A model generated the notes under the pieces. It saw only the letters and a list, made by a program, of their open reading frames with translations. It made no database searches and was not told the origin of the DNA. The translations under genes and the position numbers were made by a program. A stretch of DNA of 64,000 nucleotides, taken from the NCBI RefSeq assembly GCF_032854445.1, contig NC_088295.1, positions 54,975,249 through 55,039,248 on the forward strand, read 5' to 3'. This DNA is from Liolophura sinensis. Lineage: Eukaryota > Mollusca > Polyplacophora > Chitonida > Chitonidae. This document shows positions 1 through 64,000 of this stretch, one piece after another; position 1 is the stretch's first letter, and the number at the start of each line of letters is the position of its first letter.

Positions 1-207
1 ATTTGGTGACGTCGTAATGATCTACTTAACATGAATATTATAATTAGCCATGTGCTTGATGTATCGATATTTCTATACTAGTAACAAACCGTGCACTGTA
101 ATTCAACTTGCAGTGGGGTGGCCATCACCCGCACTAAGCTGTCGCTGTGCCATCTAAGGTCGGATAGCCTGAAGTAAACTGTTTTTGATATTTTTCCCGA
201 AATTGCC

Positions 208-392
208 GACTTTGAAGCTTCGCGGGCTCCGTAGTTATACTAAATGGTCAAGGGCCATGACCTCGCATTGAACTAATCAAAATCCTTCACTCTGAGCGTG
301 TTCGATTGGGAGGGTTCCTGCATTGCGCCATTCCTTATGGCAAAATTTCCGCCACACGTGAGGAAGGTCAAGACAAGACGGCAGTCAACATT
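208..392 (+). repeat. Dispersed repeat, copy 1 of a direct duplication
   Basis: This block runs from 'GACTTTGAAGCTTC' through 'GGGCCATGACCTCGCATTGA' to 'AAGACGGCAGTCAACATT'. It matches 1016-1192 in the same orientation with scattered substitutions and small indels. The two starts are about 808 bp apart. I recognise no coding capacity or terminal inverted repeats, so its nature (fragment of a transposable element or local duplication) is open. Confidence 0.8.
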
Positions 393-1015
393 GGATTGAA
401 TAAATAATAATTCAGTTATTTTAAAGCTTTATTTAAATGATGATCAATTTGAAATTCCGAAATTAAGAATTAAACATTGTCACGGAAGCAAGAAAACAGT
501 TGCTTAGTACTAAGTGAATAAAATTCTTAAAATTTAAAAGCAATCAACTGAATTGTGTTACCAGTTTATTTTTATTGGAGTGAATACAAACTTTGAATTC
601 ATTCAAGTGGTAGGCCTACATGAATATTAAAATAATAATTTGTTGTTTGTTTTTCTGTGCAAATTAGCCATATAGTCTCACCATTGTGAAGACAAACGTA
701 GTATTATTCAGCAGTTTAAATACTGAAATTGCTTTTCATGCCACAAGTACTGTCCTTGTCTGAATGAAAGCTTAGAAGCATTCCTGATATACAAGTAACT
801 GAGTCTAGCATTCATTGCTCTCACTTTCTCAGGAATTAGTCTGTTTACTAGTATTCTGTAGGAATATTTTATAAATTTTGTTTATTCTTTAGGAGGAAGG
901 TGACATCTGCTGAGGGGGATGCATATGCCCCAGACCCCCCAAAAAATGTTGCGCCATACACCCAGAAGTAAAGTCACGTTCATTTATTGAAATAATAAAT
1001 CTAGATGTAATGCAT

Positions 1016-1192
1016 GACTTTGAAGCTTCTCAGGCTCCATATTTATACTAAAAGGTAAGGTCAGGGGCCATGACCTCGCATTGAACTCATCAAAATCCTT
1101 CGCACTATGAGGGATTCCTGCATTGCGTCATTCCTTATGGCAACACTTCCGCTGCATGTGAGCAGGGTCAAGACAAGATGGCAGTCAACATT
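1016..1192 (+). repeat. Dispersed repeat, copy 2 of a direct duplication
   Basis: This is the second copy of the block at 208-392. It keeps the 'GACTTTGAAGCTTC', 'GGGCCATGACCTCGCATTGA' and 'GCAGTCAACATT' landmarks. The two copies bracket an AT-rich 620-bp interval. The arrangement would fit two ends of a larger element (long direct repeats), but no coding region or primer-binding site was seen between them. Confidence 0.8.
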
Positions 1193-1983
1193 TCAGTCCT
1201 TGTTCTACACGTGGGGAAAAGAAGGAAACCAGACAGAATAAAGCCTACAGCTAGGTATTTCCTGTCGAGTTAAAATCGGTTTGAAATGTTTGTTACTCGA
1301 ACACAAGCAGATAGTATACACACCAGTCGCAATGCTATAAATGTTGCTATGTGTTTTCCAAGCAAACATCAAGTTTTCCAAGTACAACAATAACCTAAAT
1401 ATAAATCGAACTAGAACTCGGTTGATATGTCAGACCAACAACTTTAATACTTAGAGTTGGAGAGCAGCCAGAAGTAACAACAGAAAGCCCTGTCGTTACA
1501 GTATACATATGAATGTCAATCATTCTTTAAGGATACATGAAATGAGTTGGTTTTGATTCTTAATGTGCATATTATGATGTTTAATAACATATGACAGTGC
1601 AATCAAATTTTTCACCTTTCATGTTTGGGGGTAAAAATACAGTTTTCGTAAGGCCCCAGCGGTCAGTCTGCAAATTAAGTAGCTTGCAGTGGTGACGTCA
1701 ACGATAATCCCTGTTTCAAAAGAACCTTGTGGGGGACAGACCAAATGGATCAAAAATAGTTACCTAACATTTTTTAACGGTCACATGATACAATTGGACT
1801 GTTTCTACCTTCATCAATAAAAGAACTCAAACTCCCATATTTAAATTTTTGGTGAAAGCAGCCCACCAGTGTATTTATACATGAATAAATTCAGTTACAG
1901 CAATGTCACCGTAATGTAAGTCAACATGGTCTAGCAGTTGTCAATGACAGACTTCATGTACCTTTAATAACACAAAATTACAT

Positions 1984-4900
1984 CTACTTGTTCCACTGCT
2001 GTAAAATTTCAGATACTTTGTCTTCCTGCTTCCATCTTTTGTTTATCTACAACAACAAAGAATGTTACCAAAATCAGACAGCACAGTTAGTTGACAGCTC
2101 CTACAATCTGCATACACAGCCAACAGGGTCAACGCAGAAAAACATCGTGTGAATATTTATGCAATGGTCACATAAACATAAAGGAATGGGCACACTATTA
2201 AAATACACATCAGCTAACTCCACCAATTTTCACTTTATTCAACACATGGCAAGATTGTTAGCAAGCTCCCTTTTTTTTTTTTTAAGTTATGCGCTTTTTT
2301 TTTCTCTTTATATATTTATTTATTACTCTGGTGTTTAAGGTTTAAGCCAGAACCCTGCTCTTGTAAAATGGCATTTACTTGTGGAGAAAATCATGGGGCT
2401 GGAGAGACAAACCTCCTGGCCTAAAGCTGCACCCAAACAAGGCAGATTTATATTTTTTGTTGGTCATGGGTCATTGCACATTTAACATTTTAGATGAATG
2501 AGCCAACAGTGATCTGACTTTTTAAAATCTACATACATATCATCACACTCTTAATTTTCAGGGTTTTTTTTTTGTATAAATGTCAGTGCTGTGTAAAAAA
2601 GAAATCTTTGTGCATGAAAATAGAAAACAAAAAATACCTGTTCCCAGATGTCAACCGGAGATCCAGGTGGTGCTGACTGGGGGCGCCCTCTGTTGGCAGC
2701 TGGAATATCAAGGGAAATAATTAAATGATGCCAAACCAAAAAAAAAATAGGATTCTTACCTCCGGTTTTCAAGGTGTACCCTCTGACAGACTGTTGTTTG
2801 TTTCTTTGTTTATTTTTTTTAGACATTTGCTTTCTACTCATGTTGCTTGATAACTCATATTTGTCATGAAAATAAATTCAATGGTGTAAAGAAATTGATA
2901 ATGATAAAATAGCATTTCATATACAGATTTCATTCTCCAATTAGATATGACTTTCTCCACTCTGACAATACCTCACCTTACTGAATACAGGCCAGATAAA
3001 GGCTACAAACCTTTAATACCTCACCTTATTGCGTAGGAAAGCTAACAGCCAGAAACCTTACCTCTGACAGTCTCACATCACCTTACTTCCTTTAAGCTAG
3101 CTAAAAAGCCAAACATCTTACCTTTGTTAACAGTCTTGAGGGTAAGAGCTACCTCTTCTCTTAGCAGACCTTTGGTGTAGCGAGCCATAGCCATCAGCAA
3201 GTTAGAGCCTCCATGTACATCAAACACCTTCCTCAGCCTCACATCACTGGCTACAAGCATCCGTGTTACGATTAACGCTGAAACAGTAGAGAAGGGCTAG
3301 AATACAACATCATGTTGGTTTATACACATTTAAACATTCAACAAAGGCATATTCAGAGAACTTTGTGTAAGATGTACTAAAAATATGTGGATTTGATCAT
3401 GTTTCTGTAGAGTAGCGAGTATGGTTTGTTTGCTTGAGATAGATTACATCAGATGCATGCATACTGGCATTTGCTGATTTATCTGTTTGAGAATTTAACA
3501 TCTTTTTTCAACATTGTTTGGGTCGTCTAGCAGGCTGGTCCTAATGCCCACATATTTATGGTGCCGCCTCACTGAATGACAGGCCCACATGTACATGTAC
3601 TTGGTCTATCCTATTATACTGAGTGCAATGTACAAACAAATATTAAAATCTTAAGCATGACTTTATTTAGAGCTTAACAGAGAAGAGAACAAAAAATAGA
3701 ACCATAGTTATTTCGGAAGAAGGGTTGAAACAGATCAAAATGTGCACGGCCACAGTTCATCACTTGGTGCACTTATGTCAATTCTTTTAAACTATTGTCT
3801 CCCACTAACATATGCAAGGATTTTTATGAAACTCCACACTACTTTTGCCTAAAAGCTGTTGAGTAATCACACCTGTTATTTCCATGAGATCATCATCTTC
3901 ATTGACACGAAGAAAGTCCACTAGTTTAGGGATACAGCCTCGTTCTGAGAGTGTCATATGAAGTGACACCTGGACAAATAATCACAACAGATCATAGAAT
4001 TAACTGTTAAGACAAAAATACACAGTTCCTTTTTCAAAACCATATTAATTTTTGAAAATGAGTTTATTAGGCTGATGTTTTAAATATGCTCAATTATAGT
4101 TTGGTTAATACAATGCTGTTCAGGTATAAGGTTGGAATAAACAGGTTAGAGTTTAGAGGAAACCATCTGACCTTCTCTGGCACATGATCAGTCCTATGAC
4201 TTTCAGAGAAGGAAAACTAGCAGTGATTGAACATCTAACCTCTTTGACAAACTTGCAGATGCTGAGTTGGACTTCACAATAACTCTGATTTCTAAAAAGC
4301 ACTCACATCTCCATGATGAACAAGATCTTCTAGCAGGAGCAGTGTGTGTCTTTTTACAGCTCTGGATTGACTGAAAAGCCCTGTGAGGAGATCACTTCCT
4401 ACACTGTCCAGCAGACAAAGGCGACACTGGTGAGCTATTGGCCGAGTCACATCAACTTTGGGTTTGTTACATATTTCAGTTTGGGTTGGGTCCCCTTGCG
4501 CTGGTAAATCTACTGAAAAAAAACAAAAACAAAAATAATTTGCACGTATATAATGGTAACAAAAATAAAAACACTGAATATATGCACACTTATATTGCTC
4601 TGATAATGCTTTTGGTACACACATATAGCAATGTATCTTTGTAAGAGATGATTTACCAGCATTTATTTGTCTGTCTGTCTGTCTGTCTGTCAGCTAATTT
4701 GTGGGGAAAAAAAGGCAGGTACTTTCTCTACAGCTTGGCCCTGGTAGAAGCACCAATCCAATATGTTTCAGTATGTCCAATATGTGATCTAGATGTCAGA
4801 ATTTAAATTCTTCACCAATGCATGATGCAAAATGATTACATATATGCGAAGTATTGTTCCTTAATTAGTAGTTATAGATTTGCCCTCTCAGAGTGCCTTG

Positions 4901-7900
4901 AGGTTTACATAATGCATATAAAACATGCCTCTAAACTTACCACTATCTGATGTATGATGATATAATCAAATCTGTAATACTTTATAAGTACATCTTTTTC
5001 CTACAAAAAAAAAAAAAATACGGCACAAATGCAGGGTAATCACTATTAATGCACCCACAAATTTAGCAAAGTCTGTTTGCTGTACTCACTAGTACTTGGG
5101 TTGTTGACCCTGACAGGTGTGTTATGCCTGGCCACTAACTGTAAGGGCATATTATGACCATCTGCATCTAAAGCCTTGGCAATTACTGTAGCAACTGATG
5201 GGGACATACTCTGCATAGCTGTTCTCAGTCGTTTCTCTCGGTCCACACCTGGACAGGCTGACTGAGGTCTGAAAATAAATACGCTCAAAATCAGGTAACA
5301 TTTATTATTTGTTTTGATTTTGATTTATTCATTTATCTATTTATTTATTTAATTCTTGTTAAATGCTATACTTTAGAATTTTTCAATTTGGTGACGGCAG
5401 TCAGTTTTTTTGTGTGTGAAGGAAAACCAGAGTTCCCGAGACAAACAGACATTGAACCTCTACCTAGTGTTCAAGGTCAGGCTTGAATCTCAACCAAGTG
5501 TTTCATATCAAAAGACAAGCATGTTTAACCAGAAGTTCATTGCTCTCTCCTGTGTCTTCAATCTGAAGTATTTTACTTTCTAATTTTACACCACACTCCA
5601 AAATACATTTATTTATACAACGGTGGCCTACATTATGGTGGGAGGACACAAGGTAGAGCTTTTCGGAAAACTCATGACCATCTGCAGGTTGCTGGCAGAC
5701 TTTCCCATATACAATCTATTTGAAGTGTCTGTTGTATCTGTTGTCAATGAGCATTCTGTGTTATTATTACTATTTTAATGTATTTCAGACATCAGATATC
5801 ACTGAAGAATACTAATTACTGTAAATAACCATCCATTATTATGACCAAAAAACTAACCGCTGTTTCAAGCACGAGGGTGGGCTATGACGGTCTGAATGCT
5901 TTGGCTTCTCAAAGTCCCCTGGGGAGATGCTAACAACCTTCTCCCCCAAAGGTTGGATTAAACAGCGAAGGATCTGAATACACAGCACCTACAACAGATA
6001 CTTTGGAAAATTATCCACCAGAATTGTTATCACATAAAAGTAACCCTATTCTGACATACGAACATAAAGAAAAAGTAACATTTACCAACAGTGTTACATC
6101 CAGTTCGCGTCAGGCGACGCTTTCTGTCACTGCGAGTGGATTTCATTGGGCAGCACTCACTTCACTAAACTCATAGACACCATCAAGTTCAAACACACTT
6201 GTGTTGTTTCTTTTCCAAACACAATAAACCAGAATTACAACGTCCAAGACAGTCGCACCCTATCTCTCTCTCTGCAGGGGTATCACAAATCCTTTTTTGC
6301 AGCTATCCCTATCATGTGACCATACATGACTGGTAAATAACAACAATGCCATGTGGAGGCTTATCCTAACAGCGAACTGGCTGGCAATGCATGTACTGCA
6401 TAGACTTACAATGACAATCTTTAGTCAAATGATTAGTCAAATGGTTATCAAAAATCAAAAATATACTCCATACAATGGGGAGTATTACAACAGATAGTGA
6501 AAAATTTGATAGACAGAAGGAAGTGTGCATGTATCATATGACTGCGACCACCAGTAACATTGGACAGTTGTTTATTCAACCCAAATAGAGACCTATCATT
6601 CAAACATTCAAACTACATGAGATAATGTCATTAACAGTAAGGCTAATGCCAGTAGTAAACAATGCAGGGTCACATGGCTAGAAAGAAAACCAGGACTATC
6701 ATTAATTTATCTAGAGAGCAACATTTTTATGAATAAGTCAAGGGTGGGTGACCATGTGGGTGAAATAATTCTGTCAATCTGTCCTGGCATAGATACAGTG
6801 TATTTGTAGCATGTAAAACAAAGCAGTAAAAACAACACAGTTAATAAAAAAAACCCAGAAAACATTGGGAATAATTCAGATGCATCAGGGGACATAACTC
6901 CTTTAATGCTAATAATAGAGATATGCAAATAAGTTTTTGGTAGTCCATGCCCACTGTTTGATGGGTTCATTATGGTGTTTCTACAGCCAGTGTGTTGACA
7001 GCTAGATGTACCTAAACAATTCTACTACCCTGATAATGCTCCCCTTTTCTGATCAATAAACCCTTTTCTGATGCATTCTTAAACAATCGCACAAAGTCTA
7101 TGGAAACCCTTCAGTGTATTTCCATTATTCCCATTTTCAGAACCAACGAACAAGCAAACACAAACGAAATTGCATGTCTATGGAAGCACAGGATTACAGC
7201 TGTTGAGAGAAGATGGTATTTGATGTACAAAGCTAATCAAATTGTTATTAAAACAGCTTGTCGAACAAACAGAATTGTATCTACAATATACATGTAAATA
7301 AACATAAAAAGTGAATACATGAAACACTTTTTACATTTTAGCCAATACACTCACCTTATAATTTACATCAGAGCAGAGAATTAATGGTGATACTGCTTCA
7401 AAGACTCCTGCTTCAAACAAACACCTCCTCATTAACCGTCTCTGTGAATCATTTACTTTTTTCATAAGGTCAATGTGATGTTTGTCAAGAATATTACAGT
7501 TGTTACCAATCCTTGAATGTAGAGTGTTTGCACTTTGTTCTACCACAGTTGATGACCTCCATTTTGAATTCTTCCCTCTGGGCGAATTTGACCTTGCTTT
7601 TTCAGTACATGACACACCTGCTGATTGGTCAGCCATATCCTCTTCTCCGGCAACAGGGATGACAATTGGCTGGTTTGAACCACAGCCATATGTAACACGT
7701 GCACTTGTTGGTCGATTACGTTTTGACTGATGGGATTTCTTCATCAAGGGTGTTGGTTTTGCACTTTGGGGCCTTGTTGGGTTTTTAACACTTTCCACTT
7801 CACTCTGAACAGAACTTTGTGATATGTATGTCTGGTACTTCTTATCGCCAAGATTCTCGAAACTTTCACAGGAGCAATAAGCAAACGTCAACATAAGTTC

Positions 7901-10900
7901 CATCAAAGACATTATGAAGAGCTGTTCATTTTCCTCAAACATGGCTTTAATTGATGATGCCGATGCTGTCCTCTTTTGCAACATAATCTTCGGGACTGCC
8001 ATTACAAATGACTTTGCTTTCTGTAAATATTTCTCCATTCGCGTTTTAAATCTTCGAGTGTAAATCCTGAGGAAATCCACCAGACTAGTCCCGCACACAT
8101 CCCACACCAGCTGAGTCTGCTGGGGATTAACACGAGACAGCATCAGCCTGATAATAGAAACAGACCAGGAAATAATGTATAATCAGAAACAATGGAATTT
8201 TAGTTTGTTTGAGTACTAGTATACAAAATGAACGTGCCTTGTCTCTTTTAGAGAACACATAATATTTTAATTCTTAACCTTTGTTCTTTGCCCTCTGCAC
8301 ATCACTGCTTCATCGCATACCATGTTTCAACTTTCTACACTCTTTTACATAATAAATCTACCAATTTGAGAAATAACCATTGTCAGTCAGGTTAGGTCCC
8401 TGTTATGTGTTATATGTCCTATGTCTTATACCTACAGAAGATTTATAATACTGTACCAAATTAGCACACGTATACATGTAGTAATTAAAGAATAACATTT
8501 TACTTACCAACTAATCAAGTGTTCAATTGTTCCTTGGAATTTGAGTTTGCTTTAAAATCACTATAAATGCAGTTCTATTGTTCTAAATACACATGAAGCG
8601 AGAAGAAAGTAAAAATCCTAACAAATCATGAGCTGGCCATTACTTACCGTCTGGACTCACTATCAGCCAAAGATGAAGTATCAGCTGCCACATCTGAACC
8701 AGGGTATTGAGACCCGCTAGAAATGTATGGCTTAGTCCAGGGGAGGCAGCATACCACCTGCAAGACGTTAACAGCGTTTCTAAGGGCAGACAGCTTTGTG
8801 AGGCCCTTGTCTACACCTGGAGAAAGGTGAACACTGAGGTGCTGGCCTAATGGACCTTTCTCTATGCAACCTATAAACACAACAATGTAACTTAAATACA
8901 TATATATATACCAGGCTTAAAACCTGTTAAACACATAAAATCTTGAAATTTCTTAAACTTTATGACTCTACATAAAGGCAGAGTCAAAATAGTGGATGGC
9001 CCAGTATTGGTAATACTGCTACTTGGGATACCAGGGCTGGTGTTTTTGCCATGGCATTCCACTGACTTAATGAAAGATTTTTTCTTAATGATAAACATTA
9101 GCAATATTTCAGCAATATCATGGAGGAAACAAGTTAGAACAAGGAGACAATTCCCCTATTTCTTCTAATTTTTGGGACACATGGTCTGCTCATTTTAGCC
9201 AGTACAAATGTAAATGCAAGAGGAATATTTAGTTTCTTTTTTCTCAGATGGTTACTCCATCTAATGAACAACATATCCATATTTTCACTTTTCCAAAAAG
9301 CTGGGAAAGAAATATAATGCAATACTCTGGTTTCAGCACTACTAATACCTGTCCCAATAATTAGAAGAATTAGGGTTTGGCTTTGGGCATAGCATTCCAG
9401 TAAGGCAGCAGTATTACTTGCCTGTGGGATTGGCCAGCAGATATCAAGGTGAAAGACGTCATGGAAAGGTATAGGGTATAAGTTAACAACACATTTGGCC
9501 AAAATTGTGAAAACTATGCCTGATAATACCTCAAAATCAGAGTATGTTAGAACAACAGAACAACCTGCTCAGCATATGTATATTGTGGATGTTGACAGAC
9601 AGTGGTTCTGGATCATGAAGCATGATTCAGTATTTACAAGCGTGTTATTTAGATATTTTCACTGCTGTGGATGCGAGAGTAAACCTTGTAGGCAGGTGCA
9701 CAACAGCATAACCACGTCTTGCCCCCTTTCATGATAGAAGAATGCAAATTACACAAATTTCTTACCTTCTTGACACAATAAGTCCACTGTGACTTTCACA
9801 AGTTTTTCAAGACCCACATCCAATTTCACCTGTGGCTCAGATTTTAGTTTCAAAGGGTAAACTATCTGCTGGTCCCCAACATGGTGGACTATCCCAGCAT
9901 GTTCTTCCCTGTTTGGATCTTTGCTTAAAATTTCAAAGAATTCCCACGCTTGTTTGAGAATGTCCTTGACCTGGCCTGGTTTTCTGGTTGATAGGATAGA
10001 GCCCAAAACACCAGCTGCAGTAGCTTTCACTTTCCTAAAGTATTAGATATAGTTAATTTATTTAATAAAGTTAAATTACATTTAATACAAGCCTTGCAAG
10101 CAAAGGTACATACACACGCATGTACATTAATACAATTTTATACCACTGACAAGTGCCAGAAAGTTTGAACATGAAGTATTAAAACATCTTTTCATGAACT
10201 GTGAAGTAGCCACAGAAAGAAAGGAACCCTTGGAAACCATTTTAAAAATTGAATGTACTTGTAGTTTTTGTTGTATTATGAAGTCAACCATATCTGGTAA
10301 ATGTGAAAACACTCAGATCACTTGATTCCCTTAACCAATAAAACTATTCCAGGTAACATTTCTTAAAACAAATACTGGATTTCTCTAAAATCTGTACAAG
10401 GATGTATATATTAGAAGGAAATAAACATCATCAGATATTACCTTTGGTGTTGAACCATTTTCCCAGAGGTATATAGCCTACATTGCAAACAAATCTCAAA
10501 ACACCTTAAGTTTGTAAGATCAACAGAACTCCCAGTATTTGGCAAAACAAGCAACTTTACCAGTCATGGATGAAATTTTAGGCCAAACAAGTACGCTAGA
10601 TTTTAAGAAAGTGCTTTGCCGCACATACCTGCACCTGCTGTCCCTCAGGGCAGACAGCACATAGGGTACCACATTAGCGTTCACCACGTCTGTTAATCCT
10701 GCTGAGGTGTTAATCAGATTACAAATCAGCTTTAGAGAGCGTACCTGTGGACCGCTGTAACAGGAAATCATTGATCGTTACAGAAACAGTGTCAAGTCTT
10801 CACAGATTTTCCTCGTGTATAATTCATTCCATGACATAATAGGTGAAGTAATGTATATTAAGTATGAAAACACATGAATATCAACTCAGGATATCAAAAT

Positions 10901-13900
10901 CTGCAAGAATTTGTTTTTGACTGGTATGTACAAAATTCACCTGTAAATAATAAAGAATGTATAAACTGTATGAAAAATGTATCCAAGTTTCCATACTTAT
11001 CAGTCTTTCAGATATTTAAATGAGATTTAAGATATACATCTTTTCATAATTCTTTATTCTTGTCATTTCTTGCACTTTTATTTTATCAAACTACTATAAA
11101 ATATTTAATTTTTAAAAAGCTGGGTGACTATAAAACAGCAGAAATCCTCAAGGTTAAATAAGTTTTCAACTTGCCTTTGGTCAGGCCATTTTTAAATGAG
11201 ACTTAGAGGGTAAGGACATTCCCACAGTGGAAAACGATTGGCTTACCAAGGTCCAGCTTGCAGCAAGTCTAGCCCAACATAGACGCCTTTATTATCAAGG
11301 TTACCAACTGTAGCTGGGTTGCCATGACATACCAACCCAGTCAGTATTTCTGCAAAGCACTCCTAAAATTACATTAGATTTTAGATAAATTGCTTCATGT
11401 AGATTTACTCATGTAGGCTACTGCGGATAACGTAATTTTAAATTCAGAATTCAGAGAGAAAATATGCAAATAGCATCTCCAAATGAGAAAATAATACATG
11501 CCTTTAAATATACCAAATAATTAAAATTAAATCAACTCAGAATGTAAAGGCTTTTCATTTATTTCTTTGTTTATTTATTCATTGGTATTTAATGCCACCC
11601 TATTCAAAGAATTTTTCACTAACCTGATGATGGTCAGTTTTCGGGGTGCAGGGAACCTGAGTGCTTGGGGTAAACCACCAACCTTTGGCAAGTTACTGAC
11701 AATCTTTCTCTGTGTGGCATTCAGATGATATGAACATCATATTGGCAGAAGACCACTGTCAATGACTACAGAAATGTCCACCAGAGCATTGTGGACCAAT
11801 GATTGTCACCAAGGCCCATAAACAGTGTAGAGGTCTTTCAAACTAAACCCTTAAAAACCCAGATATTGAGTATTAAATTACATATGATATTACCTTGATA
11901 TCTGTATTTTTATCCTTCATTGAAGCTAATACAGGCATTCCTTGGCCAGTTACCCATGATGCCCCTTCTTCCACATTTGACAAGATCTTAAGTATCTTTA
12001 GCACTGCCACTTTTACATCAACTCGCTTCTCATTGGTCAGTTTTGTCAGCAGCTTTGGGAGAAGAGTTTGGATTGGCTCCCACCATATTTCTTTTAGAGA
12101 TGCGTGTTCAATTATCTAGCAGTACAGAAAATCAAACAAATATGCACTATGCAAAGTGACTTCTGAAAGAACAAGAAAATCCAACTGACAGGTAAAAGAA
12201 ATTTTTTTAAGAATACAGATTAAGTGACTTTTGTTTCCTGAACTGGCAATTTTGCTTACTAATATCTTCATTATTTTTGGACATGATTAGCATATCTTAA
12301 CTATAAAAAAATCTAAAAAAAAAACAAAAATACTTTCCATTCCCATATAGGCACAAGTAGAGACTAAATGTACAAGGCACAATGCAAAATCATAACACTG
12401 GCACATTATGAAATCTCCTTTTCAATCAACTTACTTTTCTGATAGCATCCAGAGCAATGGCGTGTACAGGTTTACAATCTCGTGATGTAATGATCAAGGT
12501 AAGGTCATTCAGTACACCTAACTCTATGAGCAGCTGGACATTGTTACCATGGTTACAACACTGTTGTAGGAGAATCAAGCCAGCTTCTCTCATGACAATG
12601 TTTTCTGTGTGAAGGTAAGCAATCAACTGAAAGTAGAAAACATGTACAGTACTTCAACACAAATACAGAAACTGAAAAAAAAGTCTTCTAAATGTGGAAT
12701 CATTCAAGATAAAATTAACAACACAAGATATGTTAGAAACTAGAAGGTTAAACTCAAACCACAATCAGACAGACCCTACATACACCTTCCTTTCCATTTC
12801 ACACTGAGATTCAATGTGTCAGATTAAGCATAAAACCAATCTCCTTTGTTTGCTCATGTGAACTCAGCAATCTTTTGTCAATGTAACAGGACAATACACA
12901 CAGGCAGGCTAACACCTCCAAGCAATTTCTCTCTGAGCAGGAATTTTCAAGGTTAATCTGTAGAAGATTTTTACAGAAATTACCAAATTACTGTCTAAAC
13001 TGTATTTCATTGTATGCTCTTTACAGAAATTAAACAGACAAAAAAGCGATTCACACATTTGTGCATAAATACAGAATTTTTTTTTTTGATTTAATTGATT
13101 TGATAATTTAACACCTAACACCCAACTCAATAATTTCTCAATCATACCGTGGCGGTCAATTTTAACCTAAGTCCCTGGCCTAATCTACTGGCCTTGGTAA
13201 AGTTAGTGAGAAACTTTTCCACATGTAATAAACAGACATGCACACTGTACTGGTGGAAGACAAGTGATTTTTGGTGGACCGCAGTGCACGGGTGTCATTT
13301 ACACCTTATTGTCACCAAGGTCCCACAAACATGGAGAGTGAGGAAATCTGAGGTGTGTTCTTGTGGTTGAAAGACGAGCATCTTGACCACTCGCTCACAC
13401 CATGTGTAATAAGAATCACACTCTACAAAGACTGGTGAATTCTGTGATTAGTAGTTGTTACTCTGGTCATATAGACTAATACCTTGTGAACAGATTCTGG
13501 GGTTAATGTCTCTTGGCTCTTGTAACTTCTTATCAGGGTAATCAGTGTTTTCTGCTGAACTGTCACGTCCGCTTTTCTTCTTTGAAAATCAAGTTTTTCT
13601 ATCATATATTCAAAGGAAAGATCTGAAAACAAGATCCATTCTATATCAGTGTGACATTTCATACGCAGTCTTCACTTCTTCATCACCTGTTCAACCTGAC
13701 TGATTGATCTACTAATATTTAATGAGAACCACAAGGATTTCTCACTGATATGATGGCCATAAGCTTTATGTGTGTAGCAAACTGACGCACCTAAATTTTA
13801 TATTTTATTTACAAATCCACTATGTGCTAGGCAACTCCAGAAGAAAAAATGTCTGTTCCACAGCCAATGAATAATAAATTTCAGATCGCATAGTTTTTGG

Positions 13901-16900
13901 CTCCTGATGAAGAAGATATTTACATGTGAAGAGTTTAGGCACAAAAGCAGATAAACACCATTCATGCCAATATTTGAAAAAAATTGCATTCATGGAACTT
14001 TTTCTATCTGCTAACTTTGTGATAATTACATTTTTTACACCTACCTTCATAATTTCTACAATCCCAAAACAGCAGAAAAATACTAAACTTAATTTGATGC
14101 AAAATGAAAAACTGAAATGAGTTTATCTGTTTTTGCGTCTGAACTCTTCATGTATTATTTGAAAAATGTTAAATAACAAGATTGTGACCATGAGAGTTTT
14201 GTTCTGAAATAGCCAATTTCAACATAATCAGTGATGTCTAAACTGGCTTAACCACCACTCTGTCAGCCTTTTAAATATATAAAAATATAAATATGATGTC
14301 AAAGGTATAGAATACAGCTCTATGTAATATTTGCTACACCAGTAGTGTTAAACAGTTTCAGTGTAAACTGAGGACTTCAGCGTTTACAATGCCACCTGAT
14401 GATGATGATATACTTTCACCCAATAGCAATGTTATAATCAATGTCGAAATATTGAGTCACAATGAACGTATCAATTTTCAGTCTAACACTACTTGTATAA
14501 AACTGATCAGTGGAAGTACTGGTTTCTTTAAAGTGTGTTTCCAATAACTAATCAATTGATCAGTTTCTGACATACTCCTCACCTTCTTCCTCTGATGATG
14601 AAGAACTTTCCGAATCTTCTTTCAAAATGTCACTGAGGGTTTCTTTCTTTCCATTGTCTCCAACAGCCACTTTATAACACTCACAGCCAGTGTGGACTAA
14701 GGGGAGATAACTCCTGTCCTGACACTGACTCAGTTTGCTCAATATGTCATTAGTGTTCAGCCTGTCTGGATCATCCCTGAAACAAAACGCGAAAGTGACA
14801 TTGAAGCAACTACCAAGTGACACATAGATGTAGAACTTGTCTTGGATACTATCCTGACTTGTTTGCTAAATTCAAGATGTATTTTGAAGTTATTTGATTT
14901 TATTTATTTATTTGATTAAAAACCATGGTGATGCCATTGTGTCTCATGAATTTTTACAAGGCGGCGACTAATGTGAGACTTATGATCACTGATTTATTTG
15001 ATTTATTTATTTGATTGGTGATTGGTGTTTTGCGCTGTACTCAAAAATATTTCACTTATACAATGACGGCCAGAATTATGGTGCGAGGAAACCGGGCAGA
15101 GCACGGGGGAAACCCACAACCATTCGCAGGCTGCTGGCAGACCTTCCCACTTACAGCCAGAGAGATCACTGATTTCAGTAAGAAAAGTTCCAGTTAAGAA
15201 ATAAACAAATAAATGTCTAATTTTTATGCAAATGTTTTGTAAAATGATAGATTATTTTTGAAATGACATTTCACAGAACTATTTATCTAATTTTAATTTA
15301 ATCTCATTGTAGGATTAGAGCTACATTAAGGCAAATTCAAACCACTGGTTCTCACCCAAAGCCTTCGTATCTCAGCTTAGAGGTGGATGTCCCGAATATG
15401 TCCTTCCTGTCCCCTGCGATAAGTAACTGTTGTGAGTGGGCGGGCACCCAGTGTTTTGTAAACATGATGCTCTGCTCATCTGACACATGCACTCATAAAC
15501 ACAGTAAAATCATCTTATGCTGGCCATCCTGGAAGAGGAAATAGGTCTCTGAAACAAAGCAAAACACAAATATGATTTAGGTTGGTATAAATATTACACA
15601 TAATTTTACACATAAGTTATTCTCTTTTAGGTCAAATGGGGTAAACATGATGTTTTGGCTGTGGTTTAGGCCAACTTTAAAAAAATCTTTGTTGGCGGTA
15701 ACCTCACTCTGTCAGAAAGTAATAGTTTCAGTTGGTTAAGATTTTTTTATTATTATTATCATTCTAGCTGATGAAAAAAAATATTGGTATACTAAAGAAA
15801 TTAACATGGAGAGAGAGAGAGAGAGAAGAAAAAAAACCATTCCATCAAAGGCCCAGTAAAACGTTTCTTGGTCAGGTAGCCTTTAGTGAACATATTTTTA
15901 CTGACGGCTTACTTAAGTAGATTTGTCGGTGATACTGAATGAAATAAGTCAGACCACAATTAATTCTGACCTCTGCTTGGTTTCTTTGACCTGTTGATAT
16001 GACTGCTCTGATATGCACAATACAAGCGCACAAGAGTACTGCAATTCAATGCTTGCCAGTAAAACATTTATGGTGTTCACACAAAGAGCACAAATACATG
16101 CTTAAGAGTCTTCAGACTAAGTTAAGCTATAGAGTGGTATAACAAGCAAACCCTATATGTTGCTAGAGCTGTAAGTAGGAAGGTCTTCCAGCAACCTGCG
16201 GATGGTCATGGATTTCCTTCAGACCTGGTTTCCTCCCACCATAATGCTGGCTGCCGTCGTATGAGGACAACGGCTAGTTTTCACTGACAGCTCCTCAACG
16301 ACAATCACGCACAGTTAAGTGTATGCATACTATGTGACATTTGTCAGAAAATGTGCAGATTTTTAATTACCCCACCTTTCTCCCTATTTTATTCAGCACA
16401 ACAAACAAATCATGAAATGACCCCCTTCCCCCCACCCCCACCCCCACCCCCACCCCCGCTCACACACACACACACAGAGATCATATACAAAACAACATTA
16501 TATACTAATTAAGTCCTGTCCTATTGTAAAAAGTCATTTTCCGGGAAACACATATTGCCTGATATTGAATTATTTGTCCAACTAAAAAGGGACAATATTT
16601 GGTGAAGTTGGACTAATCTTATCAGAAAAACTTAAATACTGGTATCACAAATAACATTTTCAGGCCTTTTTGTGCTTATGATGTGCATTTTTAGATATTG
16701 ATAGTGAGTGAATTAGGTCAACCTAAATCACTCATTGTTTTATATATTGTTTATATGTTAAGTATATTCACTTACCGACAAGGATTATTTTGACCCTTTG
16801 ATGTGCTATGTTGAAAGTATAAAGCAAGATATACTGGTCAAGAAACAAATTTGCAGATATACTGATTCAGTGAGCTAAATGATCTCTCTCCTTATTTAAC

Positions 16901-17322
16901 ATTCTAACATTTACCTTGTCAGTCAATATAAAACATGGAGTTATTACACTTAACGTTGTTGAATTATAGATACATCTGACCTCAGGAAACCCAAAAGTTT
17001 TAGAAGTTTAAATTCAGAGACATACATCTTTATCCAAGAATTATTTTTTATAAATTGCATATAACTATTGCCTTGTCTCATGTGAGTTAATGAAATGATT
17101 GGTATTTATAGCCTGTCTGTTATGTCAACTGCTCATCTCAGAAGGTCCTAAATTATAAATCAAATAAATAAATAAATATTAAACTATATACTTACCAGCA
17201 AGAATATTATGGTGACCACACCTTGCAAAGATAGATATGATATACCAAATCTCCCTCTGCATTCGCATATCGTCACGTTGTTTTATTTGTTGAACTTTAT
17301 GTGTAACTTTGGGCAATAAACA
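1984..17322 (-). CDS. ARM/HEAT-like helical-repeat protein with RPxSA motifs (unassigned), 19 exons
   Basis: Exons in transcript order: 17196-17322, 16776-16805, 15356-15548, 14583-14776, 13483-13622, 12435-12626, 11894-12115, 11247-11362, 10629-10754, 9766-10034, 8648-8870, 7355-8147, 5858-5988, 5090-5268, 4307-4512, 3873-3969, 3122-3277, 2638-2699, 1984-2046 (stop TAG). All junctions have GT/AG and matching phase; total 3519 nt, 1173 codons. An in-frame TGA at 15493-15495 interrupts it. The first Met after it (15463-15465) gives about 1092 residues. The middle region has armadillo-like helix pairs, for example 'VQLLIELGVLNDLTLI' and 'VRSLKLICNLINTSAGL'. A Ser/Glu-rich acidic patch follows the third exon. 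The motifs RPQSAK, RPTSAR, RPQSAC and RPQSAP occur along the C-terminal half; such motifs are frequent in ciliary proteins, so a ciliary role is only an inference. I do not recognise the family. The true start is uncertain: the first in-frame ATG of the 5'-most exon is at 17266-17268, but the open frame extends upstream of it. Confidence 0.85.
2300..2440. other. Low-complexity and AT-rich intronic/UTR sequence
   Basis: Poly-T and TATTTATT-type tracts are followed by non-coding sequence between the last two exons of the ARM-like gene. The remnant after the TATTTATT run resembles the 3' tail of a minus-strand SINE but is too diverged to assign. Confidence 0.3.
4669..4692. repeat. (GTCT)n microsatellite
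   Basis: About six tetranucleotide units of TCTG/GTCT sit in an intron of the ARM-like gene. Confidence 0.9.
5320..5480 (-). repeat. Degenerate SINE-like repeat in intron
   Basis: A TTTATTTATTTA tract is followed by 'GAATTTTTCAATTTGGTGACGGCAGTCAG', which resembles the common lophotrochozoan SINE body 'AATATTTCACTTATACGACGGCGGCCAGCATTATGG' in degraded form. The orientation is minus, with the AT-rich tail at the lower coordinate. Exact ends are unclear. Confidence 0.45.
5605..5710 (-). repeat. tRNA-derived SINE body fragment
   Basis: Landmarks are 'TATACAACGGTGGCC', 'ATTATGGTGGGAGGA', 'ATGACCATCTGCAGGTTGCT' and 'GGCAGACTTTCCCA'. It matches the body of the complete SINE at 63763-64000 on the opposite strand. 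The tRNA head is missing. Confidence 0.85.
11560..11830 (-). repeat. Second, older SINE/MITE-like family copy
   Basis: A TTTATTTATTCATTGGTATTTAATGCC tail leads into 'GAATTTTTCACTAACCTGATG', 'GGGGTAAACCACCAACCTTT' and 'GGCAAGTTACTGACAA'. Similar wording recurs at 13140-13395 ('GTAAAGTTAGTGAGAAAC', 'ATTGTCACCAAGGTCCCA'), so this is a distinct repeat family from the main SINE. It is intronic in the ARM-like gene. Confidence 0.6.
13140..13395 (-). repeat. Second copy of the older SINE/MITE-like family
   Basis: It shares 'TTGTCACCAAGG' and 'GTAAAGTTAGTGAGAAAC'-type landmarks with the element at 11560-11830. It ends near 'CCACTCGCTCACACCATG'. It lies in an intron of the ARM-like gene and has no coding capacity. 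Confidence 0.5.
14994..15170 (-). repeat. tRNA-derived SINE, body and tail, head missing
   Basis: The AT-rich TTTATTTATTTGATTGGTG tail is at the low end. It is followed by 'TGTACTCAAAAATATTTCAC', 'ATGACGGCCAGAATTATGG', 'GGGGGAAACCCACAACCATT' and 'GCAGACCTTCCCA'. It is inserted in the intron between exons 14583-14776 and 15356-15548 of the ARM-like gene. Confidence 0.9.
15493..15495 (-). other. In-frame TGA inside exon 15356-15548
   Basis: Read on the minus strand in the frame fixed by both flanking junctions, this exon gives 'ETYFLFQDGQHKMILLCL', then TGA, then 'VHVSDEQSIMFTKHW'. Both sides look like real coding sequence. No alternative GT/AG pair removes the stop without leaving an intron of about 25 nt. 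It could be a sequencing or allelic change (TGG or CGA to TGA), an upstream open frame with re-initiation at the Met encoded at 15463-15465, or recoding. Confidence 0.8.
16150..16275 (+). repeat. tRNA-derived SINE body fragment
   Basis: Landmarks on the plus strand are 'AAGTAGGAAGGTCTTCCAGC', 'AACCTGCGGATGGTCATGG', 'TTTCCTCCCACCATAATG' and 'GCCGTCGTATGAGG'. The head and A-rich tail are missing. Confidence 0.85.
16427..16480. repeat. (CCCCCA)n tract followed by (CA)n
   Basis: A run of C5-A units is followed directly by a CA dinucleotide run, within an intron. The complementary G-rich strand could form a G-quadruplex. Confidence 0.9.
16776..16805 (-). CDS. 30-nt candidate microexon of the ARM-like gene
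   Basis: A 30-nt segment is bounded by an AG acceptor after 'CAACATAG' and a strong GTAAGTG donor. It enters and leaves in phase 1, so it can be included or skipped without changing the frame. It encodes about ten residues, 'AHQRVKIILV'. Because it is so short, its reality rests on the splice signals and phase only. Confidence 0.5.
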
Positions 17323-17602
17323 CTGTTAAACATGCAGTTACTTTAAACATGAATTCATAAACTTAGGCCTGTTCTCCAGATTCAGAGACTATGTTCCACA
17401 CATTCTACCGTAGGATATACAGTACACTACAGCTCTACAAGGCTATATGAGGAGTTGCCTATTTGGTTTAAGTCCAGACAGTGTACCTTCTCAATACAGA
17501 TTTGATCACTATATAGTCAAACACCTTCACTTCTCACAGCTCCACAGGCAACCATTGAAGTGTGTGACATGTCATCGTATAAATTTAATTTCTCTTTTTA
17601 CC

Positions 17603-17972
17603 TGAATGGGCGTAAGTGGTAACAAATTATCACCACCTCTGCATGTTCACGCGTTTGCTTTCAGTAATGTCAACATGTCAATCATAAACAATTCCCAGAT
17701 GGATGTAAACACAGCACATGTCACATCATGTCACCAACTATAACCCACGCGCGATCACAGTGAGGGAGCTGTCATTAATTTGTAACTTACCAACACATTT
17801 TTGGATAATTTTTGTGTTAAAAAAGACATCAGTGCTAAAAGTCACTGTGACTGTTTCACTAAACAAATAAGTTGGGATGTGGTGTTTAAATATTTAAATT
17901 GCTAGCATACTAGCTTTGAACATGAGCTGCAAAGTAAAATAAACTAACAAACAGCTCCATAATCAATAGATC
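17603..17972. promoter_or_regulatory. Inferred bidirectional promoter between the ARM-like gene and PCNP
   Basis: The PCNP start codon (plus) is at 17973 and the first recognised coding exon of the minus-strand gene ends at 17322. A candidate non-coding first exon of the minus gene has a donor, CAG then GTAAAAAG, with its exon edge at 17602. This leaves under about 370 bp for both start sites. The interval contains 'ACGCGCGATCACAGTGAGGG' near 17748. No TATA box is evident. Start sites are inferred, not seen. Confidence 0.5.
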
Positions 17973-20900
17973 ATGGCGGCGAAACCAATCGTTGTTGTTG
18001 AAACTGGTAAAGTTCCACAGATTTCAACCATTTTTTTAGCGTTTACGACATTTTTCAGCTTGAAGCACGGTATCAATCTAATAACTGTGCCCCCATTCGC
18101 TGGAAATATCTATGTATAATGCTCTAAAGTTTGGCATTCAGCTAACACCAAGTGTTCTGCACGTTGTTTTCTCCTGTTCAAAAGGGCTATCGGAAGTCCA
18201 AATATCGTGGGTTTATGAGAAAGCAAGTTTTCCGACGTTTTCTTCTAAAAAGCTATCTTGTATGTGTGTGTGAACGCGTGTCATTTAGTGAATGGTATAT
18301 TTTTTGCCTGATTGACACCAGTAATGCAGTCGATGCGTCGCTGATGAGATATATCTGCATATGTATACATTTATAAGCGTTACTTGTTTCAAAGTTTAAC
18401 TAAGGCAATTTAATTCTCAAACCACTGTGTACCTATTCATTCCAACGTCATCTCATACCCAGGTCATTTCTAATCCTGTAAAGCTAGTGAAACTGAACCA
18501 TTCACGTCAAATTCTTTATCATATAACAGCTAGGTGCATGCTATCATACAAGTATGACTTATTTAAGACTAGTTTGCACCCAAAAAGAAACCAGTCAAAT
18601 GAATTTTGGTATACAGTATAATTCAGAATTTTTCAAGACCGCCAATTTTCATGTCTCTTTTCTGTATTCCGAAGTATAAACATGCAAATATGTGCATACA
18701 AGCACATTAATATCTTCTTCTGGTAATCCATTAGCCTTTGACCAGTGAGATCCCTGGTTTGAACTGCAGGTTTATATATTTATTTATTTGATTGGTGTTA
18801 TATGCCGTACTCAAGAATATTTCACTTATACAACGGCGGCCAGCATTATGGTGGGAGGAAACGGGGCATAGCCCGGGTGAAACCCATGACCATCTGCAGG
18901 TTGGTGGCAGACCTTCCCACATACGGCCGGAGAGGAATCCAGCATGAGCTGGACTTGAACTCACAGCGACCGCATTTAAGTCAAGAACATTTTTAGGTAT
19001 TTAGTGTAGTGTAGCCGATGATTTCCCTTTTAACTGGCATATTCTTGAGTATAGAATCAAACATCAGTCAATTGAATATAAACATTATTATTATTTCATA
19101 ACTCTGTCGCATAAACTTGTATGTGAAGGTGAAGATGAATATTCTCTCTGCTCCATGACTATTCAGTGTATGTTAGCCTTTTTATCTGTATGATTTATTA
19201 ATGAATTAATTTTAATTCAAAACAGTATTATCCATTGAAATACAAAAAGGTAAACTTCGACTGTTTCCTGTTTTTCTTCTACTTTTCTCTGCCTTTCACA
19301 GTTGCCTTTTCTGATGATTGGTGAGTAGCAAAGTCTACAAACGTTTCAAATTTGCCAGTCTTTCAAATTGATCAGGAGCTGATGGTGCTGTGGGAAATCA
19401 ACATGGAACGAGGGAAAGAACTCACACAGGGGAGAAACGCAAATCAGATGGCGGGTTGGTCAACAGTGAACCAGTGGAAAAGAAAAAATTTTCCCTATCC
19501 ATGAATTCCAGTCCGGGAGGGCCCTCAGCAAAGAAGATTTCCATATCACTGGGGAACCCTGGCAAGCCTCCAACTACTGGCCAAAACTCTGTAACCAAAG
19601 CTCCTGTCAACCCAGTCAAGTTATCCATGTCATCAAAACCAGTGAGTTGTTTGTCCATCAAAGTCAAATGTTTTTTTTTTAACAGAAATACTTGCTAGAC
19701 TTTTAACAAATTTTTGGCCATTTGATTTTTTGGAAGACACTTCTCATATCCAGTGATGATAATTCAAACATGACTTCAAATAAAGGAAATTTAGGTGGCA
19801 AAGCTTATAAATGTCTGGTTTGGTTCCTATGAAACATGAAGTTTCAAAAAATTGCGAATGGATCATAGATTTTTTCATTCAATTCCCAGACATCTGATAA
19901 AGGTCTGTTGACTCCCAAGTTGGGAAAAAAACAAAAAAAAAACAAAAAAAAAACAAAATATTTAAAATTAATAAACTGATTGATTAATACACTTACCTTT
20001 CTCAGGTAATGTCTACATGTACATAATATGCTGCTCTTAAAGGAATCTTACATGTATAGCTTAATAAAGCAATACGGAATGGTTGCTGATTGACTGGCCG
20101 TGGAAATAAGGTTTCCTGCAGCCTTGGTCGTCCTTGAATAAATATGCCATACCTAAAATTCTGCTTAGGCTAGGCATAGCCTGGACTTAATAAAGCATTA
20201 CGGAATCGTTGCTGATTGACTGGCCATGGAAATAAGGTTTCCTGCAGCCTTGGTCGTCCTTGAATAAATATGCCATACCTAAAATTCCGCTTAGGCTAGG
20301 CATAGCCTGGACTTGCCTATGTCTCACACCAGCCAGTTAGAATCGATTCTGTATCCCTTTAATTTCAGAATCTAGACTCTCCACTGTTGGGCTCAGTATG
20401 AGATATCCTATTGATACTTTGTTCAGTCTTTATTTTCACAGCTTTAGTAAATCAATCCCGTTTTGTGATGTATAGGACTATATTTATGTCCAGACACTGT
20501 TCCAACTTGTGGTTTTACTATTTAAAAGAAATCAAGCAACCAGCAAAGTTTCACACTTGCATTACTGCACTGTGGATTCACACAGTAAACTGTATTTCAC
20601 CTAAAAGTTTGTCAGTGACTTAAGTTGCTTATATTGGCTGATTTTGAGAGTTTTATTGATCTTAGAAAGGTGTTTCAAGTTAGTTTGGAAGGTAGGGTGA
20701 CAAACCACTGGACAAATTGTAGTTTCAATGCAAAAAGTGGTATTTTATACCTTAATTTGCCATTATTTCAAAAATGTATTGTTGGGCCAAAATTTTAGGT
20801 CATTTACATTAGGTACGCCTATTTTTCATGGGCCAGTGCATATTTAATAGGTTAAGTGGTTCTCAAGTATTTGACCTCTTCCCAGATGTGTGAAGTGTAA

Positions 20901-23736
20901 TTTATAGTAGCTCTCTTTATATTGGAATAGGTGTAATGCTGTTGGCATTAATTCTCCTTTGTGAACAGTATCAAATTGATTATGCTGATCTGGTCTTTTG
21001 AACAACATGGCTTGTCAATTACAATAAAATTCCATGCGAGATCTTTGGCCTGTTGCCAAGTCTAGAACATGATTGAAAGGGTTTTCTTTCACCCTTGGAT
21101 TGGCAGGTGAAATGTTACACTTACAGGTGACTCATCTAGTTTATTTTGGATGTGTTCATGTCGTGTCAACATTATGAAAGCTGTTTTACAGTTGATTTCT
21201 TATTGTATTTGATTCATGAATATAGGGTTTTGAATGTGATATGATAAGTGCTTGTATATCATTTTCTCTCTAATGAATTCTTCCAACATTCAAATTAGTT
21301 AAAGTAGCAACTATAATTCAGATTTTTCATAAAGTTCCTGTGATGTCATATAACATCAGTATCTGGAAAAATGAAAGCACTATGGGTAGTGGGTACTGGT
21401 ACCTGATTAACATGCCGAAATAATTAATACAATTAATACAATATAGTACACCTGTATGCTCCAAAATAATTTAAATGAAAGAGTGTTTGTATGATTTACA
21501 TGTATTTGTTTTGGTGCTATTTTAGCCCTGTCAAATATTTAATTGTTATATGTGAAGATCTGTTAAAGCACCACAGCAGATTTAAACTTCTACTTTCTTT
21601 GCCACCACAGAAGCTCAGCCGCTCATCTCATTTTGATGCTGGTCATCAGTTGAATCTTGGATCGTTTTTAACTCACCTTCCTCACCGATGACATGAAAAA
21701 TCCTGCAGCCAATTTAAACATTATTTAATCATTGAACCAATCACATAACCAGACTGATGAGAAAGCGGATAAGATTACAGTAGTTTTATGCCACGAGTTG
21801 TAAATCAGCTTTGATTTCAGAACAAGTGGTCATTTTGCCAGAGTTTCTTATGAACCCGGTGTCATAAAGTAAGTTTTAACGGCACAATTCATCCATGTAG
21901 AGAAATTAATTGGTAAGGCTGATAGATGGAGGCAAAAAGTTTCCACGGGAAATCGGCAACGGAACAGTGTGTATCTCCTAACTTTATAGAGGGATTTCAA
22001 CTTGGAACTCTTTTGTTGTTGAAGGTAGAAAATGTCCAACTATATCATGTGACCGGTCAAAAATGTTAGGCAACTATTGTTGATCAAAGTCACTGTAACA
22101 TGGGTGTCTGAAAAATGTGTCATGAAATGTAATTTAGACTGGAGGAAGGATAGAGAAGATTGAGAATCTGAATATTTGTGAACTTGAGAAGTTCCTAAAG
22201 GAATGAGGTGTGATTTGTGCATCTGGAAAAGGGTGAGACAGTTGATCAGTGAATTAATGTCAACAAAGGTTGCTTAACATTTTCACCATTCACATGACAC
22301 AGCAGGACTGTGTTTTTAACTTTGATAACAAAGGAGTTCCAACTTCAAAGTGAAGTGTAGATTTGATTTTGTGTATCAGGATGTCAATTCAGATAAATAG
22401 GCATGGATAATTCTTACTGTGTGTATAATACTGATGTGTGTGTCTCATCAGGTTAACAAGACCAAGTTCATATATAAATCAGTAAAATAAGACCAATCAA
22501 TTAAATACAGACATAATATTTTATGGAACTGTTGTATTTTCTTTTATTTAGAATAAAGACACAGCTGTGAACCTCAAGAAAACTGCCAAAGTAGCAAGTG
22601 TATTCAACGACGAAGATGATGTAAGTAAACATGTTTGGTTGCTTTTGATATAGGTGCTTCCACAAAGTGATGCAAATTGTTAATTGACTTATCATTGAAG
22701 TCACAATTCCTAGTGGCTTGGTATTTGTGAAAGTGAAAGCTGGCAATAAAGTTCCTTAAACTTAGAAAGCCGTTAGCATAATAAGTTTTCTAAACTTTAG
22801 GATTATTGTAACACTATAATAGTACATGTACAAGTCTGATAATTCCTGAAAGGCAATAATTCGAACTGTTTGTGGTAAATACAGAAAATTTCAATAGGTA
22901 AAATGGAAAAATAAAATAAATAAATAATGCCACAGAAAAAACTGTGAACTTTTATTTTTGGTTTGTATAGTGGGAGCTGTTACTGAAATGTTTACAACTG
23001 TGCATTGTGTTGCAGAGTGAAGAAGAAATGCCACCTGAGGCTAAAATGAGAATGAAAAACATTGGCAGGTACATGTAGGAAGTAATGTGCTTTGAATACT
23101 GCTTGTAGAGGCACACATGCTGTACACAGCACTCTGACTCACCAAGTTTGTTTGTTTGCTTGGGAATTAAGGTTTATTTCAACTTTTTTTTTCTCGGTCA
23201 AAAAAAAAGGCACTTATTGGGCAGTCACATTGTTTACATATAGTTTTCATTTTCATTTGTTCATCCTAGATTATAAATTTTAAAGGTATCAATTTGGTTT
23301 TCAAATTTTAACTCATGTTTGCCTTATTTTAGCTGGTTTTAATAATGTCTGTCTATTTTTGTTTGATATTTGGATGTTCTCATCACATCGAAAAACCATT
23401 GACTATTTCAGTGTTTAAATATATTCCTGCCCCATATGGCTGAAATATTACAGATAGCCCTGAACTCTGATTTCATGATAGTAACAAGTTGGGACGTGTA
23501 AGAAAAAAATTTGAAAGACTTTCTATGGCATTGAGACACCTTCCTGAAATTAGGGAAGCCTGCCATTTCACGCAGGTAATCATCAGAAAATTTCTTTCCC
23601 TTGCTTTCTTTTCAGAAATACCCCAACAGCTGCTGGACCAAACTCCTTTGGAAAAAGTCGTCTAGGATTCTGCGATAGGCAGAAAGTCCTCGAAAGAGAA
23701 ATTAAGCAACAAATGGATGAGACAGAGAAAGACTGA
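17973..23736 (+). CDS. PCNP: PEST proteolytic signal-containing nuclear protein, 5 exons
   Basis: Coding exons: 17973-18006, 19376-19641, 22552-22620, 23016-23068, 23616-23736 (stop TGA). Phases agree throughout and give 543 nt, 180 residues; the human protein is 178. PCNP is a small nuclear protein known as a substrate of the ubiquitin ligase UHRF2 (established for the family). The diagnostic part is the C-terminal half. '[10 protein letters not shown]' resembles the vertebrate 'VAAAFNEDED'. It is followed by '[16 protein letters not shown]' and '[18 protein letters not shown]', which are nearly invariant in the family. The N-terminal half is Ser/Pro/Lys rich and low in complexity; 'KKISISLG' and '[12 protein letters not shown]' keep the short basic/hydrophobic blocks seen in vertebrates. 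The start ATG GCG GCG AAA is the first in the frame and joins exon 2 in phase 1. Introns are 1.37, 2.91, 0.40 and 0.55 kb. Confidence 0.95.
18775..18990 (-). repeat. tRNA-derived SINE in PCNP intron 1
   Basis: The TTTATTTATTTGATTGGTG tail is at the low end, followed by 'CCGTACTCAAGAATATTTCA', 'CGGCGGCCAGCATTATGG', 'CTTCCCACATACGGCCGGAG' and 'GAACTCACAGCGACCGCATT'. It is nearly full length. The B-box part 'GTTCAAGTCC' is present in reverse as GGACTTGAAC; the 5' tip of the head is lost. Confidence 0.92.
20061..20312 (+). repeat. Tandem duplication, 2 x 126 bp, in PCNP intron 2
   Basis: Two adjacent units start at 'TTAATAAAGCAATACGGAAT' (20061) and 'TTAATAAAGCATTACGGAAT' (20187). They are almost identical through 'GCATAGCCTGGACTT', which indicates a recent duplication. 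Confidence 0.95.
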
Positions 23737-26245
23737 GGAGAATGTTTTAGCCATTCACAATTTTTGTGTACGGTATTGGACATGTGGAACACCCTTGAAG
23801 TTGAATGATGGAAGGAACTGTGGTTCATGTGGCCTTTGTGTCTGTCTTATTCCAGTTTATGATGCAAGTCACGTTAAGGTACACAGAAAAAAACTCTGCC
23901 AACAACAGCAATGTTTTATGCCTGTTACATACAGAGTCTGCTCAACCACTGACTTTCCTTACTGTGTTTACCCAAATGACTTAAAGCACAAAACACGGTG
24001 AAATTAAACTTGTTGCCACCCAGAAAAGGCCCTGACTGGCATAAGACAGAATTTATCAAACATTTCCCTCTTGTTAGTTGTATAAGCAAGGGAGAGTGCC
24101 ACCATGATTTTGATGTGCTACACTGAATGCAATACCAAAACCTAGACTCGTCTATACAACTTTCCAGTGTGAGGTGGGAATGAAACAGAATGTCTTAGTC
24201 TATATTGATCTGACTGAATAAGCTTAATTAACCTGAGTATGTGTATCAGCTGTTAGTCTAAGAGGTTGTTTTACCATGTAAAGTAATATATTTCTTTTTT
24301 AAGAAATTTAACTCTGATATTTGACACTGGATCTCTGCAATTAAAGTGTTAAAGTGTAGATGATAAAATTCTCTATTTGTTAACCTGTTTTAATTTTCAG
24401 AAAAACTTCCCACAATATTATGTATGAAATCAACCCATACCACTAACTGCATCTAGACAGGTGTAAATGATATCAAATTTCTGTTTGTACAGTGACAAAC
24501 TTGCTGATTTCTATCTGTTATGTTCTATATCTTTTATACCAACAAAATAGTACTCCATATAATATCATCAGAATAGCAATAGTATGAAATATGGCTCTTT
24601 TCAGTAAATAGCAAATAACCTACCAAATAAATTTCACAGATAGAAAAGGAAGCATGGAAAAAACAGATAGTTTTGTCAACCAAGCATTTCAGATCCTATG
24701 TTCAGAAAAGATACCCATGTTTTAGCAAGATAAATAATATGTAAAATGATGTACATCCTCAAGCAAATAATCAATGTTTGTCTAAATGTGAAAAAAATTG
24801 AAACATGAGAAATGTGTAAAGTGAAACAGAGCTTTTGAAAAAGCCCAAGGTTAAAATGGATGAGCAATGTCAACATATATCTATACCATTTTTAACACAA
24901 ACTCTTGCAGTTACATTGTGGTGTTTAACAGTACACAGTATACATGTAGTATACACACCGTAGTATACACACTCATTCTATCATTGCAACTAACATACTG
25001 TTTAACTCCGGTCACATACAAGTCAATACATCACATTAATATAGTCCGTGCAGCGGAAATACCAGGCAAAACCTTGGTTGATCCACTGTGGCACTTATTT
25101 AAAAGGTTTGCTGGTCATTGTTCAGCCCTACCCTAAGCCATTACATGAAATCATAATTTCACATCTAATGCAATATGATGTTCCAGTTTACTGCAAAGTA
25201 ACTGTTTAGTAGTAGATTTTCCTTATGTAGCTTACTGTTGGTTAATTGTGCAACTGTTGGTAATTTACAGTCTATTCTATCCAAAAATAGTGATTGAAAT
25301 AATAAGAAAATGCATGGCATTTTGGCAGTGAAAATGGTAATAGCGATGTTTCATTGCTTACAAATTGCTATATATTAATTTTCAGGGGAAATATGTGTTT
25401 TAACGGTTTACTTTTTGTGTTTTTAATTCATTTCACAATCTTTAATGGAATGGGAATCTTAGATTTTGTTCACTGATGCTGTTATACAAAATGTGTCAGA
25501 GCAAACCATGCTGTAAAAACAGCTTATCTAGCTGGTACTATTGTGTACCTCACTATTCCCTCCCCCTTTCATCACAGTGGTGCGCCCAAAGGTGGTTTAA
25601 TCTCCGAAGGATAATATTAAATCGCCATCTGTCATGTAAAACTGTTTCTAGATTTTTCATACCATAGTGTTAAATGCAAGTGTCCTTTCATACTAGTAAT
25701 GCTCTTGATTAATTTAAGAATTGTTTTTATTCATACACACTAACAAATGCATGTTTGATATTTATTCATGCTGAAAGAGAGGCATTTGAGCAAACTGTAA
25801 CTTATTTCGCTGGTAAGAATATTTTGCCACGTGGTAATTAGGAACAGAAGTTATTTAGCCCTGTACTGTATGGTTATTTTTCATTTGTTTGTGATCATCT
25901 TTGTTCATAAAGTAGTACTTTACAGCATCATATGAACATTCTTCCCTATGTTTCACATTAGTTTGGGATTTGGAAAATTCCAATCATTGTACCTAGTAAT
26001 CTCTATCATTGGGCTGCCTGGTGCTGGGTAGGCTGGGTAGGGCTGCCCAGGTTATACTAACACTGATAATGTTGGGGAAATACGCTAGTTACATGTTAAA
26101 GTTAAAAGAGTTGTGTTACTGGGAAATGTTGTTTGTGTTTGTTTTCTACACATATATGTATTTAAAGAAAGAAATAAAGATTAAATGTAACCTCTCAGGC
26201 AGTATTCACTTTGAGGGAAGCACATGCTCTATCCTGACCTAACTT
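23737..26245 (+). other. PCNP 3' UTR and downstream non-coding sequence
   Basis: No coding exon is recognised. Candidate AATAAA signals occur near 24627 (CCAAATAAATTT) and 26172 (GAAATAAAGATT), so the 3' UTR may be long; the true end cannot be fixed. Open frames in this stretch show no family features. Confidence 0.4.
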
Positions 26246-26246
26246 T

Positions 26247-27108
26247 TGGGCAGGTCTAGATCTACGTACCTCTACCTTTGCTAACACTGTGGTAGAGTTA
26301 TACAACGTTCGATTCAATTTTCTTGAAGTACAGTAGCCCTGACCTGAGACCTCGATCTAAGGGTGGCTTATACATACTGATATGCAGGGACTGCTGGCCA
26401 CCCTGTAATCTTTCGCCTAACACCACAAATAGATAACGGCCGAGATCCTTGGCAACAGTAGTGCCAGAATTCTGCTGCCTTGCACGTCATACACTTATCT
26501 TGTTTCTCCTGCGATCTGGACCAATTTGCCTGCTACAATTTCGCCGATGTCACCTTTATTTGATCCTGCTGATCTCGAAGATCATCACCCCACATTAAAA
26601 CAAAACCTATCCGTGATGATGGCTGGGGTAAGCTTACGGAAGTCGCCTTAAAGTAGTTCATTTTGAAGCCTACAACTGCTGCAATATATCACCAACGGAG
26701 ATGAGAACTAACCCACCCCACCTCCACCCAAAAGGGTCCAACTGAGTGGTCAAAATTGAGTAATTCAGTTCAATTTTAAATGGAGCCAAGTGCTTTGTAT
26801 AAAAGTGCGAACATCACTGGTCATTGTTTACATAAGGAACACTGTCGCAATTACAGGTCGGTTTCATTTTCATTTGGGGTGATGAACTTTGAGACCTGCA
26901 GACTGTTAGGGAGTAAAGGTGAGGCTGCTGAAATTGTAGCGAACATATTTGTGCAGGTCTGTATATTCACAGGAGACGCAAGAAACATACCTGAGGCTTG
27001 AGGCCGCAGAACTCTGGCACTACCCCCAAGAAAAGTAAATTGAAGACTGTATAGCTCTAAAATAGTGTTAGCAAAGGTGGGGAGTATTTAGATCTAGGGC
27101 AGGTCAAA
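26247..27108. mobile_element. Non-autonomous DNA element with ~70-80 bp inverted termini
   Basis: The left terminus (TCTAGATCT, then ACCTTTGCTAACACTGTGGT and AGAGTTATACAACG) is matched in reverse complement at 27000-27108, where the plus strand reads 'TGTATAGCTCTAAAATAGTG', 'TTAGCAAAGGTGG' and 'TAGATCTAGGGC'. The inner ~700 bp has no plausible transposase frame. The structure fits a decayed MITE-like element; the superfamily is not determinable because the target duplication is unclear. Confidence 0.65.
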
Positions 27109-27354
27109 GACTTTAAAGATATGACAATCTAGCTTTCGCTGGTAGTTTACAGATGTCAGTAAAGTGTAATAATAGTGTGACTGTGAGGTGTCACGTCTGG
27201 AGACATCACATGATTCTGGCATAATGGTACACACTGAGGCAGCTCTATATAAGTATGATGGCTAAGGGATATTGCCTACATTAAGGCCTAAACTGTCATT
27301 CCGCAAAAGAAATATAAAACAACAACAGGGAATAAGATTTCTGATTTAAAACAG

Positions 27355-27445
27355 AGTGGGCTGTGGCTGATTGGTTAAGGTGCTTGACTTTCAGTCACTA
27401 TGAAACATGGTTCAAACCCTGCCTTGGCTCGTCTAGCTATTTGTG
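27355..27445 (+). repeat. tRNA-like SINE head
   Basis: 'GTGGCTGATTGGTTAAGGTG' resembles an A box and 'GGTTCAAACCC' a B box of an RNA polymerase III promoter. The spacing matches a tRNA head. It does not match the main SINE of the window, so it belongs to another family. Confidence 0.6.
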
Positions 27446-30400
27446 CTGTCTAACGTTTGTTGAAGACCCATTTTGTCTTCCCCAAATATCCTGTCTAAAG
27501 TCACATGTACCCATAAAATTGAGTGACAATGCATAAGCAAATGATCAAACAAATTAACATGGGTAAGACCTTGAAGTATTATATTTCACCCGAAAAATAA
27601 CCTTTCAGAAAAACATAAAGGCCCTGAAATGACACTTTTGATGTCAGAACTTAAAATGAATCAAACTATAGACTTTTGTGACTTTATAGGCCTACACTTT
27701 CATGGAAAAACTGACGTGGCACTGTAAAGTGAGTGAATCAATGAGAATGATGGAAAATGTGCCGCTTGAAGAATGCTAAACTTTAGGTGAAATTCATTAA
27801 TTTTCTCCCCATGGTACAAAAAATGATCTTTAAATTCAGCAAAGATAAGTTTGAATGCAAACCTTAATACAGTCTTTATAGCTAGACATGCGATTGGATA
27901 GCGTTGAAGCGAGTGAAGATGCGCACTTGTGTTCTACAACTGCTTATTGTCAACATTAGCAGGTAAATCAGAGTTGTCTTCTCCTGACAGTTTTTGCTGC
28001 AGGTGGTGGTCTATCGAGAGTTTGTGAACTGTGTTATCAACCCGTCGTCACTTCGGACAAGGTTTGTTGTCAGATTAAGCAGGCTGTTGTTCTCGAGGTG
28101 CTGACAGAGTGTTCAAACTAATCTTGTCAAGAATGCAGGTCGAATGGTTCTGCCAGTTACGAAGTTATGTAAACTTAACTAGGTCAGAACAACAACAACT
28201 GTCAAGCTGTCCCAGCTTATGAACCGGCGTTTTCTTGTACTGGCTGTAACAGATTGGCAGTTTATTAATTTCCTCCACCCATGATGCCGACCACCGTTAT
28301 ATAAGTCACAAATATATAGCGGCCACCAACTATTCCCAGATTAAGACCACTATGTGAGCAGATATAAATGGACTTCTGATAAAGCAGTCCGAGATTACTC
28401 TGACCTAAACCTGATTACTCTTAGGTTTGGCAAAATTTTGTTCGGCCATGGATGGCCCCAGACCCACGCTGGTTCGCCGAACAAACTATGGCCAAACTTA
28501 ATGTCAGCGCAAGCTCGGACTAATAAAACAAAGCAAATTAACCTAACGTCACTCAAGCAATGTCGTCCAGTGCGCAGATAATTCGATCCCCATATTGTCT
28601 GAATTATAATTGCAATGACATATACTTGTATATTAAATCATAATTTTTAGTTGTTCATCCACAAAATGATGACAGCAGTATGCACAGCATTATAGACTGT
28701 TGATGTCAAATAGAATTGGCTTTTCCTAACCTGTGTTATACTGATCAGATGAAAATTTAGGTAACCCCCTAAAAACTAGCTGGATGTTCATCTACTTTAC
28801 CGTAAACTGTCTAAAAAAAAAAAAAGAAGAAAAACAAGGAAAAAGTTACAAAGAGTGACAATTTATTATCCCTCTCATACTGTATTCCGGGTTTTACTCT
28901 TTTCCATTCTGAACTGAAGATAACCTTTCTCGCACCACTCTTTACAGTAAGTGTGACAGGACGACCAGGAGCTAAATGCCTGGTCAAACATCTTTTTACA
29001 AGTTTTATGAAACTGCGCTCATTTTGCACCACATCAAATTTGACGGTTCAAGGCTATGGAAATTTGCCCATTGATTGGTTAAGCGTAGACGTGGATACAG
29101 CTTGGAACTGATTGTTACTTACACAGCGGCTTGGCTAATTAGAAACTCTGTTTACTAATATAGTTCCCTTACGTGTAAAATTGCAAAGTACTACTCGTTA
29201 TCCTATGGCGTGTTGCTTTAATTGTAATGTTTCCTTTGCAATAATTGTGAAAACATTAATTCAATAATGTTAAATGTACTGCTTCCATATTTTATTTTTC
29301 TGACATTCATTCGGTCGGTAGACAAGGTAAATGTCAGAATGTTAAATAAGGAGAAAAAAAGCCCCAGATGTGTCAGATTGACAGTAAGGAAAATTTCCCG
29401 CTGTTCAAACGCACATCTTTCCTTTTATAAATCTATGTCGACAGTCTGCTGTTGTTCCTACAAATTAAATAACCTGTTCTTAGGTTGGCCTAACCAAAAA
29501 TAGTCCTTGGCAATAACACAAATTGACAAAAAAGGACATTTTCCAGCACTATGCTGCGGGAGGCATCTCAATAACCCGCTAACTGCTATGGTATAGGCTC
29601 AAAAAATGTGATTATTTTTCATGAACAGACATGATTGCCATAGACCCTTTTGGTATGGCGAGTCTTATAACAGGCCAGTTAATTACCGAGACCACACCAT
29701 TAACATTAATTTATGTTAGGAAAGATTTAATGGGCTTGTGAACTGTGGTAAAAGGTCTTTGACGTCAATCTAACACATTTTGGACTGTTTGTCTGCATAA
29801 CTCTTGCAGCAGTGTTGCACGATGAGAGTTACCTCACTCTGCAACTATTTTACTAAAGATACCCCTAGGGGAATCCGAATGGGCATTTCAGGATTCAGGA
29901 TGGGCATTTCGGGGCTTTCGCAAACTAACACCTCTGAAAGGCAATGATATTGCGACAGCTTCTCATGGCGGCATCTTGTCCATCTACCCTAATTCTTACA
30001 CCTTCGCAACCTCCTCAGTGGCCAGTATTTTGAAACATCCTGAGAGAACTATTGGATGTAGAGAAATAATCTGCACTGTTGTGTGAAGCTTTATGTTGTT
30101 ATTTTTGTAATAGTTGTATGCATAAATGTCACTGAAAAAAGGACTGAAGTGGTTGGAAAGGTTGGATATTTACAGTAAGATGAACTCAGTGTACTATGTT
30201 TAAATGCTGACATTTATCGTAGCACCTAGTCCATTACCACATGCAGTAGTCATCGCCTTACCATGACGGTAAAATAGATTCTATTCCAGCTCCATGGTGT
30301 TATGATGAATGTCACAATATTAAGACAGCAGACTGAGTCATGTAGATCTACTAGACTTCGTTGAGCCGACAGTTTCAAGCTTTTTATTGGCTCTGTATTC

Positions 30401-30534
30401 AAACTGAAATGAAAAGGACAACAGCACTGTATCTTGTATGTCATCTGTGTTTCCTAATAATGCTGGACTAAACTGAACTGATCCGAGCCAAAGAAAGACC
30501 GAAAATATGTGAAGAAATCCTTCACTGATTCATA
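27446..30534. other. Intergenic region without recognised genes
   Basis: Read on both strands, I find no exon with family features. The minus-strand open frame at 28811-29032 starts next to a poly-T run and shows nothing recognisable. A non-coding first exon of the plus-strand TSPO gene is expected somewhere here, because its first coding exon begins exactly at an AG acceptor, but I could not place it. Confidence 0.4.
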
Positions 30535-30700
30535 TACTGTAATTTCTCAACCATTTCATATATGAAAGAACAAGTTTCAGAGTGAATTATGTACCTTTAT
30601 AATTTGATTTTGGGAAAAAAAACTACATTGGTTGTGTCGGACTGTGTCAGGGCTTCACAGAAAGTATACACATGCAAAAAGGTTGAAGAATTATAGTTTA
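30535..30700. mobile_element. MITE-like palindromic element abutting TSPO coding exon 1
   Basis: The left end 'TACTGTAATTTCTCAACC' and right end 'GGTTGAAGAATTATAGT' are inverted repeats. The interior ('CATATATGAAAGAACAAGTT', 'TGATTTTGGGA') matches the element at 48128-48348 in the GOPC gene. It ends about 17 bp before the acceptor of the exon that starts with the TSPO ATG. Confidence 0.75.
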
Positions 30701-30717
30701 CACTATCTTGTTCACAG

Positions 30718-32248
30718 ATGAGTGATTTCCTCAAACCGGCTGTTGCAGTAATTATTCCCAATCTTGGAGGAATTGCTGGATCTTTCCTCACTCGACAAAA
30801 CATACCAACTTGGTATGAGGTATGTATAAATTAGTCTGAAATATATTTACATACACCTATGCCTTTGTCAGGTCTTCTCGATTACACTTGTATAACATGG
30901 TTTTCAGTTGCATGTCTAAAGGGTTTAAAACAGTTCAACAAATTTGTTTTGTTTTTCTCAAAGGATTTCATTAAACAGGTGGTCAGATTGTGAATGCATG
31001 TGTCTCTTGACGTAAGTCTCTAGTGATTGAACAATACCACCTGGTTCTAGAAATGATGAACATATGTTCCCATTGTTGATTGTCATGTTTGTGGTAACAA
31101 AATTGGCTTTGAGGAGATTGTCATTTAATGTGAGAAAAGTTCAAAAAAATTGAGGCCAATGCCCCATAAGTCCTTTCATTTAGGGAAAGGTTGAAAAGGT
31201 TTCAGATTCTTGTGCTTTTACTGGTATTGCTTATTTTCAGCATTTGAACCGACCATCCTGGCGCCCCCCAAACTACATATTTGGACCAGTCTGGACATAT
31301 CTATACTCCTCTATGGGGTATGCCTCATATCTGGTCTGGAGGGATGCAGCTGATTGTGATGAAGCTAAACTCCCATTGTCCCTGTTTGCTGGACAGCTTG
31401 CTCTCAACTGGGCCTGGACACCCATTTTCTTTGGGGCACACAAGCTTGGACTGGTAAAGACATCCCTCTTTTTGAATATTTTAGAAAATTACAGATATTG
31501 ATTGATAAGATATCTATCTTTGTGAAAATATTTGATGTTAAAATTTTCAAACAGAGATTGTACTAATATTAATATATTTATAAGATTTTATCTGAAGAAA
31601 ATATAATATATTTTAATGTGAAAAATGTCAAACAAGGATGATATTAATATTTATTTATTTGAATAAATTTATTTATTTTTGTGTTTTATCTTTAACAATA
31701 CACTCCAGAGTTTTTCACTTGAATGACAGTCAGGTTTATTGGTGGGAGGAACAGGAGTGCCTGGAGTAATATAACACCCCGTGCTGTGTACATAATACAC
31801 CTCTTGACTTAAAGCTGAAATGGAAGACAACTTCAATATTACATATACAATATAGTATTATCGTTATCGGGATTACACTTTCTGAATATAATACTGTTAC
31901 TTAATCCACTTTGTAAATGACATCTATACATATACAATATATGTGAATTTGTCTTATTGCCAAGAATGTCAAAAAGTTTTTATTTTATTTACCATTTGAG
32001 TTTTAATTATACATACATACACACTCACACACACATATCTTGTATTTTTACAAATATGGCTTGTTTTTATGTTTCAGGCTACAATTGAAATCGGAGTATT
32101 GTGGGGTGCCATTGTTGCTACGATGTACACATTTTATCCAATCAACAAAACAGCATCTCTTCTACTGCTTCCTTACCTAGGCTGGGTGTCATTCGCATCA
32201 GCTTTGACCTACAGCATTTGGAAAAGAAACAAAGACAGAACAGATTAG
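30718..32248 (+). CDS. TSPO: Translocator protein (TSPO/peripheral benzodiazepine receptor), copy 1
   Basis: Coding exons 30718-30819, 31241-31453 and 32078-32248 (stop TAG), all phase 0, give 161 residues; human TSPO has 169. TSPO is a five-helix protein of the outer mitochondrial membrane that binds cholesterol and porphyrins (established for the family). Diagnostic blocks are '[17 protein letters not shown]' (loop after helix 1 and helix 2), '[12 protein letters not shown]', and '[18 protein letters not shown]' (helix 3, the family signature). The C-terminal helix contains 'LTYSIWK', which satisfies the CRAC cholesterol-recognition pattern L/V-X-Y-X-K/R. The ATG lies directly after an AG acceptor, so an untranslated first exon is upstream. 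A paralogue is at 38476-40210 on the other strand. Confidence 0.97.
31660..31790 (-). repeat. Degenerate SINE fragment in TSPO intron 2
   Basis: 'GTTTTTCACTTGAATGACAG', 'TTATTGGTGGGAGGAACAGG' and an AT-rich TTTATTTATTT tail at the low end resemble a strongly diverged SINE body. Confidence 0.55.
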
Positions 32249-33704
32249 TTCATGAGGATTGTCTTATGTAGAGTCAAATGAACAAGTCAAAATTGTTCAA
32301 CTTTTGTTGTGTACAGAGCAGTTAATGAAATAAGCTGTAGAGATGTTGAGTTTGGCTAGCTTCTAGTATCTACAGTGATAGATAACCACATTTAAAATGA
32401 GGTCATAGGGGGTTGAAAGGCAGATGTGAGAAGTTTCACTTACATTTGGGCATGATATGGGAAGGGCAAAATTGGCATTGTGTTCATTGGAATAATTGGA
32501 ATTGACCCAATATAACATTACCATTATTTCTAAGAGGAAGGCTTAGCAATGGATGTGTTGATCAAAGTCATCACTGATTGAATCAAAACAGCTATGTAAA
32601 AAATTGTTCGAAAAAAAAAATTTCCAAACGTTTTAATCCTATTTCGAAAACCCTTTATTAAAGAATGTTTCATTGCAGTATTTTAACTGCTTCCAGCAAA
32701 GGCTGTGACCAAATGTCTTTTTTTGAAAACAGTTTTAATAGATCTGCAAAGCTTGGTTAAATAACCACGAGGAGATGGCCAACATCTCTACTAAGCTTAA
32801 ATGATTTTATCACCAGATGGGGAGTGTTTCACAGGTGCCTTCTTTCCCCTAAACCTACTTTTTAATGAAACAGCCTTAAGAAATCAACAAAGCAGGACAG
32901 CCTACTATTGTGGTCAAGTGCAAATCTAGAAGAGATAAAAGTAGAAGAGATTCTGTATCTGTTTCATTGGAAAGGTTGAAGGGTGACAGTAGTTTAACCT
33001 GGTGTTAATGAATTTAGATTTGCCTGCTTGGTTTTGCCATCCTCCTGTTTAGGAGTGCGTTTAGTGCGTTTATTTTGAGAAGCATGTATCCTCTGCTTAA
33101 ATGGAATGATACAAGCGGTAGTCTAAAATTTATTCCCAAATTTTTTAGGGAATATTCTTCGGCATAGTTAAAGGGCAACCAGTATTGTTTTTCATCTTAG
33201 ACGTATATATTATTATCTGTACAAAATGTATATATGTTTATTCCAACTGTAAAACAAAACAAAAAAACAAAATACTCCTCGATTTTTACCTCGTGCCCAT
33301 TTTGTACTCCTCTTGTAGTGGTTATTTGCCGGTTTCTGACACTAGGCTAGAGTGATGATATGACATGAATACCTCCTGTTGTAAGTGTAAACACCACATT
33401 GATGTTTAATGGTATGCGTAGATTTCATCACATAAGTAATATTTTGATGGCATTGTTTCTGTCTGCTGTGTAGTTTGTAACCTAGATATTTATAGTTACC
33501 TTTTCACCACTATTTTGTTTACCTGGTATATTTATGTGCTCCAGGAATGCTTTATCAATGTAAATATAACACAGAAGTGAATTCCTCGCTGCTAACCTTT
33601 TTGCCGTGTTTTTTTATACAAAAAAATGAAATTGCCAGTAAAACTGGTATAATGGTCATGTGTGTGTGCTTGTCTTGAGTTCAGTAACATGAAAGGCTGA
33701 CAGT
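32249..33704 (+). other. TSPO copy 1 3' UTR and downstream region
   Basis: No coding exons. The stretch contains the first copy of a 260-bp duplication (32339-32598). No single AATAAA site stands out as the cleavage signal. The sequence up to about 33700 has no recognisable gene. Confidence 0.45.
32339..32598 (+). repeat. 260-bp direct duplication, copy 1 (in TSPO copy 1 3' region)
   Basis: It starts at 'AGAGATGTTGAGTTTGGCTA' and ends at 'AAACAGCTATGTA'. The copy at 35060-35319 is in the same orientation with only scattered mismatches. The block begins 91 bp after the TSPO stop codon. Confidence 0.95.
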
Positions 33705-33785
33705 CAGACCAAGAGAGATAGCTAAAATGTTAATGATGATCATGGAGCAACTTGTACTCCATGAGATGCCGGTTCAAACCCAAGA
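33705..33785 (+). repeat. tRNA-like SINE head directly upstream of the 91-bp minisatellite
   Basis: 'GAGATAGCTAAAATGTTAATG' is a weak A box and 'GCCGGTTCAAACCC' a good B box. The head runs straight into the first unit of the tandem array, which suggests that the array arose inside the body of the element. Confidence 0.5.
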
Positions 33786-34500
33786 CATGACTCATGGGTC
33801 AGTTTGCTCACGAGTCAATCCTGCACGTTGAACAGTGCATTTCAAGATTACCCTGCAGCATATGTGAGCCCTTTGACATGACTCGTGGGTCAGTTTGCTC
33901 ACGAGTCAATCCTGCACGTTGAACAGTGCATTTCAAGATTACCCTGCAGCATTTGTGAGCCCTTTGACATGACTCGTGGGTCAGTTTGCTTACGAGTCAA
34001 TCCTGCACGTTGAACAGTGCATTTCAAGATTACCCTGCATTGTTTGTGAGCCCTTTGATATGACTCATGGGTCAGTTTGCTCACAAGTCAATCCTGCACG
34101 TTGAACAGTGCATTTCAAGATTACCCTGCAGCATTTGTGAGCCCTTTGACATGACTCATGGGTCAGTTTGCTCACAAGTCAATCCTGCACGTTGAACAGT
34201 GCATTTCAAGATTACCCCGCATTGTTTGTGAGCCCTTTGACATGACTCATGGGTCAGTTTGCTTACGAGTCAATCCTGCACGTTGAACAGTGCATTTCAA
34301 GATTACCCTGTAGCATTTGTGAGCCCTTTGATATGACTCGTGGGTCAGTTTGCTCACGAGTCAATCCTGCACGTTGAACAGTGTATTTCAAGACTACCCT
34401 GCATTGTTTGTGAGCCCTTTGACATGACTCATGGGTCAGTTTGCTTACGAGTCAATCCTGCACGTTGAACAGTGCATTTCAAGATTACACTGCAGCATTC
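33783..34500 (+). repeat. 91-bp minisatellite, about 8 units, dimeric higher-order pattern
   Basis: The landmark 'AGTCAATCCTGCACGTTGAA' recurs every 91 bp (units anchored at 33811, 33902, 33993, 34084, 34175, 34266, 34357, 34448). Units end alternately in 'GCATTTGTGAG' and 'ATTGTTTGTGAG' from the second unit on, so the repeat has a 182-bp dimer period. Some units carry TGACTCGTG and CACGAGTCA 12 nt apart, a 9-bp hairpin stem (for example 33879-33908). Confidence 0.95.
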
Positions 34501-36340
34501 AGGGTAATTTTTGTGTATGGCATCAAACAAAAAAATAAATCCATACATATAAACCCTTGGAAAAGCATTAAAAGCAGTAATCAAGCTAGACTATGGTTTT
34601 CCATCAAGAGGTATGTCACGTACCTGGCAAGGAAGAATGACCTCTGAAGTCTCTGCCAGCAGATCAGTGATTGGTCAAATGGAGTTCAGTTATGAACAGT
34701 TTCCATTTAAATATACATGTAGGTGCTGGTATGTGTCTTTGGTGAATATCTGGACTGAAGCAGTCTTTTGCACCATATATCAAAGATTATTTCACTTCAA
34801 AGATAGTGGTCAGGATATTAGTTGATAGAGACTTCCCTCCACCTATAAAACTGACAGCCTTCGTGCAGATGTAAAATGGCACAATAGTCCATTTTTAGAG
34901 ACATTTAAAGGTTATAAAATGTTACTTTTGCTTCGGAAAATGAAGGTTACATTTTTCATGCAGGATATCAGCCTACCTTCTAAGCAAATGTCAAGACATC
35001 TTTCCTAAATCAGCAGAATTCTCAAAATTAAGCAAACTGAGTAAAATGAAATAAAATGCAGAGATGTTGAGTTTGGCTAGCTTCTAGTATCTACAGTGAT
35101 AGATAACCACATTCAAAATGAGGTTATAGGGGGTTGAAAGGCAGATGTGAGAAGTTTCACTTACATTTGGGCATGATATGGGCAGGACAAAATTGGCGTT
35201 GTGTTCATTGGAATAACTGCATTTGACCAAATATAACATTACCTTTATTTCTAAGAGGAAGGCTTAGCAATGGATGTGCTGATCAAAGTCATCACTGATT
35301 GAATCAAAACAGCTATGTAGAAAGATGAAATTTTAAGCACTTTACAGTAAATAAATTCGCCTTCTTGTTTTAATTGAACAAGCTTGGGAAACCTCTCCCA
35401 GTCGAAGTCATAGACAACCTTGCCGAATGACCAGGGTTAAGTTTAAGCTCGGTCTCCCTTGGTTGTACTGGTATACCTGTTAAATCCCTTATCATTTTAT
35501 CAGTGTTGTGCATCTACTCAGCCTGCTAGGAACACTACTTTACGGCTAGGTGGATCACTGATAGCTGTTAGTGTATTGACCTCTAACTGACCATATCTTT
35601 GTGTGTTTGCTTTTGGTTGAGTGTACATAACCCTGAAGATTATTTTCGGTATACTCAAGAATGTTTACAGCTAAAACTAAGCAGCTCCTTACATTGCCTG
35701 GTTGGCCTAACTTTTGACAACCTGTTTTTTAACACGTGCCATTCTCTTAACACGAGGCCTGAGTTCTAGATTGAGGATTCTGTAAAAATAGCAAATTAGG
35801 GTTTGTTCACTTACATGATGGGCAGGTGAAGATTATGGCGGAAGGAATTTAGAATGCCCAAAGCCATTCTCTGGTTACCTGGCACATCTCTCAGGGTTGG
35901 ATTTGAGCAAGTGAGTTTTCTGGTCAAGTGCCTGATAGTCGCAATGACTTGTATACCTTGGCAGTACTGAATGTGGCAGTGGTGGTCTGTTTGCTTTGCT
36001 CACTCAATGTATGTGATCAGGTCAGTGTCCGTATAATGTGAATAGGGTATGGTGTCCTTGGCATGATGCTTCCATGAAGCAGAACTATGTGAAATGCTAT
36101 CAACTGTGCTCTGTTGTGCAATATTATGTGAAGTTAGCTGGAGACCACTTGCCTTCTACCAATAAAATAGATGGGGCATGTGGAAAAGTTTGTCAGTTTC
36201 TTGCTCAACATTAGTGGTTTATTCCAGAAACACCTATTTCTATCACCTATAAAAATCACCGCCACTTGATACATGAAATCCTGAGGATTTCATGTAAATA
36301 CATTAACCTTATGTTAAGATTGTGCTAAGAACATTGATTA
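34501..36340. other. Intergenic region between the TSPO copies
   Basis: It contains the second copy of the 260-bp duplication (35060-35319) and old repeat remnants (near 35800-35930, 'GATTATGGCGGAAGGAATTT'). No gene is seen. Confidence 0.5.
35060..35319 (+). repeat. 260-bp direct duplication, copy 2
   Basis: It matches 32339-32598. It lies 2.7 kb downstream, beyond the minisatellite, without any TSPO coding sequence attached. Confidence 0.95.
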
Positions 36341-36344
36341 TCTT

Positions 36345-36590
36345 AATATTTAATTATTTGACTTGCATTTTATGTCGTATTCAAGAATATTTGACTTATA
36401 CGACTGACCAGCATTATAGTTGGAAGAAATGGGCAGGGTCCGAAGGATACTCTCGGCCAGGTGGCTGGGAGACTTTTCCATGCATTATTGGAGAAAAGGC
36501 CAGTATTAAAACTCACAGCGATTCCATTGCAGGAAGGCCCCCGAGTCCTTGTGCTACACTAATCTGCCAATCAGCAGACCACAGATTATC
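36345..36590 (-). repeat. Degenerate near-full-length tRNA-derived SINE
   Basis: 'GTCGTATTCAAGAATATTTG', 'ACTTATACGACTGACCAGCA' and 'AACTCACAGCGATTCCATTG' are landmarks of the main SINE. The head region continues to about 36590. It is heavily mutated. Confidence 0.7.
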
Positions 36591-36623
36591 TTAAGGTAAC
36601 TTCGTACAACAAAACCACTATAA

Positions 36624-36688
36624 ATCACCTAACGGAATCCAGCAGAATTTTCTAAAATCACCTAACGGAATCCAGCAGAATTTTCTAA
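36624..36688 (+). repeat. Tandem duplication, 2 x ~32 bp
   Basis: Two adjacent copies of 'ATCACCTAACGGAATCCAGC' plus 'AGAATTTTCTAA' are present. Confidence 0.95.
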
Positions 36689-36789
36689 CAGGAAATCTTT
36701 AACAGATCGATCACAACACACATTGACAACTCTGACTACTCCTGCTACAAGACACAAAAAGACACAGAGAACCTATTAAAGTTAGCACT

Positions 36790-38475
36790 ACGCTTTATTT
36801 TTCTAAAAAATAAGAAAACTACTAGCCTAATACGGAGTATCCTAAGTAAGAATGGCAGTGAAATGAAGATACTATTTACACAGCCATATCCTTGATATTC
36901 ATACTACACTGTCATGTACTGGCATCATCACTGATACATCTAATTCATGTCGCACAAACAGAGCACATTCGATGGTATGAATATGGTTTTTGAAACACCT
37001 GGTGATAAAATCCTATCCATTAAAATTTGGTCACAAACAAATCTAGTTCCAAGCTGACCATTTACACCATTATTAATCCTTGTATGGTTCAGAAAGATGT
37101 GTGAAATGTAAACTCACTAACACACAAATTAAAAAATGTAACAAAAAATAGAACAGAATACACATGGGTTTAATGGACAATGCTTAGCAGTTAACTTTAT
37201 TTGTGCTAGCTCATGGTTCGACTAGTGTTTTTACTGACCACCACCAAGACACGACTGTATGTCAGATTGCTGACCACTGACAACTCCATCTGTAGCTAAT
37301 TTACTGTACTCCTGCTAGTTGTTAGATTGACTTGATGGCAGATGGGTAATACAGAAATATTTGGCATGACCAATTTTAATGACTTGTACACATACACATT
37401 ATAATACATGTGTAACAACAATATAACCAATGTAAATGTGTAGATACCTGAGATGGTTTGAAACAATTTACAGCACAGCAGTTAACATCAGTGCACATGT
37501 ACTTCTTGTTCCCTATGATACACGTTTTTTTCTGGGTTACATTATAGTATTTTATTCACAAAAGGTATCTACTGTACCTTATACATACCTTAAATATTTA
37601 ACCTTTTTGCAATTTTACTTGGTAATCATTAATGAATACTGTTCAAGCATAATTCTATATAGACATCGTTTTGAATAGGAGACTGCGTCCATATTTGGCA
37701 CTGCCCCTGTAATCTAATTACCACACTGAAGGCAAAATTAACCTATTATCATTCAAAAAAGATCAGGAATTAGGCTTTATCAAAAATTGTTTTCTCTCTC
37801 TCTCATTAATAAAATGATGGAAATCGTGGAATTAACAAGTTCTTGCTCCGAACTATGGATAAGATATGCAAAATTTCCTCAGATGACTCAAACTTACACA
37901 TTATTGCAATGGAATCTAAAACCAATCAATCAAAATCAGAATGTGTACGAATTTCTATCCTACCTCAATGGGAAATCAATCGGACAAATAATGGAAGGGC
38001 AATTACACGCCTAGTAAGCAAGCAATGTAATGGTGAATTTTGATTCTTCCATGCACTGCTACTTTTAATATAGTGAACATCTGTGGTCTGAATAAGATAC
38101 ACCATGGTTTGAATGATTTAAATCAAACAGTATCATTTACATGCAAATATGTAACTGTAAAACAAATGAAAAAAAACTTCACCTGATAAAATTTACCAGA
38201 CAGGCATCAATATGTAGTGTGAGGTGGTGGTGTTTAAACTATATTTATAACATGCAGAAAATGCTAGAACAAATTTTCTACTTTTGTGCCAGTTCCTACC
38301 CCACAGGTATGTCCAAAAAGACATTTAAAAAAAAGACAATATTCTGAGGCCTCAGATCTGGAGATCAAAAGGTTTAAAAATCAAGGTGTTTTATACACAC
38401 AGCTAGAGATGTTTTGTACGAAAAAGGAAATGACTAGACATTTCTTTAAAATGGTCCCCTAACAGTAAAGGGAGG
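36790..38475 (-). other. Probable 3' UTR of TSPO copy 2
   Basis: On the minus strand, AATAAA signals occur near 37550 (GTATTTTATTCAC on the plus strand) and 36794 (CGCTTTATTTTT). No coding exon of another gene is seen, so this AT-rich stretch is best read as a long 3' UTR plus flank. The exact end is not determinable. Confidence 0.4.
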
Positions 38476-40210
38476 TTAATCTGTACGGTCTTTGTTATCC
38501 TGCCACACACGGAAGGTTAGAGCAGTGGCGTATGTCACCCAGGCTAAATAAGGTGCCAGTAAATAGGTGGCTGTTCTGTTCACTGGATGGAAGGTAACCA
38601 TCGTGGCAACTATTGCTCCCCACAGGGTTCCAATCTCCAGCGTGGCCTGAAATAAAGACAGTTTTAATTAATAGAAATTACTATTTTTCATCAATGAACA
38701 CAAATTTCGGTTGACCATCTCTGATGCATTGAGGATAGACATTTACATGTGCTGCCACCCTTAAGCCGTGAATTAAATAAACTGATACACCAAACTGGAC
38801 AGTGTCAACTATGTTTAAAGCGTTAATATCATTTGGATTTACTTGATTTTTAATAAAAATAATAGCAACTTTGCAAAAGCTGCGACATCCTGTATTATTC
38901 TGTGTCTTGCCGTCAGGTCTCTCTTTACGTGAATGAGCCATGCTAATAAATATGATGCCCTTTACAGGATGTCAAAAAGAAAGACAGGATGTCAAAAAAA
39001 AAAGACAGGATGTAAAAAAAATTTAACCAAAAAACACACACAATGACAGACATACAAACCATCATGTAGAAGTCAAGTCCAACCACATGATCAAGTCACA
39101 GGAAAGCAGTAAATATTATATTCAGTTCAGAATTCTGTCCACGCTTACCAATCCAAGTTTGTGGGCTCCAAAAAAGATGGGTGTCCATGCCCAGTTGAGT
39201 GCAAGCTGTCCTCCATACAGAGCCAGGGGCAGCCTGGCCTCCCCATCAAAGCCCCCTCCATCTCTCCAGACCAGGTAAGAGGCGTAGCCCATGGAGGCAT
39301 ACAGTCCTGTCCACGCAACAGGAAAAAGCCAGTTTGGGGGGCGCCATGAGGGACGCTTTAGATGCTGAAATATGTGATATGTAGACATATTTCAGCTAAA
39401 TTCCACAAGAGAGGCATAATGATGAAATCCCAAAGCACACTAATCATTAATCAATCACACAAACTGTTGTTTTCAAAAACAATGCAATTAGTAAGTCTGA
39501 CTGACACAGGAAAATGAATTAAGCAGTCTAAACTCTAGCAGGTGTGTGGTTCATGCAGTATATACATGCACATGTTATTCATCAGCAAGGGAATGGGACA
39601 TATAAACATAATCATACTGTCCATACATACATATATACAATGCATTATTATTTTCATATGTATACAAGTCCATGACCTTGACCTCCAGCACATCTTTTAT
39701 ATTAGAGAGTGCATTTTTGCATGCATCACTGAGTTCTGGATAAAGCTTACTTACTGCACTTGACCTAAAAATTTGTTTATGACGAAGTTACTCCTTTTTC
39801 CTGATTCTGGGGATTATAGAAATATGTTCTGATCTTGGTCTAGGTAGTAGGATGATATCCTTGAGAAAAAAATGCAAGTTTCAGCACCAAAAGTAATGTT
39901 TTATTACTATTATTTGCCTTTTGAAATCAGATCCAAGAAACTCACTGAAGCACGCCATCCTTAGAAATGTGCTGTAACTAAACCTGATTTCTTACCCACA
40001 CTGAATTAAACATTAAGTTCTTTGGCATATTAAAACTGAATTGAAAACTTAGATAACATTTTTTTTTGTACTTTGACACAGATGTTTACACACATTTTGG
40101 TAACTTACCTCATACCAGTTTTCAATGTTTGACCTGGTGATGGACCCAGAGATGAATCCACCGACCGTGGGCACAAGAACAGCTATGGCTGGCTTCACAA
40201 AATCTGACAT
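38476..40210 (-). CDS. TSPO: Translocator protein (TSPO), copy 2, convergent with copy 1
   Basis: Coding exons in transcript order 40109-40210, 39149-39364 and 38476-38646 (stop TAA), all phase 0, give 162 residues. Exon structure and phases equal those of copy 1; one codon is added in exon 2 within '[11 protein letters not shown]'. Family blocks are '[20 protein letters not shown]', '[12 protein letters not shown]' and '[19 protein letters not shown]'. The CRAC position reads 'LTFRVWQ': the central Tyr is Phe and the basic residue is Gln, so the cholesterol-recognition pattern of copy 1 is not satisfied. Both proteins end in 'NKDRTD'. As in copy 1 the ATG follows an AG acceptor directly, and a matching untranslated exon with a GTAAGTG donor is visible at about 41369-41460. 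Confidence 0.97.
38965..39025 (+). repeat. Short tandem repeat, 3 units of ~20 bp, in TSPO copy 2 intron 2
   Basis: 'GACAGGATGTCAAAAA'-type units are repeated with A-run length variation. Confidence 0.85.
39766..39930. mobile_element. Diverged MITE fragment (CCCTAAAT family) in TSPO copy 2 intron 1
   Basis: 'CCTTTTTCCTGATTCTGGGG', 'TTTCAGCACCAAAAGTAATG' and 'GATATCCTTGAGAAAAAAAT' parallel the element at 44676-44880. Ends are degraded. Confidence 0.5.
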
Positions 40211-41368
40211 CTAGAAACAGCACAAAAAATACATAATAAAAATGAAGATTTGTCCCACAAGTTCTGCTATAATTAATGTCAGGTTAACCGAGAATGAAGT
40301 GTAAAAAATTCACATGAATTCCAGATTCGAACAGGCCTCTCTAAAATGAGTAAAAACCAGTGAGTTCCTTCCACCAGTGCCAAGCGAGGTCCTCATCCCC
40401 ACCCTCCCTGCACCCTGCTCCCTCCATAACTCTTTGCAGATGATGGGATGAAATAGTTTTATATATGTACACTACTTACCTATTAGCATATATTGTCAGA
40501 ATGTTAAATAAGAAGGGAGATCATCTTCACTTTTTATGACCTTTTGAATATGCATGTATTTGAAATTCTGACACACCTATTCATTGGAGTTTATACATTG
40601 ATCCTTTCCAGGTATTTTGTCAGACCCTAGATCTAATACTGACATTACAAGCCGACATTCTCTCCATCATAGTACCATACCGGAACTTATTTTACTTTAA
40701 ACCCGTGATTTAAAGTTTCATAAAACCAATAACTACTGATAATTTTTCCTGCTATGACGTGTATACCTACTTATACACTTCATTTATATATTATTTGATT
40801 AGTGTTTTATTCCTTGCTCAAAAATACCTACCAATGTAAGACTCATGCAATACTTGCATAAAGAAATACCAAAACATATTTTTCATATTTGGATATACTA
40901 GCGCCAATCCAAATACATACATATATAAACGCGAACGAAGTCATCTAGCGTTACCTTCATTAGCATATTAGGAATTAAACAGAGTCTTATGCATCAGTAA
41001 AAAAATCTACGTCAAAGCCATATACATGTAGGACCTACTGTGAACACCTTATATATCTCACAGTTTTCGGCCTTTTTGACATGTCTTATCAAAGAAACTG
41101 TCCTTGGTCATGCCTGGTGTAAAATTAGTTCAACAGTTTGTAGTGTTGCATGTAACAGTTTGATCTACGGGCCTACAACGTGCAGAATTTATTAACAGTG
41201 ATGTCGCCCGCCTCAACTTTTTGTACTGCTAAATCATTCCCTACTGTCAACTTTCCATAGTTTGCGAAGTTCAGATAAATTATGAATGTTCACAAAAGCA
41301 GCACATTATAAGGTACATCACAACTACATGCCGACTGTGTGGCAGTTTTACACTTATAGAGCACTTAC
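40211..41368 (-). other. 5' intron of TSPO copy 2
   Basis: This lies between the inferred untranslated exon and the exon that carries the ATG. I see no coding sequence, only AT-rich unique sequence. Confidence 0.4.
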
Positions 41369-41460
41369 CTTCACTGTTGCCTGTGGATCGGGCAAGAATG
41401 AGGGCAACCTGACATTGCATGGTCACATGATACATGGCAGCGAGATAATACTTAGGGGCC
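41369..41460 (-). other. Candidate untranslated first exon of TSPO copy 2
   Basis: On the minus strand the segment ends in 'GGCAACAGTGAAG' followed by the strong donor GTAAGTGC (41361-41368). Splicing to the acceptor at 40211 would place the TSPO ATG directly at the junction. The exon contains ATGs that are not in frame with TSPO. The 5' end is uncertain. Confidence 0.5.
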
Positions 41461-42078
41461 ATGTCATCTATTCTATAATATGCGGCGTTTTTTTTTTGTT
41501 CTTTGTTTTTTTCCTGTAGAGTTTCACATCGGCTTCTACCATTTCAACTGTTCACTCAACTGCTACAGCATCAACCTTGATTTGTATTGTATTGTAAATT
41601 ACAAATAAATTTTAAATTTTTTAAAAGTTAAATATACAAATTAGCCAAGGGGATATTTTTATGTGTTCAAAATAAAAGGCAAAGGCATGCAAATGAAAGA
41701 ACTTTCCACACAAGCCCTGAAAGACATTTTCACGCTTATTATCAAACACACACTTCTGACTGGACTTTTTTCTGTACTGCTAGCAAGGCAAATGTTCACT
41801 AAATTCCTAAACTGATGAGTGAAGACACACTTCTGAATTGACTTTGTCACCAACACTTTATTCATGAAGTGAAGTTCCCACAAAACAGTATATAATAAAA
41901 TATCTGCAACTATCGTATCTCAACACATGAAATTATAATATCCCCATTATATAAACAATGAAACACTAAGTTTAAAGAACGATCTATATGGCATAGCCTT
42001 GAGCGTAAAGAAATAGCTGGGTATACAGATAGCAGGGTTAAATAAACATGCATTACCATACAGGTGGTAATGATTTAA

Positions 42079-42225
42079 CATCATGTTCTCCCCAAAACAT
42101 TAATGGTAACATGTGCTCCCCTAAACATTAATAGTAACATGTTCTCCCCAAAACATTAATGGCAACATGTTCTCTCGAAAACATTAATGGTAACATCATG
42201 TTCTCCTCAAAACACTAATGATATT
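42079..42225 (+). repeat. Tandem repeat of ~30-bp units, 5 copies
   Basis: Units of the type 'CATGTTCTCCCCAAAACATT' followed by 'AATGGTAA' are repeated with substitutions and a 3-bp insertion in the last units. Confidence 0.9.
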
Positions 42226-44675
42226 AACACTGTACTATCTTGTTACATTTTGTATCATGTATGTTACAGATGTTACATTATAATCATCTGCTGGCAAAAA
42301 GCACTAACATTACCACAGTATTGTAACATCAAGTTACAGTCTATATCATTTATTCCCCAACACTTTTCATCAATTTAAAACAATTTCCACACACACCAGT
42401 ATATAAACAACATTGATTGTTCACTCGAACAGATTATACGGGTTTGTAAATCGACCGAGAAAACATCAACACAGAGGGCACCCTGTTACACTTCACAAAT
42501 ATGAATACCGGTACACAATCATGCGGGATACTTTCAATAACCAATGGCAAGATGTAAACATCTTTGTTTTCATTTGTTCCATATAACATATATTTACAAA
42601 TGTGAAATACTGATGTTGTTTCTTTATCCATTAACAAGATTTGGAACCATGACATACTTATAAACATTCGTACGATTTATGTACATAATCAAACACAAAC
42701 ATTTTCAAGAGAAATATCTGATTACACTATTATGAAGTAGACCAGTGGCCACTTTCAGCAGCCAATAACATGTACATTGCATGTATATAAATGTGTAAGT
42801 TGAACATACTATACTAATGATTTCAATAACTGTGTGGTATATATTAACTACTAGTGTTCTTTATACAGAAATCTACATGTATCAATTTATTTATGTGGCA
42901 ATAAAGAGAAGAGTAATTGCACCTTTTCTGACTTACAGTGAATTTTCTCTCATCCTCATCAAGAGATGCCTTTTTCCAGTGATAATAGTAGAAAAGAAAA
43001 AAAAAAAGCACTGTAGGTGTAAAACCTACTGAATTTAGTTATAAAATTTGGGGCTGCTTTGGGAAATTAGGAAAAAATCTACTCGTTTACAGGTGTATCT
43101 TATTGAATTTTCACTACCCATAAAAATATTTCGCTTTGTGTGTCACTTTTACTAAACTTCAAATTCATAATTCATATTTCCCATAGCAGTTTTCATATGT
43201 GATGTCTGCGTCATAATTCCACAGGGTAACATGATTTTAGGTGTTCAATAAAACTGATTCATGAAGGTTTGTGAAAGTGGGTCCCCTGTCAACTGTAAGG
43301 GCCTGAATTAAGGTAACACCGCAGCTTTTCTCGAAAATCTTTGAAGCATGTGTTACAATTATACAATTTATACATCATTCCGAAGAACAAAGCTATGCAA
43401 AGTAAAGATCTGACTTTAAGCCTTGATTCTCTTGCTCGATGAAAGGTCCTTGGAGAGAGGTCAAAGCCTATTTACACACTACATGTGCATTTCAACACAC
43501 GAACAGGCAATGTAGATATACTAGGGATCTCAGTTATATATTTATATACAACTATATGCACCCTTTAGCCACATTCCCATTACATAAAGCTATATGTAGT
43601 ATGTAATTAGAAGATAAATATAAGTATACGTATATACATATTGACAAGAGTCTTTTACAGAGATCACATTCTGATGTTCACTAGTGAATGCCTCTAGTGT
43701 CTGGGCCATTCAAACTGTACAACATTGAAAGTAATGTAGTATATGAAATTTGTTACAAAATCCTCTGTATTCTCATCATTAACATATCTTTACCATATAT
43801 GTTTCTGAGTTTCTGTTAAACAAAACTGTTACTGATCAGAGAAGAAGATATTTCTCCAAAGTTGGATACAGTTCCTGCTTTCATTTAGGGATCATTTTGA
43901 ATCTAAAAACTCTGATTAAATCAATTGTTTGGCTTTGAATTTTGAATTTAATCACAAAACATTTTTCACAACTTATATGTAGAGACAAATACAAATCATA
44001 CCAGTTTGTATATTTTATTTTGATAGTGTGCCTGTTTTCTTTGCATCTGTTTTATTTCATATTTAGACTGACATGATAAGTAGTACCATTATTAAGCCCC
44101 TAAATTTCCACTAGAATTATAGTGGTCGACCAGACATTAATATCACAGTATGAAAGATGTAAAAGGTGTACAAATAAAAAAAAAAAATTAATAATATAAT
44201 TCTCGATGTACGCCATGATTAAAAAAATTCATGGTATTTGAATTCAAATGATGCAAAGAGCCCACAGGAAATTAGAAATGCTGACGGTTCAAAGCATGAT
44301 AATCATTTGTGATACAATGCACACCTCTTAGCAAGACATGTAAAAAGTCAGAATTTGAAGTGAAAACTTAATGAATGACACAAGTATTTTGTATCCAATA
44401 ATGTTACATTTTATATGGCACTTGACTCGAATGTCTTGGAATGGAAGTGTCATAATAGTGCTGACAAGATGGACACATGCCAAGATGGTGCTGACTACAC
44501 AAGTGAAGAGTTGGAAATGCAGGCAGCCAAATACAACCACTAAAATGCTAAGAGAGAGTCTGGTAAACTGGAGCCATAGTTTTGTAATTTACCATATAAT
44601 GGTAGTTACAAATGTAAAAAAAGTGTACACTGGCTTCAGGCCACGCTAATTTAAGTTGTTGTTTTATAGGCTGAC

Positions 44676-44880
44676 TACCCTAAATGACCATAAATTTCGT
44701 CCATGACTAACTTGCCTATTTTTCCTGATTCTGTGCGTTCTATTTTTTAAGAAAGGTGTTTTGAGGTTTGCTCGGAACTTGGGAGGATATTCTACTGGAA
44801 AATTTGTAAGTTTCAGCACCAGAAGTAATATTTTGTGACATTTATTGTCCTCTAAAAATGCACTTTTGTGGGCAAAATAT
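44676..44880. mobile_element. MITE copy with TA-CCCTAAAT terminus
   Basis: The left end 'TACCCTAAATGACCATAAAT', 'TTCGTCCATGACTAACTTG', 'TTTCCTGATTCTG', 'TTTCAGCACCAGAAGTAATA' matches the reverse complement of the complete element at 46930-47087. The right inverted terminus is not clear. Confidence 0.7.
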
Positions 44881-45548
44881 CTTCTCCAGTGTAGGAGAAG
44901 GGTACAAATATCTGAAAATAAAAGCTATAAATCATATACACTTTACTGGAAATGTGAACATTGCCGGTATTATTTCTTGTTGAGGGCATATTTACATCAA
45001 CAGAAAGCTTTGACAAAAACAGGAAAATCATAAAAATATCAAGACTGGACGAAATAAATGGGTGAATTTTCACCTTTACTTTTCTTCCATTTTTGGATTT
45101 TTTGTCGGTCTGCCGGTAAAACCTGTCAGAGAAGGTTTACAATTCCATGTACAATATGCACCTTATAAATACATGTATACATCACAGTGCTGGTTCAGCA
45201 AAAGGTCATAGGTCAAGCCTACAGTTATCTACTGGACCAATTCGAAGCGAAGGTCTATGTTGTCATGGCAATTTGGCAAGGCATAATTCTCTGTTTCAAT
45301 GTGACTGAGATTGTGGACAGGCAATAAATAAGAATTAAATTCATATTTTAGAAATGTTCTAGTGCAATGAACATGTACAAGTCAATACTACTTTATGAAG
45401 TTGTTTAGTCCAAAACAACAAAATTACAGGCCATATTACAAGACTATGAGTGTACTTGAAATAATTATCTATTTTTCACCAGTCAAAACAAATAGTCCTC
45501 CTTTTGAGAACCTGGAATGAAGGAGTTAGAGAGACAGAGCTGTAGACT

Positions 45549-48500
45549 TTATTCGCCAGTAAGCACGGCTGTATTTGTGGCCGTCTGTTGTTGTGCTTGC
45601 TGTGGGGTGTTTGTCTCCACGGTAACAGTAGTTGGAGACCCACCATTTACAGCTGGTGGAGGTTGTTGAGTGGTGGGACTGACGGCTCCTTCACTGGAGC
45701 TGAAAACCAGAAAGGAACACATCAAGAGCATGTACTTCAGAAAGACAACATGAAACACTATTGATTTTTGACACTGGCCCCAATAGCACAGCTGGTAGAG
45801 CATCCGCTTCGGGAGGTGGTAGATCCAGGGTCAATTCTGGGTCAGGTCACACCTAAGACCTAAAAGAGGAAGTAACTTCCTCGCTTGGCCTCCTTCATCG
45901 GCATATGATTGTTAAGTACGACGTTAAACACTCACTCATTTATGTCTGCTGTGAGTTCAAATCCAGCTTATGCTGGCTCCCTCTCTCCGGTCGTACGTGG
46001 GAAGGTCTGTCAGCAACCTGTGGATGGTCGTGGGTTTCCCCCAGGCTCTGCCTGGTTTCCACCCACCATAATGCTGGCCGCCGTCGTATAGGTGAAATAT
46101 CTTGAGTACGGTGTAAAACACCCATCAAATAAATAAATAAATGAATAAATCATTTATGTCACACAACCACACTACACTGTTATAAGTTCCTGTCTGTCCC
46201 TCTCAAAGCTGGATACAAAATCCACAGCAGCTGGGTTTATTTATTCCTTTGTATGATCTGTGTTTTAGGCCCTACTCAAGAATATTTCACTTTTACGATG
46301 GCAGCCAGCAGTACGGCGGAAGGAAACCCAAAGCGATCCGCATGTTCAGTTCACTAAATAACTGAATCAATTCCACCACTGATCTCGCTTGATTACCAGA
46401 AATTTTCTAATTTGGATTCATCAGCAACCAATACATTTTTAGATTTGTAATTTTCTATTTTTGATTCACTGTTGCTGGAATTACCAAAACCACTATACAT
46501 CAATTACATGATTCTTGTTTTAACTTTTATTTGTTTCTTTGCCTGGTGTTTTATGCTTTACTCAGGAAGAGTTCTCTTCTAAAACTACAAAACAAAACAG
46601 TTAAAAACTTTGCAGTCCAATAGCTCCCTTTTGAGACTCACAGATGAAAAAAAAAACAGCACAAGAGGGAACTCACACATATGACTTACATGTACAAGTA
46701 GTATCAAACAGCTAACTGACTCACCCGTCCACGGGGCGGATCTCTGCAGGGGAGGTAACCTTGGAAGCTGTGGATGCCGAGAGACCGTTGGCTACAGGAG
46801 AGGCCTCTGCCCCATTTGACTGAGGCTCCACAGGAAACTCTCGTCTGCTACCCTCACTGCCATCACTGATAACCTCATCGTCATATATCCTATACCTACA
46901 ACCAACACCAGACATATACAAAGTAGGACTACCCTAAATGATCTCAAATTTCGTCCACAATAGAGTATTTTTAGAGGCATATAAATGTCACAAAATATTA
47001 CTTTAAGTGCTGAAACAAGACCAACTCCTCAGAATCAGAAAAAATGGACAAGTTAGTCATGGATGAAATTTATGGTCATTTAGGGTATATTCGGATTGTT
47101 GACCTTTCTTGGTTTTTATAATTGATAACCACTTATTAGGGGCATAGGTCCGACACCCATTTAGGGCTGGCTTATTAATACAAGAAGAAAAATCACACGG
47201 GGCAGACCTTGTCAGTACTCATAAAACAAGATGTAACAAACTCACGGTAGAAAATAAATACATGCACATGCAGATATTTTCAGGCAGATTTCTTAAAGAC
47301 GTTTAGGCTTCTTGTAGCATACAATATACAAATATTTACATATAAGCACCTTACCTGGGTTCCTTGTGACGAAAGTTGTACGCGTGGTGGAAGTTTGGTG
47401 AAGTTTGTGTAAACAGTTCAGGAGTAGGAGTGTTAACAAGAAAACAGACAAAAACACAGACAATATGGCTGCACAGGCAGGCTGACAGACACTGACCCCT
47501 ACAAAAATACATCAAGAGGCCAATAAAAACCTACTACAATTACCTAAATCCATTTTCATCTTCATATTCATGGTTTTCATCATCACTGTCCTCATCTGGA
47601 GCCACAAACACCACCTCCATCTCTATATCCCCTTGCTGTCCAACAAAAACAACAGGCATAATTTACACATTAACATAAGCAAGCCACATGACTTGTGACA
47701 GCCTTAATCTATGATCCAGCCCATGCCCATTGTACTGTTACAGAAACTGGACAAGAGCATACGGGATAACAAACTGCTAGTAGATCTATTTATTTATTTC
47801 ACTGGTTTTTAATGCTGTCCTCAAGGAAATCAAATTGCTTGGAGTAAACCAATGACCTTCCCTTGGTAGCTGACAACCCTCCTGTCTCCAATACCACAGG
47901 AGAAGCAGCAAGAGCTGGATTTGAACTCACGACCTCAATGGGCAAGGGCCTGACACTTGCAGGCAGGCATTACTTTAACATCTGAGTTAGCAAGGCCTGC
48001 TGTCGAAATACACTAAGCTGCATGCCAAAGACACTGACACAATCAAGACAATAATAAAGAATAATTATTACCTTGAAACGTGTGTATTTAATGGCATGTA
48101 ATTTTCAAGGCACCATACAAAGGGATATACCCTAATTCCTCAGCCTTTTCGCATATGAAAGAGCAACTTTCAGTGCAATTTATGAACATTTTTAACATGA
48201 TTTTGGAGACAAACTTACATTGCAGGGATTGACCAATTTGAGGGTTTCACAAAACTTACCACTTTATCAGTCTACATGGAGTAACATCTTCAGATTGTAT
48301 GCCAATAAACACCTTGCAAACATGCGAAAAAGTTGAAGAATTACAGTATCATACATAATTTTTAACGCCAAGGGGTTCTATCTTCAGCAGGAGATAAAAA
48401 CCTCTCTCATACTATTCACATTAATATGCAAAACTTCATAAATACACTTGAATAATTTTTTTTAAAATGTCTTATATTTTACACACCTGTTGAGATAGTA

Positions 48501-51500
48501 TCTGCACACCTTCCGCATGTTTGGCATTTCTCAGGTCAATTCCATTCACAGATAAAATAGCATCCCCTATAAACAGTCCGTCACATCTCTGGGCTGGTTG
48601 ACCCTCGTGGATTTCTGATATTAAGATTGGTACCCCATGCTCCTTACCGCCCTGACAAAGCAAAAAAAATATTTTATACCACCAATACATATGAATATTA
48701 TATAAAGAGTGTTTTACAATACATTCCCGTGATGAGCCAAGCCAGAAACAATTTGTTCAACTCAGTCCGGGAACAACAATTCCCGTGATGAGCCAAGCCA
48801 GAAACAATTTGTTCAACTCAGTCCGGGAACAACAATTCCCGTGATGAGCCAAGCCAGAAACAATTTGTTTAACTCATCCCGGGAACAACAATTCCCGTGA
48901 TGAGCCAAGCCAGAAACAATTTGTTTAACTCAGTCCAGGAACAACAATTCCGTGATGAGCCAAGCCAGAAACAATTTTTTCAACTCAGTCCAGGAACAAC
49001 AATTGCAATTGTCAAATTCTATACACATATCATAAGTTATAAAGATATCCACCATTCTTTGCAGTACACTAACAATGCTCAAAATCTGAGATTTGTGAAA
49101 GTCACAGGGACATTTGTTTCCCGTAGAACGATACATATAAAGCTGTACTCACGGTTATGGATAAGCCTAACCCTTCTTCTGGCCCTTTGTACAATTTGAT
49201 TCTCCGCACATCACCCAACCCATGTCTCTTCTTAAGGGAATTGAAATCCTGGGAAGAAAGTCACATTATTACATGATTACACATTAAAAAATAATACACC
49301 TGTGATAGGTGAACACAATACAGCAGAACATGTATTTTATTTATTTATTTATTGTTTGTTTTCATATGAGATCCTTAATTTCTGTAAAATAATATGGAAC
49401 CTACCACATACTGTGAAAACCATAAAAACAAAAATACCGAATTGTAGGCAAATTTTGTTATTGTGCACAGGCACAAAACAATGCTTAGGATCTGTTTTTA
49501 GACAAACAGGTCTTCACGTGTCACATTTACAAAAGTCGCTGTTCACTAACAATATATATGTATTATCCCAGGTTTCTAATGTGATTTGAGAGTTACATCG
49601 GTTGTCCACTGTATTTAACTACACTGAAGGCACGTCTATCCTTCGATTTTCTCAAAAACAATTCATCCGATCGACTTTACACTTGCAGGCTGAGGGACCA
49701 ACGAAATGGCGTCCTTTAAGTATTTGAAAAATTGCCTATTGGGTATGCACAAAAGGCGATAATAAGAGTCCATTCAAAATGACATAAGCATATTCATAAT
49801 CACAGACTTTGTGCTTTTTGTGTACTATCATGACTATGGACTAAAGTAAGATAAAGTAAGCTCCATAAACATAAATTTCTCATTATTTGGAATACAACTA
49901 ATTTCATAATTCTTGATGACTGATTATAAATATTGACATGTAAAACACTGCTGGCCGATGAGCTAAAACTAAGTAATAACATAACAAATCAACAGAGATC
50001 CAGATTCTCCTAAATACCGCGGTGAAAATGCCCTTACATGTCCTGGTGGAATAGGAAGCCTCTTCTTTCGACTGGTCCGTCCCCGACAGGCCCTAATCAC
50101 AGTCTTATGTCTGTGCAGGTGGATTTCTGCCTCTAACTGGTTCCATAGTTTGTCATGCTCAGCCCCCTTCATATCACGCCCCAGGAGTTGAATCTGCTGT
50201 ATTCTGGGGAAAGGCAGACAGCAAAATATGGAGAACATGTGAAAGTAAATGTAACAGTAAATGTACATGTATGTAAGAAATGCATTAATGCCACAAATTA
50301 CATGTACTTATTGCAAATAAAACCGAAAGTAAAACTAAATTTGTCATCAGTAGTCAAGCCCTTTCAATAGGCAACACCAATTACATTTTTTGTTCTATGG
50401 GCGAGTCGACATTGAAAAATTAAATAAAAATAAAATTAACAACCCATGTTTTTATTTAGCCCAATCTTATTGTCTTGTTTCATGATCTTCCTGCTTTACA
50501 AGGCATTTCAATCATGCAAATAGGTTTTTAACACGAATAATTACTCAGAAAATTCACATTTCCCACTAATTGTTTTTATTTTCATACCCTCCTCTGACAG
50601 ATGCTTCCTGCAATGTCTGCCCATAAAATAAAAATTTTCACTTGCGTGGTCTTAATAACTCCAGTATAAAATTCATTTGCAAATACTGTAGCACACATGT
50701 GGAAGGTTTAGAATATTCTTCAAAATCTTGTCATATAACATGCACTCAGTGATAGAAATAGAGCTGCAGCAATTGTATATTAGGCTACATAACCTACAAG
50801 CAACAAAATATATTCTGTAGTGTATAAGTTTGACACAAACATGAAAGAATGTCAAACAAATGTTCTGTTGGCTGCTGGCACAACATACCTGCCGGCAAGT
50901 TCTTTGTCTAAGTATTTAGCAGCTAGCCTTGCACCATATACTTCTCCCTGAAGAGCCAGGATGTACTGACGCAGTTCATGGTTTTCTTTTCGCAGTTCTT
51001 TCATTTCAGCGTCAAGTCTTGCCATACTCATCATGTCAGCTTTCCTACTGTCCATTTCATCTTCCTTTTGTAACAAAATTTAATGTCCTACATGTAATTA
51101 TTACACTTTCACACACTATTACCTGCACATATCCATAAAAAATGTTTAGGTTGAGGATAAATAATTTAGAAATTGTGCTGAAAGTACCAGAATTAAAACA
51201 ATAATTAAAAGGTTCGAAGATCAATGAAAAGAATTAAGGCTGACTATAGCCAAAAGAAAACAAATCAACAAAATACATGCAAATCGTACATTTGGAAATT
51301 TTCAACCAAAGAACGTCCTGGCCATGATAGGCCAAGACTGGGGTTGTATGACATAGTATAAATATATAAAAGAATTTGCTTTCTTTCAATACATTGTCAC
51401 AAAAGTACTAGAAAATGTTTGTGAAAATTTAGTTTGACAAAACATTATGTACCATGCTGATGGATTTTCTAAAAATATCATGAGAATGAGTTTATTTTCT

Positions 51501-53854
51501 TGTACAAGAAACAAAGAAAACTTGCCAAAAAGAATCTTTCACATATTTCTACACATGTAGTACTTGGGAACGTAATCTTCATGATCAGGTTAATCAACAA
51601 CTGCTTTCTTACAGCATAAGAACACATTTCTGTTCGAGACAATGGATGCAAACAAAAAGGTGTGGTTGTGCATGAGTGTCTATGTAATATAATGGATTAG
51701 ATCTACTGTGAAGTATTTGCAACAGCACAAGAGGATGGGAGACTAAGCGCTGAAAAGGGGTGAATAGATGGTAACACAAACAAATGGGTGTCTGGGTAAA
51801 GAGATAGACAAGCCACGACCAAATATCACTACAGGTCTGGAATTTCTTATGTGAAACACAATATTACAACAGCATCAACAGTTATCCTACCAGCTTCCTC
51901 TTGATGGCGTCTGAGTCAACATCCACACCTTTTGATTGGTGCAGCTGTAACTGTGAAGCATGAAGTTGCAGAAGGACATTATGTAGCTCTTTCTCCACCA
52001 CAGTCTTTGCAGCTCGAACTTCAACTAAATCTGATCTCAAATCCACAAGTTGGGCCTGTAAGACAATACCAGGAAATATGGATTAAATAACACTTCATCT
52101 ATTCTGCTTCACTGACTTGAACATGTGATCTAAAATGTCTATTATATTTGCACATGTTTTCTAAAGCACACTGACAAGCTGTTACATATACCAGACAAGA
52201 ATCTGGACAAACACAACCAGGATGGACTGAACCCAGGGACATTATATCAGAAACAAACAACACCAATAATGGATCAGACAAAATCCACCATGGATTGTGA
52301 ATGTCACAAATGGGTGTACCACGAAACAGCACATCAGACGTAAGCCAGACTAAAGTATCAGCCACCCATGTTAAAGAAAACTTTCAGATAGTGGTTTCAT
52401 TTCCCACTGCAGAATGCACAGTAGCAAAACAAAATAATTGGTGTAACATTGGTGTAAACGTAAGAGAATCAGTTTTCCTGGATTTCAGTAAAAAATTTCA
52501 GATTTCTAAGAATATCCTTGCCACTGGTGTTTCTTTTACTAAAAAAAAAAAGACTCTATATCTGTTCTCAACAAATCTAGTGCTCATTCTCATATTTGTC
52601 GTATTGAAATATGGCTTAAGTTGGTCCCAAATTAATGCTTGTTCTGCAGGTTGGCACTGGTGCACATATACATAAATGCTTTCAGTGATCCAAGAAAACA
52701 CAAACTATAATTGTCTGTCACTACAAAAAGTATCAAAGGATAAATTTATTTATTTATTTATTTATATGAGGGCAGCCAGCATTATGGTGGGAGGAAAGCA
52801 GACAGGGCCCAGGGTAAACCCACAACCATCCGCAGTTTGCAGGCAGACCTTCCCATGTAGTATGCTCATTTTTCGGGTGCAAACGCACTGGATTCATAGC
52901 CCTCTCATACACACACTGGCTTTGAACTGGTATACTATTCCATTAACTTCGCCATGAACTTATATTCCGCGAAATGACATTAAGCCATATTCATTAATTC
53001 ATTCAAATTTCTTGTAACCTAATCTCTATCTGGACCATGTAAATTACTACTGCTATATTAAGGAAGCATGTTGGATAACAGCCATTTTATTCGGCTCACA
53101 CAGATGAAAGTTCTCCTTGAAAGCCAGTATATTACTTTCCTTCTAATTTATTTATTGGATCGGTGTTTTACGCTGTGCTCAAGAATATTTCACTTATATG
53201 ACGGCGGCGAGCATTATGGTGGGAGAAAACCGAGTAGAGCCCTTGGGAAATTTTACTTCAGATGATCAGCAGTAAAGAGTTCAGTGGGGTATATTTAGGG
53301 TTGTGCATTAATCCTATTATAAGCAATAGCTTACCAACAAATCGGGTAGTCACAAGGTAAGAAACTATCAATCAGTAAAATATTTACTTAGGAATGAAAC
53401 TGAAATCCAAAATTAAGTCTGCTGTCTTTTAGCCAGCTGTGTAGAGGCTAAATGTACTTACAATTCAGTGAGGGGGAAAAATGACCTCAGAATGCAAATC
53501 AACACGTAAATATTACCCTAGTCTGGCCGTTACTGAGGTGTCGCACACGCATTCGCTTCTTCCGTTTACAAAATAAGAAATGTAACTGATTGACAGCTAC
53601 GTGTTGTTGTTGCACATTACCTCAAGTTTGGCATTCGACTGGAACACCGTCTGGGACTTGTGACACAGTTGAGCAAACGCCGCACTCAGTGCGGTCATTT
53701 TCTGTCTGCCTTCAAAGGTTAGTTCACATTGGTCCGGGTCTATTTCTCCAAGCAGCAAATCGAGGTCTACAAAGGCCTTGTCAAATTCTTTTTCAAGAAT
53801 TTCCAGCCACCGAAATGACAACGTAGCAGCCATTTTCGTTGATGAGATTGACAC
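45549..53854 (-). CDS. GOPC: Golgi-associated PDZ and coiled-coil motif-containing protein, 9 exons
   Basis: Coding exons in transcript order: 53621-53854, 51891-52055, 50889-51064, 50038-50203, 49153-49248, 48487-48651, 47544-47635, 46725-46895, 45549-45699 (stop TAA). Phases agree at every junction; 1416 nt, 471 residues (human 462). GOPC (PIST/CAL) is a trans-Golgi scaffold that binds C-termini of membrane cargo through one PDZ domain (established). Visible parts: '[20 protein letters not shown]' and 'GEIDPDQ' at the N-terminus; coiled coil around residues 75-200 with '[20 protein letters not shown]'; '[20 protein letters not shown]' and '[12 protein letters not shown]'; PDZ about 262-345 with carboxylate loop 'GLGLSI' and '[14 protein letters not shown]'; acidic '[14 protein letters not shown]' after it; low-complexity Ser/Thr/Gln-rich tail. 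Two N-terminal ATGs exist; the second (53831-53833, MAATLSFRW) may equally be the start. Confidence 0.97.
45777..45942 (+). repeat. tRNA-derived SINE of a second family
   Basis: The head 'GGCCCCAATAGCACAGCTGG' and 'TAGAGCATCCGCTTCGGGAG' looks like a tRNA with an A box, 'CCAGGGTCAATTCTGGGTC' supplies the B box, and it ends with 'ACGACGTTAAACACTCACTC'. Another SINE follows immediately. It lies in the last intron of GOPC, opposite to the gene. Confidence 0.8.
45943..46149 (+). repeat. Main tRNA-derived SINE, 5' truncated, with AAATA tail
   Basis: Landmarks are 'GTGAGTTCAAATCCAGCTTA' (B-box region), 'CGTACGTGGGAAGGTCTG', 'GGTTTCCCCCAGGCTCTGCC', 'CGCCGTCGTATAGGTGAAAT' and (AAATA)n. The 5' half of the head is missing, and the element joins the end of the second-family SINE directly. 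Confidence 0.92.
46235..46350 (-). repeat. tRNA-derived SINE fragment
   Basis: Landmarks are 'CTACTCAAGAATATTTCACT', 'ACGATGGCAGCCAGCAGTAC' and 'GATCCGCATG'. It is truncated and intronic in GOPC. Confidence 0.8.
46930..47087. mobile_element. Complete palindromic MITE, TA-flanked CCCTAAAT termini
   Basis: It begins TA-CCCTAAATGATCTC and ends GGTCATTTAGGG-TA. The inverted ends extend over about 30 bp ('CAAATTTCGTCCA' against 'TGGATGAAATTTATGG'). The 158-bp length and TA flanks suggest a Tc1/mariner-type non-autonomous element, by inference. It lies in a GOPC intron. Confidence 0.85.
47355..47498 (-). CDS. Candidate frame-preserving cassette exon of GOPC
   Basis: This 144-nt segment is open in the GOPC frame. 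It is preceded by 'TTTTTGTAG' and followed by the donor GTAAGG, and it enters and leaves in phase 2 like its neighbours, so it could be inserted between exons 47544-47635 and 46725-46895. It would add 48 residues after the PDZ domain, with a hydrophobic Cys-rich run ('[15 protein letters not shown]'). I know of no equivalent in vertebrate GOPC. Chance is possible. Confidence 0.35.
47786..48000 (-). repeat. Diverged SINE with tRNA-like end
   Basis: An AT-rich tail is followed by 'TTTTTAATGCTGTCCTCAAG', 'GGAGTAAACCAATGACCTTC' and 'GATTTGAACTCACGACCTCA' (B box in reverse). It matches the older SINE family also seen at 11560. GOPC intron. Confidence 0.65.
48128..48348. mobile_element. MITE, same family as the element upstream of TSPO copy 1
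   Basis: The left end 'TACCCTAATTCCTCAGCCTT' and right end 'AAGTTGAAGAATTACAGTA' are imperfect inverted repeats. The internal 'CATATGAAAGAGCAACTTTC' and 'CATGATTTTGGAGACAAAC' match 30535-30700. TA flanks both ends. Confidence 0.75.
48719..49010 (+). repeat. 56-bp minisatellite, 5 units, in a GOPC intron
   Basis: The unit 'ATTCCCGTGATGAGCCAAGC' to 'CCGGGAACAACA' recurs at 56, 56, 56 and 55 bp. The first units are almost identical; the last two have lost the GTCCGGG form and read GTCCAGG. Confidence 0.97.
51065..51890 (-). other. Intron 2 of GOPC
   Basis: In vertebrates the corresponding coiled-coil region contains a variable, alternatively spliced segment. No extra phase-compatible exon with coiled-coil character was recognised here, and direct joining of the neighbouring exons keeps the frame. 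Confidence 0.5.
52745..52870 (-). repeat. tRNA-derived SINE body fragment
   Basis: (TTTA)n tail, 'GCAGCCAGCATTATGGTGGG', 'CCACAACCATCCGCAG' and 'GCAGACCTTCCCATGTA'. GOPC intron 1. Confidence 0.9.
53145..53262 (-). repeat. tRNA-derived SINE 3' fragment
   Basis: TTTATTTATTGGATCGGTG tail, 'GTGCTCAAGAATATTTCACT', 'ACGGCGGCGAGCATTATGG'. GOPC intron 1. Confidence 0.9.
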
Positions 53855-54189
53855 AGAGTCATCATTTCAAAGTTATTCGATGGTTTCGTATCCACGGGAG
53901 ATAATTCTGGCTGACTTCACGCGGCCACTTCCCTTTGCTGTTAAACATTGTCATATAGCCCTTTGCTTAATTATTATCCGCAGATCTATACGATATCCAC
54001 ACTTCATGCGCGAGGATTTTATATGACATTTGGTAAAATCACCGCTTAAGGAAAAACAATAAACAAAAGCAAAAACCATAAACAAGTTTAGTGCAGGCCA
54101 TGAAACGTGCAGTATGCACACATTCCACAGATCAGCAAAGTACACGTGCCTGTTCTGAGTTGTATCATTGTGTAGGGTCTTGTTTACTT

Positions 54190-54325
54190 CATTGGTACTC
54201 TACACCGTACTCAAAAATACTTCACATATACGACGTCGACCAGCATTATGACGGGAGGAAACATGACAGAGCACGAGGGAAACCCACGACCATCCGCAGG
54301 TTGTTGCATACCTCCCAACGCACTG
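54190..54325 (-). repeat. tRNA-derived SINE body fragment
   Basis: 'CCGTACTCAAAAATACTTCA', 'GACCAGCATTATGACGGGAG', 'GGGAAACCCACGACCATCCG'. Lacks the AT-rich tail and the head. Confidence 0.9.
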
Positions 54326-54511
54326 TATTAAGCTTTTAAATACATTAACCCGCATTGTTATTCACACATAGGCCGTCAGTCCAGCATTATAAATCTTGCA
54401 CACCTTGCGTAGTACTGCTATGAAGAAATTTTTCATTTCATTTTATTTCTTCTGTCGAAAACACAACATTTGAATCGTAACCTATATGTCGGACTGTTCT
54501 TTTACACTGAA

Positions 54512-55034
54512 TCACAGAGAGAGTATTGTCACCGCTACAAGACACGATATTTCGTGTGAGAGGTGTTTGGAACAATGCTTTGAATATGCAGCTGTACTTT
54601 TGTATAGTTTGGGTTTTTTATGCCGCATGTTGCGGTGATTTTTGGCAAACTGGCTATCACAAGTTGTACATTTCTTCAGGATGACTTGCATGGAATCCGG
54701 CTCTGTTCTGATTACAATCCGAAATAGCGATCTTCCACAGACGATTAAAATATTCAGGCGACAGACTGTGTAAAATTCGCTGTACTTTGAATGTGCTAAT
54801 GACAGCAACAACGTCACAAGTATCCGAGAATATATATATATACACGTACGACACACCATGGATGATATCAGTGCTTGGAAGATAGATTGCAGTTGGCCAC
54901 ATATGGAATTTCATCTTTTCTATTGTTTCTTTATCTTCAAATTTCACTAAACACTTGTAACAATTGTAATAATTCGTATTTGAACTCTGTAACTTTATAG
55001 GCCTGTATGAGTGTACTATGTGACACATATACAT
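54512..55034 (-). pseudogene. Overlapping open frames with Cys/His pairs, possibly a decayed zinc-finger exon
   Basis: One frame (54657-55034) contains 'NCYKCLVKFEDKETIEKMKF'; a second, overlapping frame (54512-54859) contains 'KKCTTCDSQFAKNHRNMRH'. Each has a CxxC pair followed by His residues, and the two would join only through a frameshift. I do not recognise a family; it may be chance or a remnant. It may also lie in the 3' flank of the neighbouring gene. Confidence 0.2.
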
Positions 55035-55039
55035 TTATT
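55034..55039 (-). terminator. Poly(A) signal AATAAA for the cNMP-domain gene
   Basis: AATAAA on the minus strand, about 240 nt downstream of the TAG at 55280-55282. It is the nearest canonical hexamer after that stop. Confidence 0.5.
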
Positions 55040-55279
55040 ATACAAACTCGATATGTCATTGATAACAACTTACTGAAAGCACAAATTCATGGCAGAAAAT
55101 CATGCACTAAAAACAGGTTTAAATCAAACTGCATGAAATATGGTCGACAAATATAAGACCACACAATTCTCTTGAGTTTGGTAATATCTGGAGTAAGAAA
55201 TGGTATCTATATATTGTTCCGATGAGATTTACCGCTATCTGAATTATAAAGTATGGCCATTACGTGACCTCCATTTCCT

Positions 55280-56198
55280 CTAATCTTCCCTACACGTTAT
55301 CTCCATGGCCTTGTTACGTGGTATCTCCAAAAGTACACATTTTGTTACCATGGTGACCGTATAGCTTTCATCCCAGTCCAATGGATCCACTGAAAAACAG
55401 AACAAAACAAATTCAATTTACAACATTATAAGGCTTGTATTTATTTATTGGACTCTTTTCTAACGCGGCTTAAGACATACTCAAGAACTGACCACCAGTA
55501 CGATGGCGGAAGGGGCGTGTCGAGGCCAAGTGATTATGCCGCTCACCTTTCAATCGCTAGGGCTCACAAGGTGTGGGTTCAAACCTGTTCAGAACTGGAC
55601 TGGAAATTTGTAGATTCCCATGTTTTCACTGTTCATGAGGCCATGATGACAATAAGCTGTCTACGACGCTCGTGTGGCGGTTCGCACAGTCTCTTGTCTT
55701 CCATCATATATCTGTACATCACTTGAGAAGCCTCCGTAGCCGAGGTGGTTAGCATGCCAGCACGGCGCAATGAACCAGGAGCCTCCCACCAATGCAGTCG
55801 TTGTGAGTTCCATGCGGGGTCATGCTGGCTTCTTCTCCCGCCGTGCATGGAAAGGTCTGCAGTAAACCTGCTGATGATCTTGGGTTCCACGGGCTCTGAC
55901 CGGTTCCTTCACACCATAATGCTGGCCGCCGTCGTATAAGTGAAATATTCTTGAGTATGGCGTTAAACACTAATCAAATAAATAAATAAATGTACATTAC
56001 ACATGAGAAATTTCATCAATAATTCTTCAAAGATGACAATTCCTGACATCCCATCTCACAGCATGCACTATTTGTAAACTATATACAAGCCGTATCAGCC
56101 TTTAGGAGGCATATGCGTTTCGGGGCCCTATCTTAACTCGAATTAGACAAATGCATGTAATTAGAAATAAGGTAGGACAACTTGATATTTGAGGTGTT

Positions 56199-56242
<44 letters not shown>

Positions 56243-59200
56243 CTAAACTTCCGAATTTCGGGTTCTCGACCTTTGCTGTTTCGTGTTTTCGTGCTTCGCC
56301 CTTTTGTCTTTTCGCATTTCGACATTTTATCTATAAAGTCGAAAGTAAGAAAACGCAAGTGGCCGCAAGTGGCTTCCATATTTATGAAGTCTGGTGAACT
56401 TATTTACATCCCTGCCAGTTCGATTATCATGTCTCACGTGTTCTTGAAACAGGGGAGGTAACAACGGCACACACGTTTTCCGACAGTATTTCACTCAGTC
56501 ATGTTCCTTTGGTTGAACGTACTGTATAGTTATTACATTGTCTCGCAAAACCGCTGGACCAATTTTAGTGAAATGTTACATATGGATTCCCTGCATGGTT
56601 AGCATTAATTTTGATCAGAGTTATGACATAGATCAAAGTTTGCGTTAAATTTGTCAACTCTTCTGAATATATGATTAGGCGTACATGATTGAACAGCACG
56701 TTGCAAAAAACGTTAGCAATTCAACTCTTTCAAACACAGCGTCTCTAATAAATCCTGGAGAATCATAATTTATCAAAATTTATTTTGTTGTTCATTTTGT
56801 GCTGGACCCCAGAGTTGGCAAATATACTCATATGTATAATTATAATTACAAATTGCTTGTCCTTCTGTGGACGACCTAAGGGTGTAGGACTTGCCACTCT
56901 CTGGCTTTATCTTAACACGTCCGTCAAGCACCATCACTATGACAGGGGAATCTGAAAAACAAGATCAAAATGAGATACTACCGGTACTTTTCGTGTTAAT
57001 AAAACAGATTTTGCAGAAATAAATTATAAAAGCGCCATTCTTAATTTTAGATATAATGTTGGCTATGTATACGCACGGTAATAAACTTTCGAGAAAGAGC
57101 ATAAGAAATGTTTTGCTGATCATGTAATGGTATAAAGAATTACAACTTTATATTAGTATCGTTTAATCGAATTTTAGGAATGTTCCAGGTGGATGAGGGA
57201 AATCAGTTTTCAAGTCGTGTAAGATGCCAGTCTACAAGTTGTCGATAATCAAAAGAAGAGATTCCTTCCTTCATAGTTATAGATGAGCTTACTGACATGG
57301 TTTCTCCATTTCAGGAGTGATGAGTGATATATACGAATGTCTCTTTCTAAAGAGATAACCTTATCTACTTGGTTTTGCGATATAAATTGTCGGTTAATTA
57401 AGCCTGAATATATACTGACCTGAAACCTGATTGAAGTCGACTCGAGCGCGTCGTTCATATTTGTTCACGTTAGACACCAGGACCAAATCATACAACACTG
57501 CCAAGGAACAACCACCGAACACTTCAGTCCTCTTTAGTACTTTGGCCAAAACCTGCAAGTAAAATTCATTATAGTTTTTGAGTCATTTATTTCTCAAGCT
57601 ACCATTATATCTCCATATCTGATCCTCCGCAATGTTAAGTAGTTAGCCAGTTTTCTAGCCATCGTTCTTGTCATTATAATTATACATAGCCATTGGAATT
57701 TAACAGTATCTGTGAGCTGTTCATCGTCCTGGCAAAACCGCCTCTGGCTCAATGACCTCCAGAATATCACGTAAAAGGAACAGTAAGGTTAATTTCGGAA
57801 AGAAATATGGATACTACCTCCAGCTGAAATTCTGCAGGTAGCAGCCTGTACAAGTCGCTTTGAAGAAAATCTGCACGTCGTTCCCACATCTTTTGTCGGT
57901 TTTGCCAGGGTTCCAATGCCCTCTGTCGGCGCTCCTGTATATTGTTCGATAGAGATAGTAAAAATGATTTGTTGGTATATTTTCCATGTGGGCATTTTAA
58001 AAGAAAGTGTTTGGGAATTAATACACGTTAAATTCGGTCATCTCTTCGTGATGAATGGCATGGTAAAGTTCCCCTCAATACACCAGCCTTTTTTTATTTT
58101 GCTAATTATAATTAATCTGATAATTTTATGCGTAAATCACTTAAACGTGATACCTAACTAATTAAATTTAACACGTGTTTCTTTTACTCGTCAGTATTAG
58201 AAAATTAAAAAATTAGCACTTTTTCTTTTTCAGTCAATAAATTAGGAATATCTCTCCCAACAAACCCTTCAAAGAAAAGAATGGTGGCTTGCCAAAGCTG
58301 AGAAAATTTTTCCTTCTATATAATATAGGCCAACAGAGAACTGTACTTGTTTGAATAATGAATTCTTATAGCATTGCGTTCTCACTGTTGTGCAATATAC
58401 CGTACTGAAAGCACTGTTGGCATATATAATTACCATGTCCATTGTCTCTGCGATATGTCTGAGTCGGATAGGAATCACTTCACAGCACGTTATGGCTTGA
58501 AGTCTGTAGCAGCTTTTATGTCCAAGACGTAAACCTTCAACAGACGCACTTGTTTTTGATGAATTTGTAACACGTGACATTTTCACTGAATTAGTATACT
58601 ACAGTGATGAAAATCTGTTGGCATCCAGAACATGGTAAGGAGAAGAGCAACCTGAAAGGTGACTGATGGCTAAGGGAAAAGGTCAAGCGGAAATGTCACT
58701 GATTGGCTGAGAGTGAAAGATTTGCTATTCAAGGTCGCAAGTTTTGCGCGCGCCACAACTGAGGGGGAGTAATTCAATAATTTAGGCCTAAGCTGTGCAG
58801 CCTCTAACGCCAATGCTTGCCTTGTCAATGAGGATTGTAGGACAACTTCTAACGTTGCAGTACTCAGTGTTAATTAACCGGGTGTAAACCCCTGAGTCGC
58901 CATTAAGTTGTATACCTCATTTTGATTTAATCTATGAAAATCTATATATTGCAGCTAACTAATGTCGATTCCATTTCCCTTCAAAAATGTCAAAACGGAT
59001 CCTCAAGTTTGTATTTCTTCAATTGTGATAATCCACACTAATTCCACAATAATATCACAGTTTCAACTTTTAAAAATCGCACACACCAAAATTTGCACAC
59101 ACCACTTATTTTCGTACTTATAGAACAGCAACACTCGATCCTCAGCCCTAGATATTTCATGCAGCTTTAGATGACCAAATATGAGCAAAACGTTATGACT

Positions 59201-62200
59201 ATTCTTTACAAAGGTCCAGAAATGTGGTAATTATAACAACTTCACAAGTTTAGCTGATTAATATGCAAAAATACCGTAGGTATAGATTTGAAAAGTTCAA
59301 AAGCCAAATCAGAGTAGCAATGCTCATCTGTGCTCAACTCCATACATTTCCTTTTACTAGGTTTAGAGATAAAGTGGTGACAAAAATTGTCGATAGTTAA
59401 GCCAGTTAAGCTGACTGATATGCACATTAGTACAAGGATAGACCTGAAAGGGTCAAAGTCACAATGATCATCTCTCCAAAGAGTTCATGAATTTCCTTTG
59501 AATTTGGCAGATATATGGCACTGATAAAGATGCAGACAGACAGACCGACAGACAGACAAACCGACATGGCCATGGTAATACTCCTTAGTCCCATATGAAG
59601 AGATTGAGAAGTAAAAGGAATATTTATAAGCTGTACTTAAATTATTTTCGTGCAAAAATTTACTTGTTTTTTTTTGTTTCAATACTCAAATGCATATAAA
59701 GTAGCTAATTTATTAAAATAAGCTATTTGCAATTCATATACATGTACATGTATATATGCATGTACGCCACGTAAAACCCAAATACAAACCTTTTTCATTG
59801 AAGGCTACAGGTTCGTAATCTGTATTGAACTCGACAAGGATCACGTCATCTCGTTTGACTCGTACCCTGTAATCGTGGAATTTCACCAGTCAACATCAAA
59901 TAACAGCTACCTTATCATAACACGAAGACATAGGATACGATGGCATGCTTCATTTACACATCATAGTGAAGGTCTACATTCTTAAACAGTTATACTGTTA
60001 TCAAAGGGTTCTTTGTCTCATTAATCTCTCCTTTAGCATACAGTAAGTGTGTCTTAAAAGCTTCTTAATTGCTTTAAGTATACTTGTCAGACAAGATGAC
60101 TAAATGCACCAATCTGAAGTGTCAATCAAGAGCTTGGGAAGCATAATTATTTCTTCCTTTTTTATTTTTTATTCTGATGTTATCGACTGTCAACACACGA
60201 AAGAATTCATCTGCTTAACCCATTTAGTATATAGGACATAGGTATATGGTGACGTCACGTACATATATTTTTCACTGCTGTTTGTTTGCGATGACGATTT
60301 GTATGACACACGTTTCTTATTTACGGACAACTCCATTTAAATAGGCTGTGCGGACGGTTTTTGCGCAAAATATCCATATTGGCAAATAAAATCAATTTTT
60401 GTGCATTTAGCTAGACTTATAGCTCAAATTACTCCCTTTCAATAGATATCAGACTCGTAAACCTGTACTAAATTTTTTGCTAAAATGATTCTAAAGTTTG
60501 AAAAAGTTATAATTCGACCCACTTTATGATTTTTAGGAAATTTAACGGTAACGCACCCCCACGCGAGACTGATATTTTGTAAAAGGTAATTATTTGGGCT
60601 ATTCATTTGTTTGAATTTGTGCTGATGGATTTTTTGCCAAAGATGTCCCATTCAGCCCCTTCAAGTTAACAGCAGACACGGATCCATGGATGCTGAAAAC
60701 AAACTTTATCTTGCATATTACAAGGTTTTCATGAAAAACTAAACCCCCTATTCAAATGCTGTCATCTTGAATATCTTAACACCTTCATACAATTCGAACA
60801 ACATGCAACATTCGATCACGTTAAGGATAAGCCTTATTGTTAAGTTATCAGCGAATGTAGTGTGCACGTGTACAAAATTTAGAAACAGTTTTCTTTCGCT
60901 GATGTATTTTTTCATACCTTTTTTATTTATTTATTTATTTGATTGGTGTTTTACGCCGTTCTCAAGAATATTTCACTTATACGACGGCGGCAAGCATTAT
61001 GTTGGGAGGAAACCGGATAGAGCCCGGGGGAAACCCACGACCATCCGCAGATTGCTGACAGACCTTCCCACGAACGGCCGGAGAGGTACATACCTTTTCA
61101 AAACACGCGTTTAATTAAATATTAACACACAAGCCTGTGTAGCTACCATTAAGATGATAAAATCACTCACAGATTAGCGGATGTCATTTATAAAGTGTTT
61201 TTAGGTAAAGTATTATTTTTGGCTGGTGCTGGGGTATAGTGCCCGCTACCTCTTATTTTTTTAGGCAGCCCCGTTGGCCGAATGCTGTATATGATTGTTG
61301 TTGACGTGTGTTCTTGGCGAGTATGTTTTGGTGCCGAACTCTAAGGTTACCCGGAGTGGCCAGTTTTCATTACTAGAATTCGTGCTTCAGTCACCCACAA
61401 AGTGTAAATCCCCAATAACAATAACATTGTTGGTTCATCACAATGCTAATAACGACGATCAGGTGATTTTCTTGAGCTTTTTTAACAGCATCAGCCTCTA
61501 TCTGCTCACCTTCCCCTGAGGACGATGTATAGCAGTACGGGAGGGTCTCCCTGATCCATTATAGTGGATTTCTGCGGGTACAGCACCACCAGATCCTTCT
61601 CCATCGTCAGTATTAGCGTCTTCAGAGCAATATCGCTCCAGCCTTCGAATACAGATACCTATTTAAGTACAAAGAAAGAAAATAATACATATAAAATAAA
61701 AATATAAAAAGAATGAAGGAGTAATTATTTATTTACTTGTTGTTTAACGTCATTGTGTCTTCATTTATACCATGGCGGTCAAGATTTATGAAAAAAGAGA
61801 GCTAAAACAAAGGAATGTAAACTGTATCCAATTTAAGCTTCAATGAACGAAGAGAATGCTAGAATCAACAAACTCCTTGTCCAAGAGCAGGATTGAAACC
61901 GCACCTTGTGTGCCCTATAACGTGTGAAAGCCCCCCCCCCCCCCCATAACACCCCGCCCCCCAAAGAATAAGTAAGCGAAACACAATAGAGATCCTAGCT
62001 GCATGTAGAAACTACAAGCTCAACTTGTAACTTCTAACTATAGGTCTCTAATAATGTAGACATAAAAGGAAATTTTGAACACTGAGCTTTACATGTAAAA
62101 AAAATGATCATTGTAAAATGAAATTTTGCTTTACCAGGAAGACGTTTAGGAAATAGATACTTCCTAAAACTAAAATAAAATTTTGCTTTACCCGGAAGAC

Positions 62201-63282
62201 GTTTAGGAAAAAAATACTTTATTAAAACTAAAATAAAATAATGTTTTACCAGGAAGATACTTAGGAAATAAATACTTTATTAAAACTATTATACTGTACT
62301 CTTAGAAATCAGACTATCACTTGCGTTAGCAAACATCAACCTTTATCGCGCAGAAAGTCAGCACCTTCAACTGCTTATAAATCTATGTGACAAAACAGAG
62401 TAATCTGCGACCAAGATAAGGGGAACAAACAATTTTCTTATTTAACCTACTTTTAACCATACTAGTGCTATGCCAGTCTGTCACATCATCATTGGCTAAC
62501 TTGCATATTTACTTTCCTTCCTTTGTAGTTAGACACTGAACATTCCTTACACTTCTCATGGTTTTCAAGCAGAGACGGCGTAACATCTTGGGTCTGTCCA
62601 CGTCAGATGACGTCGGAAGATATTTCTGCCGAACAAACCAGTCTAACAGTTCCATACTGACATAACCCTGCGTGTACTTCCGGATGACTTCCTTCTTCAG
62701 CAAAATCAACTCACAGCTGAAGACAACCAAAAGCATGTTATATCATGGGCTAGAGGAGCATGTTAGTATATCAGCTTGACAAAGTGGGCTCTTTACTGTT
62801 GTTTCAGGCGCATAGCAACACCTAGCAAACTCTAGCAAAAGAATCCCATGCTCTCTTCTCACAATGATTAAATTTAACCGTTTAAATCAACGCTGAAACT
62901 TGTGTTTTCCATCTTCATACATCTCAGTGTTATTGATCGCAGGTTGTTCTGAATCCAAGATGTTGAATATTCATAACCGTGACACATTCATAGAGAATAT
63001 CCGATACTTTGTGTTTGAATAGTGTGCCGGTATGTAAAAATAAAAGTGTTCTTACATATGTATGTAAGTACATATGGATAGATTACAGAGACAATCAGTG
63101 ACTCACACCAGACACTTACTCAGTTAGGGCCCGTACACTTGCTGTGCACGGTACATTATACAAAGCGGACACTTCTCCGAAGAACTGACCCTGGGATAAG
63201 GTTGCTATGGTGACCTCGTCATGTTCTGACACCACTTCAACGAGACCTTTTTTGATGATGTAAATACCAAGGCCATCCGAAC
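55280..63282 (-). CDS. Protein with three tandem cyclic-nucleotide-binding-like folds, 5' part outside window
   Basis: Exons in transcript order: 63120-63282 (enters in mid-codon, so more exons lie upstream), 62551-62716, 61510-61658, 59790-59866, 58434-58585, 57818-57934, 57420-57552, 56850-56951, 55280-55389 (stop TAG). All phases agree; 388 residues are visible. Fold 1 has the typical phosphate-binding cassette 'GQFFGEVSALYNVPCTASVR' as in HCN/CNG channels ('FGE...TASVR'), but the Arg before Thr is Cys. Fold 2 reads 'FEGWSDIALKTLILTMEKD', 'IMDQGDPPVLLYIVLRGRV' and 'SCYRLQAITCCEVIPIRL'. Fold 3 reads 'LLPAEFQLEVLAKVLKRTEV', 'VIVMVLDGRVKIK' and 'VTMVTKCVLLEIPRNKAMEI'; folds 2 and 3 lack a clear FGE cassette. 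No membrane segment is visible in this part. Whether it is a channel tail or a soluble protein cannot be decided; no gene name assigned. The acceptor at 58586-58588 and the GTCAGT donor at 57414-57419 are the weakest boundaries. Confidence 0.85.
55438..55515 (-). repeat. SINE 3' fragment
   Basis: 'TTTATTGGACTC' tail, 'AAGACATACTCAAGAACTGA', 'CAGTACGATGGCGGAAGG'. It directly precedes another tRNA-like head. Confidence 0.65.
55513..55592 (+). repeat. tRNA-like SINE head
   Basis: 'CGAGGCCAAGTGATTATGCC' (A-box region) and 'GTGTGGGTTCAAACCTG' (B box). Confidence 0.6.
55727..55993 (+). repeat. Near-complete tRNA-derived SINE with head, body and AAATA tail
   Basis: The head 'GCCTCCGTAGCCGAGGTGGT', B-box part 'TGAGTTCCATGCGGGGTC', body 'GGAAAGGTCTGCAGTAAACC', 'CGCCGTCGTATAAGTGAAAT', 'GTATGGCGTTAAACACTAAT' and (AAATA)n are in order. 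It lies in the last intron of the cNMP-domain gene, antisense to it. Confidence 0.95.
56203..56240. repeat. (AT)n microsatellite
   Basis: About 19 uninterrupted AT units lie in an intron of the cNMP-domain gene. Confidence 0.97.
59525..59566. repeat. (GACA)n-like tetranucleotide run
   Basis: Interrupted GACAGACA/CCGA units in an intron of the cNMP-domain gene. Confidence 0.85.
60925..61090 (-). repeat. tRNA-derived SINE body and tail
   Basis: (TTTA)n tail, 'GATTGGTGTTTTACGCCGTT', 'CTCAAGAATATTTCACTTAT', 'ACGACGGCGGCAAGCATTAT', 'CCTTCCCACGAACGGCCGGA'. It is one of the least diverged copies and ends abruptly after GGAGAGG, without the head. Confidence 0.95.
61928..61970. repeat. Poly-C tract
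   Basis: A run of about 17 C (AAAGC17) is followed by C-rich sequence. The run length is likely to be unstable. Confidence 0.9.
62116..62288 (+). repeat. Tandem repeat of ~62-bp units, about 3 copies
   Basis: 'TTTTGCTTTACCAGGAAGAC' followed by 'GTTTAGGAAATAGATACTT' and 'TAAAACTAAAATAAAA' recurs three times with divergence. It lies in the intron between exons 61510-61658 and 62551-62716. Confidence 0.92.
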
Positions 63283-63762
63283 CTGAAAAACATCAAGTTA
63301 CTTCAAGCGAATTGTAACAGCTTTTGTCCTTGGAAACAGGTGTTCGGTGTATTTGTGTGACAAATCTTATTAGTCATTATTAGAAAATAAAGTGTGAGGG
63401 AAACTCTATACTACTGTCGTTGTGTAGGTGAACACTCCTAGCTGCAGACAATTAAAGCCAACAAAATAGTGCTCTTAGCGAACAAAAAGAAGAATTATTG
63501 CCTTTCAAATATGTCAAAGACCTTCGATGGATAAAATGTTGACTTTAATAGGACAAGAAATGAAGACATAATTTGTTAGAGGACGTTTTAAAGGTAAAAG
63601 AAAAAATATATATATATATAAAATACATTGTAACTCTTCTGGCTAGAGCCTTTACTTTTACTACTATACATTTCCTCCTTATGACTGTATATATCATACC
63701 ATCTTTCTGAGAATAGAGGGTAATCATATTCAATAAAATGAATATTAGTATAGACATAAATA
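63283..63762. other. Intron of the cNMP-domain gene
   Basis: The N-terminal half of fold 1 must lie upstream, but no phase-compatible exon was recognised up to the window edge. A short AT run occurs near 63604. Confidence 0.5.
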
Positions 63763-64000
63763 GGGGCCTCCGTGGCTCAGTCGGTTAACGCGCTAGCGCA
63801 GAGTAATGACCTAGAAGCCTCTCACCAATGCGGTCGCTGTGAGTTCAAGTCCAGCTCATGCTGGCTTCCTCTCCGACCGTAAGTGGGAAGGTCTGCCAGC
63901 AACCTGCGGATGGTCGTGGGTTTCCCCCGGGCTGTGCCCGGTTTCCTAACATCATAATGCTGGCCGCCGTCGTATAAGTGAAATATTCTTGAGTACGGCG
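63763..64000 (+). repeat. tRNA-derived SINE, best-preserved copy, cut by window edge
   Basis: The head 'GGCCTCCGTGGCTCAGTCGG' and 'TTAACGCGCTAGCGCAG' contains the A box, 'GTGAGTTCAAGTCCAGCTCA' the B box, then 'GGTCTGCCAGCAACCTGCGG', 'GTCGTGGGTTTCCCCCGGGC' and 'AAGTGAAATATTCTTGAGTA'. The tail lies beyond the edge. It serves as the reference for the other copies in the window. Confidence 0.97.

Follow-up and report, generated by a model that had tools for sequence, protein, structure and literature searches.

An in-frame TGA (15495-15493 on the minus strand, read directly from the sequence) raises the question of whether it interrupts a protein-coding gene, is recoded, or simply lies outside the coding sequence. 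The codon is located within the segment 15356-15548 of the window, i.e. the whole stretch of 64,000 nucleotides of Liolophura sinensis DNA that was analysed, and had been regarded in an earlier note as a stop interrupting an otherwise intact frame of 19 exons and 1172 residues. The TGA is indeed present in this segment, which occurs as one copy in the assembly and has good splice sites at both ends (3', TTTCAG/, scoring 4.0; 5', /GTGAGA, scoring 3.9). Additionally, a second 3' splice site at 15528 scores 5.3 (versus 4.0 for 15548), and both positions are candidates for the 3' splice site of this exon.

Reconstruction of the gene by hand from the sequence yielded 17 AG/GT-bounded exons on the minus strand, which run from 15548 to a TAG at 1984-1986 and join in one frame (15356-15548, 14583-14776, 13483-13622, 12435-12626, 11894-12115, 11247-11362, 10629-10754, 9766-10034, 8648-8816, 7355-8147, 5858-5988, 5090-5268, 4307-4512, 3873-3969, 3122-3277, 2638-2699 and 1984-2046). 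The TGA is the sole internal stop in the 1103 codons of the joined sequence, and the 1083 sense codons that follow it contain zero further stops, as opposed to the 85 and 79 stops present in the other two frames. The gene downstream of the TGA is therefore intact rather than interrupted, as its 17 exons join in one frame with this codon as the only internal stop. The agreement of exon phases that had been claimed for 19 exons thus holds for these 17, while the two further upstream exons were not confirmed. An ATG at 15465 opens an ORF of 1074 aa over the 17 exons, giving a coding span of 1984-15465 on the minus strand.

The gene is single copy in the 609-Mb genome, and its product may tentatively be described as a diverged ARM/HEAT-like protein on the basis of local profile similarity. 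The spliced protein resembles ARM/HEAT-repeat proteins in its weak Pfam matches to PP4R3 (E 5.4e-05), Arm (0.052) and HEAT_2 (0.14); however, it differs from them in that all three matches lie under the curated cut-offs (22.5 bits against a cut-off of 27 for PP4R3, the best match) and in that searches of the PDB by sequence retrieved no meaningful match. No stray relatives were detected in the 84,980 prokaryote genomes scanned, as expected for an animal gene. A piece of 113-116 bp (10595-10710, minus strand), in which the 3' portion of exon 10629-10754 is followed by 34 bp of intron, has two further copies about 0.9 Mb away (L027:1921-2036 and L027:7045-7157; 90-93% identical), both of which adjoin the SINE-like repeat and lie inside a tandem-like 735-bp duplication; it seems that a mobile or duplicated unit has picked up a fragment of this exon. 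A dispersed repeat (1016-1363) lies close to the gene's 3' end, with some 20 strong copies elsewhere (approximately 79-86% identity over about 340 bp) in addition to shorter pieces.

Codon use around the TGA was scored with a model trained on 1401 codons, most of them from the gene's remaining exons, supplemented by candidate exons elsewhere in the window; exon 15356-15548 was left out of the training and intronic triplets served as the comparison set. The 17 codons before the TGA (15496-15546, minus strand), which read TYFLFQDGQHKMILLCL, obtained a score of -3.8, against a coding mean of +3.1 and an intron mean of -4.0, which corresponds to the 50th percentile among intronic open frames and the 0.8th among coding segments of equal length. 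Furthermore, the first six residues of this peptide (TYFLFQ) correspond to CCTATTTCCTCTTCCAG, the pyrimidine tract of the 15528 acceptor, and the whole stretch probably represents leader or intron end rather than coding sequence. Conversely, a score of +3.1 was obtained for the 36 codons that begin with the ATG at 15465, placing them at the 97th percentile relative to intronic open frames and at the 23rd relative to coding segments. The nine codons between TGA and ATG (VHVSDEQSI) are also coding-like (+3.5, 98th percentile of intronic frames), although they are too few to weigh much. Of the credible protein that had been described on both sides of the TGA, the part from the ATG at 15465 thus scores as coding, while the 17 codons before the stop score as intron.

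The space available for further coding exons is limited by a divergent neighbour on the plus strand, PCNP (17973-23720, the end being approximate), for which a first exon placed by inspection suggests a start, ATGGCGGCG, at 17973. Once joined, the candidate exons of this neighbour match Pfam PCNP at residues 20-152 (E 4.8e-34). As PCNP starts head-to-head at about 17973, any upstream coding exons that are not antisense to it must lie in 15549-17972. The CpG observed/expected ratio reaches the maximum of the gene's neighbourhood (0.78-0.90) at 17751-18500, in mostly single-copy DNA near the PCNP start; this is suggestive of a probable shared promoter region, albeit no more than suggestive given that higher CpG peaks exist elsewhere in the window. 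A SINE-like repeat family is present in many copies in the window (15001-15165, 16168-16265, 18771-18976 and others), and a 126-bp unit is found in tandem duplication at 20060-20314 (96% identity).

Upstream coding exons were sought by dynamic programming: the highest-scoring chain of exons that begins with an ATG and joins in frame was set against those obtained from dinucleotide-preserving shuffles. In 15549-17972, the best chain to acceptor 15548 scored 2.0 (10 of 300 shuffles as good, a borderline result), while the best chain to acceptor 15528 scored -0.6 (45 of 300) and that to acceptor 15479, which lies downstream of the TGA, scored 2.0 (17 of 300, again borderline). The exon behind both chains scoring 2.0, and the sole exon of the chain to 15548, is 16436-16484, a GT/GGGGT simple repeat. 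Among 11 control regions of equal size upstream of known exons, 10 gave chains that no more than 1 of 150 shuffles equalled, the exon upstream of 12626 being missed; a short N-terminal exon (under approximately 20 codons) could escape this test. Within these bounds, no coding-exon chain was clearly above chance in the approximately 2.4 kb between the gene and PCNP. The length of 1172 residues is accordingly not borne out: the 66-73 extra codons needed to reach about this figure are supplied by just one loose chain, with a negative score, while the best two-exon ATG chain (17196-17268 and 16776-16805) adds only 35 codons of the roughly 69 required. As neither the stretch before the TGA nor the region upstream behaves as coding, the view of a stop within an otherwise intact 19-exon frame is unsupported.

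A longer upstream chain, extending to 38.5 kb, did exceed dinucleotide shuffles, and was rejected because it runs antisense through the plus-strand PCNP and TSPO genes; it also uses a 91-bp tandem array (33784-34499), a feature which shuffling does not preserve, and its peptide matches no Pfam family. This array contains about eight copies (93% match); its units form an open frame when read on the minus strand and are misleading for gene finding. The TSPO-like gene on the plus strand (31184-32248; Pfam TspO_MBR, 2.4e-44) is accompanied by a second one on the minus strand (39122-39391), recognised only by its similarity to the plus-strand copy, the two being in opposite orientation and about 7 kb apart.

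The TGA is very probably an ordinary in-frame stop of the 5' untranslated region, with translation starting at the methionine encoded at 15465 (MFTKHWVPAHSQQ…). This ATG (15463-15465, minus strand; MFTKHWVPAHSQQLLIAGDRKDIFG...) is the first in-frame ATG after the TGA and has an A at -3 and a T at +4. We infer the promoter position, the leader exons and the start codon as follows: transcription would probably begin within the approximately 2.4 kb that separate the ARM/HEAT-like gene from the divergent PCNP; splicing would join at least one non-coding leader exon to the 3' splice site at 15528 or to that at 15548, so that 15356-15548 represents a putative first coding exon with a non-coding 5' part, as its splice-site and sub-segment codon scores suggest; and translation would start nine codons beyond the TGA, with the ATG at 15465, to run uninterrupted through 17 exons and 1074 residues. 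The earlier note had named this methionine among its options as a site of re-initiation; it is indeed the most likely start, though by ordinary initiation downstream of a 5' untranslated stop and not by re-initiation once an upstream protein has been made. Among intronic triplets here, 6.3% are stops; at this base composition, 45% of starts are expected to have a stop within the nine codons that precede them, and an open run of 17 codons before such a stop is expected in 33% of cases. Given a start at 15465 and this chance expectation, the position of the TGA needs no special explanation. The arrangement resembles that of ordinary eukaryotic genes, both in that the first in-frame ATG of a long intact ORF has a stop a few codons ahead of it and in the intron-like codon use before the stop, and no difference from such genes was seen. 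Five upstream ATGs in the segment 15356-15548 are out of frame or soon terminated, one of them (at 15527) having a strong context (AGGATGG); if all five are in the mRNA, initiation at 15465 would be weakened.

An improbable alternative is that a coding exon further upstream is spliced to an acceptor lying past the TGA, such as that at 15479 (TGTGTCAG/ATGAGC), in which case the TGA would be intronic and the protein would gain a few N-terminal residues. The gene-finding chain prefers this path when forced to extend upstream, and the coding-like character of the codons just after the TGA agrees with it. However, the acceptor at 15479 scores approximately 0, against 5.3 and 4.0 for those at 15528 and 15548 (two other acceptors of this gene are equally low), and its partner exon is the simple repeat at 16436-16484, in a chain that 17 of 300 shuffles equalled.

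Nonsense, allelic and recoding readings are unlikely. It is decidedly improbable that a true N-terminal extension exists upstream and that, in this haplotype, the TGA arose by a recent change, nonsense or allelic, or through an error of assembly. In genomic DNA the frame preceding the TGA stays open for 27 codons, and the chain 17196-17268 and 16776-16805 has GTAAGT donors and can be joined in frame, both of which are compatible with such an extension. Set against this, codon use in the stretch before the TGA resembles that of introns, the assembly holds no second copy of the segment for comparison, and the functional coding sequence that a nonsense mutation or pseudogene would leave upstream of the stop was not found there, the upstream chains being at or near chance level (10 of 300 and 45 of 300 shuffles as good).

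Recoding of the TGA, as selenocysteine or by stop-codon readthrough, is very improbable, since the sole point in its favour is a frame open on both sides, while no Rfam SECIS match was obtained at E ≤ 10 in 1-18500, the only loose SECIS-like pattern in the 3' region (near 1131) sits inside the dispersed repeat family at about 1016-1363, the stop context is TGA-GTG rather than the readthrough context TGA-CTA, and the upstream part is not protein-like by codon use. The search for a SECIS element that the earlier note had proposed thus gave no Rfam match within 1-18500. The locus resembles selenoprotein genes in having a TGA in frame with coding sequence 3' of it, but coding sequence on both sides is not found, codon use before the TGA being intron-like, and the protein here appears to be an ARM/HEAT-like repeat protein and not a member of a redox family. 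Low-level recoding or readthrough giving a minor, N-terminally extended form of this protein is equally hard to credit.

An ordinary 5' untranslated stop followed by initiation at 15465 removes an apparent disrupted or recoded gene from this locus: the gene looks intact, and its first coding exon would be 15356-15548 and not one further upstream. More generally, polypyrimidine tracts can read as plausible hydrophobic peptide, and an in-frame stop lying shortly before a plausible ATG is what chance leads one to expect.
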